Shown: one piece after another, positions 1 through 64,000 of the stretch
How the letters are laid out: each line of letters opens with the position of its first letter
Numbering within the stretch: the first letter of the stretch is position 1
Assembly (NCBI RefSeq): GCF_001445655.1
Contig: NZ_LNBE01000002.1
Span: 930,001 to 994,000 of the forward strand
DNA from: Streptomyces roseifaciens
GTDB taxonomy: Bacteria; Actinomycetota; Actinomycetes; Streptomycetales; Streptomycetaceae
Direction of reading: 5' to 3'
Length of the DNA: 64,000 nucleotides
Program-made: the position numbers and the translations under genes
The notes under the pieces: model-generated
Databases searched by the model: none
What the model saw: the letters and a program-made list of their open reading frames with translations, nothing else
Told to the model about the DNA's origin: nothing

Positions 1-126
1 GCGGCCTGGCGCCAGTGCTTGGTGAGTCCGTTGGCGCTATGCGATGGTGTTGTGCATCCCCGGTACGGGCGCGTGCCCGGAGCGGCCCTGATGATCACCA
101 CCGTGAACGCAACCACAGGTGAGCCC

Positions 127-556
127 GTGGTGCGGGACCGTGACAGCGACGTGCCATTGGTGCACGCGGTGTGGCGGGCAGCGCCTTCCCCGGGGCCGCG
201 CCGCCGGTTGCCATCGACGGCCGACGGTATACGGACGGTGCGTTGCGCCCGGGCACCAACGCCGATCTCGCGGCCGGAGCCCGCGCGCTGGTCGTGGTCG
301 AGTCGGTGCGCACCAGTTTCTCCGCGAGCCACTCAACCAGGAGTTGGCGGCCGTGGCGGCAGGCACCGTAGTGATCTTCAGCCCCGATCCGGCCTCGGTG
401 CGCGCTTTCGAGAAACCGCGTCCGGTCCGTACGGTGCGCTGGGACGGGCGCGAGCCGATGAGCCTCGGAGCGGCGATCGGCGCGCTGGTCACCGAGCGGA
501 CCGTGGAGCTCCCGGCCGCCGACGCGAACACAGAGGCGGCGGGACAGCCGTACTGA
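127..556 (+). pseudogene. Patatin-like phospholipase, C-terminal remnant
   Basis: Three forward frames must be joined to read this. One gives SDVPLVHAV, the next gives GSAFPGAAPPVAIDGRRYTDG and GTNADLAAGARALVVVE, and a third gives REPLNQELAAVAAG and GPD-like PDPASVRAF. These match the C-terminal half of bacterial patatin-like lipid hydrolases. The N-terminal half with the oxyanion hole and GxSxG nucleophile is absent upstream, and at least two frameshifts separate the blocks. The family hydrolyses acyl esters of phospholipids, but this copy cannot be functional. The family assignment is from memory of conserved text, not from a search. Confidence 0.6.
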
Positions 557-1131
557 CCGTCAAGCCAGACGGGACGTAGTGATGCTGCCGGATCAGCCAG
601 CGCCGGAAGGGGCTCTCGCATGATGTTGGGTTGAGGGGCCGCTTTGCTGGTCTCCAGTTGAACGATTTTGCAGATCTTCCCCGTCATACTGCCTTGTGGA
701 CAAGTCGATTCAGTCGGATCGTGTCGCGGCCGGCGGTGGAGTTGTGGTTTGCCGGAGGACTGACGCCCTGTGGGCTGACGATTCCGCTGACAGTTCCTGT
801 GGTGTTGAGCTGTGGTCACTACCATTGGCTCATGGCTGAGCTGGAGACAGCATTCCGATCCTCCCGCCGGTACGTGAGCGCCCTGGGCGGCCCGGCAGAG
901 CTTCACGAGCTCGACGGTGCGCAGCACGGTTTCGCGGGGTAGCGGCGCGCGCGGGCGACGGTGCCGGGCGCCGTCTTGTGCTGCCGAGGTGCCCGCCGCC
1001 GTGGCAGGCCCAGGAGGATCAGAGGACGAGCACCGCCGGCGTCTTCCGGCGTCCACAGCACACCGGGGATCTCGTCGACGGTGAAGAACTGTTCGGTGAC
1101 GCCATCCGATGACGTTGGGAGGTGAAGCGCA
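557..1131. other. Gene-free stretch
   Basis: No gene is supported here. Open frames exist on both strands, including a 103-codon forward frame from 631, but none has a ribosome site, a recognisable domain or plausible composition. It separates the patatin remnant from the MarR pair and may hold further eroded DNA. Confidence 0.5.
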
Positions 1132-1599
1132 TCAGCGTTTCAAATCGTCGGTCAGCGCCGCAAGCTCCGTGTCGGCGCGCTCGGTGACCAGGGCGAGGAC
1201 GCGACCGGCGGCGGCCAGGTCCTCGGCGGGTATCCCGCCCCAGATCCGGGCGGTGACGGGGGCGATCTCCGCGCCGGCGGCGGCGAGTAGCTCGCGCCCC
1301 GCGTCCGTGGGGCGAAGGTGCGTGCCGTCCGTGATGAGCAGCTGCTTGGCCAGCAGCTCGTCGAGGGTGGCACGGATGTCGGCCGGGTCGGCCTTGAGGG
1401 AGCCCTGGACCTGGGCGATGAGGTCGTCCGGCGTCCGTGGGGCGTCGGTGGTGATGGCGGCGCGTAGGGCGACATGCTGCTGGAACGTGGCGCCGTGCCG
1501 GGCCAGGACGTGTTCCAGCACGCCGCGGGCGGCGTAGTGAGCCAGGCCTAGGGCGCGAGAGTCGGCGATGGGTGCAGTGGTGGATGCGGTGGCGGTCAT
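1132..1599 (-). CDS. Winged-helix (MarR-like) protein, 155 aa
   Basis: A small winged-helix protein. Residues about 25-100 contain an RGVLEHVLARHG helix and an SLKADPADIRATLDELLAKQLLI recognition-helix segment. These are followed by the wing LRPTDAGRELL, which is typical of MarR-type regulators, and a C-terminal dimerisation helix follows. Its ATG overlaps the stop codon of the upstream MarR gene by four bases, so the two are translationally coupled and probably work together. The pairing of a full MarR with a shorter wHTH relative suggests a heteromeric or two-step regulator. The regulated target is not evident in this window. Confidence 0.8.
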   Translation of the reverse strand: MTATASTTAPIADSRALGLAHYAARGVLEHVLARHGATFQQHVALRAAITTDAPRTPDDLIAQVQGSLKADPADIRATLDELLAKQLLITDGTHLRPTDAGRELLAAAGAEIAPVTARIWGGIPAEDLAAAGRVLALVTERADTELAALTDDLKR

Positions 1600-2081
1600 G
1601 GTGTTCCCCTCTGGTCGTTCGGCAGGGATGGAGTGAGAGGTGCGTCGAGCAGGGTCGTCAGCTCGTCGGTGAACGCGCGCGTCCGCGGGGCGCCGAGGCC
1701 GCCGAGTGGCTCCAGCAGCTGCTGGTGCAGTTCCTGGACCACGTCGATGGCCTGCCGCGTGACAGCCTGGCCCTGCTCGGTGAGGGCGAGCTGTACGGCG
1801 CGCGGGTCGCGGGGATCGCGGGTGCGCTCGATCAGGCCGGCCGACTCCAGGGCGCGCGCCAGCTTCGAGACGTACAGCGCTTCCAGGCCGGTGTGGTCGG
1901 CGAGGCGGCGCTGACTGGGCCGCTCACCGGTGCGCTGCATGCCGTGCAGCGATGCGACCAGCGAGTACTGCGCGTGCGTGAGGCCCAGCGGCGCCACCGC
2001 GCGATCGACCGCGACGCGCCACTTGTTGGCGAGCCGCCATACCAGGAAGCCGGGCGTGGAGCCCGGTGAAACCTTGCTCAT
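1596..2081 (-). CDS. MarR family transcriptional regulator, 161 aa
   Basis: A typical-length MarR regulator, which binds DNA as a dimer and is usually released by a small aromatic or oxidant ligand. It shows the LTHAQYSLVASL helix at about residues 34-45 and the recognition segment PSQRRLADHTGLEALYVSKL at about 55-75. The wing is DPRDPRAVQLALTEQGQAV. It starts at ATG 2081 and ends in an ATGA overlap with the next wHTH gene, so the two form an operon. A direct repeat 13 bases upstream of the start codon is a likely autoregulatory site. Confidence 0.9.
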   Translation of the reverse strand: MSKVSPGSTPGFLVWRLANKWRVAVDRAVAPLGLTHAQYSLVASLHGMQRTGERPSQRRLADHTGLEALYVSKLARALESAGLIERTRDPRDPRAVQLALTEQGQAVTRQAIDVVQELHQQLLEPLGGLGAPRTRAFTDELTTLLDAPLTPSLPNDQRGTP

Positions 2082-2094
2082 GCCAAATAGAGTA

Positions 2095-2121
2095 CATGGC
2101 TACTATGTCCATGGCTACTAT
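2095..2121. promoter_or_regulatory. Direct-repeat operator upstream of the MarR operon
   Basis: The 12-mer CATGGCTACTAT occurs at 2095-2106 and again at 2110-2121, a 15-bp phase. It lies immediately upstream of the MarR start codon at 2081, in the only AT-rich patch of the intergenic DNA. This is the expected place for an autoregulatory MarR operator. The site is inferred from position and repetition only. Confidence 0.5.
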
Positions 2122-2565
2122 TTTCCGGTGGATGTGACGGCGCACCCCGGTTCGGCGCAGCAACGGATCGACGGAACTCCTCCAGCGGGATCGCCTTCGC
2201 CCCGTCACATGATCAAGACTGAAGACAGGCCCTGACTCAGGGGTGATGCCATCTCGCCCGAGAGGGAATGGTTCTGGATACCGGCCCGAGTGTCGGGGGT
2301 GGCCCTCACCAGGGCGTGACGGTTCGTGGTGGTTTGCCTCCTTCGTCGTGGTCCGAAGAGCGGTGACCTTCCCGGGCAGCGGTGATCCCTGCGGCGGCGA
2401 GTCGACGGGGTTGTCTGTTTGGCGTCGTGGAGGAGGGCGCTGCTGTCCGTCGTGAGGCGCCCGCGGCGCATGTGGTCCTGACCGGCGACCGTGACGGTGT
2501 CGATGTGCGAGTGACTGGGCCGCGCGCGATGAGCCCAGCCCGTCCGGATCACAAGATCGTCGACA

Positions 2566-2670
2566 GGACCCGGATCTTCACGTTGATGGCGTCCATGAAG
2601 GCCGCTGGGTAGGCACGGTCGAGCGGCCGCGACTACCGCTCCGTCATGCTCTCCATCGCCAATCTGTTCG
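2566..2670 (-). pseudogene. IS256-family transposase fragment
   Basis: On the minus strand the frame reads SRPLDRAYPAAFMDAINVKI, which is the conserved block of IS256-type DDE transposases around the first catalytic Asp. It is preceded by MESMTER and an amber codon at 2633-2631, where the family has a Trp/Gln. Similarity is lost on both sides. It is a short dead scrap with no ends or flanking repeats visible. Its presence marks past mobile-element activity between the MarR and MmyB-like regulators. Confidence 0.7.
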
Positions 2671-2841
2671 ACCTCCAACAGCTGTACGGTGTGGCCCAGT
2701 TGATGCACAAGGGTGGAGATCAAGCTCAGTTCCGTGGCATGTCCCCAGGGCTGTCGACTCTGGGCTTGGGGTAGTGCGCTGTCCGGGGGCTCCGCGCCCC
2801 CTGGGCGGCATAGGGCCGGAACCAGTGGGGTTACGCTACGT

Positions 2842-3732
2842 ATGACGGCACACGCAAACAGTTTGGCCGCGTTTCTGCGTTCGCGCTGGGAGGGGCTCAA
2901 GCCCGAGCAGGTGGGCTTGACCTCCCAGGGGCGGCGACGTACCCCGGGGCTGCGCCGGGGCGAACTCGCCATGCTCGCCGGGTTGAGCGTCGAGTATCTG
3001 GAGCGTCTTGAGCAGGGCCGGGACACCAACCCGTCCGGCGCGGTGCTCGCCGCGCTCGCCGACGCGCTCCGCCTGTCCCGTGACGAGAAGCAGCACCTCG
3101 CTCGCCTTGCCCTGAGACAGCACAGCGCCACGCTCCTGCCCGTACCACAGCCGGTCGGTGACGACCCGCGCCCCAGCGTGCGCGATCTCCTCGACCGCTT
3201 GGATCCCACCCCGGCATGCCTGCTCGGGCCGGTCTACGACGTCGTGGCATGGAACCAGTCATGGGAGACGCTGGCCACATCGCTGGGTGTGCTGGACACG
3301 GACCCGCCCAACCTCATCCGCTACCACTTCCTGCACCCCATGGCGCACCGCATTTTCGACGAGGCGTCGTGGGCGGCGACGGCGGACGAGGCGGTCGGCT
3401 GGCTACGGGCCGCCGAGCCGGACTGGGGCTCGGACGACGCGTTCCGGGCCCTGGTCGAAGACGTGCACGAGGTCCCCGGGTTCGCGTCGCGGTGGGCGGC
3501 CTACGCGGTTGCCTCCAGACTGCCGGGCGGCAAGCGCTTCTGGCATCCCGGGGCCGGGCACCTGAACATCCGGCTGGAGGTCCTCTTCGTCGGAGAGGCG
3601 AACCACTGGCTCCAGCTCTGGCTGCCCAGTGACGAGGAGACCGCAGCGGCCTTCGACTCCCTCCTGCGCCCGCAGGCGGGTCCCGTGCCCGACGCCCCAA
3701 GTGCCTCCCGGACCCCGCAAGCCGAGGCATAG
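2842..3732 (+). CDS. MmyB-like helix-turn-helix regulator, 296 aa
   Basis: The N-terminal XRE-type HTH spans about residues 5-80, with TPGLRRGELAMLAGLSVEYL and ERLEQGRD. It is followed by the MmyB ligand-binding region, about 105-275, with LLDRLDPTPACLLGPVYDVVAWN and NLIRYHFL. This HTH plus PAS-like fold is common in Streptomyces, where members often bind fatty-acid-like ligands and control a neighbouring oxidoreductase. ATG 2842 was chosen because homology starts at MTAHANSLAAFLRSRW. The frame stays open upstream but without domain similarity. The next forward gene is the broken dioxygenase, which may have been its target. Confidence 0.88.
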   Translation: MTAHANSLAAFLRSRWEGLKPEQVGLTSQGRRRTPGLRRGELAMLAGLSVEYLERLEQGRDTNPSGAVLAALADALRLSRDEKQHLARLALRQHSATLLPVPQPVGDDPRPSVRDLLDRLDPTPACLLGPVYDVVAWNQSWETLATSLGVLDTDPPNLIRYHFLHPMAHRIFDEASWAATADEAVGWLRAAEPDWGSDDAFRALVEDVHEVPGFASRWAAYAVASRLPGGKRFWHPGAGHLNIRLEVLFVGEANHWLQLWLPSDEETAAAFDSLLRPQAGPVPDAPSASRTPQAEA

Positions 3733-3887
3733 CCCCCCGGACGATCGGTCCGGCACGGCTCACGGGCTGTGGCCCGGGGCGCATCGTCTCCCTGCCCGTA
3801 CGGGTATCGGCAGGGCGTTCCTGCGCGGGGCCTTCGGCGTGCATCGTCGGGGCAGGGAGTCCGACGGAGCGAGAGGGAAGGGGGCCC

Positions 3888-4894
3888 ATGGAACTCAGGC
3901 CGATGCGATCCTGGATCCACCAAAAGCACGCGGCGCCGGGGCGGGAAACCGTGCCTACGACGGGCAGTCGCTGGAGCCCACCGACCGGGCTCTTCCCGGC
4001 GGCGGCCCGCTGCGCGTGTTCCACAACCCCGCTCTGGCCATCCGGGTCAGCCGGCGCAGCGCGAACATGCCCTACTCGGTGCGCAATGTCGACGGGGACG
4101 AGCTGTACTTCGTGCACGAGGGCACCGGCACCTTCTACACGGAGTTCGGGCCGGTCCCCTACGAGCCCGGTGACTACGTCCTGGTGCCGAAGGGCGTCAC
4201 GTACCGGATCCGTCCGGCCGGCCCGGTGAACTACTTCCTGGTCGTCGAGTCGGCCGAGGAGCTGGGCTTCGCCGACACCGGTGCGTTCGGCCGCCGTGCC
4301 CCCTTCGACCCCGGGCTGCTGTACGTACCGTCCCCGGAACTCGACGAGCTGGGTGACGGCCGCGACGAGGACGGCACCTGGCCGGTGCGGATCAGGATCC
4401 GGGGGGAATACGCCACCGTCGTCTTCGACGCCGATCCGATCGACGTCGAAGGGTGGTCGGGCGATCTGTTCCCGTTCAAGATGAACATCCGCGACTACCG
4501 GCCGGTCATGAGCGACCGCATCCACATCATGCCGTCCGCGTACGCCGTCTTCGCCACGTCCACGTTCATGGTGGGGAACTTCCTGCCCCGCCCCTTCGAG
4601 TCGGCGCCCGATTCGGAGCCCTTCCCGCCCTACCACCGCAACGCGGACTACGACGAGTTCACGTTCTTCCACAGCGGGACGGTTCTGGGCATGCCCATCG
4701 CCCCGGCCACCATGTCCCTCGTCCCGCAGGGTCTGCACCACGGCCTGCCCGCCCAACTCCAGGAGCGGGTGGCCAAGAACCTCAAGCCGGGCGACCGGAT
4801 CGACAGCGAGGTCATCTTCGTGGACACCAAGGTGCCCCTGACCCCGACGCCGGAGGCCGAGGCGGCGGAGCAGCGCACGGTCGAGGGCGCCTGA
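3888..4894 (+). pseudogene. Homogentisate 1,2-dioxygenase-like cupin, frameshifted
   Basis: The family opens homogentisate in tyrosine degradation with an Fe(II) cupin. A good ribosome site (GAGGGAAGGGGG) precedes ATG 3888, which reads MELRPMRSWIHQKHAAPGRE, the family N-terminus. Near 3945-3965 the homologous reading moves to another frame, SLEPTDRALPGG then LRVFHNPALAIRVSRRSANMPY, and runs intact to the stop. About 60 residues usually present between the two parts are missing. The C-terminal metal region YHRNADYDEFTFFHSG and LVPQGLHHG is kept. The gene is therefore frameshifted with an internal deletion. An internal start in the second frame is possible but lacks a Shine-Dalgarno. Confidence 0.65.
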
Positions 4895-5010
4895 TGGCCC
4901 GGGCGTTCTCGACCGGGTGAAAGCCATCGCTCTCACGGGGGATCAGGTCTGTAGGGATGCCCGCCGGCACGGCATCGTCAAGCCGGAGGCTTAGCAGAAA
5001 GAAGGAAGGG

Positions 5011-5787
5011 ATGCATATCGTGACCAGGATCCACAGGGCCGCCGTGATCGGCGGACCTGTTCTCGCGCTCGTCCTGGGCAGCGTGGTGGCCCCGGGCGCC
5101 GCCGCGCAGCCGTCGGTGACCTACTGCGCCAAAGGGACCACCGCGTACAGCACGCCCGGCGACTACAGCTGCATCCTGCCCGCCGGCACCCGCGATCACG
5201 AGCTGTTCTACATCGGGGCCGGTGGCGGCGGCGGAGGCGGCGCGGGCGGGGTGTACGACGGCCCTGGGGGGTACGGAGGCGGAGGCGGGGGAGCCGGGGG
5301 CGACGCTGACTGCGCGATCACCGGCGGGAGCGGAAACAGGATCGAGATCCTCGTGGGCCGGGGCGGCGCCGGCGGGGACGGCGGAAGCAGCGGTCGTAGC
5401 GGTGCGAACGGCAAGAGAGGGGGAGTCACCGGCGTCCAGTCCTACCAGGTCGCCCCGAACGGCAGCAGCGTCCAACTCCGGGGACAGGTAAGCGGCAAGG
5501 GAGGCGGAGGCGGCCAGGGGGGACAGCGCGCCGGTGGAGACCATGGTTCCGGCGGGCGCAGCGGAGGCTGCGGCAACCTCGCTCCTGGCCCCGACGGACG
5601 CAACGGCTCAGGTGCCCACGGCAGCGAGGGCGGACTGGGCCGACCCGGCACCCAAGCGAACCGCAGGGATGACAGGTGCCCCCGTGCCGGGAACGGCGGC
5701 GGTGGCGGTGGCGGCGGCAGCTGGGGAGGACACGGGTACGCCGGCGGCCGGGGCAGCAACGGCTGCATCCTGCTGACCGTGCACTGA
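5011..5787 (+). CDS. Secreted glycine-rich protein, 258 aa
   Basis: ATG 5011 follows AGAAAGAAGGAAGGG. Residues 1-33 form a Sec signal peptide (RIHRAAVIGGPVLALVLGSV, then APGAAAQ). The mature protein has a cysteine pair near its start (YCAKG, YSCILP), then long Gly-rich runs of up to nine or so glycines broken by short polar or aromatic segments. It ends with GSNGCILLTV. This resembles exported glycine-rich loop proteins of unknown role, perhaps cell-surface or disulphide-stabilised adhesive proteins. No enzyme motif is visible. It stands alone. Confidence 0.8.
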   Translation: MHIVTRIHRAAVIGGPVLALVLGSVVAPGAAAQPSVTYCAKGTTAYSTPGDYSCILPAGTRDHELFYIGAGGGGGGGAGGVYDGPGGYGGGGGGAGGDADCAITGGSGNRIEILVGRGGAGGDGGSSGRSGANGKRGGVTGVQSYQVAPNGSSVQLRGQVSGKGGGGGQGGQRAGGDHGSGGRSGGCGNLAPGPDGRNGSGAHGSEGGLGRPGTQANRRDDRCPRAGNGGGGGGGGSWGGHGYAGGRGSNGCILLTVH

Positions 5788-6161
5788 CTTGTTCTTTATG
5801 GTCTGAGTCGGTCGCGTTCGGCGATGTTCTCGGAGCGTCTACGCAAGCGGCGGCGGCGCCCAAGCCCCTGCCCGCCCCTTCGCCACCCGAGGCGACCCAC
5901 CTCTGCCTCGCCGCCCCCACGCCAGAAGGCGGCGGGGATCCCGGCGCAGAGCGTAGGGTCATTGTGGACGAGTGCGCCAACACCCCTCAGCAGTGGTGGA
6001 CGGTGGAGCAGGCCTGACCGCTCGGTCCGGTGGCGCACCCGCCATGCGCCGCCGGAGCACGCTGTGGCGCGCTCCGTACTCCCGCTCGGACCAGACCAGG
6101 TCCTCGGGCCGTAGGGTGCTCGGTCACGATGGATGCGCCTTCGTGGCCGGCCACTACCACG
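5788..6161. other. Gene-free stretch
   Basis: Nothing recognisable. Overlapping open frames occur in several phases, but none starts at a ribosome site. It lies between the glycine-rich protein gene and the convergent HxlR regulator. Confidence 0.5.
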
Positions 6162-6533
6162 CTATCCGGTGTCGCGCGGCGACAGCCGCCGTGTAATCCG
6201 GTCGAACAGCTCCTCCAGCGGCTCGCCGATGTCCCGCCCGAACTCGGTCAGCCCGTAGGTGACCTGGGGCGGCGTCGTCGGCTCGACCTCCCGCCAGACC
6301 AGGCCGTCCTGGACCAGTGCGCGCAGCGTCTGGGCGAGCATCTTCTCGCTGATGCCCCGGATGCTCTCGCGCAGTTCGTAGAACCGCAGGTCGTTGCTCC
6401 GCAAGGAGATCAACACCCAGACCCCCCACCTGCTGGTCACATGGTCGACCACATCCCGCGCGGGGCAGTCGGTGTGAAACACGTCATACCGCTCTCCCGC
6501 CTCGGGCCGTCTGGGCTGCGCGCTTCCCGTCAC
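6162..6533 (-). CDS. HxlR family transcriptional regulator, 123 aa
   Basis: A single-domain winged helix of the HxlR type. Cys23 (DCPARDVVDHVTSRWGVWVL) is the conserved, often redox-sensing N-terminal cysteine. Recognition helix and wing follow in FYELRESIRGISEKMLAQTL and VTYGLTEFGRDI. The gene is transcribed divergently from the NAD(P)-binding NmrA-like gene at 6626. In this arrangement HxlR proteins (YtfH/QorR type) typically control the neighbouring quinone or NADPH reductase in response to electrophiles. Confidence 0.9.
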   Translation of the reverse strand: MTGSAQPRRPEAGERYDVFHTDCPARDVVDHVTSRWGVWVLISLRSNDLRFYELRESIRGISEKMLAQTLRALVQDGLVWREVEPTTPPQVTYGLTEFGRDIGEPLEELFDRITRRLSPRDTG

Positions 6534-6543
6534 GTGGGGAGCT

Positions 6544-6555
6544 TACCTCTAGGTA
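6544..6555. promoter_or_regulatory. Palindromic candidate HxlR operator
   Basis: TACCTCTAGGTA is a near-perfect inverted repeat (TACCT / AGGTA). It sits 10 bp upstream of the HxlR start codon, inside the 92-bp divergent spacer to the NmrA-like gene. HxlR regulators bind such palindromes to shut both promoters. Assigned by position and symmetry only. Confidence 0.5.
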
Positions 6556-6625
6556 TGTCCTTACTAGAAGTTAGCCCGGTCCCTAGCGTGAAGGTCACCG
6601 AGGACGTCGGAACAAGGAGCTGATC

Positions 6626-7465
6626 ATGATCGTGGTGACCGGGGCTACCGGGAATGTGGGACGGCCGTTGACGCGGGCGCTGGCCAAGGCGGGCCAGCAG
6701 GTGACGGCGGTTTCACGGCACGCGGCGGCGGTGCCGAACGGTGTCCACCATGTGGCGGCCGACCTGGCCGAGCCGACCAGCCTCGAGCCCGTGCTGGCCG
6801 GGGCGAAGGCACTGTTCGTGCTGCTGCCTGGTGACATGCACGCCGCCGGGGCCAGCCCGGCCTTCATCATCGGTGAAGCTGCGGCCAGCGGAGTTCGCCG
6901 GATCGTCCTGCTCTCCTCGCAGGGCGTGGCGACCAGGCCCTTCGGTCCGACGCGGATCGCCCTGCGCGCGGTGGAGGACGTGTTGCGGGAGTCCGGTCTC
7001 GAGTGGGCCATCCTGCGGCCGGGCGGCTTCGCTTCCAACGCCCTGTGGTGGGCCGAGTCCGTCCGCGCACAGCGGGTCGTCGCCGCTCCCTTCGGCGACG
7101 TCGGGGTGCCGATCATCGACCCGGCGGACATCGCCGAGGTCGCGGCGGCCTGCCTGCTGGATGACCGGCACGCCGGCGGCGTGTACGAGCTGACCGGCCC
7201 GGAGGTCATCACGCCGCGCCGGCAGGCGGAGGCCATCGCCGCCGCGCTGGGCTCGCCAGTGCGGTTTCACGACCTGACCCGCGACGAGGCCAAGACCGCC
7301 ATGGCCCGGAGCATGCCGGCGGAGCTCGCCGAGGACACCCTGGACATCCTCGGTTCCCCGAGCCCGGCCGAGCTGCGCGTCAGCCCGGACGTCCAACGGG
7401 TCCTCGGCCGTTCCCCGCGCCCGTTCGCCGACTGGGCCGCCCGCAATATCGCCGCGTTCCGCTGA
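6626..7465 (+). CDS. NmrA-like NAD(P)H-binding oxidoreductase, 279 aa
   Basis: A Rossmann-fold atypical SDR of the NmrA/QOR2 group. GATGNVGRPL at residues 6-15 is the nucleotide-binding loop. AVSRHAAAVPNG, HHVAADLAEPTS and ILRPGGFASNALWWAES are typical of bacterial NAD(P)H:quinone reductase-like members. EVITPRRQAEAIAAALG is the C-terminal substrate-domain signature. The start ATG follows an AAGGAG-type site. Divergence from an HxlR gene suggests redox or electrophile-induced expression. The substrate is unknown. Confidence 0.88.
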   Translation: MIVVTGATGNVGRPLTRALAKAGQQVTAVSRHAAAVPNGVHHVAADLAEPTSLEPVLAGAKALFVLLPGDMHAAGASPAFIIGEAAASGVRRIVLLSSQGVATRPFGPTRIALRAVEDVLRESGLEWAILRPGGFASNALWWAESVRAQRVVAAPFGDVGVPIIDPADIAEVAAACLLDDRHAGGVYELTGPEVITPRRQAEAIAAALGSPVRFHDLTRDEAKTAMARSMPAELAEDTLDILGSPSPAELRVSPDVQRVLGRSPRPFADWAARNIAAFR

Positions 7466-7552
7466 GACCGGTCGGCGCCGCCGCACTGGGAGAGATAGGA
7501 CTGAGCAACCGCATCCGGCAGAACTTGCGACTACGGGAAGGGCGCGTTGCCG

Positions 7553-7882
7553 CTACCCGTTGCAGGCCCTCCGGTCGATCCGCTGGTTCGTAGCGCGTGC
7601 GGCGGCCGTCGGGGCGGTCACGACGAGGCCGCAGTCGCGCAGGCACGCGAGATGGTTCGACAGCCGGGTGCGGGAGATCCCGAGGGCATCGGCGAAGTCG
7701 GAAGGGTAGGCGGGGGCCTCGCGCAGGGCGAGCAGGAGCCGGCAGCGGATCGGGTCGGGGAGTGCACGGCCGAACCGCACCAGCACGAGGGCTTCCACAC
7801 GCAGGTCGGTGACGAGCGGCCGAACCCCTCGGTCGAGAAGCTGTCCAACCTGCTCGGCGGCTGCTGTTACCTCAAGCGACAA
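7553..7882 (-). CDS. ArsR/CmtR-like regulator, C-terminus frameshifted
   Basis: Residues 35-95 give an ArsR-type winged helix: FGRALPDPIRCRLLLALREA, LGISRTRLSNHLACLRDCGL. This resembles actinobacterial metal sensors of the CmtR group. The expected wing continues in a different frame just downstream on the minus strand (GRRTRYEPADRPEGLQ), so the gene ends prematurely at RATNQRIDRRACNG. It is either a decayed sensor or a single-base sequencing error. No metal transporter is adjacent. Confidence 0.65.
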   Translation of the reverse strand: MSLEVTAAAEQVGQLLDRGVRPLVTDLRVEALVLVRFGRALPDPIRCRLLLALREAPAYPSDFADALGISRTRLSNHLACLRDCGLVVTAPTAAARATNQRIDRRACNG

Positions 7883-8192
7883 GCGCTGGCACCAATCGAG
7901 TGGCCACCCGTGTGATTCGGGTCAGCCGCCGCCGGGCCGTGCCGGCGGCCAGACGTACCGGGGCGTGGCTCCACACCCTCCGCACCGTCAGTAACCCCCG
8001 CGTCTCTGGCGACACCGTCATCTTTCACGACGTCACCGACATTCCCTGGCCCGTCACCTTGGGGGCGGCCCACCGGACCGACGGCCACGTGTGGGATATC
8101 TTCACCGCACGTGGTCGGCGCCTGCCGCCGGCCACCGAACTGCTGCCCGTCCTTGTCGCCCTCCGTCATGCCTACTGACCCTGGGCTCGGCC
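7883..8192. other. Short stretch without a supported gene
   Basis: A 92-codon forward frame ending at 8178 contains VSGDTVIFHDVTDIPWPVTL. It has acceptable composition but no ribosome site and no recognised family. It may be a remnant. Nothing else is visible between the ArsR gene and the end of the glutaminase gene. Confidence 0.4.
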
Positions 8193-9737
8193 TCAGATCC
8201 GGCCAGGCGTGTCGGCGGCATCGGCGAGCAACCGGGCCAGCTGCCGGTGACCGGAACGGTTGGCGTCATCAAAGGGCGTCCCGCCCCAGCGGTCCACCGG
8301 CTTCGGGTCGACTCCCACGGACAGCAGAAATTCCACGGTTTCCCGGTGCCCCTCGGCCGCGGCCAGATGCAAGGCGGTGCGTCCGTCGTAGTCGGTGGCG
8401 CCGAGGGGGACGTTGCAGGCTGCCATGCGGCGGATCTCGCTGAGGTCGCCCTGACTGGCGGCGAAACACAGCCCGACGATGCCTTCGATGGCACTCTGCT
8501 GACGCTTGAGGCGGGGGTCGCGTTTGCCGGACTCGGCACCGTTGCCGGTGAGCAGGTCGTAGGTGTGGACGTTGTAGCAGTCGACCAGGCGCCGGCAGAC
8601 CTCGATCCCGCGCACGGAATTCCCCTGGGCATCCAGACGGGGTGACCAGATGGCGATGCCCATCAGCTGGGGCACGACCAGCATCAAAGCACCGGACACC
8701 CCGCTCTTGGCCGGAAGGCCGATGGTGAAGGCGAACTCACCCGAGAAGTCGTACATGCCGCACGAGGACATCAGCGACAGGCAGTGGCGCACCGTCTGGG
8801 CGGAGAACACGGGATCCTCCGTCAGCGGACACACCCCCGCGTTGGCCAGGGAGGCCGCCGCGACGGCCAGTTGCTGTGCATTGAGCTCGATCGAACAGCA
8901 CTGGAAGTAGAACTCCAAGGTGGCCAGAAGGTCGGTGCCGGGCGGGAAGGCGCCGCGTTCGCGCATCGAGTAGCCGAGAGCGAAGTTCCGGTCCGCGGTG
9001 TTGCGCTCGGACAGATAGACAGAATTGTTGAAACCGACGCTGCGCCCGCCCGCAAGGCGTTTCCAGGTCTCGGCCACGTAGTCGAAGCGGTCCGCGGCGT
9101 CCAGGCCGCGCTGGATGAGCGCGCAGCTCATGATGGCCCCGGCATTTATCATCGGGTTGTGCGGCAGCCCCGCCTTGTTGAAGGTCAGTTCGTTGAAGCC
9201 GTGCCCGCTCGGTTCCCGTCCCACATGGCGGTGGACGGTGTCGGATCCGTGCTCCTCCAGGGTGAGGCAGTAGCTGACGGTCTTGGACACCGACTGCAGG
9301 CAGAAGTTCACACCCGCGTCCCCGATGGAAAAGCGCTGCCCGTCCACCGTACACACCGACATGGCGAACTGGTCCGCGTCCACCCGCGCGAGCTGGGGAA
9401 TGTACGCGGCGACGGCGCCGGTCCGATCGGCGTGGACCTCCTGGTAGATGCGCTGGAGGTCGTCCACCAGCGCCGGGAAATCAGGAACTGCGAGTTCCCC
9501 GCGGGCGGCCCGTTCGATGATGCCGCGGTTGCCTCGGGTGGCGGCGGCGAACTCCTCCACAGTCAGCAGTAGCGGCTCGGTCCGTAAGCGGGCAGGGCGG
9601 GCGCGCTCCAGATTGTCAATGGTCTCGGCGATCCTCGGGTCGTCGGGCAGAATGCCTGCCCGGCGCAGCACCTCCAGCAGCCGGTCGGGAGAGAGTAGGC
9701 CGGATGAATCTTGCTCAAAACAGCCGAAGACGCCCAC
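8193..9737 (-). CDS. glsA: Glutaminase with C-terminal ankyrin repeats, 514 aa
   Basis: Hydrolyses glutamine to glutamate and ammonia through a beta-lactamase-like serine fold. The GTG start at 9737 follows GGAGG. Residues 1-45 are EF-hand-like (FEQDSSGLLSPDRLLEVLRR), matching the N-terminal helical region of animal-type glutaminases. The catalytic core, about 75-370, has YIPQLA, the SxxK motif QSVSKTVSYCL, NPMINAGAIMSCALIQ and the oxyanion segment GLPAKSGVSG. The C-terminus, about 410-510, has two or three ankyrin repeats (YDGRTALHLAAAEGHRETVE, WGGTPFDDANRSGH). The architecture equals eukaryotic GLS rather than the short bacterial GlsA. It is intact and seemingly monocistronic. Confidence 0.92.
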   Translation of the reverse strand: MGVFGCFEQDSSGLLSPDRLLEVLRRAGILPDDPRIAETIDNLERARPARLRTEPLLLTVEEFAAATRGNRGIIERAARGELAVPDFPALVDDLQRIYQEVHADRTGAVAAYIPQLARVDADQFAMSVCTVDGQRFSIGDAGVNFCLQSVSKTVSYCLTLEEHGSDTVHRHVGREPSGHGFNELTFNKAGLPHNPMINAGAIMSCALIQRGLDAADRFDYVAETWKRLAGGRSVGFNNSVYLSERNTADRNFALGYSMRERGAFPPGTDLLATLEFYFQCCSIELNAQQLAVAAASLANAGVCPLTEDPVFSAQTVRHCLSLMSSCGMYDFSGEFAFTIGLPAKSGVSGALMLVVPQLMGIAIWSPRLDAQGNSVRGIEVCRRLVDCYNVHTYDLLTGNGAESGKRDPRLKRQQSAIEGIVGLCFAASQGDLSEIRRMAACNVPLGATDYDGRTALHLAAAEGHRETVEFLLSVGVDPKPVDRWGGTPFDDANRSGHRQLARLLADAADTPGRI

Positions 9738-10092
9738 ATGAGTTCCTCCACCCTGGCCGCAAAGGGTCCTGGACACAAAGGAGCGGGCCTCGGACCGCTT
9801 CCCAGCCTTCGCAGCAGGCAAAGAGCTCCTCCGATCAGTTGCAGGCAGGGCCTCGTGTCTCTCCAGGAACAGCTGATGGACTGCATGGCCCAGCCGGTGA
9901 GGCCGACGGAGTGCATCGGCCCCAGCAATCCCACCGCAACGACGATTCCCGGCCACCAGCGACGAAAACCAGCCTCACCGGGCCCGGCGCACTCGGGCGA
10001 GTGGTGCGGTTGCGGGCACCAGGGCGTTCCGCTCCCCACGCGCTGCACGCCCCTGAAACGCTCCGTCCACGCCCACGCAAGAAGCGCTCGCT
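9738..10092. other. Intergenic region with possible membrane-protein remnant
   Basis: No intact gene. On the minus strand 9830-9990 encodes a hydrophobic run (WWPGIVVAVGLLGPMHSVGL) that may be the end of a lost membrane protein. There is no start or family signature. Confidence 0.35.
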
Positions 10093-10480
10093 GTGCAGTA
10101 CCACCGCTACGGCGTTTCCGAAGTCCTCGGGATGGAGGCGGCTGAAGAGCCGCACGCCGGGCCCGGCCAGGTCTGTATCGCGGTGCGTGCGCGCCACGGG
10201 CGTCACCCCTTCTGATCGGCACCTGCGCGCAGGGATGCTGCGGGACATCAGCCCCGTGGGCTTCCCCCACATCCCCGGCATGCACGCTGCCGGAATCGTC
10301 GACGAGGTAGGCGAGGGGGCGACCGGCACAGCCGTGGGAGATGCGATCTTCGACCTCGTCCCATCGCAGATCCGGGAGGCGCGGCGGCCCGGCATGTGGT
10401 GCTGGAGGCGTGGCGAGGTCCGCCTCGACGTTGTTGCCGGTGGGCCCGAGCCTTCCAGGGGGCACTCCATCGCTCGAAGG
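10093..10480 (+). pseudogene. Zinc-free quinone oxidoreductase, N-terminal remnant
   Basis: From GTG 10093 the text reads QYHRYGVSEVLGMEAAEEP and GPGQVCIAVRA. It then shifts frame to VTPSDRHLRAGMLRDISPVG, FPHIPGMHAAGIVDEVGEGA and VGDAIFDLVP. This is the N-terminal GroES-like half of an MDR family NADPH:quinone reductase. A one-base frameshift lies near 10185 and similarity fades after about 10400 with another shift. The Rossmann half is missing, so it is non-functional. Confidence 0.7.
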
Positions 10481-10648
10481 GAAGGTCACCGCCTCGTGGT
10501 CCAGATTCGCCATGAACTTCGCACTGCTGCCGCCATGCAGGAGCGAGGGGGAGACCCGGGCGCCGGTTCGTCGAGGGCGTCCACACCTTCGATCATCACC
10601 AGTCGGCGCCAAGGGCGGGCTGAGTCCGGGTCGGGCGCTGTCGAGCCG

Positions 10649-11140
10649 CTACGTGGTCCGGGCGGGACGCCAGGCTGCCGCTTCGAGGAAGTGCACGTCG
10701 TAACGGGCCTGTTCGGGCAGCAGGCTGTCGAAGGAGTCCAGGCCGTGCTGGATACGGCCCAGCGCCCGGAAGTATCCGAAGCGGTCGACACCCGGCGTCA
10801 GGACCGCCAGGAGCTCGGCGGTGCAACCGGCAGCGGCACCGAAAGCATGCGCCACCTTGGGCGGCACGACGACCATGCCGCCCTGCCCCACCGACACTCT
10901 CTCCTCGCCGACAAGGAACTCCACCCTCCCGTCGAGTACGTAGAAGAGCTCCGTCGACAGCGCGTGGTAATGCGGCCGTGCGCCGTCGGCGCCCTCACCA
11001 AGAGCAAGGTGGTTGGCACCCAGTGCCCCGCCGGTATCGCCGGCATCGGCCAGCAGCCGGAAGCCTCCGCGGTGCGGCAGCGTTACGTACTCGGCCTCCT
11101 CGGGCCGCACGATCAGCCCGGTCTCCTGCCTGTTCTCCAT
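10649..11140 (-). CDS. Cupin-domain protein, 163 aa
   Basis: A single beta-barrel cupin. Metal-binding residues lie in ARPHYHALSTELFYVLDGRVEF (HxH and a later Glu) and PPKVAHAFG (His). Flanks are LGANHLALGEG and GGFRLLADAGDTGG. Such small Streptomyces cupins act as isomerases, dioxygenases or ligand sensors, and the function cannot be narrowed further. ATG 11140 follows GGAG at 8 bp. It lies 110 bp downstream of a convergently oriented reductase on the same strand and could share its transcript. Confidence 0.8.
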   Translation of the reverse strand: MENRQETGLIVRPEEAEYVTLPHRGGFRLLADAGDTGGALGANHLALGEGADGARPHYHALSTELFYVLDGRVEFLVGEERVSVGQGGMVVVPPKVAHAFGAAAGCTAELLAVLTPGVDRFGYFRALGRIQHGLDSFDSLLPEQARYDVHFLEAAAWRPARTT

Positions 11141-11250
11141 CAAGACTCCTTGGTGGTGGCCCCCTGGGGGAGGCGGCTTTCTACGGTCGAAGCCCTGCCT
11201 CCCGCCGTCGAAGGCCAGGCGACGGGGAGGCAGGGCACTGTCCGGCTCGA

Positions 11251-11982
11251 TCAGGCGGCGTGGCCGCCGTCGACGGAGAACTCGGATCCGGTGGTGTAGG
11301 CAGCCCCGTCTCCGGCGAGGAAGAGAACCATGGCCGCGACCTCCTCCGGGCGGCCGAACCGGCCGAGGGCCGTCATCGCGGCCTGAGGGGCCGCGTGGGG
11401 CCCGTCGGCCGGGTTCATGTCGGTGTCGACCGGCCCGGGGTGGACGATGTTGGCGGTGATGCCCCGTTCGCCGAGTTCCCGGGCGAGGGCCTTGGTGAGC
11501 CCGGTCAGCGCCGACTTGCTCATCGCGTAGAGCGTTCCGCCGGGGCCGGGTACCCGCTGGGTCATGCAGGTACCGATGGTGATGATCCGGCCGCCCTGGC
11601 CCATGTGGCCCGCTGCGGCCTGCGAGGCGAGGAAGGCACCCCGTACGTTGACCGCGAGCACGCGGTCGACGTCGGCCGGTGTCAACTCGCCCAGCGGGCC
11701 CAGGATGCCCGCGCCCGCGTTGTTGACCAGCACATCGAGCCGGCCGAGTGTCTGCACCGCCCAGTTGACGGCGCCCGCCGCGTCACCGGCGTCGCCCGCG
11801 TCCGCCCTGACGGCGACCCCTCTGCGGCCGGTTGCCTCGATCTTGCGGACCACTTCCTTGGCCGCCGCCTCCTTGGCCGTGTAGGTGATGGCCACATCGG
11901 CTCCCGCCTCGGCCATGGCCAGTGCGATCGCCGCCCCGATGCCCCGGCTGCCGCCTGTCACCAGAACCGTCTTGCCGTTCAT
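11251..11982 (-). CDS. SDR family NAD(P)-dependent oxidoreductase, 243 aa
   Basis: A classical short-chain dehydrogenase. TGGSRGIGAAIA at residues 9-20 is the TGxxxGxG cofactor loop, NNAG is near 91, and the catalytic Ser region and YAMSK are at about 152-156. The tail FSVDGGHAA is typical of FabG-like reductases. It lacks an acidic residue after beta-2 (ITYTAKEAAAK), which points to NADP(H). The start has a strong GAGGAGG site. It probably reduces a carbonyl substrate. Its neighbour on the same strand is the cupin gene. Confidence 0.9.
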   Translation of the reverse strand: MNGKTVLVTGGSRGIGAAIALAMAEAGADVAITYTAKEAAAKEVVRKIEATGRRGVAVRADAGDAGDAAGAVNWAVQTLGRLDVLVNNAGAGILGPLGELTPADVDRVLAVNVRGAFLASQAAAGHMGQGGRIITIGTCMTQRVPGPGGTLYAMSKSALTGLTKALARELGERGITANIVHPGPVDTDMNPADGPHAAPQAAMTALGRFGRPEEVAAMVLFLAGDGAAYTTGSEFSVDGGHAA

Positions 11983-12109
11983 GGATCCTCCTCGTCATTG
12001 GTTGCTGGTTCAATGAAACGAGACGGTGATCGCCGGCGCTGGCGGGAATCGGCCCTGGCATTCAGGCTGCGAAGGCGCATAGCTGAGTCACCGGTGGGGT
12101 GCAGCAGGT

Positions 12110-12345
12110 GTCACCAGTTGCAGCTTGCACCTGCACAAGCGCGCCCCTGACTTCGAACGTGCCGCAGCTTTTGTGAGCCGTCTGCGAGGCCCCCGCCTTC
12201 GGCCGTGCCCTCGCAGACGAGCACGGCGCCGCAGGCGCGGGCCCGCTCCTCGAAGAGAGCCCGCGAGGAACGGGAGCCGACCTCCTCGTCGGAGGTCGCC
12301 ATGATCTCGATACCCGAGGGAGTAATGTCGTGATTGGGGTGATCC
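12110..12345 (-). pseudogene. M20-family peptidase fragment
   Basis: On the minus strand ITPSGIEIMATSDEEVGSRS then SRALFEERARACGAVLVCEG matches the metal-binding central block of M20 glutamate-carboxypeptidase-like enzymes. The block carries the catalytic Glu-Glu in DEEVGS. The following KSCGTFEVRG segment lies in another frame. Neither end is present. It is a truncated remnant lying next to the transposase fragment. Confidence 0.7.
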
Positions 12346-12559
12346 GGCGCTCAGGTGCTGACTCCCGTGCTGACTTGGTGCTGACTATGCAGCGTTGAAT
12401 TTCGACATTTGGGTACGGATTGGTCATGTGAGCGGTGTGCGGGGTGGGTCTTCAGCGAGGAGAGCACCGCGTCCTTGGCGGCGCGCGAGGCAGGGCCGTG
12501 CGGGCCCCCGGCGCTGCCGGGGCCAGCCGACGGGCCGGGACCATCCTCGGCCGACGACA

Positions 12560-12840
12560 TGGATCTGGCGTCCGTTGTGCTGTCCCGGCTGGGCCTTGAG
12601 GAACGACGGCAACTGCCGGAGAGAGCCGAGCACGTCCGGGAGGTTCTCTACGGCTACCGGTCAGGCAGCCGTGAGTTGGCTGGCGAGGGCGAGCCGCGTC
12701 CCGGCTACGATCCGGCGCTGCCGAAGATGGTCCGCTATCGGACCAAGGCCGACGAGCTCGGCATCTCGGTACGCACCATCGGGCGCCGGGTGGCGGGGCT
12801 GGAGAGCGGCGGCGAAGCCGCTCTGGCGACCACGGCGTCA
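12560..12840 (+). mobile_element. Mu/IS481-type transposase N-terminal fragment
   Basis: MDLASVVLSRLGLEERRQLP is followed by VREVLYGYRSGSRELA and MVRYRTKADELGISVRTIGR. This corresponds to the N-terminal DNA-binding region of actinobacterial Mu-type integrases. Similarity stops around GGEAALATT (about 12835), before any DDE catalytic domain. Exactly there the minus strand begins to read as the tail of lasB1. I infer that an insertion-deletion event fused the element to the lasso locus and removed what lay beyond. The frame is open upstream to 12409 but without recognisable sequence. Confidence 0.65.
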
Positions 12841-13068
12841 GCGAGGAGCGTCCTGCCGTGTCGCTGCGGGAGCGTTCGACGGTGAGCTGGGGGTAGGCCT
12901 CGCGGAGCCTGCACGCCGTGTCGGCCAGGGCGGCGCCGCCGAGCAGGGTGCGCAGGATGAGGGCCGCGGTTCCGTTGAGCTGCCAGTACCGGCCGGTGAC
13001 CTCGTCTAGCAGCACATGCCGTCCCCGGTGTCCGTCGCGCAGGCGTCATGGCGCAGGGCGAGGCTCAC
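12840..13068 (-). pseudogene. lasB1: Lasso peptide RRE/PqqD-like protein B1, frameshifted
   Basis: GTG 13068 overlaps the lasC stop in a GTGA, the coupling expected for a C-B1 operon. It reads SLALRHDACATDTGDGM and then stops. The homologous continuation, VLLDEVTGRYWQLNG and ALILRTLLGG, is in the next frame; one G restored in ATGTG near 13015 (ATGGTG) would join them. A second shift after LTVERSRSDTA leads to TLLADAVVARAAS. B1 (RRE) proteins bind the lasso leader peptide and present it to the protease and cyclase. The 3' end abuts a transposase fragment. Either the gene is dead or the sequence has errors. Confidence 0.75.
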
Positions 13069-14969
13069 GATGCTCCTTGGGGGGCCGCGGGGCTCGGTGG
13101 GCAGGTGCTCCCGGCACGGGTACGGAGCCAGATCTCGTTGCCGAGGCTGGGGTTGAGGGAGCGCAGTGCGTTCGGTGTGGGGTGGACCCCGAGCAAGCTG
13201 GTGCGGATGGCCGTGGTGTCGATCAGTCCGGCCCGGGCGAGGTGTGAGTCGTCGAACAGCTCTACCAGCGTGGCCCGGTTGTGGCGCAGGCTGTGGTGGA
13301 AGTCGGCGCTGTATTCGCCTTTGGTGCGCCGGCGCAGGACGGAGTCGGGGATGATGCCGTCCATCGCGGCGGCGAGTACTGGTTTGTACCGGCCGGGGGT
13401 GCTGCGTTCGGGCACGCGGATGGCGAGCGCCGCTTCGAGCACGTTGTCGTCGAGGTAGGGCGCGGCGTACGCCAGTCCCTTGCGGGAGAACACGTGGTCC
13501 AGCTGGCGGACGCCGCGCCCGCCGGCCTGTACGCAGGTGAGCGCCGCGTGCTGTCCCCGTCGGGGCGCGAGGGCCTCGGCGGTCCCGGCGGCTTCGCGGA
13601 GCAGGCTCTGCACGGTGCGGACCGCCTCGGGGGTCGCCCATGAGGGCATGGGCAGGTCCATGCCCCACGCCGTCGAGGGGGCGCGGCGGCGGCCTGGTGC
13701 GGTGGGAGGCGGCTCCGGCTCGATGAGGCTGTCCGCCCAGGCCGCCAGCCACTGGGCGAAGGTCCGGCGGTCGGCGAGCTGGCGCAGCAGCGGCCACAAG
13801 GGCCAGCGCTGGGAGTCGCGGTGTGTGCGGATGCGGGCGAACGCCGCCAGCGGATGGCTTCGGACGTAATCGTGCAGGTGCGGGGGAAGCGCGGAGAAGA
13901 GTTCGTCCCCGCCTCCGCCCATCATGTGCAGGCGTGACCCGCGGGCGGTCATCAGACGGGCCATCGTTGCGATTCTGGCGCTGTCGCGTACCCAGGGGCC
14001 CGGTTCGTCGGTAGGGACCGTGCTGCCGGTCAGATCCGTCAAGCCGCTGTACCACAGGGGCCATTCACGGGCGGAGGGTGTCACGTGCTCGATGCCGGGA
14101 AGCATGGCGGTGGCGTGTGCGGCCCAGGCGTTGTCGTCGTTGTCGGGGTCGAGGCTCTGCCAGCGCAGGGTCACCAGCCGGGCCTTCTCCGGCTGCCTCC
14201 GGTCCTGCTCCTGGGCGGCCAGGAAGCACAGACTGGTGGAATCCAGGCCTCCTGAGAGGTCCGAGCTCACCGTGCCGCCGCCGGCCGTGCAAGCGCGCAC
14301 CGCGGCGGTCAGCGCCTCGCGCACCGCGGGCACCCCTTGTGTCAGGGTGAGTTCCGCCTCCGGAGGGCTCCACCACCGTTGTGTACGGGCCCGTCCGTCC
14401 GCCTCGATCAGCAGGCAGTCATGGAGACGCAGGCCCTGTACGCCCCGCCACACGCACCGCTCGTCCAGCGGATACGGAGGATGCGAGGCCAGGAGGTGAA
14501 GAGCCAGGAGCCCCTCGTCCACGCCCGGCCCGGCCCCCGTCGCAGCCGCGGCCGCCACGGCGAGCCTGTCCGCTCTGTCGGCGGCCACCACCACCCCGCC
14601 CACGCGTGCGTGGAAGAGCCGCCGCACCCCGGATGCGCTGCCCCTGGCCCGGACCCGGCCGTCCACCGAGGCCAGAAGATGAAAGCTGCCCGTCAGGCCC
14701 TGGGCGGCCCGCTCCACGTCCGCCAGGTCACGGACCTGGCCGGCTCGCGCGGACAGCGCATCAGGGGTGACCGGGCAGCGCCCGATCACCGCCAGCCGCC
14801 GCGCCCCTGCCGCGCCCACCGTCACATGCCCGTCCGGCCAGCAGCCCAGCAACCACGGCCGGCCGGAGTGGTGGGGGACGGCCTCGGTCGCCCAGGGGCG
14901 CAGCAGTCGCGCAGCGGCCGCGCCCGATTCACCGTCCGGGAGGACCGCGAACCACACGTCACCGGGCAT
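13065..14969 (-). CDS. lasC: Lasso peptide cyclase (asparagine-synthetase-like), 634 aa
   Basis: A homologue of asparagine synthetase B that adenylates an Asp or Glu side chain and forms the macrolactam with the core N-terminus. The N-terminal glutaminase-like half lacks the catalytic Cys2 (starts MPGDVWF), as expected for lasso cyclases, which need no ammonia. The ATP-pyrophosphatase domain has SGGLDST at residues 239-245 and GGGGDELFS further on. The length is normal for actinobacterial LasC. It starts 18 bp after the precursor gene and its stop overlaps the lasB1 start, giving operon lasA-lasC-lasB1. Confidence 0.93.
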   Translation of the reverse strand: MPGDVWFAVLPDGESGAAAARLLRPWATEAVPHHSGRPWLLGCWPDGHVTVGAAGARRLAVIGRCPVTPDALSARAGQVRDLADVERAAQGLTGSFHLLASVDGRVRARGSASGVRRLFHARVGGVVVAADRADRLAVAAAAATGAGPGVDEGLLALHLLASHPPYPLDERCVWRGVQGLRLHDCLLIEADGRARTQRWWSPPEAELTLTQGVPAVREALTAAVRACTAGGGTVSSDLSGGLDSTSLCFLAAQEQDRRQPEKARLVTLRWQSLDPDNDDNAWAAHATAMLPGIEHVTPSAREWPLWYSGLTDLTGSTVPTDEPGPWVRDSARIATMARLMTARGSRLHMMGGGGDELFSALPPHLHDYVRSHPLAAFARIRTHRDSQRWPLWPLLRQLADRRTFAQWLAAWADSLIEPEPPPTAPGRRRAPSTAWGMDLPMPSWATPEAVRTVQSLLREAAGTAEALAPRRGQHAALTCVQAGGRGVRQLDHVFSRKGLAYAAPYLDDNVLEAALAIRVPERSTPGRYKPVLAAAMDGIIPDSVLRRRTKGEYSADFHHSLRHNRATLVELFDDSHLARAGLIDTTAIRTSLLGVHPTPNALRSLNPSLGNEIWLRTRAGSTCPPSPAAPQGAS

Positions 14970-14987
14970 AGGTTGACGGCCCCGACC

Positions 14988-15125
14988 TCAGCTGGGGCCC
15001 AAGTACCACTCATAGGGAGGGAATCCACCCTCGTACTGCGCCCCGATGGCCTCGCCGCGCGTCAGATCGGCGAAGTCACCGACCTCCACCATCACCGGCG
15101 GTTCGTACAACTCCTGCTGATGCAT
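14988..15125 (-). CDS. lasA: Lasso peptide precursor, 45 aa
   Basis: A short gene directly upstream of the cyclase. The leader MHQQELYEPPVMVEVG then DFADLTR has the actinobacterial lasso signature YxxP..G.F...T, with Thr at the -2 position. Cleavage after TR gives a 22-residue core: ring segment GEAIGAQYE (Gly1 joined to Glu9, a nine-residue macrolactam), then loop and tail GGFPPYEWYLGPS. There is no Cys, so it would be class II. The tail is rich in Tyr, Trp and Pro, which could serve as steric plugs. ATG 15125 has GGGGG 8-9 bp upstream. I do not recognise this core among named lasso peptides. Confidence 0.92.
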   Translation of the reverse strand: MHQQELYEPPVMVEVGDFADLTRGEAIGAQYEGGFPPYEWYLGPS

Positions 15126-15201
15126 GAAGAACCCCCTGCTGTCAGTACTCAGTTCAGTGCGGAATCTGCACCTAGCCCGGAAGTGCCCGGAACATCCCGG
15201 A

Positions 15202-15510
15202 CTACACCCAGTGGCGATGCAATCCGCCTGAAAGAGTGGCGGGGGCCAACGTCTGAGCACATGGGAACGCCGGGCCGTGCGGCCCGGCGTAGTGGGGCGA
15301 CCCAGCCGCCCTCAGGCACAAGCCGGGCCACCCATCGCTCTGCCCGACAGCGCGTGACATGCCGGGCCCCAGAGCCGTGGTCCTGGCCACGCCCTGAGCA
15401 CAGGCCGCCTGGTCGGCATAAGGGGCCGGCGCGACGATCGCTGCTCCGCCCACGACGAGGGCCGTGGCACCCACAGCAGTGGCAAGACCGACACGGAGAT
15501 TGGAGTTCAT
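15202..15510 (-). CDS. Small secreted protein, 102 aa
   Basis: ATG 15510 follows AAGGAAG. Residues 1-33 form a signal peptide (NLRVGLATAVGATALVVGGA). The remaining about 70 residues hold three cysteines (AACAQG, GLCLRA, FPCAQ) and no known domain. It lies on the same strand upstream of lasA but is separated by 76 bp. It could be co-transcribed or unrelated. Coding potential is supported mainly by the signal peptide and ribosome site. Confidence 0.55.
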   Translation of the reverse strand: MNSNLRVGLATAVGATALVVGGAAIVAPAPYADQAACAQGVARTTALGPGMSRAVGQSDGWPGLCLRAAGSPHYAGPHGPAFPCAQTLAPATLSGGLHRHWV

Positions 15511-15841
15511 GACACTTCCTTACGTGAACGGTGAAGCCGGGAACGAAACAACGGACCGGAACACTTGCTTCCAGGGACTCAACCCTTCAACCACACAAAT
15601 GCGACCATCACTTACGCCGTCACAGGCGCAGACACCAGCGCACCAGGCACCTGCCCCACGCGCCCCGATCACTCCGCGCCCCCACCGCTCCCACCTTCAG
15701 GCCCGGCCCTGCTTCAGCACGATCCCGACGGTGCGCCGCATCGCCCGGTGCGCATCACACCGCCAGTTGTCCTTCGTGCCGCACCAGGCGTAGAGGGCTT
15801 CGCTGTCATCCAAGACAGCGGCTGCCCGTTCGCCGAGGGAG

Positions 15842-16108
15842 ATGGACATGGCCGTCTTGACTGCCACGGGAACGCCCGTTCGGGACTATCCGAGGGTGTT
15901 CGTGCTGGTCAGAGGGATGCAAGGGGTGCGCTGCACCTTCCCGGCCGGGCAGGACGTGTCCGCCCGTGTAACCGCCCAGGTCCTGGCCTACATCAAGCCC
16001 GAACGGCCCGCCGGCAACCTGGAAGGCGGCTCCATCGTGGTGACCAGCGACGACGACCAGAACCCGGCCAACAACCGAGCGACCTTCGTGATCAAGGTCT
16101 TGGGCTGA
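15842..16108 (+). CDS. Small beta-rich domain fragment, 88 aa
   Basis: The frame from ATG 15842 reads YPRVFVLVRGMQGVRCTFPA, AQVLAYIKPERPAGNLEGGS and NPANNRATFVIKVLG. The pattern of beta strands with a terminal D-x-NPANN motif resembles the repeated Ig-like (DUF11-type) modules of exported Streptomyces proteins. No signal peptide is present, so it is probably the C-terminal end of a once larger surface protein rather than a complete gene. Confidence 0.5.
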   Translation: MDMAVLTATGTPVRDYPRVFVLVRGMQGVRCTFPAGQDVSARVTAQVLAYIKPERPAGNLEGGSIVVTSDDDQNPANNRATFVIKVLG

Positions 16109-16690
16109 TCGGGGCGGAGGCTTCCCGGACGGTGGCAAAGGACTGCCGTCCGGGGCCTCGTCGAACGGCCGCACCTACATCAGGGCGCTGCCGATCGAAG
16201 GTGTCACCCAGGCCGCCCGGTGGGCGCATGGCGGTCAGCCCCGCTCCGGAAGGCCGCCCCGGTCCGGGTCCTGTCCGGCCGTCGGCGGCTGAGCGGGGCG
16301 CGGACGGGAAGCCGGAAGACGTGGGAGAACCCCTGGCCCATGAGCAACCGGCTCCGTACCGGCTTGGCTGCCGCCGGGAGAGGGCAGCCGGAACCCGGTT
16401 CGAGGCCCGGGAGCGCGCCGCCTGCACCTGGCACCCAGCACGGCCCTTGACGGCGCTGTATGCCGTCGCCCTGATCCACCGCCGTCTCTGGATCCCTTTC
16501 GCCTGCGTCCTGGTGTACACGGTCAGCCAACGGCCATCCGAAGCCCATTTCCAGCTGCCCGAGCGGCTCTCCGCCCAGCCCTTCTCCTCGTCGAAGACGC
16601 CATGGGTACCGCTGTTCGTGGTTCAGTGCCGAATAGAATGCTTCCTTATGTGACCGTTTGAGACTGCCTTCCGGGTGGGGGCCTCGGTGC
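16109..16690. other. Gene-free stretch
   Basis: Long overlapping open frames exist in several phases, which is normal at this GC content, but none shows a ribosome site or domain. Nothing is called. Confidence 0.5.
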
Positions 16691-17704
16691 TCAGCGGCGC
16701 CAGCGTTCCTGGCCAGGGCCCTTGCAGGTGTATACGACGCCCCTTTTGTTGACGCCCGTCGATCCGGGAGTGGAGCAGTAGGCGCCGGGGGCGACGGTGT
16801 CGACACTGCCGCCCCCGCCGGAGCTGGAGGAGCCGTCGGACGACGAGGAGCTGGAGTCATCAGAGTCGCCATCGCCCGTGCTGGGCGGCGTCGGGTCCGG
16901 GTGCAGCTCGGTGAACTCCGTCTTCGGGCACGCAGTGCCCGGCGCGGTCACCTTGAGATGCGCCGTGCTGGTCTTCGGGTGCTGGATCTTTTCGCCCGCC
17001 TCCGGCTCCTGGAAGCAGACTGTCCAGTCGTCCACCTTGGTAGGGAGGGTGAGGTCGGTGTAGGCGCTGGCGGCCTCGATCGCCTTGAAAGCGAGCGGCT
17101 TGATCATCACGGACGCCTTCGCGAAGGTCTGGCCGACGGCCTTCGGCATCTTCGGGTAGGGGATCGGCTCGTCGTCCTTCGCAGGGCACGGCCACTCGTT
17201 GCGGACCACGCCGAAGTCGAGCGTGGGCATCCTGCCGGCCTTCTTGGCCGAGACAGCCTGGAAGCACACCTTCCAGTTGTCGTCGTCCCACTGCCTGGCG
17301 TCGTCGTCCGAGGCATCGTGCGAGATAGTGCTGTACCCGGCGTCGTAGGCCGCGGCCTTGGCCGTCTTGAGATTTTGGCCCACAAGGCTGGGTGGTCCGC
17401 TGGGGGTCGGGCTCGCGGAGGGGGTGGTCACAGCGGCCTTCGGCTTGGCGTCATCCTTCGGGTCCTTTGGCGGGTCGCCGAGGAACGGTGTGATGAACCA
17501 GAGGCCGGCGAGGGCGGTGGCGGTGATCTTCTTCGTGTGGCTCCAGTGACTGAGCCACGCGAGTGCGATGCCGCCGGGCGGCAACAAGACCAGTGCCGTG
17601 ATGACGAGCGCCGGGTGCTGCCACCAGCGCCGAGCCGGCTTCAGCGCATACGGGTGCGGCGGGGACTGCTGGGGGTGGCCGTATCCGGGCGGCGGTTGCG
17701 TCAT
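16691..17704 (-). CDS. Membrane-anchored protein with PASTA-like repeats, 337 aa
   Basis: A cytoplasmic Pro/Gln/Tyr-rich N-terminus (1-25) is followed by two hydrophobic segments (about 30-50 and 60-76: ALVITALVLLPPGGIALAWL, ATALAGLWFITPFL). A Lys/Asp/Ser/Thr linker then leads to two PASTA-like modules. These are PSLVGQNLKTAKAAAYDAGY at about 103-122 and MPKAVGQTFAKASVMIKPLA at about 184-203, each followed by a WxVCFQ strand. A Ser/Gly stalk precedes a small Cys-containing tail. PASTA modules often bind peptidoglycan. No kinase domain is present, so it is a cell-envelope protein of unknown role. Confidence 0.82.
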   Translation of the reverse strand: MTQPPPGYGHPQQSPPHPYALKPARRWWQHPALVITALVLLPPGGIALAWLSHWSHTKKITATALAGLWFITPFLGDPPKDPKDDAKPKAAVTTPSASPTPSGPPSLVGQNLKTAKAAAYDAGYSTISHDASDDDARQWDDDNWKVCFQAVSAKKAGRMPTLDFGVVRNEWPCPAKDDEPIPYPKMPKAVGQTFAKASVMIKPLAFKAIEAASAYTDLTLPTKVDDWTVCFQEPEAGEKIQHPKTSTAHLKVTAPGTACPKTEFTELHPDPTPPSTGDGDSDDSSSSSSDGSSSSGGGGSVDTVAPGAYCSTPGSTGVNKRGVVYTCKGPGQERWRR

Positions 17705-17910
17705 AGTGGGCTCAACGAGCGGGGAATTGAGCGGCGCTCAACATATACAGAACGTTCACACTCTTTACTGCTCGACGCGAGAACTGAGACAACCGCTCTT
17801 CCCGGAATGCAGGGGGACGGCCCAGTACGCCGACCCGGACCAGCACTGCGCCCGCAGGGGCCCGTACTCCGGGGCCTTGCCTACGCCAGCGCCGCACGCC
17901 TGGGCAGCTC

Positions 17911-18261
17911 TCACCACCTGCGCGTGCAGGTGCGTGCAGGCCACTCGCTGCCGCTCATGCTCAGGTAGCTGTGGTAGATCCAGCCGATGTCGCGGGCGTA
18001 GAACCAGTGGCTGCCAGCCGAGTTCTGGTAGTGGCAGGTGAGGTTCACGGACCACGTGTACACCCTTCCCCCGGGGCAGGCGCCGTAAGGGCCGTGGTGG
18101 TAGACGGGGTCGCCGTTCTTCGTCCTGACGTAGGTCCCCCCGGACTGCTCGTTGGGGTCCCAGCAGTCGGCCGCGGAAGCCGGGGATGCAGTGAGTGCAG
18201 GGGTGCCGACGGCGAGGGCCGCAGCGACTCCGAGGCCAGCAGCCAGACGTCGTAAGTACAT
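17911..18261 (-). CDS. Secreted SH3-like protein, 116 aa
   Basis: ATG 18261 starts a signal peptide of about 31 residues (YLRRLAAGLGVAAALAVGT, cleavage after ASPASA). The mature part has four Cys and SH3-like wording: YVRTKNGDPVYHHGPYGACP, VNLTCHYQNSAGSHWFYA. Such small exported SH3 proteins are frequent in Streptomyces and may bind cell wall or act as inhibitors. Nothing more specific can be said. The frame is open further upstream but without a signal peptide there. Confidence 0.78.
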   Translation of the reverse strand: MYLRRLAAGLGVAAALAVGTPALTASPASAADCWDPNEQSGGTYVRTKNGDPVYHHGPYGACPGGRVYTWSVNLTCHYQNSAGSHWFYARDIGWIYHSYLSMSGSEWPARTCTRRW

Positions 18262-18974
18262 GGCCGGATTCCCTTCGCATAGAGGCGTACCGGTCAGCAG
18301 GAGCCACCGCGCTTCGCCCGCCTTCGAGCGTTGGCGCCGTTCAGGCCGGGCCGGCTGACCGGAGGACTGAAGTGTTGCGACTGCATGCGAGAGGTGACAA
18401 CAGTGCCGGCTGTCCGGGACAGTCGGCTTCGTGTCCCGGCTGGCCAGAGCCCTTGTCCGGAGGTGTCCGGGACAGCCCGGCACCTGCCCACGAGCCCGGC
18501 AGTGGGGAATGTTCGCCCACCGAGGCGCTGCCCCACCGCTACGGCGGGCAGAGATGTTCACGGCCGGGACGGGACGCTGACGACGGCGACAGTTGCATAC
18601 GCGATCCCGCCAGAACGCCGCGATCAGCACAAGGGCCTGGTGGCGACGCTCGATCCCGTCCAAGACCGCTCCGGCCCCATCGGGGATCTTGCCCCACCAC
18701 TCCCGCACGCGCTGAGACACCGCTGTCTCCCCTCTCTCGACCCCGGGCCTTCCGGTCTGAACTCCAGGCACGGCATACGGGCGCCGGCTTGGCCTTCGCC
18801 CGACCCTCGGCGAGGAAACCGGGCGTCGACGCCCCTTCCGTGGCGTGTCGCTGGAGGGCGCTCAGTGCCGGGCGTTAGCCACTGCGGCGACGTTGCCCCG
18901 GTAAGTGAGCGCGGTCCGGCCAGTGTCGCCCAGCTCGTAACGGATCGGCCCCGCCACCTCGGGGGAGGGGCCGG
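18262..18974. other. Gene-poor stretch downstream of the MFS gene
   Basis: No complete gene. On the minus strand 18870-18960 encodes IRYELGDTGRTALTYRGNVA ending in a stop, which looks like the C-terminus of a lost regulator. 18600-18770 encodes VSQRVREWWGKIPDGAGAVL without support. The rest is unassigned. Confidence 0.4.
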
Positions 18975-20475
18975 TCAGCCGGGGTCGGGCACGGGGGCGA
19001 TGGCCTTGCTGACGGGTTCGGGCCGGGTGCGGATGGCGGCTGTCGCGATCAGGAACGCGGCCAGCGTAATGAAACCGGCCGTCAGGAAGGCTTGGTGGTA
19101 GCCCTGTGTGAAGGCTGCATGGGCCAGCTCCTCAGCGGGCACCCGGGCCGTGCCGGGACGGCGCTCCCAGTCCCTGGCCGCGTTGCCGGCAACGGTGACG
19201 AGGGCCGTCAGGCCGAATGAACCGCCGATCTGCTGGGAGGCGTTGAGCAGGGCGGCGGCGATGCCGCGATCCTCGGGCCGGACCGTGGCCACGGTGATGA
19301 GGGTGAGCGGGACGAAGCTGATGCCCACACCGGCAGACGTCATCACGAACGGCCCGAGCAGGTCCAGGTAGCTGCTGTGGGTGTTCACCGTGGTGGCCCA
19401 GAACAGCCCGACGGTCATGACCAAGGGGCCCGGTGGTGACGGCGAGCCGGGTGCCGGTCCGGTCGCCCAGTACCCGTGAGACCACGGTGGCCACGACGAC
19501 CAGGGTCACGGTCAAGGGCAGGAAGGCCACGCCTGACCGGAGCGGGCTGTAACCGAGGACGTTCTGCTCGTACTGCGTGGTGAAGAAGAACATCGCGAAC
19601 ATGACAGCACCGATGGCCAGCATGATGGCATAGGCGCCGGAGCGGTTGCGGTCGCGGAAGAGGTGGAGCGGTACCAGGGGCTGCGCGGCAAACCGTTCGA
19701 TCAAGAGGAAGCCCGCGAGCAGGATCGCAGCGGCGATCAATGGGCCGTGGGTCGACGTCGCACCCCAGCCGTGTCCGGAGACGTTGGACAGGCCGTACAC
19801 CAGCAGGGCGAGGCCGCCGCTCGCGGTGATTGCACCGGGCAGGTCCAGTTGCCCGCGGCAGACCGCGGTCTTCGGCACGGCGCGCGCGGCGACCAGCAGT
19901 ACGAGGGCCCCGATGGGGACGTTGACGAACATGACCCAGCGCCAGGAGACGTACTCGGTCAGCAGTCCGCCGAGCAACAGGCCGATCGCGCCACCGCTGC
20001 TGCCCATGCCGGCGTAGACGCCCATGGCCCGGTTACGAGGTCCTCCTTCGGGGAAGGTCGAGGCGATCAGCGCCAAGGCGGCCGGGGAGGCCATGGCCGC
20101 TCCGGCGCCTTGCAGGGCCCGGCACGCCACCAGCCACGAGGGGACAGCGGCAAGCCCTCCGAGCAGGGAGGCTGTTGCGAACAGGGCGATGCCGACCAGG
20201 AACGTCCGGCGGTGCCCGAACATGTCGCCGGCCCGACCGCCGAGCAGCAACAGCCCGCCGAACGCGAGCGCATACGCGGTGACCACCCACTGCAGGCCGG
20301 TGGACGAGAACGCAAGGCCGTGCTGGATCTCCGGTAGCGCGATGTTCACGATGGTGGAGTCCAGAACCACCATCAGCTGGGCGGCGGCGATGACCGTGAG
20401 AACCAGGCCCAGGCGTGGTGACGCGGGGGAGGGGTTGTCTGCTGAAGCGAGGCCGGAGCGGATGGGTCGGCTCAC
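18975..20475 (-). pseudogene. DHA2-family MFS drug exporter, frameshifted
   Basis: A proton-driven exporter of the EmrB/QacA (14-TM) type. Residues 1-345 from ATG 20475 are collinear with the family: VIAAAQLMVVLDSTIVNIAL is TM1 with motif D1, then GGRAGDMFGHRRTFL (motif A) and ALQGAGAAMASPAALALIAS (motif C region). At VTTGPL near 19428 the reading shifts by one base in a GGGCCCC run. The rest, MTVGLFWATTVNTHSSYLDL through the last helix to 18975, lies in another frame. Removing one C restores a complete protein of about 500 aa. The gene is recently inactivated or mis-sequenced. Confidence 0.8.
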
Positions 20476-21155
20476 CGGGACTCTCCTGTCACGCCGGGAT
20501 GGGGGTGCGCAAGACCGGCGTGGCGGTCCCCCGGACCGGGGCGCGGCTGAACATCGGGGCGCGGCTGAACGACGCCGTCACCCGGACCTCCTGCTCGACG
20601 CGCTCCGTCCTCCCTCGTCCCGCCCGAGCATGACATGTGTCCCGCCAGGTCCCTCCGGCATTCGCAATGCCGTCACTCGTTCGGAGGGTCGATAGAGGTC
20701 TCCAGGTGACGATTCCGACGAGGCGGTCACCGACGGCCTGCGTAGGTGCCTGCTCGATCCGGTGGTTCGCCACTACCCGTGAGGAGGACGGTGACCCCTG
20801 CGATGGCCCCTGCGGTGACCCCTGCGATGGTCTCGGGGCGACATGGCCCAAGGGCTCGACGGCCTCCGCCGCCCGGACCGCTTCTCCCCCTTCCGAGTGA
20901 CTGATTGACGCCGCGGCACCGTGCCTTCGCCGGCGCGGAAGAATGGCGGGGCTGACGACAGCCTGAGGGTGACTACCTACTTCAGCGCCGCTTCCCGCCG
21001 TTCCTCTGCCGATCGTCAGTGGAATGTGCGGTCGCATGGCACAGGGCGAATCCCTTCCCCTTGCTTCTCGGGTTGGGGGAAGCGGAGGAGGACGCCTCTT
21101 TCCGCTGTCGTCCAGTTCACCAAGTCGGATGTTCGTCTGCTGCTGAAGGGGCGGG
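20476..21155. other. Intergenic region with short direct repeats
   Basis: No gene is supported. A 16-bp unit GTGACCCCTGCGATGG recurs around 20790 and 20815, and GCGCGGCTGAAC occurs twice near 20540-20570. The region may contain promoters for the minus-strand MFS gene and the forward P450 gene, but no clear -35/-10 pair was found. Confidence 0.4.
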
Positions 21156-22364
21156 ATGGATCACACTGCAGAGTGTCTTCCGGAATTCAGTTCCAGGCGT
21201 GATCCCGAGGCGCCGTTCGATCCGCCGCCGGAGCGCATGAGGTGGCTCGAACAGGAGGGCTTGCCCCGGGTGAGGTTGTGGAACGGGGGAACGGCCTGGG
21301 TGATCTCGGGTTACGAGGAACAACGGTTGCTTCTCGCCGACCCCAGGATCAGCGCGGACGACCGTCACCCGAATTATCCGTTCTTCAGCCCGGGCTCCCA
21401 GGCGGCGGGTAGGACCCGGACGTTCCTGAGGATGGACGGCGCGGAACACAGTGAGCACCGACGCCGGTTCCTCCCCGGCTTCTCCGCGCGTCGTATGCGG
21501 GCGTTGGTCCCCCGAATCGAGGAGATCACTTCCTCTGCGTTGGATGCGATGGAGGAGATGGGACCGCCTTGCGATCTGATGACTGCCTTTGCGTTGCCCG
21601 TTCCCTCACGCGTCATCTGTGAGCTCCTGGGCGTGGCGTACGCGGACCACGAGTTCTTCGAGCGGGATTGCGTCGCACTGACCGACATCAACAGCAGCGC
21701 CGAAGTCGCCTCCGCGGCATGGCGTCGGATTCTGGACTACCTCGCGGCCCTGGCCGACGCCAAGGCCGAGGATCCCGCCGACGACCTGATGAGCGTGCTG
21801 GCTCACGAGATGGCCGCCGGGCGGATCAGCCGTGAGCAGTGCGCGAGCGACGGCCTACTGATCCTCCTGGGCGGACACGAGACGACCGCCAACATGATCG
21901 CGCTCGGTTCCTGTCTGCTGCTCCAGCACCCCGGCCAACTCGTGCGCGTCCGTGACGGCGATCCGCAGGACGTCGCCCGCGCCGTGGACGAGCTCATGCG
22001 CTTCCTGTCCGTCGCGCAGAGCGGCCGACGCCGTGTGGCCACGGCGGACATCGAGGTGTCGGGCGGCGTCATCCGGGCCGGCGACGGCGTGATCTTCGCG
22101 GGAGACGTGGCCAATCGGGACCCGCGGGTCTTCGAGGAACCCGGCCGACTGGACGTCGGCCGACAGGCTCGTTACCACCTGGGCTTCGGACACGGGCCAC
22201 ACCGCTGTCCGGGTGAGAGCCTGGGCCGGCTGGAGCTCCAGGTCACCATTCCCGCGCTGCTGCGTCGTTTCCCCGGACTGTGCCTCGACCGGCCGCTCGG
22301 AGAGCTGAGATTCCGTTCGGACTCGATGAACTACGGGGTCCATGAGATGCCGGTTTCCTGGTGA
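21156..22364 (+). CDS. Cytochrome P450, 402 aa
   Basis: A soluble bacterial class I P450 that uses ferredoxin electrons to hydroxylate or epoxidise a substrate. The I-helix motif LLGGHETTAN is at residues 237-246 (acid-alcohol pair replaced by HET as usual in actinobacteria). ExxR is ELMR at 279-282. The heme loop FGHGPHRCPGE has Cys351 as the axial ligand. ATG 21156 follows AAGGGGCGGG. The gene converges on the acyl ligase gene (88 bp apart) and points away from the MFS gene. Its likely role is oxidative tailoring of the polyketide. No ferredoxin gene is nearby. Confidence 0.93.
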   Translation: MDHTAECLPEFSSRRDPEAPFDPPPERMRWLEQEGLPRVRLWNGGTAWVISGYEEQRLLLADPRISADDRHPNYPFFSPGSQAAGRTRTFLRMDGAEHSEHRRRFLPGFSARRMRALVPRIEEITSSALDAMEEMGPPCDLMTAFALPVPSRVICELLGVAYADHEFFERDCVALTDINSSAEVASAAWRRILDYLAALADAKAEDPADDLMSVLAHEMAAGRISREQCASDGLLILLGGHETTANMIALGSCLLLQHPGQLVRVRDGDPQDVARAVDELMRFLSVAQSGRRRVATADIEVSGGVIRAGDGVIFAGDVANRDPRVFEEPGRLDVGRQARYHLGFGHGPHRCPGESLGRLELQVTIPALLRRFPGLCLDRPLGELRFRSDSMNYGVHEMPVSW

Positions 22365-22451
22365 GCAACGTCCAGGGACCGCGCGGGGTCCCTGGACACG
22401 CGCAGGCCGGCCGGGCATCGACCGGCACTCGCCGACCTCTCCCTTGCTCCG

Positions 22452-24053
22452 TTACCCCGTCGCACTGTGGTCCGGCTGTCGGGAGGTCGCCAGGCCGAGG
22501 CTGTTCCGCAGTGCCCGCTTGTCCGGCTTGCCCCGGGGAGTGAGGGGAAGGCTCGTCAGCGTGTGCAGCGCGGCAGGGGCGCAATGCGCCCCCTTCTGCT
22601 CCGTGAGGAAGGCACCGACCTCCTCCAGCTCCACTCGACTGCCCGGGGTGGGAACCACGGCGACATGGATCTCCTCCCTCAGATCGGCACCGCTCGCTCC
22701 GAAGACCGCGCATTCACTGATCGACGGATGGGCTGCGAGCAGCTCTTCCAGGTCTGCGGGGTGCACGCGCACCAGCCGGTCCCCTCCGGACACGAACAGC
22801 GTGTCCGTGAGCCGGTCGAGGACGGACAGCTTGCCCTGCTCGTCGAAGCGGCCGAGGTCCCCTGTCCGCAACCAGCCGTCCGGGCGCAGCACCTCACGGG
22901 TGAGACCGTCGCGTTTCCAGTAGCCGGACATGACGACTGCAGAGCGCACCCAGATCTCACCTTCCTGTCCGGGTTCCAGAGGCTCGCCGTTCCGGTCGCG
23001 TACGGAGACCTCGACACCGGGCATCGGCCGCCCCACGGAGACGGCTCCGTCGCGGTCGGCCAGATCGCTCTCGTGCTCGTGCGGCAGCAGGGAGCTGATG
23101 GGGCCGGCCTCGGTCTGCCCGTAGCACCCCTGGAAGATGGGGCCGAAGACCTTGATGGCCCGCCGCAGCAGGGAGGCCGAGGCGGCGCAGCCCCCGTACA
23201 TGATCCGGGCGAGGCTCGACACGTCGGTGGTGGGCAGGGAGGGCTCGTCGAGAAGCCGCCTGAGCAGCGGGGGCGGCAGCCACATCACGGTCACGCGCTC
23301 CTGCTCGATCGCGGCGAGGAGTTCGCGGGGGTCGAAGGACGGCTGGAGGACGACCGTGCCTCCCTGCAGGAGGGTGAGGTCGGTAAGGGCGCCGGTGGAG
23401 GAGACGAATCCCGTGCACACGAGGAGGCGGGGCGGGTCCCCGAGCCCCGGTACGGGAACCGCGAGCATGGCGCTGTAGGCAGCGTGGGCGATGCGTACGC
23501 CCCGGGAGCCGCCCGTCGTCCCGCCGGTGGACACGACACTCCAGTCCTCCTCGGGGCGGACCGCCGCCGCGAACGGACCGGGTGGGTGCTCGGTAGCACG
23601 CGCGAGGAGGTCCTCGCCGAGCTCGTCGGTGCCGAGGCCGCACACCGTGGTCCGTTCGATCAGGGGCAGCAGTGCCCTCGCGGTGTCGGTCCGTGTGAGG
23701 TCGACGAGCAGCAGCGCGCAGCCGGCCCCGTCGAGGAACGCGGCGAGGGCCGCGGGGTCGGTCGTCTCGTACAGGGACACCAGCCGGGCTCCGGCGAGCG
23801 TGATGGCGTAGCGGGCCTGAACGGCTTCCGGGGTGTTGCCGGTCAGGAGGGCCACGGACACGCCACGGCCGACTCCCCGCTGGTGAAGGGCTCGCGCCAG
23901 TCGGTACGTGTCGTCGCGAAGCGTACGGGCGGTGATCCGGCGTCCGTCCGAGGCGATCAGCACCTCTCGATCGGGCGACTCCGAGAGGACGCGCAGGATC
24001 GCATCCGGGTAGCCGGCAGACGCGGAATCGGCTGTTGGCGGATGGGTGTTCAC
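22452..24053 (-). CDS. AMP-dependent acyl-CoA/ACP ligase, 533 aa
   Basis: An ANL-superfamily ligase that adenylates a carboxylic acid and transfers it to CoA or an ACP thiol. The P-loop-like motif STGGTTGGSRG is near residues 184-194. YGQTEAG is at about 321. GWLRTGDLGRFDEQGKLSVL (A7-A8) is at about 396-415, and the A10 lysine lies in PLTPRGKPDKRAL. The GTG start at 24053 follows GGAGA, 10 bp after the PKS stop, so the two genes form an operon. It has no carrier or condensation domain. It probably activates a starter acid for the PKS or activates the released product. Confidence 0.9.
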   Translation of the reverse strand: MNTHPPTADSASAGYPDAILRVLSESPDREVLIASDGRRITARTLRDDTYRLARALHQRGVGRGVSVALLTGNTPEAVQARYAITLAGARLVSLYETTDPAALAAFLDGAGCALLLVDLTRTDTARALLPLIERTTVCGLGTDELGEDLLARATEHPPGPFAAAVRPEEDWSVVSTGGTTGGSRGVRIAHAAYSAMLAVPVPGLGDPPRLLVCTGFVSSTGALTDLTLLQGGTVVLQPSFDPRELLAAIEQERVTVMWLPPPLLRRLLDEPSLPTTDVSSLARIMYGGCAASASLLRRAIKVFGPIFQGCYGQTEAGPISSLLPHEHESDLADRDGAVSVGRPMPGVEVSVRDRNGEPLEPGQEGEIWVRSAVVMSGYWKRDGLTREVLRPDGWLRTGDLGRFDEQGKLSVLDRLTDTLFVSGGDRLVRVHPADLEELLAAHPSISECAVFGASGADLREEIHVAVVPTPGSRVELEEVGAFLTEQKGAHCAPAALHTLTSLPLTPRGKPDKRALRNSLGLATSRQPDHSATG

Positions 24054-24063
24054 CGGGTGTCTC

Positions 24064-27000
24064 CTATCGAGCCGGGCGGTGAGGGTCCGCGTGTTCTGGT
24101 GCGGCGGACTGTTCCAGGGCGGTCAGCCAGTCCTCGACCGACTGCGCCGTGTGTCCCGCGTGTTCTGTGAGCAGGGAGAAGTGATCGCCCGGGACGGCGC
24201 AGGCCGTGTGCGGGCACGGCCAGTTCTCGGGCAGGTTGCTGTCCTCTGGGTGGACGAGCAGGGTCGGAACGTCGAGCGGAGCCGGAGTCCAGTCGGCGAA
24301 CAGGTCGGCGTAATTGCCCGCGGCAGTCAGCATGGCCGAGGTGACGAGCGACCGGGCCAGGCTGACCCGTGCGGCGAGTTCACGGGCCAGGCGCTCGGGA
24401 GCCGAGCGAAGCAACGGAGGATCCAGCAGCACCAGCCCCGCAGGAGGCGTGCCACGCTCCTGGAGGGTCTGGGCGAGCGCGTGGGCCAGTAGACCGCCGG
24501 AGGAGTGCCCCAGGAGGACGTACGGCCACGGTGGCGCCGACCGGGCGAGGAACTCGGCCCAGGCTTCCGTCAAGGTACGGATGGAGGCGGGCAGGAGCTC
24601 GTCGTCCAGCGCCCCGGGGAGGGCGACGGACCGTACCGTGCGCCGTCCGTCGAAGAGCCCCGCCAGGGTGGTGTACGGCGTCGAGGACGGAGCGGTGGTG
24701 AAGGGCGGCAGGCACACGAGTCCCGGACCGGCCGGTCCCTCGCTCAGCCGTACCCACTCTCCGGTGTGCAGTTGCTCGTGGCGACCGGTGAAGGAGCGGC
24801 GTGTCGCGCCTTCCCTCAGCCGTCGTCGCCCCTCCTCGACGTCGCCTCGGGCCCAGGCATTCAGAACTTCCGTGACGAAACCGTCTTCGTCGTTCTCGGC
24901 GGACGTCCGGGCCTTCGGAACCAGCAGGCCGCCGAGGTGCTCGCCCAGGCGCGCGGGCGTGGGGTGGTCGAACACGGCAGTGACGGCGAGGCGGACACCG
25001 GTCGTACGGGCCAGCCGGGTCCGCAGCTCAACCGAGCCGAGGGAGTCGATGCCCAGGTCGCGGAAGCACTGATCGCTGCGGATGCTCTCCTTGCCGGCGT
25101 GCCCCAGAACCGCGGCCGCCTGGGCGCGGACCAGGTCGGTGAGGGCAGAGAGCCGTTCCTCGGACGGCAGGGACAGGAGACGCTCGTGCTCGCTGTCCGC
25201 CGCCGTGGTGGCGGTGGACCGGGTCGGGGCCGGGCGATGGCGGAACATGGAGGCCAGCAGCCCGTCGGGCTCCTGTGCGGGCGCGTGGCGTGCCAGTGCC
25301 GTGACGGCGACATGCGGGTGGTCCAGGCCCAGTGCGGCGTCGAATCCCGCCAGTGCCTGCCGGGTCGTCAGCGGCTTGAGCCCGTGCCGCGACAGGCGTG
25401 CCTGGTCGGCGGCCCCCAGACCCGCCGTCAGCCCGCTGGTCTCCTGCCACAGGCCCCAGGACAGGGAGACTGCGGGGAGCCCCTGCTGCCGGCGGTGGTG
25501 GGCCAGTGCATCCAGGAAGGCGTTGGCTGCGGCGTAGTTCGCCTGGCCCGGGGTGCCGACCAGGCCCGCCATGCTGGAGTACAGCACGAAGACGCTGAGG
25601 TCGACGTTGCGGGTGAGCTCGTGCAGGTGCCACGCGGCGTCGGCCTTGGCGCGCAGGACCGTCCGCAGACGCTCGGGGGTGAGGTCGCAGACCAGGCCGT
25701 CGTCGAGCGCGCCGGCGGCGTGCACGACGGCGGTCAGGGGGTGTTCGGGCGAGACCGAGGCGAGAGCCTGCGCGAGCGCGGCTTTGTCCGCTACGTCGCA
25801 GGCGGTGAAGGTCACCGTGACGCCGTGCACGGACAGTTCCTCGGCCAGCTCCCGCGCGCCCGTGGCTCGTTCGCCCTGGCGGCTCAGCAACAGAAGGTGC
25901 CGTACGCCGTGGACGTCCGCGAGATGACGGGCGAGCAGCGATCCCAGGGTGCCGGTGCCGCCCGTGATCAGCACGGTGCCCTCGGGGGAAAGGACGGGGG
26001 GCTGGGTCAGGACGATCTTTCCGGTGCTGAGGCCCCGGCTGAGGAAGCGCAGCGCGTCGCGTGCCTGGCGGACCGACCACGTACGGAAGGGCAACGGAGT
26101 CAGCGCCCCGTCCTGGAACTTGCCCATGAGCCACCGCAGCGCGACACCCGGCGCGGAGTGATCGGCGAGGTCGAAGGCGCGATAGGTGACGCCGGGGTGG
26201 GCCGCGGCGACCTCGTCCGGGTCGCGGGTGTCGGTCTTCCCCATCTCAAGGTACCGGCCACCCCTCCTGAGCAGGCGCAGGGAGGCATCCACGAACTCCC
26301 CGGAGAGGCTGCCCAGGACCACATCGCACCCGGTGCCGCCGGTGGCCCGGAACAGGTCGTCCTCGAAGGACAGGGTGCGCGAGTCGGCGATGCGGCCCCG
26401 GGCAACGCCCATGGCCGCGACGAGCTCTTGTTTGCCTTGGCTGGCCGTGGCGTAGACCTCCGCACCCAGGACGTGTGCCAGCTGTACGGCCGCCATACCC
26501 ACCCCTCCGGCGGCCGCGTGGATGAGGACCTTCTCGCCCGGTCGTACGCCGGCCAGGTCGATCAGGGCATATTGTGCCGTCAGGAAGGCCCCGGTCACCG
26601 TGGCCGCCTGTGCGAGGGTCCACTTCTCCGGGATCGGCACCACCAGTTGGTGGTCCACGTCCACAAGTGGCGCGTATCCTCGGGCCTGTGGGACCAGCGA
26701 GGCGGCCACGCGGTCGCCGGGGCGCAGCGTGCTGACGCCGACGCCGGTCTCCACGACGGTGCCGCTTACCTCGATCCCGATGCCTTTCCCCTGCACCATG
26801 CCCAGACACATCACGGCGTCGCGGAAGTTCATCCCTGTGGAGTGCACCCTGATCCGCACTTTGCCGTCCTCCACCCGGTCGGGGAAGCCGGCGACCGGAA
26901 CGGCTCGGATGTCCTCCAGCGTATGCCCGGCCGCCGGGACCAGACTCCAGGGCCGGTCGTCCTCGACAGGAAGGGCGAGCCCTTCGTCGTGGGCGGACCG

Positions 27001-30000
27001 GAGCCGCTGGACGAGGATCCCGCCGTTGCGCACGGCGACCTCGGGGCGCGCGGATCCCACGGCGGTGGCCAGCGCCGCGGGGGACGGGTCACCCGCGTCG
27101 GTGTCGATCAGCAGGACCCGGCCGGGGTACTCGCTGTGCACCGAGCGCAGCAGCCCCGCGCACGCCGCCCCCACCAGGTCCCGCACTTCCTCCCCGAAGG
27201 AGGTGGGATGGACGCGGCGGGTCAGCACCGCGAGCCGGGCGCCGCTCAGTTCGTCGCGGGTGAGGAACGTGCGCACCTCGTGCAGCAAGCGGGTCAGGCG
27301 CCGCTCCAGAGCAGACGATACGTTGCGACCGCTCGTCTCACCCGTGGTGTCCCGGCAGTCGAGCAGCACGGTGCCCGGCACGGGGTCGCCGGTCGCCACC
27401 GAGTCCGCCACGGCGGCCATGTCCTCGAAGGAACGGCTCACCGGCAGACCGGTGCCGGGGCCCGCACCGACCCAGTCCGCGCCGGGCTCCACTCCCTCCC
27501 GTGCCGGGAGCACGTCCCAGAACGGAGTGAACAGCGTGGCGTCCGCCACGGCGAGCGCCGAACGGAGCTTCAGCGCGGTGGTGGGCCGCAGCCGCAGGCC
27601 TTCGATCCGGACGACTGCGCGCCCCACCGCATCCGTGGCCTCCAGACCGATGCACTCGGTCTCCGAGGCCGTGAGGGAGGCACGCAGTTCGGTCGCTCCC
27701 TCGGCGAAGACCTCAACGGAACCGATGGCGTACGGCAGCAGCGTCCGCTCGGGTCCGCCGTCCACGAGCAGGCCGTGCAACAGCGCGTCCAGCAGGGCCG
27801 GGTGCACGGCAAACCCGTTGTGCTGTGCACCGTCGTCCAATCGCGCCTCGGTGTACCAGGTCCCGCCCTGCCGCCAGGCGGCGGTGAGATTGCGGAAGCA
27901 CGGGCCGTACGCGTACCCCTTGTCCTCAAGGGCCCGGTAGCAGTCGGGGGCCGCGCCCTCCTCCGCGCCGTGGGGCGGCCACGGCCGGACGGGCACGGGA
28001 GGAGACGCCTGGGCGGCGTCGGCGTCGGCGGTCGATGCCTCGGCGTGCCGAGTCCACCGCCCCGTACCGGAGTGGCCGCGCGAGTACAGAGTGAGACGGT
28101 GCCGCCCGTCGCTCTCGGCCGCGCAGTGGAGCTGGATGTCGACGCCGCAGTCCGGGACGATCAGCGGGGCGTGGAAGAGGACGTCCTCCAGCCGAGCCTG
28201 CCGGCCGACGCGGCGTGCTCCGTACAGCAACAGTTCCACCATGCCCGTTGCGGGCACCAGGACCGTGCCGTGCACGGCGTGATCGGCCAGCCACGGCTGA
28301 GCGTCCAGGGAAAGCCGCCCCGTGCACATCACAGTGCCGTCGGGCAGGTCGGTCACTGCCGGGAGCAACGGATGCCCGCCGTCCTCCAGGCCGGCCGAGG
28401 CGAGTTCGGGAGTACGTGGCGAGGGCGCGGGCCAGTAGTTCCGGTGCCGGAAGCTGTAGGTCGGCAGATCGACGGGTTCGGCGTCCGGGTACAGCGTGGA
28501 CCAGTCGACGTCGGCTCCCTCCGCGTGGGCCGCGCCCAGGGCGGATGCGAAGCCGTCCAGACCACCCCTGTCACGGCGCAGCGAGCCGCTCACGCCTCCG
28601 TCGATCCCTGCGTCGGAGAGGATGTCCCGCAGAGGCCCCGTCAGCACCGGGTGCGGAGAGACCTCGACGAACCGTGTGAAGCCCGCCTCCAGACTCCTGC
28701 GCACCGCCCTTTCGAACAGCACGGGCCGACGCAGGTTCCGGTACCAGTAGTCGGCGTTCAGCTCGCCTTCGGCCACCGGTTCTCCCGTGGTCGACGAGAA
28801 CATCGGGATGCCGCCGGCCGCCGGGCACGTGCCCGCGAGGTCCCTGAGCAGGTCGTCGCGTACGGCTTCCATATGGGGGCTGTGCGACGCGTAGTCCACT
28901 GGCAGCCGTTGCGCCCACACTTCCTGGGAAGCACAGACCCCGAGCAGGTGGTCAACGGCGTCTGCGTCACCCGCTACGACGGTCGCGGCCGGGCCATTGG
29001 CCACCGCCACCTCCAGCCGTCCCGCCCACGGCGCCAGAATCTTCTCGGCGCGTGCGGCGGGAACGGCAAGCGACACCATGGCTCCCCGCGCCGTGACCGC
29101 CCGCAGGAGCCGGCTGCGCCGGGCCACCACGCGAGCGGCCTCTTCCAGGGACAGGAAGCCCGACAGGCACGCGGCCGCGATCTCGCCCTGGCTGTGTCCG
29201 ATCACCGCCGCCGGCTGGACCCCATGCGCTCGCCACAGCTCCGCGAGGGCCACGTACATGGCGAAGAGCGCAGGCTGCACCACCTCGGCCCGCTCCAGCG
29301 ACGGTGCGCCGGGGGCCGCGCGCACCACCTGCTCGACGTCGTGGTCCGTCCACGGGCCCAGCGCTCGCGCGCACCGGGCGAAGGCCTCCGCGAACACGGG
29401 GGACTCGTCCAGCAGCCGCGCTCCCATGCCGTCCCACTGGGCGCCCTGCCCCGGGAAGACGAACACAGGGCCGTGCCCGTGCCCACCCGTGGCTCGTGAC
29501 CGCGCCACACCGTCCGTCTGCCGACCCTCGGCCAGGGCATCGAGGCGGGCCAGCAAGGACGCGGTGTCCTCGCTGGACACCACAGCGCGTTCGGGCAGCG
29601 GTGTGCGCGTCGTCGCCAGGGACAGGCCCACGGACGTCACGTCCAGGCCCGGGTGCTCGCGCACGTGGCGCGCCAGCGCCCGGGCCTGCGCGGGAAGTGC
29701 CTCGGCCGTCGCGGCGTACACGGGCCACACCACCGTCCCCGGGTTCCGCCGCGCGGGACGCCGTGCGCGGACGGGCGGTTCGGGGGCCTCCTCGACCACC
29801 ACGTGAGCGTTGGTGCCGCTGATCCCGTACGCCAGCACACCGGCCCGGCGCGGTTCGTCGCCGCGTGGCCATGGGCGGGCTGTGTGCAGCAGACGCATGG
29901 TCCCGGCCGACCAGTCCACCGCGGGGGTCGGGTTGACGGCGTGCAGAGTGGCGGGCATTTCCTCGTGGGTCAGGGCCAGAACCGCCTTGACGAGTCCGGC

Positions 30001-31083
30001 CATTCCGGCCGCTGCCTGCGTGTGGCCGATGTTGGACTTGAGCGAGCCGACCCAGACGGGCGAGTCCGGCGAGCGGCCGACGGCGTATGTGTCCAGCAGC
30101 GTGGCCGCTTCGATCGGGTCGCCCACCGGGGTCCCGGTTCCATGCGCCTCGACCATGCCGATCTGCCCGGGGCGCAGCGTTGCGTCCCGCAGCGCCTCGG
30201 CGATCACCGCGCGCTGGGCGGAGCCATTGGGAACGGTCAGCCCGTCGCCGGTCCCGTCCTCGTTCAGAGCCGTGCCGCGGATGACGGCCAGCACCCGGCG
30301 GCCCTCGGCACGGGCGCGGCCGAGCGGCATCAGCATCACCGCGGCGACACCTTCCGCCGGTGCGAAACCGTCCGCCTCGGCCGCGAAGGACTTGCAGCGC
30401 CCATCCGCGGTGACAGCGCCCAGGCGGGAGAAGTACACCAGGACATCCGGCTCTGCCATGACGCACACGCCGGCCACGATCGCGCTCTCGCACTCCCCGG
30501 TACGCAGGGCTCGTGTGGCCAGGTGAAGGGCGGCAAGGGACGAGGAACACGCCGTGTCCACCGAGAGCGCGGGCCCGTGGAGGCCCAGGGCGTACGAGAT
30601 CCGCCCGGCCGCCGCGCTCACCGACAGACCGGTCGGCAGATACGCCTCGAGATCCGCCTCGGGTCGACCCAGGCGGCACAGATAGCGGCTGTCGCTGATC
30701 CCCACGTACACCCCGGTCCGGGAACCCCGCAGCGCCCCCGTCGCGGTACGGGAGTTCTCCACTGCCCCCCACACGCACTCCAGCAGCAACCGCTGCTGCG
30801 GATCCATGGCCGTGGCCTCGCGAGGACCCACACCGAAGAAGGCGGCGTCGAAGTCACCGACGCGATCCAGGAACCCGCCGTACCGGACGTATGTCACTCC
30901 GGCGGCGCTCGTGTCCGGTTGGGTGAGGCGTCCCAGGTCCCAGCCGCGGTTGTTCGGCAGCCCCGTACGGAAACTCCGTCCTTCGATGAGCAGTTGCCAC
31001 AACTCGGCGGGAGAATCGCAGTCACCCGGGAACCGGCAGTGCATTCCGACGATCGCCACCGGTTCGTGAGCTGGCAAGGTCAC
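24064..31083 (-). CDS. Single-module highly reducing type I PKS with TE, 2339 aa
   Basis: Domains in order: KS 7-430 (Cys179 in DTACSSS, His314, His354); AT 538-830 (GHSQGE with Ser631, YASH 731-734, which predicts methylmalonyl-CoA); DH 900-1180 ([10 protein letters not shown] with His935, Asp1099 in DALLH); ER 1395-1695 ([15 protein letters not shown]); KR 1700-1930 ([11 protein letters not shown] as in B-type, Tyr1850); ACP 1975-2055 (Ser2014 in LGIDSLGS); TE 2115-2330 (GHSSGG Ser2194, GDHFSLL). All active-site residues are present. GTG 31083 was chosen because GGAGG lies 5 bp upstream and the KS begins at once. An ATG 30 bp upstream has no ribosome site. One complete module plus its own TE suggests iterative use, giving a saturated methyl-branched chain. 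Confidence 0.95.
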
Positions 31084-31324
31084 AAAAACCTCCGATAATC
31101 CGACGGATGGCATGCCGATTGAGATGGGTTGGTTTACCGGAATAGCGTGAAGCTGCTTGGTCGTCGCCGCTAGTATGACTGTGATCGCTGCGTGGTCGCC
31201 TGGAAAGAGCTCAGACGAGGCGGCAGTTGACACCCGGACTCGAACGCGATTTCCCGTAGGTGTCCCTCTGTTCGTGAAATCCGTGACCAGGAAGCGTCTG
31301 GATGCCAACCTTTCGAGCGGCCGG

Positions 31325-31370
31325 TTCGACCAGCGAAAGTTCGGCCGGCGAAAGATTCGACCAGTGAAAG
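31325..31370. promoter_or_regulatory. Three-copy direct repeat in the PKS/ADH divergent promoter
   Basis: Three imperfect copies of TTCGACCAGCGAAAG occur at 31325-31339, 31340-31354 (TTCGGCCGGCGAAAG) and 31356-31370 (TTCGACCAGTGAAAG). A degenerate fourth (TTCGAGCGGCCG) starts near 31309. The array sits just before the ribosome site of the alcohol dehydrogenase gene, in the 300-bp divergent spacer with the PKS gene. Head-to-tail 15-16-bp units are typical for cooperative activators such as SARPs, though their usual heptamer is not obvious. A binding role is inferred. Confidence 0.5.
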
Positions 31371-31385
31371 GGAGATCAGGAGACT

Positions 31386-32420
31386 ATGCGCGCGGTCGTG
31401 ATGTACGGAGCGGGCGACGTACGCGTGGAGGAGCGTCCTGACCCGAGGATCCGCCGGCCCACCGATGCGATCGTGCGCGTGGTGCTCTCCTCCGTCTGTG
31501 GCAGCGATCTGTGGCCCTACGCCACCATGCCCGCCTCCGGGCAGGGCAAGCCCATGGGACATGAGTTCCTCGGCGTCGTCGAGGAGGTGGGTTCCCGGAC
31601 AGCAGGACTGAAGGCCGGCGACCTCGTGGTCACCCCTTTCACGTTCAGCGACAACACCTGCGACTTCTGCCGCAAGGATCTCCATACCTCCTGCCGGAGC
31701 GTCGGCCTGTACGGCCTCAACGGCATCGATGGCGGCCAAGGCGAAGCCGTTCGTGTCCCCCTGGCCGGAGGCACGCTGGTCAAGCTCCCGGTCGGGGAGG
31801 ACTCACCACTGCTGCCCTCGCTGCTGACCCTCTCGGACGTTCTCACCACGGGGTACCACGGAGCGGTGACTGCCCGCGTCGCGCCGGGCGACAGCGTCAC
31901 CGTCATCGGGGACGGGGCCGTCGGATTGTGCGCCGTCATCGCCGCCGCGCGGCTCGGTGCGGAACGGATCGTCCTCATGGGCCGCCACGCGAGCCGTACG
32001 GACCTGGGGCTCGCGTTCGGTGCCACCGATGTCGTCGCCGAGCGCGGCGAGGAGGGCGTCGCGAGGATCCGGGAGCTGACCGGCGGAGACGGCACCGACA
32101 AGGTCATCGAGGCCGTGGGCTCCCGGCAGGCGCTGGAAACCGCCCTCGACGTCGTCACTGACGGCGGAGTCGTCAGCAGACTGGGCGTCCCCCGGTACGA
32201 GGAAGGACCCGTTGGACGCGCCATGGTGCTCCGCAACGTCACCCTGACGGGTGGCGCCTCTCCTGCCCGCGCTTACATCGAAAGGCTCATGCCCGACATC
32301 CTCGACGGCAAGATCGAGCCGGGCCGCGTCTTCGACCGCACCACGAGCCTCGACGAGGTGCCCGACGGCTACCGAGCCATGTCGACGCGAGAGGCCCTGA
32401 AAGTTCTCGTACGCCCGTGA
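31386..32420 (+). CDS. Zinc-dependent alcohol dehydrogenase, 344 aa
   Basis: A medium-chain dehydrogenase. Catalytic zinc ligands: Cys38 in SSVCGSDLWPYA and GHEFLGVVEEVG. The structural-zinc lobe CDFCRKDLHTSC has three of the usual four Cys. The Rossmann motif is VIGDGAVGLCAVIAA near 170, and LMGRHASRTDL follows beta-2, suggesting NADP(H). ATG 31386 follows GGAG. It is transcribed away from the PKS across a repeat-containing spacer and could oxidise or reduce the polyketide alcohol, or serve general aldehyde metabolism. Confidence 0.9.
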   Translation: MRAVVMYGAGDVRVEERPDPRIRRPTDAIVRVVLSSVCGSDLWPYATMPASGQGKPMGHEFLGVVEEVGSRTAGLKAGDLVVTPFTFSDNTCDFCRKDLHTSCRSVGLYGLNGIDGGQGEAVRVPLAGGTLVKLPVGEDSPLLPSLLTLSDVLTTGYHGAVTARVAPGDSVTVIGDGAVGLCAVIAAARLGAERIVLMGRHASRTDLGLAFGATDVVAERGEEGVARIRELTGGDGTDKVIEAVGSRQALETALDVVTDGGVVSRLGVPRYEEGPVGRAMVLRNVTLTGGASPARAYIERLMPDILDGKIEPGRVFDRTTSLDEVPDGYRAMSTREALKVLVRP

Positions 32421-32489
32421 TCTCCCGGGTAAAGGTCCGGTATTCCGGTATCCCGCAGCGAGCGAAGAGACCCAGAAAGGAAGCAGCCC

Positions 32490-32693
32490 ATGTCCGGAAT
32501 TCTTGGAGGGGTGAACGTGCCTGTACCGGATGAGGAATCCGTGAGCTGTCCGCTCAACACACTGTCCAGCGTCCTCCACGACGCACCGGAATCCGGCGGT
32601 GGACCGCATTGGGATAAGAAGAAGGCGTTGGAGGTGGTGGCTGAACTCCGGGATATCGCGGTCGCCTTGATGGCCGGAAAGGGTGCCGTCTGA
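32490..32693 (+). CDS. Small protein of unknown function, 67 aa
   Basis: Begins with a good ribosome site (AGAAAGGAAG) before ATG 32490, 69 bp after the dehydrogenase. The sequence has MSGILGGVNVPVPDEE, a single Cys (VSCPLNTL), a polar middle and a C-terminal amphipathic helix KKALEVVAELRDIAVALMAG. No signal peptide and no known family. It sits between a dehydrogenase and an ATP-grasp ligase gene, so it could be a small partner protein. A peptide-precursor role is possible but unsupported by any leader or core signature. Confidence 0.6.
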   Translation: MSGILGGVNVPVPDEESVSCPLNTLSSVLHDAPESGGGPHWDKKKALEVVAELRDIAVALMAGKGAV

Positions 32694-32723
32694 ACGCATT
32701 CGGCACAGGATGGTTCTTGTCAG

Positions 32724-33149
32724 TCACTTCAACCTGAAGTAAACCAGGGCAGCGGCCACCGCCAATGCGATCAGCGCGATCCAAGCTCCCGTGGAGCAGC
32801 CCGACATTCGACTGGGATTGCCGTAGCTGCTCTGGATCGGCTGATAGTTAAGGGCAGCAAGGGCCCCTTCTCCTCCTGCTCGGGTAAGGCGCCTCAGCAT
32901 GGCATGGAGATGATGAGCGAAGCCGCTGTCATGCTGAGCCGCCTGCTCAATCCCGTAGGCCAGTCGGTGCCGTACCCCCTCGTCATACGGATCACGCAGC
33001 AGCGCGGTCAGAGCGTGTCGACCAAGCCGGCTCATCACCAGATCGGTGAGGGGCACGAGCATCGCGTCTATTTGGTCTCGCTGGGTTCGCCCGCCACCAC
33101 GAGACGCCCAAAGGGCGAGGTAGAGAGCCGCGAGCGGTCCGTCAGCCAC
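32724..33149 (-). CDS. Tail-anchored hypothetical protein, 141 aa
   Basis: A helical cytoplasmic part (residues 1-105, with RDQIDAMLVPLTDLVMSRLG and a His-rich helix DSGFAHHLHAMLRRL) ends in one transmembrane segment ACIALIALAVAAAL-like (about 121-138) and a short FRLK tail. This topology is a C-tail anchor. The family is not recognised, although similar proteins occur in Streptomyces next to effector-like genes. It is convergent with the 67-aa gene. Confidence 0.65.
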   Translation of the reverse strand: MADGPLAALYLALWASRGGGRTQRDQIDAMLVPLTDLVMSRLGRHALTALLRDPYDEGVRHRLAYGIEQAAQHDSGFAHHLHAMLRRLTRAGGEGALAALNYQPIQSSYGNPSRMSGCSTGAWIALIALAVAAALVYFRLK

Positions 33150-33781
33150 GGCAGAGGCACCATTGACGGGTCTGACGGACCAGGTACGGGGTGAACTGGA
33201 CGGCTGATGTCACGTCGTTCCCCTCCTCGTGACTGGGATGTCGAGCATTTCTCAGGGGGTGAGACATGAGCGGTGGCCCCCGGGTTGCACCTTCACGGGG
33301 GCGGAGGAGGCAACGGTCGGCGCGTTTCAATAGGTGTGCGCCCCACCCGCTGGACTGCTGTTGGCACAGTAGCCAAGCACACCTCTGCGCACTGAAGCCC
33401 TGCATGAGACGCCGACGTGTGGCTGTACGGAATCATGGTGCTTCAGAGTGCAGGCCAGATGCTCGTCCACTGAATTGCCGCATGAGAGCCGACACCGGCG
33501 CCACCGCCACGGCGACGTCGCCGGTGAACCCAGCCGGAGACGACGGCCAGGCCGTGGTGCTCCGCGAGGCCCACGAGTACCACCTGCCGGACATCATTCT
33601 CGCCGCCCGCGCTACGCCCACGCCGTTCGCGTGGCCCCGGGCCTTCGTTCATGGCCACAGGCGGGGCACGGCCACACTCTCGACGCCAAGACCAAGGCGT
33701 GCGCGGCCAGGCGAGGACCGCCGTCATGTTCACCTGAACGGCTCCGCTCAAAGGGCCGAGGCCTGTGCATCTATAGACTCC
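33150..33781. other. Upstream region of the ATP-grasp gene, possibly broken coding sequence
   Basis: The frame of the ATP-grasp gene is open through this stretch (AVVLREAHEYHLPDIILAAR from about 33550). Another frame reads LDAKTKACAARRG and GRGLCIYRLRD just before the ATP-grasp start. These blocks may be the real N-terminal part of the same protein, split by two frameshifts near 33670 and 33780. The alternative is untranslated leader. Confidence 0.4.
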
Positions 33782-35161
33782 GTGACCGACAAAGTGATCA
33801 AGGAAGCCCAGCGCCTGCTGCGTGCCGTGCCCTGTCTTGGGTACGGCCCCCGTGCGCTCAGCCTTCTGCCGCTGCTGCGGCTGGGCTGCCTCTCGGCGCT
33901 CATCACCGACGAGGCGGCGGACGCCGGCTGGTCCGAACACTTCAACGTGGAGATGTTCTCGCTGGAGAAACACACACGGACCCGGGAGCCTTCGAGGTCC
34001 CGCACCCGTGTGGAGCGTGCCTCCGACCTGATGCCGCTGCTTTCGGACTTCGGCGTCAGACATCGGCATGGCAGGCGGCTGAGGGTGGTGTCGTTCGAGG
34101 AGTGCCCGCCCCCGTGGCCCCAGGTACTGGAGCGCATCGGCATGCGCCTGCACCTACCCGGGCTCGCCGACTCGGCGGTACTGACGGACAAGATTGCCAT
34201 GCGTCGGTGGTTCCGCCACCTCGGTGTTCCCGTGCCCACCAGCACTGTGGTCAGCGGCGAACTCGACTACCCCCGGCTCCGGGCCCGTATCGGCCCGGTG
34301 TTCGTCGTGCAGCGCCCCCGCGGCAAGGCCGGCTACGGGACCTATCTGGTCACCGACGAGATCTCGGCCCGCGCCGTGCCCCCGAGCCCACGCCTACTGG
34401 TCAGCGAGTACGTGGGCGGCATCGGAGTGAACGTCCACGGCTTCGTCCCCAACGACGGCGCCCCTCAGACCCTGCGGCCCTCCGTACAGATCACCTGCGT
34501 CGACGGCGCGGGGTCGGTCTTCGGGCAGTACAGCGGCAACGACTTCCACGCCGTGCGGCTGCTGCCGGCAGCGGTACTCACCGAGTGCCGCAAAGCCATG
34601 GACAGAATCGGACACGGGCTGCACGCCCTGGGCTACCGGGGGACCTTCGGGGCCGACTTCATGGTCCGCGACGACGCCGTGACCGCACTGGAGATCAACT
34701 GCCGTCTGCAGGGCTCCACCTGGCTTCTGGGCGAACTCGAACTGGCGGACGGTACCGTACCCACGATGCTGCGGCACTTTCTTGCTCAGCACGGCCAGGA
34801 CGTGCACGCAACGCCGGACTGCCGCCCCGCGGAAGCCGCCCACTTGGTCATCCGGCATACCGGACCCGCGATCGAAGTGAGCACCGTCCCCGCCGGCGGC
34901 ATCTACCGGTTGGACGGCAACGAGAACCTCACACGCCGGCACGACGGCCCCGGCCTCCTGGAATGCGGCCCCGACGACTGCCTCGTGGCATGCATGCCCC
35001 GGCCTGGCACCGTACTTCAGCCCGGCAGCGTCCTCGCCTGGCTCGCAGCGTCCCGGTCACTCACCACCGCCGACGGCAAGACCCTCACCCCGTACGGTCT
35101 CCAGCTGGTCGACGCTGTACGGCGCCTTCCCCACCCCCTTGGGCCCGGCACGAGCCCGTAG
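33782..35161 (+). CDS. ATP-grasp carboxylate-amine ligase, about 459 aa
   Basis: An ATP-dependent ligase joining a carboxylate to an amine through an acyl phosphate. From GTG 33782: a pre-ATP-grasp domain (CLGYGPRALSLLPLLRLGCL), then the ATP-binding strands FVVQRPRGKAGYGTYLVT (Lys) and LLVSEYVGGIGVNVHGFV. The Mg-binding pair is in FGADFMVRDDAVTALEINCR (Glu, Asn, Arg). The C-terminal part has GGIYRLDGNENL. It is similar in layout to peptide-type ligases found in secondary metabolism. The start is uncertain; an ATG at 33482 is in frame but the intervening text looks poorly coding. Its proximity to the PKS suggests amide formation on the product. Confidence 0.8.
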   Translation: MTDKVIKEAQRLLRAVPCLGYGPRALSLLPLLRLGCLSALITDEAADAGWSEHFNVEMFSLEKHTRTREPSRSRTRVERASDLMPLLSDFGVRHRHGRRLRVVSFEECPPPWPQVLERIGMRLHLPGLADSAVLTDKIAMRRWFRHLGVPVPTSTVVSGELDYPRLRARIGPVFVVQRPRGKAGYGTYLVTDEISARAVPPSPRLLVSEYVGGIGVNVHGFVPNDGAPQTLRPSVQITCVDGAGSVFGQYSGNDFHAVRLLPAAVLTECRKAMDRIGHGLHALGYRGTFGADFMVRDDAVTALEINCRLQGSTWLLGELELADGTVPTMLRHFLAQHGQDVHATPDCRPAEAAHLVIRHTGPAIEVSTVPAGGIYRLDGNENLTRRHDGPGLLECGPDDCLVACMPRPGTVLQPGSVLAWLAASRSLTTADGKTLTPYGLQLVDAVRRLPHPLGPGTSP

Positions 35162-35293
35162 TGGGCAGCCGTACACCCGGCGATGGCCTGCGCCGCACCG
35201 AAGGCCCCAGGCCCCGGTGCGGCCCCTTCATCGCTGTGTCCCCCGTGCGGAGAGCAGGTGATGTCCAGGAAAGGTGCAGTAGGTGCGCGGCTG

Positions 35294-37162
35294 TCAGGGG
35301 GTGGGTGTCGCATCGGGCCCGGTGCGCCGGTAGGACGGGCACGTGGGCCCGAGAGCCGGGTCGCACAGTTTGACGGTGTTGCTGTCAACGACTTCGAGGA
35401 CGACTTCGTGTGCTTGGTAGAAGCATCTCTTGCCGTGGACGTTGACGGAGATCGCCGTGCCGTGGAATTTGCTTCCCTCCGGGCGTACGCGGGCTTCGGC
35501 GGGGTCGGTGGGGGGACCGTAGTCCTGCTGGCAGCCCTGAGCGCTGCGGCCGTGGCTGCTGAAATTCGTCATGGTGACGGTGTACGCGCCATCGCCTGCG
35601 TCCGCCACGCGCACGTGGATGCGTGTGTCCGGCAGCGGACCTTCGTACGTGCCGCCGATTGCACCGCCCTGCTCGCACAGTTCCGCACCCGTCGTTGCCT
35701 CCGCCTTGAAGTGACTGCTGTCCAGGCCGCCGGTGAGGGCGACCGTGAGTTCCTTGGCGTCCGGTCGACCGGTCGCCGTGCAGGAGCACTGTTCCGGCTG
35801 CAGGCAGTACCAGAGCGTTTTCTCCTGCGGCGCTTCCACAAGTTCTGGTGTCGGCTTGCTCGAGCCGCGCCAGAGCAGGCCTCCGTATCCCTTGACCTTG
35901 ACGCGGACTGCCTCGGCAGAGGAGCCGAGCCGGAAGCGTGCCGTGACCACCTCGGGGTTACGGATCCTGGTGCTCATGCGCTGCCCCAGAGCGCGCATCC
36001 TGGGCGGCGGCGGTCGGTACGATCCACGCGCCGGCCCGATGGTTTCCCATTCGGGGCCGGCCCGGCGATCGCCAACAAATCCTCGTGCCCAGTCGGCAAG
36101 AAACGTCTCGGTCGTGACCTGGCTTGCCGCCCGGAACGCCGGAATGTTCGACAGCTTGAGCATCTGGTCGATCCGCGGCCACGGCGCGAACCCGAGAGTT
36201 TCCTCCATCTGCGCATAGAAGCCCAACGCGTCGTAGGACCTCTTGAACAGCAATTTTGATTCCTTGGGAGGCATGGGATCGAAGTACGCTTCCCACCAGC
36301 CGCTGCCCTCGGTCTCGGCCGCCTCGCCGTACGCGTACTTCAGCGCAGCCCAAGTGGCAGAACCCTCGCTGATCCAGCTCTGCCGGTCTCGATCGGCTCC
36401 GGCAACCAAGTACTGATGGCAGTGATAGAGCTCGTGCGCGACAGCGGTGAGGATCTGCTTATCCTGACGGGGCCGGGGGAGACTCCGGTACCGTTCCAGA
36501 AAAGGTCTCCAGAACTTGATCTTGCAGCTCTCCGCATCCGCTGACGCGGTTAGATCTTCACCCTCGTCGGTGTCCCTGGAGGCCGAAGCGGTCGCCCAGG
36601 CATCCGGAACCCTCGTGTAGACGTCGTCGGACGTGGACACGGTCAGAGGCAGGAATTTCAGCGTGTAGGTGTCGTCGCTGTAGCGCGCGGCCATGCCCGC
36701 GGCCACTCTGTTGACCAGTCGAACGAGTTCCGGCCTGAGCGGGTCGGGTGGCGCTGCCACCGGACCCGCCGCCCTACCCCGGGCCGATCCCGCCGCGCCG
36801 TTGCCGGCTCCGAACACCTGGGTGCGTACGGTGGCGCGTTGAGCGCTGGACAGATCGGCCCAGTAGCCGCCCAGCCAGCGCACGGCGGGCGAACTGGACG
36901 TAGTGCCCAGATCCGGGGCCTCGACGGCTCGCCCCCCGGGAATGGGCCCGATCATGGTGGCGTACGCGTCCAGCGCGAGCTGCTTGGTGACCCCCTCGTT
37001 GGTGCTCCGCCGGAGCAGCATGTTCCAAGCTGTCGGCCGGTCCTTCGCCCGCTCCTCGCTGTCACCGCCGGCCAGCACGACGATCAGCGCTGCCACCAGG
37101 GCGCCGACGACCACCACGGAGACGGCGATGATCCCGGTACGGCGCGACAGACGAGGGCTCAT
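35294..37162 (-). CDS. Membrane-anchored HExxH zincin-like protein, 622 aa
   Basis: ATG 37162 gives a short basic N-terminus and a signal anchor (IIAVSVVVVGALVAALIVVL, residues 9-28), placing the rest outside the cell. In the middle VAHELYHCHQYLVAG supplies an HExxH zinc motif, followed by SWISEGSATWAALKYAYGE, where the downstream Glu fits the third ligand of gluzincin-type peptidases. The last 200 residues are beta-rich with paired cysteines and end in a Thr/Pro tail. It is probably an exported metallopeptidase of unknown substrate. In-frame starts exist 9 and 81 bp upstream. Confidence 0.78.
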   Translation of the reverse strand: MSPRLSRRTGIIAVSVVVVGALVAALIVVLAGGDSEERAKDRPTAWNMLLRRSTNEGVTKQLALDAYATMIGPIPGGRAVEAPDLGTTSSSPAVRWLGGYWADLSSAQRATVRTQVFGAGNGAAGSARGRAAGPVAAPPDPLRPELVRLVNRVAAGMAARYSDDTYTLKFLPLTVSTSDDVYTRVPDAWATASASRDTDEGEDLTASADAESCKIKFWRPFLERYRSLPRPRQDKQILTAVAHELYHCHQYLVAGADRDRQSWISEGSATWAALKYAYGEAAETEGSGWWEAYFDPMPPKESKLLFKRSYDALGFYAQMEETLGFAPWPRIDQMLKLSNIPAFRAASQVTTETFLADWARGFVGDRRAGPEWETIGPARGSYRPPPPRMRALGQRMSTRIRNPEVVTARFRLGSSAEAVRVKVKGYGGLLWRGSSKPTPELVEAPQEKTLWYCLQPEQCSCTATGRPDAKELTVALTGGLDSSHFKAEATTGAELCEQGGAIGGTYEGPLPDTRIHVRVADAGDGAYTVTMTNFSSHGRSAQGCQQDYGPPTDPAEARVRPEGSKFHGTAISVNVHGKRCFYQAHEVVLEVVDSNTVKLCDPALGPTCPSYRRTGPDATPTP

Positions 37163-37239
37163 ACACCTCATGATCACACCGCACCGGACGGACCACCCGT
37201 CCACACGGGCACCGGGGTGAACTCCCACCGCGTCCGGGG

Positions 37240-37600
37240 TCACGGCTCGCTCCCAAGGTCGGCCTCCTCCGTTGGCCGGGCATCAAGCCGCCGCCTGGCG
37301 GTCGCTTGACCGGCGCTGTTACCCACGGTTCGGAGCTCAGGCAGGTGCGGTCGGCGAGTACCGGGGTGCTCTGGGGCTCGCAGATTCGGATGATCTGGTG
37401 GGTGCGTGCTGCCGTGAGGTCGTGGGCTCGGCCGGGGAACACGGGCGAGATCCACAGCAGCCGCCCGGCCGGATCGGTCACCACCTGCTCCCTGGCCGCA
37501 GGCCCGTCTCCACTTGCAAGGAGGGCCCGTCGGCTGGACCCGGCGCGGTGTCCTGGCGGGGTGATCCGCCGCGGAGGAAGACGACTCAATCAAGGCCGCA
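37240..37600 (-). pseudogene. IS5-family transposase fragment
   Basis: On the minus strand: EQVVTDPAGRLLWISPVFPG, AHDLTAARTHQIIRICEPQS, VLADRTCLSSEPWVTAPVKR. This is the DDE catalytic region (DLTAAR, then VLAD) of IS5/IS1373-like transposases found throughout Streptomyces. The N-terminal HTH region is missing or frameshifted, and the C-terminal Glu-containing end is truncated. No terminal inverted repeats were identified. Dead element. Confidence 0.75.
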
Positions 37601-37921
37601 TGCAGAATGAGGCGTGAAGGAGCGCACGGACTACACCGGCGGCGCCACCGTGTCGAGTAGCTGGCGCAGGAGCAGCAGCTCGTCACCCAGGTCCTGTTGT
37701 GGGACCGACTCGAGCAGTATGGCCGCCGGGGTTAGGGCGTCGGCGAGGCGGCCGGAGGGGGTCTCACGGAGCCCGGATCGCAGCCGAGATGTGAGACCTG
37801 GCCGCGCGCGAGGTTCTCGGCGAAGTAGTGCGCTTCAGGGGGTTGGTACCCAGATGGGGGAATGGAAGTCAGCTGAGGTGCGTCCGAGGGATTACGTGAC
37901 GCCATCCTCAAGACATGCGGA
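37601..37921. other. Intergenic stretch with a gene-tail remnant
   Basis: Minus-strand 37631-37775 reads LADALTPAAILLESVPQQDL then DELLLLRQLLDTVAPPV and stops. The composition looks genuinely coding but nothing upstream completes it. It is probably the 3' end of a gene removed when the IS5 element arrived. No other feature is visible. Confidence 0.4.
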
Positions 37922-38625
37922 TCAGCCGCCCTGACCGGCGCTTCCGATCGGGCCGACCTTCACCGGGGAGCCGGAGCCGTCCGTGACGGGCAACGTGGCG
38001 GCGCCCGCCCGGCCAAGGAAGGGGGACCGTCTTCGTCTCGCTCGGCGGGGTCACCAGCAGCCCCGTGACACGGACGCCGGAGCCACCCGACTTGTTGAAC
38101 GGATAGTTGATGCCGAAGAACGTCGACTGCCCGGCCTTGAGGACGGTCGAGGGGGCCTGCTCACCAGTGTGCTTCGCGGACAGCGACCCCGCGTTGGTCG
38201 TCAGATCGACACCCGCGTACCCGGAGATCGCGCAGCTGCGGCCGCTGCGGTTCTTCAGCTCCACCACGACGGTGCCGTCGGGATCACCGTCGATGGTGCC
38301 GTCCTTCGCCGTGACCTGCAGCTCATCGGTGCGGCATTTGGCGGCCTTGCCGCTCTCCTTGGAGCCGGTCCCGACGGCCGCGCCTTGGCCACCGGAGCTC
38401 GCCGAGTCCTTTCCAGCGGGGGTCTTTCCGTCGGAGTCCTTTCCACCGCCCTGATCCGAACCATCCGCACCCGAGCCGTCGGCGCCCGGGCCACCGCCCG
38501 AGGAAGACACGGAAGGCGGGGACGACGGAGCGCTTTGCCCCTTGCCGTCATCGTCGCTCTGGCAGGCCGTGAGCGTGAGACCCGCGCACCCCCACCGGGT
38601 AAGCGCCGCCCTGTACTTGTCCCTC
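37922..38625 (-). pseudogene. DUF4232 lipoprotein, frameshifted near its end
   Basis: The lipobox LTLTAC (Cys codon 38564-38562) begins the mature part, followed by a Ser/Gly/Asp linker. A DUF4232 beta-sandwich then runs from CRTDELQVTAKDGTIDGD through VVVELKNRSGRSCAISGYAG to STVLKAGQSTFFGINYPFNK. After KTVPLPWPGG the natural ending ATLPVTDGSGSPVKVGPIGS lies in another frame and stops at 37922, a one-base shift near 38000. No proper start codon precedes the signal region in frame, so a second lesion is likely at the 5' end. The family consists of exported lipoproteins of unknown function. Confidence 0.68.
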
Positions 38626-38924
38626 GCGCAGCCTGTCCCTGCCGTCTTCCAGGGCGGGAAACAGGGCCCGAACACGGTGTGCCGCGCCGCTTCGCGCTGG
38701 GGCACACCGTCGGCCGCCGACTGGGACAGATCCGTAACCCGGCAGAACTTGACCACAAGCGGGGGCATACCCACCTCACCCGTCCCACCCGCGTCCGGTG
38801 GGCGTGGACCGACCCGTCGGACACTCCTCAGGAGTGCGGCGATGCCGCCGACACCGTCCTCTCGTGCATGCACCGAGGGGACAGAGGGACCCCCGCAATT
38901 GGCCGTCACCGGACCGAAGTGCAA

Positions 38925-39475
38925 ACCGCCGTTGGTGCCCTTCGACCTCGACAACACCCTCGTGGACCGTACGGCGGGGCCTGCGGCACTGGGTCGAAGA
39001 ATTCACCCGCGAATGGGGACTAGGCACGACGGCCGTCGAGTGGATCGTCGAGGCCGACGATTGCCCCCAGCACGTTCTCGACCAGATCACAGGGCTCCGC
39101 GAATCCGGGTGGCGGGTCGGGGTCGTCACCAACGGTCTGACGCTCACCCAGGGCGCCGTGCTGGAACACACCGGACTTGTCCGGTACCTCTACGGCTGGT
39201 GCATCTCCGAGGAAGTGGATGTCCGCAAGCCCGATCCCGGGATCTTCGCCTTGGCCGCCGAACTCTGCGGCAGCGACCTGACCGCAGTCTGGATGTGTGG
39301 GGATTCCCCGATGCCGACGTCATCGGCGCCAGGGCGCGCCGGGCTGTACACCATCTGGATCCGGCACGGACGCACCTGGCCCGCTTTCATGCCGCAACCC
39401 GGCCGGACCGTCGACAGCATCACGGAAGCACTCCAGGCCCTGCTCCGGCTCTGCTCACCCGTCAGCTCCGGATAG
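38925..39475 (+). pseudogene. HAD-superfamily phosphatase, frameshifted twice
   Basis: Motif I, LVPFDLDNTLVD, is in one frame near 38937. The body, LRHWVEEFTREWGLGTTAVE, motif II SGWRVGVVTNGLTLTQGA and KPDPGIFALAAELCG (motif III Lys), lies in the next. Motif IV (DADVIGARA after GDSP-like text) requires a further shift near 39300, after which GLYTIWIRHGRTWP resumes. All four HAD motifs are recognisable, so the lesions are recent or artefactual. The family dephosphorylates small metabolites. Confidence 0.7.
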
Positions 39476-39730
39476 TCGGCACGGTGGTGGAGGTGAGGAA
39501 GTAGGTGACGGAGTACAGGAACTGGCCGTTCTCGATCGCGTTGTCGACGTGCGTGTTGTTGATGACCAGGGTGTGGGGATCGACCTGGACGTCGAGCAGG
39601 CCGCGTGCGGTGAGGATGCCGGGGACGCGGCGGGCGAAGGCGCCGTGGTGGATCGCCGTCTGGCGCAGGCCCAGGATCTTGGCGGCCAGGCGGTGGTCCT
39701 CATGAACGGCGTGGGCGTCGGGGACGAGAT
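39462..39730 (-). pseudogene. C-terminal gene fragment, possibly a methyltransferase tail
   Basis: The minus strand reads VHEDHRLAAKILGLRQTAIH, FARRVPGILTARGLLDVQVD and LVINNTHVDNAIENGQFLYS, ending at 39462. Composition and codon use look like real coding sequence. The RGLLDVQVDPHTLV segment recalls the last strands of SAM-dependent methyltransferases. Upstream of about 39730 no frame continues it. It overlaps the HAD remnant end by 14 bp. Identity uncertain. Confidence 0.45.
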
Positions 39731-40026
39731 TGTGGCGTGGGCGCCGTGCTCGTGCAGACGGCCGTCCGCGCCTGCGCGGGCCCCGGCGCTCTGGCAGGCC
39801 CTTTGTCGGCCGGGCTGCTGTTGCCCGAGCCCGGCCGCGCCGACGCGGTAGGCGTGCTCGCTGTCGTACGGCCGGACGGCGGTGGCGATCGGTCTGGGCC
39901 GCAGACTGCGCGGCGTTGTGCGCCCCGGCGCCCGGTCGGCGCCCCGCCCGCTGGGACGGGGGCCATGTCCGTCCTTGCAAGTGGTGTCTGGGCCGGCCGG
40001 GGGGCTAAGTCACGCCTCGGTGGTGG

Positions 40027-40830
40027 TCATTGTGAGGCCCACCAGGTCGACGAGGTGACGGCGGTGTAGCCCAGCGACTCGTACAGCGGCCGTCCGAGCC
40101 GTGAGGCGGTGAGTGTCACCGGAAGGTTCGCCATGGGCGCGAGCGAGCCGAGCATGACGGCCCGCCCGGCGCCGCGGGAGCGGTGCGCCGACGACGTGCC
40201 GACCCAGTAGTGGCTGCCGATCCCGTCGTGCACGGCGGTGACACCGGCTCCGACCGCCTCGCCGTCGAGGACGGCGAGATAGACGTCCACGCCTGGCTGT
40301 TCGGTGAGTGCCGTGGGGAACATCTCGCCGGGACGGTAGGGGGTGAATCTGGTCAGCTCGAAGCCCTCGATCAGGATCTGCTCGGCAGTCTGCAGCTCGT
40401 GCGTCCGCTGGACTCGGATCACCTCCATCGCGGGGGCGGGGACGGGGCCGGGCGGGCGCACCATGATCGGCATCTGCCAGTTGCGCATGCCCAGGTGACT
40501 CAGGTCGGTGGAACTGAACGGATCCTCGGCATCCACCGGTCCGGTCGATCGGCCGGCCAGCTCGGTCAGCTCGGCGAGCTCGTGCGCGTCAAGGTCGGGT
40601 TCCTGCAGCAAGATGCGTGTCCCGGCGCGCTTGTCGCCGAGCACGGCGAGGAAGCTGCGCCGGCGGATCACCTCGTGGCCGCGGGAGTTTCCGATTGCGG
40701 CCCAGAACGCGGCGGAGTTGCGGGCCTGGCGTATCGCCGCGTCGTCGAAGGCCGCGGGGTGATCCGGTTGGTCCTGCCTGCTTCGATCCTCGACACGAGC
40801 GTCGGGGGCGGTCTGCCAAGTGTTGGCCAC
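40027..40830 (-). CDS. GNAT-family acetyltransferase, 267 aa
   Basis: The C-terminal half (about 130-265) is a GNAT fold: QTAEQILIEGFELTRFTPYR, VYLAVLDGEAVGAGVTAVHD and the acetyl-CoA loop TSSAHRSRGAGRAVMLGSL (Q/RxxGxG/A-like). The tail LYESLGYTAV is typical. The N-terminal half (1-120) is a degenerate second GNAT-like or substrate-binding domain. It probably N-acetylates a small amine or peptide; the substrate is unknown. It is monocistronic, with ATG 40830. Confidence 0.83.
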   Translation of the reverse strand: MANTWQTAPDARVEDRSRQDQPDHPAAFDDAAIRQARNSAAFWAAIGNSRGHEVIRRRSFLAVLGDKRAGTRILLQEPDLDAHELAELTELAGRSTGPVDAEDPFSSTDLSHLGMRNWQMPIMVRPPGPVPAPAMEVIRVQRTHELQTAEQILIEGFELTRFTPYRPGEMFPTALTEQPGVDVYLAVLDGEAVGAGVTAVHDGIGSHYWVGTSSAHRSRGAGRAVMLGSLAPMANLPVTLTASRLGRPLYESLGYTAVTSSTWWASQ

Positions 40831-41154
40831 GGATGGACTCCTGTTCAGTCACTGTGCGGTGATCCAGGCGGAGAGGCAGGCGGGCCCAAGTAGAGGTCGA
40901 CTCGGGTCCTCGTCATGCCTCCGACCTAACGACGTAATGTCTCTGATAGCTGGGCCGATCTCAACCGAGATTGCTGAGCCGTTCGCCTTCTGCGATCTCG
41001 TCCGAGCCCGCATGACGCTGTCGTATTCGCGCGATCCGTTCTGTTCCTTCACCACTGGCCAGGACCTGCAGACCTACCTTCGACTGCCACCGGCGGGCGC
41101 GCCCGCCCGCTGCGGCAGGAAGAGGTAGCCGGTCGTATATGACCGCTCTGAGGC
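40831..41154. other. Gene-free stretch
   Basis: No gene is supported between the GNAT gene and the macro-domain remnant. No repeats or hairpins of note. Confidence 0.45.
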
Positions 41155-41352
41155 ATCCATATCGTGGACCCGGTGTGGAGCGTGGAAGAGGGTCGCTCGG
41201 GCCTGCTGGCGTCCTTGCCGCCGAGAGTTGCTCCGAGCCGTCGGCGAACTGGGTGCGAAGACGATGGCCTTCCCCATCATCTCGACGGAGGTGCACGGGT
41301 GGCCAGGGAGGACGCGGTCCGCAGCGTCGTCGAGGCGGTGCGGGAGGCGTAG
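41155..41352 (+). pseudogene. Macro-domain (ADP-ribose-binding) protein remnant
   Basis: One frame reads DPVWSVEEGRSGLLAS, another LRAVGELGAKTMAFPIISTE then VHGW, and the first resumes with REDAVRSVVEAVREA and a stop at 41352. Together these form the C-terminal third of a macro domain. Members remove ADP-ribose or O-acetyl-ADP-ribose adducts. The N-terminal ADP-ribose-binding part is missing and two frameshifts are present. The DNA that follows, to 41709, contains no gene. Confidence 0.65.
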
Positions 41353-41709
41353 ACGTCGGTGGAGGGACTGCGAGGTCGTTCTTGCCCGCGCGGACGCTGC
41401 GCTGCGCGACACCGGCGGCGATGTTGCCCTCTTCGGCCATGTCCTGCGCGCCCTGACAGCCTGCCCCCTTTGGGGCTGGCCGGCGGCGGGCGGTGCCCTC
41501 TGCCGGCTGGGCGTCGGCGCCCTGGTCCTCCTCGGCGCCGAGCACGGGCGGCCGCTGATCATCGGCTGGGGCATTCCACTCTGATCGGCTCAACGGCCCG
41601 CCAAATGGGCGTCGATCCTTTGTTGATCGCCGGTTCCTAGCCTCCTCGAGGCAAACACCCCGGGCGCATCGCGTCCCGGGGTCACTCGAGGAATGAGGAA
41701 ACGGGACCC

Positions 41710-42642
41710 ATGCAGACGTCGACCAAGAAGTCGCCCATCAAGTTGCTCAAGACGTCCCACATATGGGGCACCCTCGCCCTGGCCGCAATAGGCGTCACCG
41801 CTCTGCCGGCACCGGCGCAGGCGGCCGCGCAGGCCGGTCCGCTCGTCGGGCTCGCCGGCAAGTGCCTGGACGTCCGCGGCGGTGTCCGTGACAACGGCAC
41901 CCCGGTCCAGCTCTACGGCTGCAACGGCACGGAGTCCCAGCGGTGGATGTACGTCGAGCAACCCGGTGAGATCGGCGCCACGATGACCGCGTTCGGCAAG
42001 TGCCTGGACGTCGCGTCCAGCGGCACCGCCGACGGGACCCCCGTCCAGTTGTGGGACTGCAACGGCTCGGGTGCTCAGAAGTGGGTGCGCTACCAGGGTG
42101 ACGTCCTGGTCAACCCGCAGTCCAACAAGTGCCTGGACGTGCGCGGCGGCAACACCAATGACGGCACCCCGGTCCAGCTCTACAGCTGCAACTACACCGC
42201 GTCCCAGGTCTGGAAGTTCTCCGACGGCGGCCAGAACCCGAACCCGAATCCGGACTCCAAGTCGCTGCAGCGCCAGGTCTTCGACCTCGTCAACGACTAC
42301 CGCGCGCAGCACGGCAAAGCTCGCCTGGAATACGACCCCGTCGTCGAGCGCGCCGCCCAGGACGAGGCCGACGAGCAGGCCCGTCGGCAGCAGCAGGGCC
42401 ACTACGTCGACCTGATGGGCTCGCTCCGCAAGTACGGCTATCCGCGCCCGTTCAGCGAGGTCGCCGAGAACGCTGCGGGCGCCCGCGGCTTCTGGAAGGA
42501 CGCCCGGTCGGTGGTCGACGCCTGGATCAAGCATCCGCCGCACGAGGCGAACATCCTGGGCGACCAGCACAAGTACACCGGCGTCGGCGTGACGATCGAC
42601 GCGAACGGCACCTACTGGTGGGCGCAGGGCTTCGTCGGCTGA
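41710..42642 (+). CDS. Secreted ricin-B-lectin/CAP domain protein, 310 aa
   Basis: The signal peptide is residues 1-37 (GTLALAAIGVTALPAPAQA). A ricin-type beta-trefoil spans about 40-174 with three QxW repeats (SQRWMY, AQKWVR, SQVWKF), each preceded by KCLDV. A short Asn/Pro linker follows. A CAP/SCP domain spans about 190-308: QVFDLVNDYRAQHGKARLEY, AQDEADEQARRQ, HPPHEANILGDQHKYTGVGV, WWAQGFVG. The lectin would bind carbohydrate (cell wall or plant polysaccharide), and CAP proteins are extracellular and often protein- or lipid-binding. ATG 41710 follows GAGGAAACGGGACCC. Both domains are intact. Isolated gene. Confidence 0.9.
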   Translation: MQTSTKKSPIKLLKTSHIWGTLALAAIGVTALPAPAQAAAQAGPLVGLAGKCLDVRGGVRDNGTPVQLYGCNGTESQRWMYVEQPGEIGATMTAFGKCLDVASSGTADGTPVQLWDCNGSGAQKWVRYQGDVLVNPQSNKCLDVRGGNTNDGTPVQLYSCNYTASQVWKFSDGGQNPNPNPDSKSLQRQVFDLVNDYRAQHGKARLEYDPVVERAAQDEADEQARRQQQGHYVDLMGSLRKYGYPRPFSEVAENAAGARGFWKDARSVVDAWIKHPPHEANILGDQHKYTGVGVTIDANGTYWWAQGFVG

Positions 42643-42667
42643 CCCACCGCACCCCCGGTCCGTTCCG

Positions 42668-43090
42668 TTGTGCGCCCATGTCCGGACCGGTGCCCGTCCG
42701 GGACGGGGACGCCGCCTGCCGCTGGGCAGCCGACAACAGCTGACAGCAGCCGACAGCAGCAGGCGGCGCTCGCCGTCCTGCTGCTGCGCGCCGGCGACCG
42801 TCACGGCGGCGGCCTTGGTGGAAGCGCCCCGGGGGACGAGCCGCCCAGGGCGGCCGTCGGGCCACGATCCGCACGTACGCCCCGGCTGCGCAAGGTGCTG
42901 CACCACGCCCGGGCGCGCCCGTGCTGCACCCGCTCGGCGACGGCTACCGGCTCCCGTTGCCCCTCGACGCCCTCGACGCCCTCGACGCCCTCGACGCTCT
43001 CGACGCCGTTGACGCGGCGCGCCGAGGCGCTGGTGGACCGGGCCGGCCGGGCGAGGTTCAGGGACGGCCCGAGGAGGCCCCGGGCCACCA
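42668..43090 (+). pseudogene. SARP/AfsR-type regulator remnant
   Basis: Pieces in three frames align with the OmpR-type DNA-binding domain of SARP activators: GPVPVRDGDA, LPLGSRQQ, QQAALAVLLLRAGD, TYAPRLRKVLHH, VLHPLGDGYRLPLPLDALDA and AEALVDRAGRARFRDG. Several frameshifts and a stop break it, and the BTAD continuation is gone. A run of 9-bp repeats interrupts it. SARPs activate antibiotic clusters, so this is the grave of a former pathway regulator. The assignment rests on conserved wording. Confidence 0.55.
42961..43013. repeat. 9-bp tandem repeat, about six units
   Basis: The unit CCCTCGACG occurs four times in perfect tandem and then degenerates (CTCTCGACG, CCGTTGACG). In the frame of the SARP remnant it would add Leu-Asp-Ala triplets. 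It is a replication-slippage minisatellite within dead coding DNA. Confidence 0.8.
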
Positions 43091-43102
43091 CCCGACGTCC
43101 GG

Positions 43103-44101
43103 TCAGCGCGTGGCGAGGAGCTCGAGCGTGTCGATCACGCGGTTCGAGAAGCCCCACTCGTTGTCGTACCACGCGACCACCTTGACGTGGCGGCCGTCGA
43201 CGCGGGCGAGGGCCGAGTCGAAGATCGCCGAGGCGGGATTGCCCGTGATGTCGGACGACACGAGCGGGTCGTCCGAGTACTCGAGGATGCCGGCGAGCGG
43301 CCCCTCCGCTGCGGCACGGTACGCCGCCAGCACGTCGTCGCGCGTCACGTCGCGGGCGACGGTCGTGTTGAGTTCGACGATCGAGCCCACCGGCACCGGT
43401 ACGCGGATCGAGTCGCCCGACAGCTTGCCGTCGAGGTTCGGCAGCACCAGGCCGATCGCCTTGGCGGCGCCGGTCGTGGTCGGCACGATGTTGACGCCGG
43501 CGGCGCGGGCGCGACGGGCGTCGCGGTGCGGACCGTCCTGCAGGTTCTGCTCCTGCGTGTAGGCGTGCACCGTCGTCATGAAGCCGTGCTCGATACCGGC
43601 AAGATCGTCGAGCACCTTGGCCAGCGGGGCGAGCGCGTTGGTCGTGCACGAGGCGTTCGAGACGATCGTGTGCACGGCCGGGTCGTACGCGTCGGTGTTG
43701 ACCCCGAACGCGAGCGTGACGTCGGCGCCGTCCGACGGCGCGCTGACGAGTACCTTCTTCGCGCCCGCGTCGAGGTGGGCCCGGGCGGCCTTCGCCGAGG
43801 TGAAGCGGCCGGTGGCTTCCAGGACGATGTCGACGCCGAGTTCGGCCCACGGCAGCTGCGCCGGTTCGCGCTCGGCCAACACCGTGATCCGACGGCCGTC
43901 AACGACGAGGGTGTCCCCGTCGACGGTCACCGGGCGCCCCAGCCGGCCGGCCGTGCTGTCGTAGGCGAGCAGCCGGGCGAGAGTGGCGGGCTCCGTCAGG
44001 TCGTTGACGGCGACGATCTCGAGGGCGCTGTCGCGCTCCAGCAGTGCGCGCAGCACGTTGCGTCCGATGCGGCCGAATCCGTTGATGGCGATGCGAGTCA
44101 T
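43103..44101 (-). CDS. gap: Type I glyceraldehyde-3-phosphate dehydrogenase, 332 aa
   Basis: Oxidises glyceraldehyde-3-phosphate to 1,3-bisphosphoglycerate with NAD. INGFGRIGRN at residues 6-15 is the NAD loop, and SNASCTTNALAPL has the catalytic Cys152. YTQEQNLQDGPHRDARRARA and WYDNEWGFSNRVIDT are standard. Length is normal and no motif is lost. It lies in an accessory region 107 bp downstream of a GlxA-type regulator on the same strand, rather than with pgk and tpi, so it is probably a second isoenzyme. A self-resistance or pathway-specific role is conceivable but there is no direct evidence. Confidence 0.95.
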   Translation of the reverse strand: MTRIAINGFGRIGRNVLRALLERDSALEIVAVNDLTEPATLARLLAYDSTAGRLGRPVTVDGDTLVVDGRRITVLAEREPAQLPWAELGVDIVLEATGRFTSAKAARAHLDAGAKKVLVSAPSDGADVTLAFGVNTDAYDPAVHTIVSNASCTTNALAPLAKVLDDLAGIEHGFMTTVHAYTQEQNLQDGPHRDARRARAAGVNIVPTTTGAAKAIGLVLPNLDGKLSGDSIRVPVPVGSIVELNTTVARDVTRDDVLAAYRAAAEGPLAGILEYSDDPLVSSDITGNPASAIFDSALARVDGRHVKVVAWYDNEWGFSNRVIDTLELLATR

Positions 44102-44208
44102 GAGTGATGTCCCTTCCCTTCGCCACCATGCTCGTTCGCGGCCGGTGCCGCTGACAGTGGCGGTATCGCCACGGTTCAAAAGGATCCCGCCACGTGGTGC
44201 CGGGCGGG

Positions 44209-45165
44209 TTACTCGCCTCGGGTGAAGGTGCGCCGGTACTCGCTCGGTGTGGTGCCGAGGATGCGCTGGAAGTGCAGGCGCAGGTTCGCGCCGGTGCCGA
44301 GCCCGATGTCGGCGGCGATCTGTTCGACGCTGCGCTGCGAGCGCTCGAGCAGTTCGCGGGCCAGGTCGATGCGGGCGCGCATCACCCACTGCATCGGCGT
44401 GTAGCCGGTCTCCTCGACGAAGCGCCGGGAGAACGTGCGCGGCGAGACCCCCGCCTCCCGCGCCAGTATGTCGAGGGTGAGGGGCTCGCCGAGCCGGTGC
44501 AGCGCCCACTCGCGGGTGGCGGCGAACCGCTCGCCGAGCGGCTCGGGGACGCTGCGCGGCACGTACTGGGCCTGGCCGCCGCTGCGGTAGGGGGCCGCAA
44601 CCAGACGCCGGGCCGCGTGGTTGGACGCGGCCACTCCGAGGTCGCCGCGCAGGATGTGCAGGCACAGGTCGATGCCGGAGGCGGCGCCGGCCGAGGTGAG
44701 CACGCTGCCCTCGTCGACGAACAACACGTTCTCGTCGACCTGGACGAGCGGATGCCTGGCCTCGAGTGCCCGCGTGTAGTGCCAGTGCGTCGTGGCGCGC
44801 CTGCCGTCGAGCAGGCCCGTGGCGGCGAGCGCGAAGGCACCCGTCGAGATGGCGGCGAGCCGCGCGCCCCGGTCATGGGCGGCGATCAGTGCGTCGACGA
44901 CGGCCTGCGGCGGGTCGTCGCGGTCCGGGAACCGGTAGCCGGGGACGAAGACGATGTCGGCCCACGCAAGCGCGTCGAGGCCGTGGGCGACGTAGTACGC
45001 GAGGCCGTCGCCGCCGGTCACGGGACCGGGTGTCGCCCCGCACACCCGCACCTCGTACGGCATGCTCGCGCGGGTCGTGAAAACCTGCGCGGGAATTCCG
45101 ACATCGAGCGGCTTCGCACCCTCGAGCACGAGGACGGCGACGCGATGCAGATGGGGTGCAGGCAC
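44209..45165 (-). CDS. GlxA-type AraC family regulator (DJ-1/GATase1 domain), 318 aa
   Basis: The N-terminal DJ-1/PfpI-like sensor domain spans about 8-170 (RVAVLVLEGAKPLDVGIPAQ, ISTGAFALAATGLLDGRRAT). The usual nucleophile elbow Cys is replaced by Thr/Gly, so it is a ligand sensor rather than an enzyme. The C-terminal AraC DNA-binding domain spans about 220-315 with two HTHs: LTLDILAREAGVSPRTFSRR and SVEQIAADIGLGTGANLRLH. It lies directly upstream of the gap gene on the same strand and is the best candidate for its regulator. Confidence 0.92.
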   Translation of the reverse strand: MPAPHLHRVAVLVLEGAKPLDVGIPAQVFTTRASMPYEVRVCGATPGPVTGGDGLAYYVAHGLDALAWADIVFVPGYRFPDRDDPPQAVVDALIAAHDRGARLAAISTGAFALAATGLLDGRRATTHWHYTRALEARHPLVQVDENVLFVDEGSVLTSAGAASGIDLCLHILRGDLGVAASNHAARRLVAAPYRSGGQAQYVPRSVPEPLGERFAATREWALHRLGEPLTLDILAREAGVSPRTFSRRFVEETGYTPMQWVMRARIDLARELLERSQRSVEQIAADIGLGTGANLRLHFQRILGTTPSEYRRTFTRGE

Positions 45166-45399
45166 AGGAAGAGGTTACGTGGGGCGTGGGCATGACTTCG
45201 ATACGCCCACTGCGCGGACTGAGCAGACGACCCACCGGCCGGGCTGTCTTCGCCGGAATCGCCGCTGCCCTGATTTGCTACCGCAGACCGGCGGCCTGAC
45301 TGGCGAGGACATCATGCCGACCTGATCCGTACAGTACGCAACGCAATGCCGGCCTGCTGGGGAGCGCCGAGCCCGGCACACATACCGACGAGGTGCCTC

Positions 45400-45580
45400 A
45401 TGACCGACTACCTGGCAGCCGCCATGGCGATGCTCGGACCGGCCCAGAACCGTTACGCGGACGCGTCCGCCTGGGATCGACTCCAAGAACAACTCGGCGT
45501 GGCCCTGCCGTCCGATTACCGGTCCTCGTCGACGCCTACGCCCCGGTTTGGGACGGCCCGGACCGTGGCATGTGAGGCGC
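45400..45580 (+). pseudogene. SMI1/KNR4-like immunity protein, N-terminal remnant
   Basis: ATG 45400 (GAGGTG upstream) reads YADASAWDRLQEQLGVALPS then DYR, the start of a Streptomyces SMI1/KNR4 (SUKH) protein. The expected PVLVDAYAPVWDGPDRG continues in another frame and then stops. SUKH proteins commonly neutralise nuclease toxins of polymorphic toxin systems. Only the first about 60 residues remain. The next gene, on the opposite strand, may belong to the same kind of system. Confidence 0.65.
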
Positions 45581-45623
45581 CAACCGCACCGGTAGGAGAC
45601 GGCGGCCCCAAACGAGATGGCTT

Positions 45624-46172
45624 TCAATACAGGCCGGAGTTGTGATCCGGCGGGTCCACGGAAATGGGCGGGCACTCGTGGAGCACGGTCCACGCGCCGA
45701 CCGAGTAAAGTCTCGGCTCGTCGAGTGCTGGGTCGTCGCTGGTTTCGATGCTTGCGAAGGTGAAGCTTGCCCACGAGTCGGCCGCTGGTTCGGTGAGCAC
45801 GGTCACTTGCGTATCCGGCACTCTGGTATCCAGCCGCCACGGGCATCCGATCGCGTCGAGGGCAGAAGTGACCTGCCGATACGTCATGCGAGGCGGGAAG
45901 GAGACAACCGTGTTCGCCCCCGGGACCGGAAGTTTCAAGGGCCGGTCGTACCAGGTCGAGATGTGGATCGCCGACACGACCCGACAGCGGCAGACGATGA
46001 ATTCGACGTCGCCGTAAAAGAACCTGTGCGAGCCGAGGTGGGGCTCATCGATCCGGCCCAAATCCTCCGCCGGGCCGAGCACTGCGGCGATGTCAGCCAA
46101 GGGCGCACCGCAGCGCAGCACACCAATGCCTCCCGTGGTGCCGACCTCGGCCATCATGTCCAGCAGTGCCAT
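45624..46172 (-). CDS. Hypothetical protein, 182 aa
   Basis: A soluble protein without signal or TM segments. It reads GVLRCGAPLADIAAVLGPAE, HRFFYGDVEFIVCRCRVVSA and a C-terminal acidic tail. The pattern of a short alpha/beta protein with an early ADIAAVLGPAEDLG motif resembles small immunity-like proteins of streptomycetes. The nearby SUKH remnant fits that context, but I do not recognise the family. Confidence 0.7.
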   Translation of the reverse strand: MALLDMMAEVGTTGGIGVLRCGAPLADIAAVLGPAEDLGRIDEPHLGSHRFFYGDVEFIVCRCRVVSAIHISTWYDRPLKLPVPGANTVVSFPPRMTYRQVTSALDAIGCPWRLDTRVPDTQVTVLTEPAADSWASFTFASIETSDDPALDEPRLYSVGAWTVLHECPPISVDPPDHNSGLY

Positions 46173-46459
46173 GCACTGGATTATCGCAGGTCACAGACTT
46201 CCTCCTGGGAGAGGAGCCGCCAGTGGCCGGGGAATCTTCAGGCTGAGGCAGGGCAGAAACCCGACCTGCGCCTGGACTCGCCTGCCTACGTTGCCCAGCT
46301 GCGCTGATCACCGCCCGTGTCGTCGCCGCAGCGGACGAGGGTGTCGACCCTGCCTGTCGGCAGCAGCCGTCCGGCTACCCATGTTGGTGCAGTGCGACAG
46401 GGAGTCCGGCGGTATGCCTGCGCTTGCTCCGGCTGTGCTCGGCAGCTGATCATTCGCGG

Positions 46460-46750
46460 ATGAGACCCGAAGTTCAGTCGTTTGTCGTGGCGGGCCCTCT
46501 GCCCGATTGGGATGCCGACGAGGAGGAGATCGAGCGGAGGGTGAAGCAGCTCGAAGCCATCTCCACGCCTGTCACAACGGAGGAGGCGCATGCATTGGCC
46601 GGCTGCTTCGGTCCGGATGACTGCTATGGCGTCGCATGGTCGTTGGTGCACTTGATCGAGACCGCACCGGGTCCGTTGCCCCCAGTAGGCCGTCCCGGCC
46701 CTGACGCCGACGGGTGGCAGCAAACCCTCTGGGGCCGGTGGGGAACCTGA
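46460..46750 (+). CDS. Hypothetical protein, 96 aa
   Basis: From ATG 46460: MRPEVQSFVVAGPLPDWDAD, IERRVKQLEAISTPVTTEEA, LAGCFGPDDCYGVAWSLVHL. An acidic, helical, cytoplasmic protein with no export signal. The central segment with two Cys around a Phe-Gly-Pro turn looks conserved-domain-like but is not recognised. The frame extends slightly upstream without support. Confidence 0.6.
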   Translation: MRPEVQSFVVAGPLPDWDADEEEIERRVKQLEAISTPVTTEEAHALAGCFGPDDCYGVAWSLVHLIETAPGPLPPVGRPGPDADGWQQTLWGRWGT

Positions 46751-46964
46751 GGGTATCCAGGCAGGCAAGGCCCATGGCGTGATCGTCAGGGCTTGTGTCG
46801 TTCGGCTTCGGTGATGCGGAAGCCGTAGGGCTCGGCGCCGGTCTGGATGAGGGTGCAGCGGAAGGCGATCCGTCGGTGGTGGCCGCGCAGGGCCGGGGGT
46901 CACCGAACTCGACACTCTCAAGGTCCCGGCGCCGGACCCGGCCGACTCACCCGCCATAGCGAAT

Positions 46965-47861
46965 TCATCGCAGGGTGAGCGGAACCTCGGATTCGACGCC
47001 GGACAGCTTCTCCGGATTGCGGACGAAGTAGAGGCCGGTGATCCGAGCGTCCTCGACACGGATCGTCATGATGCCGTCGAGCTCGCCGTCCAGATGGACG
47101 ATGAGGGCCGGGTTGCCGTTGACCACGGTGGGGCCAAGGGCGATCGTGTGTTGGGTCTTGCCGGTTCCGCCGACGATGAGTCGGGCCACCTTGTCGGCGC
47201 CGGTGATCGGCCGCAGGGCAGCGTGCTTGAGGCCACCGCCGTCGCCCATGTAGACGACCTCAGGGGCGAGCACCTTGAGGAGACCCTGAAGGTCCCCGGT
47301 CTCGAGCGCATGCTGGAGTGACTCCAGCGCTGCCCGGGTCTCACTGGCGGAGGCCACCTGGCGAGGGCGGCGGGCATCGACGTGCCGGCGGGCGCGGTGG
47401 GCGATCTGCCGGACGGCCGCGGGGCTCTTGTCGACGGCGGCCGCGATCTCGTCGTAGCCGACGTCGAAGGCCTCGCGCAGCACGAAGACGGCGCGCTCGG
47501 TCGGCGACAGGGTTTCGAGGACGAGCATCATCGCCATCGACACACTCTCGGCGAGCTCGATGTCCTCGGCCACGTCCGGTGCCGTGAGCAGCGGCTCGGG
47601 CAGCCAGGGGCCGAGGTACGCCTCTCTGCGGCGCGTCAGGGCTCGCAGCCGGTTGAGTGACTGGCGGGTCGTGATCCGGACGAGGTAGGCACGTTGGTCG
47701 CGCACCTGCTCCAGGTCGACCTTGACCCAGCGCAGCCAGGTCTCCTGGAGGACGTCTTCGGCGTCGGCCGCCGATCCGAGCATCTCGTAGGCGACCGTGA
47801 AGAGCAGGTTGCGGTGGGCGACAAAACTCTCGGTCGCCGGGTCGGCGGCATGCTCGTTCAC
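46965..47861 (-). CDS. sigJ: ECF41-type extracytoplasmic-function sigma factor, 298 aa
   Basis: Sigma2 (about 11-80, with VAYEMLGSAADAEDVLQETW) and sigma4 (about 115-165, LSPTERAVFVLREAFDVGYD) are joined to a SnoaL-like C-terminal extension. That extension carries the three ECF41 hallmarks: WLPEP in the linker, DGGG (YMGDGGGLK) and the near-terminal NPxKL (VRNPEKL). The extension regulates activity in place of an anti-sigma factor. The downstream target is the oxidoreductase gene at 48144-49349. A matching promoter lies upstream. The GTG start at 47861 is based on similarity of NEHAADPATESFVAHRNLLF; a longer N-terminus is open. Confidence 0.92.
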   Translation of the reverse strand: MNEHAADPATESFVAHRNLLFTVAYEMLGSAADAEDVLQETWLRWVKVDLEQVRDQRAYLVRITTRQSLNRLRALTRRREAYLGPWLPEPLLTAPDVAEDIELAESVSMAMMLVLETLSPTERAVFVLREAFDVGYDEIAAAVDKSPAAVRQIAHRARRHVDARRPRQVASASETRAALESLQHALETGDLQGLLKVLAPEVVYMGDGGGLKHAALRPITGADKVARLIVGGTGKTQHTIALGPTVVNGNPALIVHLDGELDGIMTIRVEDARITGLYFVRNPEKLSGVESEVPLTLR

Positions 47862-47981
47862 ACCTCGAACCGTTCGCGGACGGCCGTGGTCTTCGGAGGT
47901 CTTCAAGCGTGCATCCACAGCACGGTCCCTTTCGTTGGCGGCCGTTCGGTCCGACCCGCCTGTCGGTGGGGTCGAGAGTGG

Positions 47982-48008
47982 GACTCCACTCGGCGCACGG
48001 CTGTGACA
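47982..48008 (-). promoter_or_regulatory. Candidate ECF41 promoter for sigJ
   Basis: On the minus strand TGTCACA (48008-48002), a 16-bp spacer and AGTC (47985-47982). This resembles the known ECF41 consensus TGTCACA-N16-CGTC and would start transcription about 110 bp before the sigma gene. The same -35 element and spacing recur before the oxidoreductase gene. Confidence 0.6.
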
Positions 48009-48143
48009 CGCCAAGTTGATCATGATTCGTTGCTGAAAGGGCTGCTGATGAGCGCATAAGTGCAGCGGCGTCCCCGCGACATGGGCGTCGCCGCACGGTA
48101 TGCGTTCTGGATCCGTTGCGATCGGATCGGACGGTTCGACCAC

Positions 48144-49349
48144 CTAAGCAGCCTGATCAGCAGGGGCCGGCGTCTCACCGCCGTTTGCCTGCAGCAGCTG
48201 CCGGCGCGTGGCACCGCCTGGGATGCGGTGCAGGCGGTACGCGCCGGGCTTGTGCGCCTCGTCGGCCAGGTGCTTGATGACGCCCACGCAAACGGCCTCC
48301 TTGAGCTTCGCGCCCAGGCGGCCGTCGATGTTGAACCACACCGCGACGTCGGACCGGTTGGCGAACTGGAAGATGCCGTCGCGTCGGCCCAGGCTGATGC
48401 ACTGGGCAGCGAACGACTGGTTGACGGTTTCGGGCCGCTCACCCGCGATCCGAGCCATTACCGTGTCGGCGGCCCGCGCGCCCAGGGGCATCGCGGCCTG
48501 GCAGCTCATCCGCAGGGGGAGGTCCGACGGCGCCGCCGAGTCCCCGGCCGCAATGATGCGTACGTCGTCCACGCTGGTCAGCGTCTCGTCCGTGCGCAGG
48601 CGGCCCAGGGCGTCGGTGCTCAGCCCGCTGCGCGCGGCCAAGTCCGGAACGCCGAATCCGGCGGTCCAGATCGTCACCTCACTCGGCAGCTCACGGCCGT
48701 CGCCGAGTCGCACGGCATCGCGGGTCACCGCCGTCACCGACGCGCCGGGGCCGTCGAGGACAGTCACCCCAAGCCTGACCAGTCGCTTGGCGACCGAGCG
48801 CCGGCCCCGGGGGTGCAGGTAGGGCCCGAGGACCCCGCCGCAGACCAGGGTCACGCTGTGGCCCCGCTCCGCCAGCTCGGCCGCGGTCTCGATACCGGTC
48901 GGGCCCGCTCCGACCACCGTCACAGGGGCGGTGGCGGGCGTGGCATCGAGGACCGGCCGCAGCCGCTGCGCTTCCTCCAGGTCGGCAATCGGGTAGGCGT
49001 ACTCGGCCGCTCCGGGCACGCGCGGGTCGGCACTGCCACTGCCCACGGCGTAAACCAGGTAGTCGTAGTCGACTGTGCCTCCGCTTGCCAACGTCAGGCC
49101 GCGCCCGGCCGCGTCGATTCGGGTCACGGCGTCGACCACCAGCCGGACGCCCTCGCCCAGGACCTCCCGGTAGTTGACGACCGCGCCGTGGGTCCCGCCC
49201 ACCAGTTGGTGCAGGCGGATCCGGTGGACGAAGGCCGGGCGCGGGTTGATCAGTGTCACCGTCACGTCGTCGCGCTGCGTCAGGCGATTGGCCGCCATGA
49301 CACCGGCGTACCCGCCGCCGACCACGACCACATCGATGTTTTTGTTCAT
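48144..49349 (-). CDS. FAD-dependent NADH dehydrogenase-like oxidoreductase, 401 aa
   Basis: A pyridine-nucleotide-disulphide-type flavoprotein of the NDH-2 group. VVVVGGGYAGVMAANRL at residues 6-22 binds FAD. VTVVGAGPTGIETAAELAER at about 147-166 is the NAD(P)H site. IIAAGDSAAPSDLPLRMSCQ is the second FAD motif. There is no CxxxxC disulphide and no C-terminal TM, so it is soluble or peripheral. ATG 49349 follows GGAG. ECF41 sigma genes are characteristically linked to such carboxymuconolactone/oxidoreductase/epimerase partners, and the shared promoter motif supports control by the downstream sigma factor. Confidence 0.9.
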   Translation of the reverse strand: MNKNIDVVVVGGGYAGVMAANRLTQRDDVTVTLINPRPAFVHRIRLHQLVGGTHGAVVNYREVLGEGVRLVVDAVTRIDAAGRGLTLASGGTVDYDYLVYAVGSGSADPRVPGAAEYAYPIADLEEAQRLRPVLDATPATAPVTVVGAGPTGIETAAELAERGHSVTLVCGGVLGPYLHPRGRRSVAKRLVRLGVTVLDGPGASVTAVTRDAVRLGDGRELPSEVTIWTAGFGVPDLAARSGLSTDALGRLRTDETLTSVDDVRIIAAGDSAAPSDLPLRMSCQAAMPLGARAADTVMARIAGERPETVNQSFAAQCISLGRRDGIFQFANRSDVAVWFNIDGRLGAKLKEAVCVGVIKHLADEAHKPGAYRLHRIPGGATRRQLLQANGGETPAPADQAA

Positions 49350-49383
49350 GGTGTCTCCTCCGCTCCAAGGGGTTCGGCCACAA

Positions 49384-49410
49384 GACACCGCGTGACCGAT
49401 CGCTGTGACA
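49384..49410 (-). promoter_or_regulatory. Candidate ECF41 promoter for the oxidoreductase
   Basis: Minus strand TGTCACA (49410-49404), 16-bp spacer, TGTC (49387-49384), 34 bp before the start codon. The -35 box and spacer are identical in form to the site before sigJ, as expected if both genes belong to the same sigma regulon. Confidence 0.62.
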
Positions 49411-49639
49411 TCCTGTGAGGTGGATCACTGCTGGCGTGGTCGCCTGGACGGAATCCGGCCTGACCGCTGGGACTTCACCGAGCGCCGTCATCCGATTGAC
49501 CGGTGTTGCCGTCGCGAAGCCGGGGTGACGAGCAGCGGCTGGCCGGGAACGGAGACGAGGCCCTGGCTGCGCCGTTCAGACGGGACCGGACCACAAGCGT
49601 CAGGAGCTGCACCGCGTCCGGGTCACGCAGCAGCCACAG

Positions 49640-49996
49640 CCCCTCGCGCGGAACGGGGCAAGCGCGAGCGGGTGGTCCGCCGGCAGACGTACCGGCATGT
49701 GGCCGAGGGGCTGTCGGGGAACGCGGCTGTGGACATCATCGGCGGGAAGATCCGCCTGGACCGGCTGGAAGATCCGCCTGGACCGGCTGGAAGCCGATTC
49801 CGAGCCCGCCGGCTACAAGATGGTGCACGACGCGGTGCAGATGATGCCACCGAAGGCGGACCACCCCGAGCTGCTGCTGGAGGTCCACGCCCGCACCGGC
49901 ATGCTGGACGCCTTCGAGCGCATCAGCGGCAAGGTCGCACGTCCCGACGACCTGGACATCACTCCGACCGCCCTGTTGGTGCGCAAGTGGCGGTGA
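49640..49996 (+). pseudogene. Tn3-family transposase fragment
   Basis: One frame reads VRRQTYRHVAEGLSGNAAVD and IIGGKIRLDRLE. After a 22-bp duplication the next frame continues GYKMVHDAVQMMPPKADHPE, LLLEVHARTGMLDAFERISG and PDDLDITPTALLV. This is an internal part of the TnpA of Tn3-type elements as found in actinomycetes. The catalytic C-terminal DDE region is missing. No 38-bp terminal repeats were seen. Confidence 0.65.
49747..49790 (+). repeat. 22-bp perfect tandem duplication
   Basis: The 22 bases at 49747-49768 are repeated exactly at 49769-49790. Because 22 is not a multiple of three, this duplication is the frameshift in the transposase remnant. It is a visible slippage-type inactivating lesion that is unlikely to be a base-calling error. 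Confidence 0.92.
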
Positions 49997-50029
49997 CACC
50001 GATGCCGACGCCGCCACCAGGATGTGTCG

Positions 50030-50668
50030 CTAGCGGTTGTCCTCAGGGTGCGGTTCCGTCGCGTAGGGGTTCAGCTCATCGTCCGCGAGCACGCCCACGA
50101 AGGGTTCACCCTCCCCCGCGAAGGTGTACGCGCCGCCCTCGATGCGCCCGATCAGGCTGTGCGTCCATTCCGCTTCGCTGTCGGCTGAGTGCACCCACAT
50201 GTTCATGATCTCGCCGATGTGCCCGAGCTGTTCGGGCCCCTTCTCCGGCGTGTAGTACTCGGTGACCCCGGCCCGCCACTGCTCAAGCCCTCTGATTCGC
50301 TCCTTGAGGAGTGCGACGGCCTCGTCTCGCGGCAGGTCGACGATGAATCCGATGCCGGCCGAGAGCATGTCCACCTTCTGGTGGTACGAGGTCAGAGCCT
50401 GGCGCAGCAGCGTGAGGTACTCCTCTGTGCCCTTGTCGGTGATCTCGTACTCGACACGCGGCGGGCCGCCGACGGTGCTCGGCTCGATCTCGTGCGCGAG
50501 GAGGAGCCCTTGCTTCGCCATCTGCTTGAGGGCGTGGTAGATCGACCCCGGCTTGGCGTTCGACCATTCGTGGGCGCCCCAGAATTCCAGGTCGTTGCGC
50601 ACCTGGTAGCCGTGCGCCCGTCCGTGTTGGCGGACCGCGCCGAGGACCAGCAGCCGGATCGCCGACAT
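50030..50668 (-). CDS. PadR family transcriptional regulator, 212 aa
   Basis: A PadR subfamily-2 protein. The N-terminal winged helix spans about 1-85 (LVLGAVRQHGRAHGYQVRND, WSNAKPGSIYHALKQMAKQG, PPRVEYEITDKGTEEYL). A helical dimerisation and ligand domain follows (IGFIVDLPRDEAVALLKERI, EIMNMWVHSADSEAEWTHSL). ATG 50668 was chosen over one 21 bp upstream because GAGGAGAGACG lies before it. It is transcribed divergently from the DrrAB-like exporter. Repeated sites in the spacer indicate that it represses both, with the exported drug as the likely inducer. Confidence 0.93.
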   Translation of the reverse strand: MSAIRLLVLGAVRQHGRAHGYQVRNDLEFWGAHEWSNAKPGSIYHALKQMAKQGLLLAHEIEPSTVGGPPRVEYEITDKGTEEYLTLLRQALTSYHQKVDMLSAGIGFIVDLPRDEAVALLKERIRGLEQWRAGVTEYYTPEKGPEQLGHIGEIMNMWVHSADSEAEWTHSLIGRIEGGAYTFAGEGEPFVGVLADDELNPYATEPHPEDNR

Positions 50669-50685
50669 GAACGTCTCTCCTCTAG

Positions 50686-50814
50686 ACAATTTTGACTAGG
50701 TTACCACTCTTCAAGTTTGACCAGTAGGCCCAACCCTGGATGCCTCCACCATGTAATCAAGTTTGACTAACTCGCCGAGGCGTCCTACCTTGCAGCTCTA
50801 GTCAAGTTTGACCA
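50686..50814. promoter_or_regulatory. Four-copy PadR operator array
   Basis: TCAAGTTTGACCA occurs at 50711-50723 and 50802-50814, TCAAGTTTGACTA at 50757-50769, and a diverged ACAATTTTGACTA at 50686-50698. The three strong copies are 46 and 45 bp apart, all in the same orientation, and cover the spacer between padR and the ABC ATPase gene. The last copy lies just before the TTG start's ribosome site. The regularity strongly suggests binding sites of the PadR regulator. Confidence 0.75.
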
Positions 50815-50832
50815 CCGGCTGAGGAGGGTGTT

Positions 50833-51771
50833 TTGACTGACTACGATCTGGCGATCGTCGTCGAAGGCCTGCGGAAGAAGTACGGGGACAAGCAGGCCCT
50901 CGACGGCCTCGATCTCACGGTCCGAGCCGGTACCGTCCAGGGGATTCTCGGCCCGAACGGCGCCGGAAAGACCACAGCCGTACGCATCATGTCCACGCTG
51001 CTGCGCCCCGAGGAGGGGCATGTCGAGGTGGCGGGCATCGACGTGAGGACCCGGGCCGATGAGGTGCGCTCGCGGATCGGGCTGCTCGGCCAGAACGCCG
51101 CCGTCGACGAGGAGCTCAGCGGCCGCCAGAACCTGGAGATGTTCGGTCGCCTCTACCACCTCGGCGCGCGCCGTGCCCGCGCCCGGGCTGATGAGCTCCT
51201 GGCCCGGTTCGGGCTCGCGGACACCGGCAACAAGGCCATCAAGCAGTACAGCGGCGGTATGCGGCGGCGGCTCGACCTGGCGGCGTCCCTCATTTCCCAG
51301 CCGCAGGTGCTCTTCCTGGACGAGCCCACGACCGGGCTCGACCCCCGCGGCCGCACGGAGGTGTGGAACGCGGTGCGCTCACTGGTCGGCGGCGGCACGA
51401 CCGTCCTGCTGACCACGCAGTACTTGGAGGAGGCCGACCAGCTGGCCGACCGGATCGCGGTGATCAACCACGGGAAGGTCATCGCGGAGGGCACGGCGGA
51501 CGAGTTGAAGTCCAAGACCGGCGGCGACCGCATCGACGTGGTCCTGCACGACACGGCCCAGCTGGCCCGCGCCGCCTCTCTCCTGCCCGGTGGCGCGGTG
51601 GTGGACGAGGACCGGCGGATGATCAGCACCTCGGTCACCGACCGGATGGCCGCGCTGACCGAGACCGTACGGGCGCTGGAGGCGGCCGGCATCGAGGCGG
51701 AGGACATCGCGGTACGCCGGCCGACGCTCGACGAAGTCTTCATGCACCTGACGAAGGAGGACCCCGCATGA
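50833..51771 (+). CDS. DrrA-like ABC transporter ATPase, 312 aa
   Basis: The ATPase subunit of a daunorubicin-resistance-type exporter. Walker A is [14 protein letters not shown] at about 40-53. The signature is [17 protein letters not shown], Walker B with Asp/Glu is [13 protein letters not shown], and the switch His region is [15 protein letters not shown]. The C-terminal DrrA extension ends DEVFMHLT. The TTG start at 50833 follows GAGGAGGG. Its stop overlaps the permease start in an ATGA, giving tight coupling. It is controlled by the PadR array upstream. Confidence 0.95.
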
Positions 51772-52592
51772 GTGCGACCCACAGTGTGAGCACGGCGCAC
51801 GGTACGGGTGCGAAGCTGAGCTGGGCAGCCGCCGACTCCTGGACGATGACCAGGCGCGAACTGGCCCACTGGGCGCGCCAGCCCGTGCAGGTGATTGTCG
51901 GCCTGGTCTTCCCGGTGATGATGCTGCTGATGTTCAGCTACCTGATCGGCGGCGGACAGGGCATCGACGGGGACTTCAAGGCCTACCTGGTGCCCGGCAT
52001 GCTCACCATGACCATGGCCTTCGGCCTTGAGACCACCATGCTCTCGGTCACCCAGGACCTCGGCAAGGGGGTCATCGACCGGTTCCGCTCGATGCCCATG
52101 AACTCCGGCGCGGTCCTCGTCGGACGGAGCGTCGCGGACATGCTGCAGTCGGCGGTCGGACTGACCGTGATGATCGCGGTCGGATACGCGATCGGCTGGC
52201 GCCGGCACGAAGGATTCGCCTCCTTCCTGGGCGCGGTGGGACTGCTGTTGCTGCTGCGGTTCGCGATGCTGTGGATCGGCATCCACCTGGCGATGGTCGC
52301 GGGCAAGCCGGAACTGGTGCAGGCGGTGCAGATCCTGGTCTGGCCGGTCAGCTTCCTCTCCAACGCCATCGCCTCGCCCGAATCGATGCCGTCCTGGCTG
52401 GGCGCGATCGTGGAGTGGAACCCGATGTCGGCGACGGCCACGGCAGTACGTGGTCTGTTCGGTAACCCGGGCGCGGGTGGCGACTCCTGGGCCACGACCC
52501 ACGCAGAACTCCTCGCAGTGGCCTGGCCGGTGGCCCTGATCGCGGTGTTCTTCCCGCTGGCAGTGAAGCGGTTCCGGGACCTGAGCCGCTAA
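51768..52592 (+). CDS. DrrB-like ABC transporter permease, 274 aa
   Basis: A six-TM ABC-2 type permease partnering the preceding ATPase. Helices are at about 38-58 ([20 protein letters not shown]), 73-95, 122-142 ([20 protein letters not shown]), 150-175, 185-200 ([20 protein letters not shown]) and 240-262. The ABC-2 signature region is [23 protein letters not shown] 51768 overlaps the ATPase stop. Together they would export a hydrophobic drug. A hairpin terminator follows the stop. Confidence 0.95.
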
Positions 52593-52598
52593 CGGACC

Positions 52599-52645
52599 GG
52601 GCCCCCGGCCTCCGGTCCGGTTTGCCGGGTCGGAGGCAGGGGCCC
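52599..52645 (+). terminator. Strong hairpin after the exporter operon
   Basis: GGGCCCC (52599-52605) plus GCCTCCG (52608-52614) pair with CGGAGGC (52631-52637) plus GGGGCCC (52639-52645). This gives two stacked 7-bp stems with a 16-base loop, beginning 7 bp after the permease stop codon. There is no T-run, as is usual in Streptomyces. Confidence 0.7.
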
Positions 52646-53190
<545 letters not shown>

Positions 53191-53373
53191 CGCGCAGCTC
53201 CTGACTTGCTATGGCGGTGCCTTTCGGGCAGAGCAGCAGCCCGGGAGAGCTTCGTTCACTGCTGGCTTGTGTCTGGGGGCCACTGCTGCCGGGAGGAACC
53301 AGTACAGAACCTGGCGGTCGGATGCCAGGCATCGTGTAGATGAGCCTGTGTCCCCTTTCTGGGAGGGAGCTTC

Positions 53374-53733
53374 ATGAAGACGAGCAAGTTCAGAGCGCTG
53401 GCCCTTGCCGCTTCTGCCACGAGCCTTTGCGCTATCGGCCTGCTGGGGTCCACACCGGCCGCTGCTGCCGGTGAACTCCAGGTCACTGTGCACACCACCT
53501 ACGCGGACCGCATCTTGGTCTCGGGCTTCAATCAACACGGCAACTTCGTCGCCACCGGGTGGATCGACACTCCCAACACCTGGACGCGCGTGAACAACTG
53601 GTGGTGGCAGTACAACTCTGACGTGACGATCGTCGCGGAGGGTCGCTACCACGGCCGGGACCTGCATCAGACCTCGTCCTGCAAGATCCGAGGCGGGGGC
53701 ACACCCAGGTTCGCCGACTGCTACGCGCTCTGA
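53374..53733 (+). CDS. Secreted hypothetical protein, 119 aa
   Basis: ATG 53374 follows GGGAGGGAG. The signal peptide (1-32) ends at PAAAAG. The mature 87 residues form a beta-rich domain (LQVTVHTTYADRILVSGFNQ, WTRVNNWWWQYNSDVTIVAE) with one Cys pair (SSCKIRG, FADCYAL). No known family; similar small disulphide proteins are abundant in streptomycete secretomes. Confidence 0.8.
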   Translation: MKTSKFRALALAASATSLCAIGLLGSTPAAAAGELQVTVHTTYADRILVSGFNQHGNFVATGWIDTPNTWTRVNNWWWQYNSDVTIVAEGRYHGRDLHQTSSCKIRGGGTPRFADCYAL

Positions 53734-54052
53734 AGCCCCACTGAGGAATTTCTGAAGCTAGATCAATTGGGATGGACCGAGCGAGAGGCTTCTGCGGCCA
53801 GTCCCTCGGGAAGGCCGGAGGGACTGGCCGTGGCCTGCGTGGTTTCATCGACCGGCGCAACGAGCCCCTCGCGGACGGGACCGTCGTGATGGCTCCGGCG
53901 GCCGGGCCGGCGGCCTGCATTACTGCTTCGCTGGTGGGTTGGGGCTAAGGATGATGTTCTCCCTGGAGGCGAGCGACCATCGGGTGCGGCCCTGGGGTAT
54001 GAGCGAGACGTTGCTTATCACAGCGCCCACCCAAGGGAGGCATAGTCGCCTC
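53734..54052. other. Intergenic stretch
   Basis: No gene is supported. Convergent secreted-protein genes flank it. A partial inverted repeat (GCCAGTCCCTCGGGAAGG / GGAGGGACTGGC around 53797-53832) could act as a shared terminator. Confidence 0.4.
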
Positions 54053-54433
54053 TTAGCAGGCTTTCGCAGTCTCGATCTTGATGCCGGTCACCGTGGCACT
54101 GGACGTGAAGCCGATGTCGGAGTGCGGTGCTAGGCAGTGGTACCGGGTCTGGCCGTTCACTACGTAACGAAGCCAGGCCCGGTCGTCATTGCGGGCGTTG
54201 TACACCCAGTCCGCTCCCCGGCTGTTGGAACCGAGGTTCTGGTAGTAGCTGGTGACATCCTTGTACATGGCGCTTGGCGTACCGTCTGGCCAGGAGCTGC
54301 TTGTCATGTAGAAGCACACGTTAGGCCACGGACACTTCGCCGCCGCTGCCGAGGCCGGAGAGGCGGCCAGCGTGGTTCCGGCCGCGAGAGCCAGCGCAGC
54401 CCCGGCAAGAGATGCTCGTCTCCTTAAGATCAT
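54053..54433 (-). CDS. Secreted peptidase-inhibitor-I36-like protein, 126 aa
   Basis: ATG 54433 has GAGGG just upstream. The signal peptide is 1-29 (LAGAALALAAGTTLAASPAS). The mature part starts AAAAKCPWPNVCFYMTSSSW, the Cys-x(5)-Cys-Phe-Tyr opening of I36/beta-gamma-crystallin-like proteins such as the S. nigrescens metalloproteinase inhibitor. It continues TSYYQNLGSNSRGADWVYNA and HCLAPHSDIG. An inhibitor or morphogen-like extracellular role is likely but unproven. Confidence 0.78.
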   Translation of the reverse strand: MILRRRASLAGAALALAAGTTLAASPASAAAAKCPWPNVCFYMTSSSWPDGTPSAMYKDVTSYYQNLGSNSRGADWVYNARNDDRAWLRYVVNGQTRYHCLAPHSDIGFTSSATVTGIKIETAKAC

Positions 54434-55098
54434 ACCCTCACAGTGCTGCGCGCCTTGGGGAGGCGGGAAGGCCATTTCGCGCCAGCCGGCGGCGCCGCCG
54501 TCGCGGAGTGACGTCTGTGAGGTTGTGTCTCCAACAACCCCGCCCCTCGGGAGGGTGTGTGCCACCCTCTGCGTTCCATTTGATGTTCTGACGAGATCTG
54601 CCCACCATCTGCCAGACTTACTGGTCTGCCGCTTCCACTTCCCTCAGAAAAGCCGCCCAGGCCGCTGAGTTCGTCGAAGGTCCGGTCTCGACGACGTGGC
54701 GAACAGGCTAGCCCCGGTGGTGACTGCTGAGCCGAGGGCGGTGACGCAAGCGCGCATGCCCACAGCGGTCGCGTCGGCGGAGGCAGGGTTGATGCGGCCG
54801 GTGGCGGCCAGGACCACCAGCACCGCCCAGGCGAGGAGCGATGGGCAGTCCAGCGAGCTGTCCGCGACCCACGAACGCTGCGTCATGGCCCGTACTTGGG
54901 CCAGGACATCGAGGGCAACGGCCCGGCAGCGGTCAAGTGCCAATGTAAGTTGAAGACCAGGCCCCCGGGCCAGTCGACGAAATGGCCTTGGTGCGCCGGA
55001 GGTCGTTGGGAACTCGTGACACCGCCTTGTTCCGGATGCATCTGAGGGATTGCTCGCAGCGGATCACCGGGGTGGTGCGTCTCCGCGGGTGTGGACGT
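54434..55098. other. Gene-poor region
   Basis: The only candidate is a 99-codon minus-strand frame at 54644-54943 (MALDRCRAVALDVLAQVRAM, LLAWAVLVVLAATGRINPAS). It has acceptable composition and perhaps one hydrophobic segment, but no ribosome site or family. It could be a fragment. Nothing else is recognised. Confidence 0.35.
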
Positions 55099-55125
55099 AG
55101 GAGGGCCGGGCGACCCGGCCCTCCT
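55099..55125 (-). terminator. Perfect hairpin terminator after transglutaminase
   Basis: AGGAGGGCCGGG (55099-55110), loop CGA, CCCGGCCCTCCT (55114-55125): a perfect 12-bp, very GC-rich stem starting 11 bp beyond the transglutaminase stop. Position and strength indicate a factor-independent terminator of the Streptomyces kind. Confidence 0.85.
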
Positions 55126-55136
55126 GCCCGGTTCTG

Positions 55137-56393
55137 TTACGGCCAGCCTTGCTTCACCTTGGCGGGGGCGGTGTTCCAGTTCTTGGGTACGAACGTGATC
55201 ATGTAGGTTCCGCGGTCGAAGTCCGCGTACCCGGCAGACCAGTTCCGGAACTTGCTCTCGTATACGTGCATGGGGCCCAGGCCGCTACTGGGCGAGTGAT
55301 AGTGGTCGCCGTGGGTCCATATCGTCTGGTCGGCATCAGCTTCCGTTTGAGCCCCGAACCAGCCGTAGTCGAAATTGACCCAACTTTCGCCAGGGTTGAC
55401 GGGACTGCGCGGGATGCTTCTGTCCTTCGACATGTCGACCAGGCCGGTGCCCTGGTCGGGACGGAAGGCTTCCGGATCGCCGTACTTCCTCCGGTCGGAG
55501 GGGCCCCGCTGGTCCTGTCCGCTCCAGAAGTGCTTCGAGTAGATCACCGCCTTCATCTTGGACGGGTCGTGGTTGCCCCCGTCTCTTTCTTTGAATGACG
55601 GTGTGTTCCTCAGTGCCGAGTAGAAGTTCGAGCGGCTGTCCTCGTAGAGCAGGGCGTCATTGCTGTTCGTGAGCTCTGTCTTGAGGTTGTCGATGTACGT
55701 CCCCTCGTCGTGGGCAGTTTCCAGGGCCTTGTTCATGATGGACGCCACATCACGGGCCCGCTTGAAACCCTTCCCCTCGTCGAAGCTGTCCTTGGCGATG
55801 CGACCTTCGAACTCTGCCCGCGTTTCACCGGGTCGTGGGCTGGTGTTCTTGAGGTCGTTCTTGTACTTGTTGTCGTCGAAGGACGCGAACGCCAGTTTGT
55901 TCGTCGGGTAGGGGCCCGAATTGACCCAGGTGACGCCGACGCAACCGTAGGACAGCTTTTCTCGCTGCTCTTCGGTCATTTGCTGTTTCTTGCCGTCGCG
56001 GTAACTGTAGACCTGCTGCCACTTGCGTATGTAGTTGTTGACGACCGTAGTGGCCCTACCTCCGTAGGCCCGGTACGCATCAGGCATCTTCTCGAGCGGC
56101 TCGGCTGGAGGGGTTTCCCTGTCGTCGGTGAAGACGGGGGCCCGGAAGGACGGGCTGGCGCTCGGAGGCAATTCCGCCGGAGGCTTGCCGGGTTGCCCCA
56201 GAGTCAGAGCGCTTTCGTTGAGTGCGTTGATGCTCTTGACGTCATCCGCCGTCAGGCCGTGCGTTTCGGCGTAGGACCCCTTCTCTTCCCTGTCGCCACT
56301 GCTGGCGGCCTGGCTGACCGACGGGATGAATCCGGCGGTGCATATGACTGCACCCGCAGTGGCGAACGTGAGGAATCTCCGCTGTTTGTGCAT
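55137..56393 (-). CDS. mtg: Microbial protein-glutamine transglutaminase precursor, 418 aa
   Basis: A secreted enzyme that crosslinks protein Gln and Lys side chains, independent of Ca2+. ATG 56393 begins a signal peptide (about 1-30). The propeptide is about 31-87 (KGSYAETHGLTADDVKSINA). The mature enzyme is 331 residues, the length of the S. mobaraensis protein. The catalytic Cys (LSYGCVGVTWVNSG) is precursor 151, equivalent to mature 64. The Asp/His partners lie in VNFDYGWFGAQTEADADQTI and WTHGDHYH (precursor about 342 and 361). The end KNWNTAPAKVKQGWP is standard. All active-site residues are present. The mature form requires proteolytic removal of the propeptide by exported peptidases. 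Confidence 0.97.
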   Translation of the reverse strand: MHKQRRFLTFATAGAVICTAGFIPSVSQAASSGDREEKGSYAETHGLTADDVKSINALNESALTLGQPGKPPAELPPSASPSFRAPVFTDDRETPPAEPLEKMPDAYRAYGGRATTVVNNYIRKWQQVYSYRDGKKQQMTEEQREKLSYGCVGVTWVNSGPYPTNKLAFASFDDNKYKNDLKNTSPRPGETRAEFEGRIAKDSFDEGKGFKRARDVASIMNKALETAHDEGTYIDNLKTELTNSNDALLYEDSRSNFYSALRNTPSFKERDGGNHDPSKMKAVIYSKHFWSGQDQRGPSDRRKYGDPEAFRPDQGTGLVDMSKDRSIPRSPVNPGESWVNFDYGWFGAQTEADADQTIWTHGDHYHSPSSGLGPMHVYESKFRNWSAGYADFDRGTYMITFVPKNWNTAPAKVKQGWP

Positions 56394-56705
56394 GGAAATC
56401 AACAACTCCCTTGTGGTGAAATCGCATGAACGAGGGCATGTTGGAGCGCGACGCAATGGAGGGGGTTTGCGGATGGCCGCCGCCACTCAGGGCCTTGGTC
56501 CCTCTGTGCTGCGTCGCTGTCGACGGCAGGAAGGCCGCCACCGCGAGGCGGAAGGAGAGGCAGTAATACGGGAGGTGGCGGTGGTGGCGCGCTCGTCGCC
56601 GGTCATGACCGTGGTTGCCGCCGGGCGGGCCGGCGCGACTCGGTCGCCGGCCCGGCGTGGGCTGGTCGGCCGGGTCGACCGGGTTGGGCGGGGCTGGCGG
56701 CTCAG
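56394..56705. other. Intergenic stretch upstream of transglutaminase
   Basis: Presumed to contain the transglutaminase promoter. AAGGGAG lies about 12 bp before its ATG. No clear -35/-10 motif, repeat or gene was identified. Confidence 0.4.
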
Positions 56706-57215
56706 CTACATCAGCGTCGTCGCCGAGGCGACGACGCGGGCCCGGCCCGGGTGGTCCGGGTCGCCGTAGCGGACCTCGACGCGCGGGTGGGAGCGCATGA
56801 ACTCGGTGTCGACCAGGCGGACCTGGCTGGGGTGGTCGACCGTGCGCACGGCGATGTCCGTGTCGAGGAAGAAGCTGAACTCGCCCGTGGCCGGGGCGTA
56901 GACGAAGAACTTTCCGCCCTCGAACTTCTGCTGCGCGACTTCGTCCGTCAGGACCAGGGACCAGAAGCCCACACGGTGGCCTGCGGGATACATGAACTGG
57001 AAGTCGGCCCGCAGGCTGTCCAGTTCCATCCAGCGGAAGGGGTTGTCGTCGTGCGCGTTGATCGTGGCGCGGGCGCCAGGGGTGCCAGGGGCGGCGGCGG
57101 TCGCCGGGGCGGTCGTGGCCGGGGTGGCCGCCTGGGCTCCCTGGACGAGGGGCAGGGCGAGGGCCGCGGTCACGGCGACGGTGGTGAGGGTGCGGAGAGC
57201 GGTTCTGCGTATCAC
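56706..57215 (-). CDS. Secreted hypothetical protein, 169 aa
   Basis: The GTG start at 57215 follows AGGAG. The signal peptide is 1-29 (LRTLTTVAVTAALALPLVQG). An Ala/Thr/Pro linker leads to a compact domain FRWMELDSLRADFQFMYPAG, FWSLVLTDEVAQQKFEGGKF, YAPATGEFSFFLDTDIAVRT. There are no Cys and no known family. It lies upstream of, and on the same strand as, the transglutaminase gene, but 300 bp away. It could be an exported substrate or partner, though nothing in the sequence shows this. Confidence 0.75.
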   Translation of the reverse strand: MIRRTALRTLTTVAVTAALALPLVQGAQAATPATTAPATAAAPGTPGARATINAHDDNPFRWMELDSLRADFQFMYPAGHRVGFWSLVLTDEVAQQKFEGGKFFVYAPATGEFSFFLDTDIAVRTVDHPSQVRLVDTEFMRSHPRVEVRYGDPDHPGRARVVASATTLM

Positions 57216-57649
57216 TTCTCGGCTCCTGGATGAGTGATCAGGTTGATACGAGCAGTGATCATGTCCCCGTGTTAACTCCCCGGCAACATCATGGCTTTAA
57301 AACCGGCCAATCCGCCACTAAGGCGGTATCTGGCCATGCATCTGATCCGGCCCGGGGTGGGGGATGCGATGTTGTTCGGGAACTCCACGGCGCGGGCGAT
57401 GTCATCGTTGCCACCGGGATGAAGAGCCTCATTCGGCGACGGTCACCCGGCGGCAGGAGATCCAGGGAGCCTGCCGCGGCCGGCTCAAGACGCCGGCCCT
57501 GGCCAGAACGCGCATGCCAAAACCTCTTGATCCGTGCGGCCGGATTCTGTTCGGGTTCGCCGGCGGGTGTGCGCCCTGCTGCTGTCCGGAGCGGGCGGGG
57601 GCAGTGCGGGTGCCGCGACGGGGGCGGCCGAGCGTGTTGGCGGTGGGGG
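57216..57649. other. Gene-free stretch
   Basis: Contains an unusually AT-leaning patch around 57260-57350 but no gene, repeat or hairpin that I can support. Confidence 0.4.
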
Positions 57650-58125
57650 CAGTCGGGGCCCTTGCCTTGCCCATGGGGCAGTTCGAAGGTGAGGTCTTGC
57701 AGGAGGGCTGCCAGGGCGTTCGTGGACAGACGGAGGGCCCAGCTCGGCTGGTGGGCCGCGTGACCGCCCCAGATGCTCCAGGTGGGAAGAGGGCCGTTGA
57801 TCTACTGGGGGCGGAGGCATCGAACTTGTACGCCAGCGGCAAGGGAGACGGGAGCCTCCCACGTGATGCAGCGCCCGTCGAGGGCGTGTTTCCAGCCCGC
57901 GACGGGTAGTGGCCGGGTGGCTCCGGCGATGGTGGCCGAGGTGATGCCGGTGGACGTGCCGCGGGCCCGGGCGTTTTCGGTGGTTGGGGTGTCCTGCAGG
58001 GTGCCGACGACCTCCGTCGGTGTGGATACCGGGACTGTGGCGTGCCACAACAGGTCGCTGACCGGTGTTTCGTAGGCCGCGGTGGTCGACTTGATGTCGC
58101 CTTCGGCATCGTGGTCGAAGAGGGC
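57650..58125 (-). pseudogene. DUF317-domain protein remnant
   Basis: On the minus strand: FDHDAEGDIKSTTAAYETPV, LPVAGWKHALDGRCITWEAP and VQVRCLRPQ, then an amber codon at about 57810. It continues INGPLPTWSIWGGHAAHQPS and WALRLSTNALAALLQDLTFE. The W.IWGG..PTWA-like text and the repeated trimmed-strand pattern match Streptomyces DUF317 proteins, many of them plasmid- or conjugation-associated. The in-frame stop and missing N-terminus make it a pseudogene. Confidence 0.55.
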
Positions 58126-58164
58126 ACGCAGGGTGCGGGAATTGTGGCCGGCGGCGGTCGTGTG

Positions 58165-58735
58165 TCGTTCCGGCTTGCGTCGCCAGTGCCCGCCCGTCGT
58201 ACCGTGCCCGGCCGTCCCGGAAGAGGGCGGGCGCGACGACCAGGGCCAGTGCCAGGATCGCCGCCCCGCCCGCCGCGAAGGCCGTGCGCGGTCCGGCGGC
58301 TTCGGTGAGCATGCCGAAGAGCAGAGCGCCGAGGGGCATCGTGCCCCAGGCGAACAGGCGGTAGTCGCCCGTCGCCCGGCCCAGCAGCCGGTCGGGGATG
58401 AGGCCTTGCCGCAGGGACACCCCCACGACGTTCCAGAGCACGAGGGCGAACCCGCTTGCGCCGTACGCCACCGCGACCACGGCGACGTTGCCGGTCGCGG
58501 CCACGGCGGGCCCCGCGGCGCCGATGAGGACGAGGCCGCCCAGGAGGGTGGGAACCCGCCCGCCGCGCGGCTGATGCGGCTCGCGGCGGCGCCACCGATC
58601 ACCCCGCCGACGGTGCCGGCCGCCACGAGCGCCCCGTACGCGGCGGGCGGGAGCTGCAGTACGTCGCGCACGAGGATGACGAAGACGGCCACGTGGCCGA
58701 GGTGGACGGCGTTGGCTGCGCTGCAGCTCTGCGTG
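58165..58735 (-). pseudogene. MFS transporter, C-terminal fragment
   Basis: Minus-strand text NAVHLGHVAVFVILVRDVLQ, GTVGGVIGGAAASRISRAAG is followed, after a frameshift near 58560, by VPTLLGGLVLIGAAGPAVAA, VVAVAYGASGFALVLWNVVG and LRQGLIPDRLLGRATGDYRL. These are helices 7-12 of an enterobactin-exporter-like (MFS_3) protein. The N-terminal six helices are gone. The adjacent, divergent AraC remnant was probably its regulator. Confidence 0.75.
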
Positions 58736-59007
58736 CTGGAACAGGGGGTGCCGGCCTTGGCGGTTGCCGAAGCCGGTGTTCGACCGGACCGTGTCCAGAG
58801 ACGTGATGGCGGCGAGTGGCGGGGCAGCGGATCGTGCTGATCCCCTGACACCCGCCGTACGGGGGTGCCGGCACCGGGCATCGAGCCCACTGCGGTGTAC
58901 TCGTCGGGGCGTTCGGCGAGCCCGCCGCATTCGAGGGCCGTCTCGACGGCTCTGCCGACCGGCTCCGGGGGAGCAGGCACCGGACCGCCGGTACGCCGGC
59001 GGCCGAT

Positions 59008-59796
59008 GCCGGAAACCCGCCAACCCTCCCCGCTCTCCCCAGCGCCCGTGACGCCACCGGCGGAGATGCCCCGTGGTGCGGCCTGGATCTCGCACGGCTA
59101 CCACCTTGATGCCCACTCCCACACCCACGGCCAGCTGGTGTACGCCGCCGCCGGAGCCTTCGCCACCACGACCGAACGCGGGACCTGGATCGCCGCGGCG
59201 AACCGGGTGACGTGGACGCCGCCCGGATTCGACCACTCCCATCGCTTCTACGGCCGAACCGACGTCCGCCTGCTCGACATCCCCGTCGACCTGTGCGACG
59301 AACTCGCCTAGTACCCCGGCGTGTTCGAGGTGAGCCCGCTGCTGCGGGAGGCACTCCTGGCGCTGACCGACCGACCGGAGCTCCGCCCCGGGGCCGACCG
59401 GCGACTGCTCACGGTGGTGGTCGACGAGCTCGCAGGCGCCCCCGAACCGTCCCTGCATCTGCCCGAACCGCGCGACGACCGGCTGTGGGCCGTCATCGCC
59501 CTCCTGCACGCCGATCCCGGCCGGACCGCGACCCTGGCCGCGTTGGGACGGACGGTGGGAGCGAGCGGACCCTGAGCCGTCTGTTCCACACCGACCTCGG
59601 CATGGGCTTCCACCGCTGGCGCACCGTCCTGCGCATTCACCATGCCTTGGTCCACTTCACCAACGGCCGGTCCGTGACCGACACCGCGATGGAGTGCGGG
59701 TGGTCCAACCCGCCGAGCTTCATCGAGGCGTTCACCGGCATCGCCGGTCAGGCCCCGGGCCGCTACCAGGCCGATCTGCGCGGCGACGTGCCGTAG
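59008..59796 (+). pseudogene. AraC family regulator with stop codon and frameshift
   Basis: The cupin sensor reads AAWISHGYHLDAHSHTHGQL, VYAAAGAFATTTERGTWIAA and RVTWTPPGFDHSHRFYGRTD up to an amber codon at 59309-59311. The same frame then continues FEVSPLLREALLALTDRPEL. Near 59570 the frame shifts. The AraC HTH region follows: SERTLSRLFHTDLGMGFHRW, RTVLRIHHALVHFTNGRSVT, ECGWSNPPSFIEAFTGIAGQ. All parts of the roughly 260-aa protein remain, with one nonsense and one frameshift lesion. Confidence 0.85.
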
Positions 59797-60029
59797 CCGC
59801 ACTCGGCCCGGGCGTCCGGCGGTCGTGGCTCCGGGGGGCCAGGCCGGCCCCGGCTCCGGGGGTGTGCTTCCGACGGGTTGTGGTTCACGTTCAGGCCGTG
59901 CCCCACATTGGCGGCTTTCCCGTATCTGCTGGCTGTTTGCCGGTTGGGGGAATCGCGGCCCGGCTCAGAGTGGTGGTTGGCACGCCGCGCCACACCGGGC
60001 GACAGGCGTAGCGAAAGGGACACGGACAT

Positions 60030-60870
60030 GTGGTGGATACAGGTGGAAGCACCGCCGTCGCCATCGTGGGGGCCGGGATCGCCGGACTCACGCTCGGCAA
60101 TTTCCTGGTGCGCAACGGCATCGGCTGCATCGTTCTGGAGAAGCACAGCCGGGCATACGTCGAGCAACGGCAACGGGCCGGGACCATCGACGGAGTGCGC
60201 ATGTTCCGGGAGTGGGGGCTCGACGAGGTGGTGGACGCGTCCTGGCCGACGTGCCGGCCGATCCCGCAGCCATGGCGGTGCACTCCCATGGCCTGGCCGG
60301 GCTCATCCCCCGCGGCGCGAACGCCAGTCGGCTCTACCTCCAGCGCTCGACCGACGACACCCTCTCGCAATGGCCGGACGAGCGCATCTGGAGCGAGTTG
60401 GAAGCCCGCTTCGGCACCCCCGTCTCGACCGGCCCGATCGTCGACAAGCGGCTCGTGCCGCTTCGGAGCGTGGTGTACAGCCCCATGAGCTACGGCAGGC
60501 TGTACCTGCTCGGAGACGCGGCGCACATCGTCCCTCCGATGAGCGTGAAAGGGATCAACCTCGCCCTCCACGACACCGAGGTGTTCGCCCGCGCCGTCAT
60601 CCGCCGGATCCGGGAGAGCGATTCGACCCTGCTCGACGACTACTCGGAGACCTGTCTGCGCCACATCTGGAACTACCAGGCGTTCGCGGTCTGGATCACC
60701 GAGATGATGCACAACGCCGGAGACGCCCCCTACGAAGGGGAGTTCCGCAAGCGGATCGCCCGAGCCGAACTGGAGCGCGCGTTCACCTCGCCGACGGCGA
60801 AGCGCCTGTTCGACGAGCTCACCGTGGGCGTGAACTGGGCCGCTTCGTTGGGACCGTCGGACGGCTCGGA
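60030..60870 (+). pseudogene. 4-hydroxybenzoate 3-monooxygenase-like, internal deletion
   Basis: From GTG 60030: the FAD motif VAIVGAGIAGLTLGNFLVRN, IVLEKHSRAYVEQRQRAGTI, MFREWGLDEVVDAS. Around 60240 about 110 residues (substrate domain and the DG motif) are missing and the frame changes. The remainder is collinear with PobA: GLIPRGANASRLYLQRSTDD, WPDERIWSELEARFG, RLYLLGDAAHIVPPMSVKGI (GD motif) and FAVWITEMMHNAGD. PobA converts 4-hydroxybenzoate to protocatechuate. The deletion proves inactivity. Confidence 0.85.
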
Positions 60871-61049
60871 GGGAGATGCCCGCGGCATGCAGTCCTGCCA
60901 GGTAAATGGTTGCTGTCTTCCAGGACGATGTCCGGCCCGGTGCGGGACCGTCCGTGTCGGCGGGGAACGCGCAGGCGGGCCATCACGTGCGCGAAGGCAG
61001 GCGCGTCACCGGCCTGTCCGGTGGTGAGGACGCGAACGGGTGTCGTCCG

Positions 61050-61325
61050 GCCGACTACTGCATCAGCTCGGTGTGGGGACGTTCCGGCGCGAGCAGACAC
61101 GGCTCGGGCACGTATTCCTCGCGCTCCACCGGGCGGTTCCGGGGGTGAGGTGAGGATGTCGGTGACATCGGCCGCGGACCACCAGAACAGCGCGGTCCTG
61201 GGCATGTACGTCTCCGGAGGGTGGTCGAAGGGGCACCACAGCACCTGGAGCAGATCGGCCCCGGACCTCCCCGGTGGGCGCAGCAGGGGGATGTCACGCA
61301 CGTACAACCGGGCCACGGGCAGCAT
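61050..61325 (-). pseudogene. Conserved hypothetical (YwqG/DUF1963-like) fragment
   Basis: The minus strand reads MLPVARLYVRDIPLLRPPGR, ADLLQVLWCPFDHPPETYMP and TALFWWSAADVTDILTSPPE, then shifts to EEYVPEPCLLAPERPHTELM before similarity ends. It corresponds to the N-terminal third of a Streptomyces protein normally near 300 aa that ends in a zinc-binding CPTCG. Function unknown; truncated. Confidence 0.6.
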
Positions 61326-61549
61326 GGGGACCGGGTCAGCTGAGGGAAGACCGCGGCGACGTCGACCGGCCGCGGCGGGCTCGGGTGGACGGCTCAGGAA
61401 CGGGCCGCCCGGGCCGGCCTCAGGACCGTGGTACAGGAGGGGCGTTAAAAAGGCGTAAAGATTGCCGGAACCAGGAAATGTGTGTCGCCCGCTTCACCTG
61501 ACACGATGCCGCCGTCCAGCGGGTTGTCAGTGAGGCGGGCGAGGTGCTC

Positions 61550-62059
61550 ATGGGCTTGTTTCTTGGTCTCGGCATCGGGGGGATCGTGCTCCTGGCCCTG
61601 TCGTTGGTGTTCGACGGGGTGCTGGAGAGCGCCTTCGACGGTGCCCTGGGCGGATTGCTCGACGGGTGGCTGTCGCTTCCGGTGGTCGCGGGCTTCGTCT
61701 CGATGCTCGGTTTCACGGGGGCGATCGTGCTCGGGTCCACCGGACTCGGGGCGGGAACGGCGGCCTCCGCGGGCGCCGTCGCGGGGACGGGCGCCGGCTG
61801 GCTGACGTATCGCTTCAGCCGGGCCCTCCTGCGCTCCGGCGGCCCGGCCGCCCCCACGAAGGACGACCTCGTCGGGGTCGCCGGCACCGTGGTGACCTCC
61901 ATCCCGGCCGACGGCTACGGCGAGGTGCTGCTCCGCCTGGCCGGGCAGCCGGTGAAGTACGCCGCCACGGCGGAGGCGCCGCTGGGCCGGGGCGCCGAGG
62001 TGTGGGTCACCGCCGCCCCGTCGTCCACGTCGGTGAGCGTGCGCGCGGTCGAGCGCTGA
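61550..62059 (+). CDS. NfeD-like membrane protein, 169 aa
   Basis: Partner of SPFH/flotillin proteins in bacterial membrane microdomains. Hydrophobic helices are at about 3-23 and 42-62 (FLGLGIGGIVLLALSLVFDG, LPVVAGFVSMLGFTGAIVLG), with a Gly/Ala-rich third segment. A C-terminal OB-fold (about 105-168) reads DLVGVAGTVVTSIPADGYGE, VLLRLAGQPVKYAATAEAPL. ATG 61550 was preferred over GTG 61544 because GAGG lies at 5 bp. The flotillin gene starts 117 bp downstream on the same strand. Confidence 0.88.
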   Translation: MGLFLGLGIGGIVLLALSLVFDGVLESAFDGALGGLLDGWLSLPVVAGFVSMLGFTGAIVLGSTGLGAGTAASAGAVAGTGAGWLTYRFSRALLRSGGPAAPTKDDLVGVAGTVVTSIPADGYGEVLLRLAGQPVKYAATAEAPLGRGAEVWVTAAPSSTSVSVRAVER

Positions 62060-62176
62060 AGCGCCCACACGCGGTACGCGCGCACCGCACGCACACACAG
62101 CGCGCTCTCACCCTTTCCATGTGATTGCCAGTACGACCTGCCGCCCCTCCTCGGGAGGCAGGAGAGGAGATTCTCC

Positions 62177-63667
62177 ATGAGCCCAGTCGTCACCGCGGTC
62201 GTAGGAGTGGTGGTACTCCTCGTCCTGCTGGCCCTGGTCGTCGTCACCCGCTACAAGGTCGCCGGCCCCAGTGAGGCGTTCATCATCACGGGCCGGCGCG
62301 GGAAGAAGTCCACGGACCCGCAGACGGGGCAGGTGTTCACCGACAACAGCGGTCAGAAGGTCGTGGTCGGCGGAGGGGTGTTCGTGGTGCCGTTCGTCCA
62401 GCAGCGGTACGTGCTCGACCTGTCCAGCCGGCACATACCCGTCGCCGTCCGCGGCGCGGTGACCCTGCGCGGCATCAAGGCGCACTTGGAGGGCGTCGCG
62501 ATCGTCAAGGTCGGAGGCACCGAGGACGCGATCCGCGCCGCCGCGCAGCGCTTCCTCCAGCAGCAGGGCGGCATCGTCGGCTTCACCCAGGAAGTGCTCT
62601 CGGGAGCGCTGCGGTCCATCGTCGGCCGCATGTCGGTGGAGGACATCATCCGTGACCGCGCCGCGTTCGCCGGACAGGTCGCGGAGGAGGCCGAGGCCAG
62701 CCTGTCCGGTCAGGGACTTGTCCTCGACGCCTTCCAGATCCAGGACATCACCACCGAGGGCACCTACCTGGAGGACCTCGGCCGGCCCGAGGCCGCCCGG
62801 GCCGTGCAGGAGGCCGACATCGCCGAGGCCAACGCCCGCCAGGCGGCCGAACAGGCCCGGCTGAAGGCCGAGGAGGAGATCGCGGTCGCGCAGCGGACCC
62901 TGTACCTGCGGCAGGCGGAGATCAAGGCCGAGACCGACGCGGCGGCCGCGCAGGCCAATGCCGCCGGCCCGCTGGCCGAGGCGGACCGGCAGCAGCGGAT
63001 CCTGGTCGAGCAGGAGAAGGTCGCCGAGCGCCAGGCCGCTCTGACCGACCGCCAGTTGGACACCCAGGTGCGTAAGCCCGCCGACGCCAAGCGGTACGAG
63101 GCGGAGCAGGAGGCGGAGGCCAAGCGGGTCGCCCGGGTCAAGCAGGCGGAGGCCGAGCGCCTGGCGGCGATCGCGGCGGCCGAGGCCGTGGCGGTCGAGG
63201 GTGCCAAGCAGGGTGAGGCCGAGCGGGCCCGGCGCGTGGCCATCGCGGACGCCGTCCGCCAGGAGGGCGAGGCGGAGGCCGCGGCCATCGCCGCCCGCGG
63301 CGCTGCCGAGGCCGAGGCGATGAACAAGAAGGCCGACGCCTTCGAGCGTTACGGCGACGCCGCCGTCCTGCAGATGCTCGTAGAGGTGCTGCCGCAGGTG
63401 GTCGGCAAGGCGGCCGAACCGCTCGCTGCCATCGACAAGCTGACCGTCATCTCCACCGACGGCGCCGGCAAGCTGCCCCGTACCGTCGCCGACAACGTCG
63501 CCCAGGGCATGGAACTCCTCGGCTCCACCACGGGCGTGGACCTGACCCGTCTCCTCCGGGGCCTGACCGCGGACAAGGCCGGGGGCAGGGCCGCGGACGA
63601 GGCCGGGGACGAGGTGGAGGCGGTTGGCCCGGCCTCGCCCAACGGCAAGATCCCGATCACGGAGTAA
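62177..63667 (+). CDS. Flotillin-like SPFH-domain protein, 496 aa
   Basis: An N-terminal membrane anchor (VVTAVVGVVVLLVLLALVVV, residues 4-23) is followed by the SPFH/band-7 domain, about 30-210 (AFIITGRRGKKS, VVVGGGVFVVPFVQQRYVLD, RSIVGRMSVEDIIRDRAAFA). A long Ala/Glu-rich coiled coil (about 215-390) and a C-terminal oligomerisation part (YGDAAVLQMLVEVLPQVVGK) complete it. The enzyme-less scaffold organises lipid microdomains and recruits NfeD. The ribosome site GGAGAGGAG precedes ATG 62177. A tandem hairpin region at 62060-62176 may weakly separate it from the NfeD gene. Confidence 0.95.
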   Translation: MSPVVTAVVGVVVLLVLLALVVVTRYKVAGPSEAFIITGRRGKKSTDPQTGQVFTDNSGQKVVVGGGVFVVPFVQQRYVLDLSSRHIPVAVRGAVTLRGIKAHLEGVAIVKVGGTEDAIRAAAQRFLQQQGGIVGFTQEVLSGALRSIVGRMSVEDIIRDRAAFAGQVAEEAEASLSGQGLVLDAFQIQDITTEGTYLEDLGRPEAARAVQEADIAEANARQAAEQARLKAEEEIAVAQRTLYLRQAEIKAETDAAAAQANAAGPLAEADRQQRILVEQEKVAERQAALTDRQLDTQVRKPADAKRYEAEQEAEAKRVARVKQAEAERLAAIAAAEAVAVEGAKQGEAERARRVAIADAVRQEGEAEAAAIAARGAAEAEAMNKKADAFERYGDAAVLQMLVEVLPQVVGKAAEPLAAIDKLTVISTDGAGKLPRTVADNVAQGMELLGSTTGVDLTRLLRGLTADKAGGRAADEAGDEVEAVGPASPNGKIPITE

Positions 63668-63755
63668 CAGCCGGACAGGGTGGCAGGATCACCCACGCGC
63701 CCGCGCCGCTGCGGTTCACCCATGAGCTGCAGCGGCGCACGCGTGCCGCGCTGGT

Positions 63756-64000
63756 TCAGGACTGCGCCGGCCAGTCCAGGAGCCGGGCCCCGATGACGGC
63801 GGTCTGCAGTGTGTAGCGCTGTGCGGGGTCGGCCGCATCGCAGCCGGTCAGGGTGTGGATGCGCCGGAGCCGGTAGGTCAGCGCCCGGACGCTGAGCGAG
63901 AGCGTCCGGGCGGCCTCCGCCGATACGCATCCGGCGTCGAAGTAGGCGGTCAGCGTCTCCAGCAGGGGCAGGGCCCCGCCGCGCGCCTGGCGCAGTGGTC
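63756..64000 (-). CDS. PucR/CdaR-type regulator, C-terminal part (cut by window end)
   Basis: The last 81 residues are visible: LPLLETLTAYFDAGCVSAEA, RTLSLSVRALTYRLRRIHTL and AVIGARLLDWPAQS, then a stop at 63756. This is the C-terminal HTH of PucR-family regulators (the AARTLSLSVRALTYRLRRI helix-turn-helix), normally preceded by a GGDEF-like or sensor domain that lies outside the window. It converges with the flotillin gene, leaving 88 bp between stops. The target is unknown. Confidence 0.88.
   Translation of the reverse strand, partial: PLRQARGGALPLLETLTAYFDAGCVSAEAARTLSLSVRALTYRLRRIHTLTGCDAADPAQRYTLQTAVIGARLLDWPAQS

Follow-up and report, generated by a model that had tools for sequence, protein, structure and literature searches.

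Can a lasso peptide locus that has kept its precursor and cyclase genes still yield a peptide once the genes for leader recognition and leader removal are damaged or gone? This question is raised by a locus in the window, a stretch of 64,000 nucleotides from the soil bacterium Streptomyces roseifaciens (C2:930001-994000). Comparison with relatives leads us to read it, firmly, as a recently truncated cluster of a widespread, uncharacterised lasso family. Very probably it is the surviving precursor-cyclase (A+C) half of a class II-type cluster from a family widespread in Streptomyces, and a deletion took the end of the RRE gene (B1) together with the leader peptidase gene (B2). The features of the locus are as follows.

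14991 to 15125, minus strand: lasso precursor (A), MHQQELYEPPVMVEVGDFADLTR/GEAIGAQYEGGFPPYEWYLGPS, 45 aa; ATG at 15125, TGA at 14988-14990.
15057 to 15125, minus strand: precursor leader, 23 aa, with YEPP, EVGDF and LTR stretches and Thr at -2.
14991 to 15056, minus strand: core, 22 aa, with a predicted Gly1-Glu9 nine-residue ring and a 13-residue loop and tail.
14969 to 13068, minus strand: macrolactam cyclase (C), 634 aa, intact, PF00733; TGA at 13065-13067.
12855 to 13068, minus strand: B1 remnant; its GTG overlaps the cyclase stop and opens a 20-codon frame, the frame is then broken, and the 3' end is missing.
12527 to 12854, plus strand: N-terminal part of a transposase-like gene, cut where B1 is cut.

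The precursor and cyclase are real and intact. A sequence-only reading had described a 45-aa precursor with a lasso leader signature and Thr at -2, and NCBIfam model NF033521 (lasso_leader_L3) matches this leader with 35.8 bits, well over its cut-off of 19 (E 4.8e-9). The YxxP leader and Thr(-2) looked for in lasso loci are both there, as are a residue-1 amine and, within positions 7-9 of the core, an acidic residue. An AGGGGG stretch precedes the ATG, and the precursor TGA lies 18 bp before the cyclase ATG, the spacing that had been reported. The cyclase is Asn-synthetase-like, as was also stated (PF00733 Asn_synthase, 139 bits), and is 92% identical to that of genome G060. An alignment with seven relatives showed that it retains GGDELF and TKGEYS, the conserved motifs of a lasso cyclase, which we take to be catalytic as in asparagine-synthetase-like enzymes.

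The window core has Gly at 1, Glu at 9, and no Cys, which is what a class II assignment from sequence asks for. The predicted lasso has a monoisotopic mass of 2369.064. Class II lasso peptides, which lack cysteine and begin with Gly1, include microcin J25, lariatin, and capistruin in an excerpt of one source (PMC4289311) and RES-701 in the abstract of another (PMC7280977). The window resembles them in its cysteine-free core, Gly1, acidic residue at 9, and Thr at -2. To our knowledge, the core is unlike any named class II lasso core. The sequence-only reading had called the tail unlike named lasso peptides. Neither the core (up to E 10) nor the cyclase had a match in the PDB. The best NCBIfam model for the cyclase is that of the albusnodin/ikarugamycin-type macrolactam cyclases (NF033561), but its 240.8 bits fall short of the cut-off of 300. 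The albusnodin precursor model (NF033525) gave the window precursor 18.8 bits against a cut-off of 30. Membership of the albusnodin subfamily takes a precursor and a cyclase above these cut-offs, and the window has neither.

How widespread is this core? A search of about 5.8 billion proteins found seven precursor homologues at 76-93% identity, and four of the seven (from S. diastatochromogenes, S. lasiicapitis, S. spectabilis, and Streptomyces sp. NPDC048384) carry the NCBI name "lasso RiPP family leader peptide-containing protein." Scanning GTDB genomes, we confirmed 184 cyclase relatives, the best 80 of which were retained as loci. The same core is encoded at 10 of these best 80 of 184 loci, and B1 and B2 lie downstream of C at all 10. 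The peptide had been called unrecognised, and neither search bears this out. Across 16 distinct precursors, the family core reads GEA[LITP]G[AS]xYEGGFPPYEWY[LAP]GP[NSA]. Seventeen of its 22 positions are invariant, among them Gly1 and Glu9 (16/16). The class II-type core with Gly1-Glu9 spacing proposed earlier is supported. The variable positions are 4, 6, 7, 19, and 22, at two of which the window has Ile4 and Gln7. The leader is invariant in all 16 except at -22 to -18, -13 to -11, -5, and -4. Because 16 distinct precursors have this leader and core in common, the window precursor is more than a chance reading frame.

Precursors of the GEA../GGFPPYEWYLGPx kind come from the three named species above and from S. 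phaeochromogenes, S. aureoverticillatus, S. aureocirculatus, S. griseocarneus, and others; the S. spectabilis member is known as a protein only, not as a locus. They share with the window the leader, the core length, 17 of the 22 core positions, and the A-C order. However, their loci have B1 and B2 adjoining C (10/10), and the gene order is A-C-B1-B2 in G060, G033, G063, and G128. The S. griseocarneus cyclase (locus L074) is split over two frames, and the cyclase reading frame of L055 is interrupted. An opposite-strand gene that reads as ABC-transporter-like is common to three of the nine neighbourhoods compared. Three loci (L058, L061, and L062) share further flanking genes, as syntenic chromosomes do. 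A plasmid search with the precursor returned no match; one with B2 matched 18 records, none over more than 80% of the query. The core has been kept in ten Streptomyces loci besides the window, in G060, and in further database proteins, which suggests a selected activity. A literature search with three fragments of the family core found no occurrence, no named peptide, and no chemistry in the papers covered.

The damage lies downstream of the cyclase. The GTGA coupling to an RRE gene reported earlier is real in that GTGA joins the cyclase stop to the GTG start of the B1 frame. However, a stop follows after 20 codons, which leaves no usable RRE. The remainder of the PqqD-like RRE can be read in another frame. 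NCBIfam model NF033530 matched the remnant over positions 13-64 or 15-64 of 78, with 52.8 and 51.6 bits against a cut-off of 70. Of four relatives compared, L074, L058, and L057 lose DNA similarity to the window B1 at 12855, and L034 loses it at 12827. A search of 392 genomes gave four B1 matches (G338, G063, G128, and G033) that terminate exactly at base 12855, and a match to the other side of the junction (G149) starts at the base where B1 homology ends. On that other side, window positions 12527-12855 are 90.6% identical to L145, and the relatives continue as one long open reading frame that, from its look, appears transposase-like. The fragment in the window had no Pfam match at E 1e-4, and no second copy of it was found in the genome.

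No B2 was found near the window: PF13471 matches in this genome only at C2:689952 and C4:1666797. Thus, neither of the two B proteins expected of a lasso locus, the RRE and the leader peptidase, is encoded locally. The interval first proposed for the cluster, 12840-15125, covers the B1 remnant but contains no B2; the broken B1 and the missing B2 had been overlooked. We rejected the reading of a complete new cluster, since B1 is wrecked and B2 is absent. The earlier advice to use a complete B1/B2 pair for heterologous expression was sound, given a B1 that is frame-broken and 3'-truncated and a B2 that is missing. The loss looks recent, because the B1 remnant and its G060 counterpart align over 214 bases with only 16 differences, 9 at third positions, and a single gap, as against 92.4% identity for the aligned stretch as a whole.

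These observations suggest the following scheme. In intact relatives, B1 would bind the YxxP leader through its RRE, and B2 would cleave on the far side of Arg(-1), the residue following the conserved Thr(-2). C would then use ATP to activate Glu9 and link it to Gly1 to give the 22-residue lasso. The enzyme steps, ring size, cleavage site, and threading are predicted from what is known of the lasso family. In the window strain, a deletion adjoining the transposase-like fragment would have cut off the end of B1 and eliminated B2 entirely, with the B1 frame lost too; we infer the deletion from the junction. With B1 broken and B2 gone, the window locus cannot run the usual pathway alone. Probably, its peptide could be made only through spare copies of these genes elsewhere in the genome. 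The candidates there are as follows.

C3:1378855-1380780: second A+C locus; 646-aa cyclase, and precursor with leader ..VYEPPALVEVGSFSALTL and core GWFEGNVLEEGGEGLRWWR.
C4:1887139-1889461: worn cyclase and intact B1, the latter at C4:1889228-1889461.
C2:689925-690356: orphan B2, intact, 144 aa.
C4:1666797: another, distinct locus; 582-aa cyclase, PqqD-like gene, and B2-like gene.

In all, of window-type kin the genome has A+C twice and an intact B1 and an intact B2 once each, and no single place holds a complete window-type set. Neither B1 nor B2 was found at the C3 locus. Its cyclase is constrained: the ratio on its long branch (105:113) is no worse than that for the complete S. olivoreticuli cluster (88:87; p 0.69). 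In the C4 cyclase, GGDELF is without its Asp and TKGEYS without its Lys, and no precursor was found beside it. The C4 B1 (87 aa) scores 103 bits over positions 1-78 of the 78 in its NCBIfam model, and the orphan B2 scores 123 bits over 2-130 of 132. No cyclase or B1 was found within the 16 kb read near the orphan B2. In the B2 tree, the orphan and the B2 of S. caatingaensis (L070) group together (support 0.89) and fall outside the core family's clade (0.955), and the C4 B1 is weakly placed (0.14). From these tree positions, the partner that each of the two would serve comes from a different cluster. The idea that the orphan is the window's own B2 relocated was rejected on the same placement. 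We also rejected the idea that the orphan B2 occupies syntenic places in G000 and G186: L010 and L134 have no DNA match; only the B2 proteins match, and they are far apart in the tree. Against other B2s, the orphan has a dN/dS of 0.23-0.50. For the C4 B1 against other B1s it is 0.47-0.66, so selection on that gene is not clear.

Are A+C-only loci found elsewhere in the genus? Nine of the best 80 loci are incomplete despite a contig that continues for 8 kb: three lack B1 (L067, L070, and L104), and six lack both B genes (L068, L069, L077, L091, L111, and L133), with no precursor seen at L077, L111, and L133. One of the six B2 seeds (L038) in the home-made B2 model for this 80-locus survey was read in the wrong frame. 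The missing genes of L067-L070, L091, and L104 were rechecked with NF033537 and NF033530 over whole genomes (16 genomes, G018 and G206 being counted as one because their places are identical). Four more of the 80 loci are cut by contig ends. Other splits occur too. S. eurocidicus has A+B1+B2 with the cyclase missing and, like S. caatingaensis, A+C+B2 with B1 missing; G060 has an orphan B1; and G089 has an A+C-only locus with no B1 match and no more than a fragment of B2.

Streptomyces sp. CB02923 and S. monomycini share a syntenic A+C-only locus with cyclases 89% identical. Because the sequence past the cyclase stop enters the same next gene in both, B1 and B2 were most likely lost before the two split. 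The cyclases have a dN/dS of 0.27 (90.7 synonymous and 69.3 nonsynonymous differences), the precursors from YxxP on have one of 0.26 (8 and 8), and the leader motif is retained. By this comparison the locus is under purifying selection. CB02923 has two complete clusters elsewhere in its genome, and S. monomycini has one. S. olivoreticuli, which lacks only B1, falls in a clade with them (support 1.0). These three GGYAPWY-type loci (L067, L068, and L069) have cyclases 59-60% identical to that of the window by tblastn, and they share with it the FEGGY core motif and the lack of B1 or of both B genes. The loss in CB02923 and S. monomycini is shared and older than their split, whereas that in the window is recent and marked by the transposase-like fragment.

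Across a 199-genome sample of the genus, we counted 95 cyclases (from 96 rows, two pieces of the C4 cyclase being taken as one and B1 rows under about 52 bits omitted). Eighty had both B genes within 3 kb and 15 were incomplete, including at least one (in G198) at a contig end. In each genome the genus searches scored only some of the first-look candidates (6, 20, or up to 26), and so may have overlooked weak or additional copies. A complete locus elsewhere accompanied 5 of the 15 incomplete loci and 39 of the 80 complete ones (Fisher p 0.40), a count that gives no credit for split B genes such as those of G000 and G186. It gives no hint of incomplete loci relying on complete ones. YxxP and Thr(-2) are present at six of the six A+C-only loci seen with a precursor, and LT at five of the six, although these loci were drawn from two different searches and are not a census.

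The reading that survives best is simple decay, to which we would give an even chance: the locus no longer functions, and A and C have stayed intact for no other reason than that the loss is recent. The recent loss itself is in keeping with this. Because it is so recent, intact A and C prove nothing alone, and selection is uninformative here. The worn C4 locus shows decay of another lasso locus in the same genome, and incomplete loci make up 15 of 95 in the sampled genus, with no enrichment of complete clusters elsewhere. However, A+C-only loci in other species are conserved and constrained. Nor did relaxation on the window cyclase branch reach significance (synonymous and nonsynonymous changes 22 and 22, versus 39 and 27 for G060; p 0.43), although this test is weak.

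Somewhat below decay stands maturation in trans, in which the window A and C would work with the C4 B1 and the orphan B2, both also serving the C3 locus. A trans-matured locus would need working B1 and B2 genes elsewhere in the genome; the window locus has A and C intact but no B genes of its own, and the genome holds a candidate for each. The near full-length model matches of the two B proteins, the C3 precursor and constrained cyclase with B genes absent, and the constrained CB02923/S. monomycini locus with complete clusters elsewhere in each genome all point this way. An unlinked enzyme of a lasso pathway has been published for citrulassin (PMC12971885). Our literature search on unlinked or missing lasso B genes, which took in few subscription papers, found none in which lasso B genes act from another locus. 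Weighing against maturation in trans are the 5/15 versus 39/80 comparison, the G089 locus, the tree position of the orphan B2, and the placement and dN/dS of the C4 B1. Moreover, RREs of neighbouring pathways have been shown to discriminate between leaders (PMC13381572), although the leaders compared here have one motif in common.

B-independent maturation, with another protease cutting the leader and the cyclase alone closing the ring, seems improbable. Such a route is reportedly claimed for pseudomycoidin in the title of a study, and G089 carries A and C without a B1 match. However, the YxxP and Thr(-2) retained at all six A+C-only loci count against it, YxxP being unneeded without an RRE to read it. 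The likelihoods given for decay, maturation in trans, and B-independence compete with one another and not with the anatomy of the locus. As to that anatomy, it is very improbable that an assembly or sequencing error hides B genes actually present in the organism: a single-base frame break is a common type of error in GC-rich DNA, but the 3' loss of B1 runs into a different gene fragment within a 1.14-Mb contig, and the genome search found no B2 belonging to the clade of the core family. A sequencing error could account for the break in the B1 frame, not for the missing 3' end or the missing B2.

Maturation in trans is made testable by the second A+C pair, the intact C4 B1, the orphan B2, and the constrained A+C-only loci. 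We suggest tentatively, at somewhat less than even odds, that some Streptomyces run a distributed lasso biosynthesis, with separate A+C, B1, and B2 and one B1 and one B2 serving several precursors; the window locus would then be a fresh entrant alongside the C3 locus, with the C4 B1 and the orphan B2 serving the latter. If such a system is real, precursor-cyclase loci would be functional and yet missed by searches for complete clusters. Trans action of B1 and B2 would also mean that mining rules requiring A, B, and C side by side undercount lasso peptides, and the rules by which RRE, peptidase, and leader are paired would become testable in natural swaps.

Region 21156-31308 of the window also encodes a reducing polyketide synthase with a single module (2414 aa), in which Pfam places the domains in the order KS-AT-DH-ER-KR-ACP-TE. 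Two other genes of this region adjoin it:
21156-22364, cytochrome P450
22452-24053, AMP-ligase
Elsewhere in the window are a glutaminase with an N-terminal EF-hand-like stretch and C-terminal ankyrin repeats (8193-9956) and, within 33266-36259, a 631-aa protein with an ATP-grasp_3 match of 33 bits. The latter is followed, in the same interval, by a 358-aa ORF that had no match in Pfam at E 1e-4.

Contig C4 of the same genome (G000) carries other lasso-type loci. At 1887139-1889461, the cyclase is without two conserved residues and has an inserted SHPSHGM-like repeat-rich stretch. An intact B1 gene comes after it, and a search for a precursor at this locus found none. A separate lasso-like locus (1666788-1669308) encodes a 582-aa cyclase together with PqqD-like and B2-like proteins of another subfamily; the B2-like gene scored 26 bits with the B2 model, under the model cut-off of 33, and no precursor was seen at this locus. 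In Streptomyces eurocidicus, locus L139 has B1, B2, and a precursor-like ORF, together at about 8060-8938, and a cyclase was absent from the 17 kb read.

Contig C3 of G000 has a second precursor-cyclase pair without B genes (1378855-1380916), its core being GWFEGNVLEEGGEGLRWWR. It has relatives in genome G186 (core GWPEGNRLEEGGEGLRWWF), where B genes are likewise absent beside the locus, and in S. olivoreticuli (core GWIEGNVLEEGGEGQLWHWQ), where the cluster is complete.
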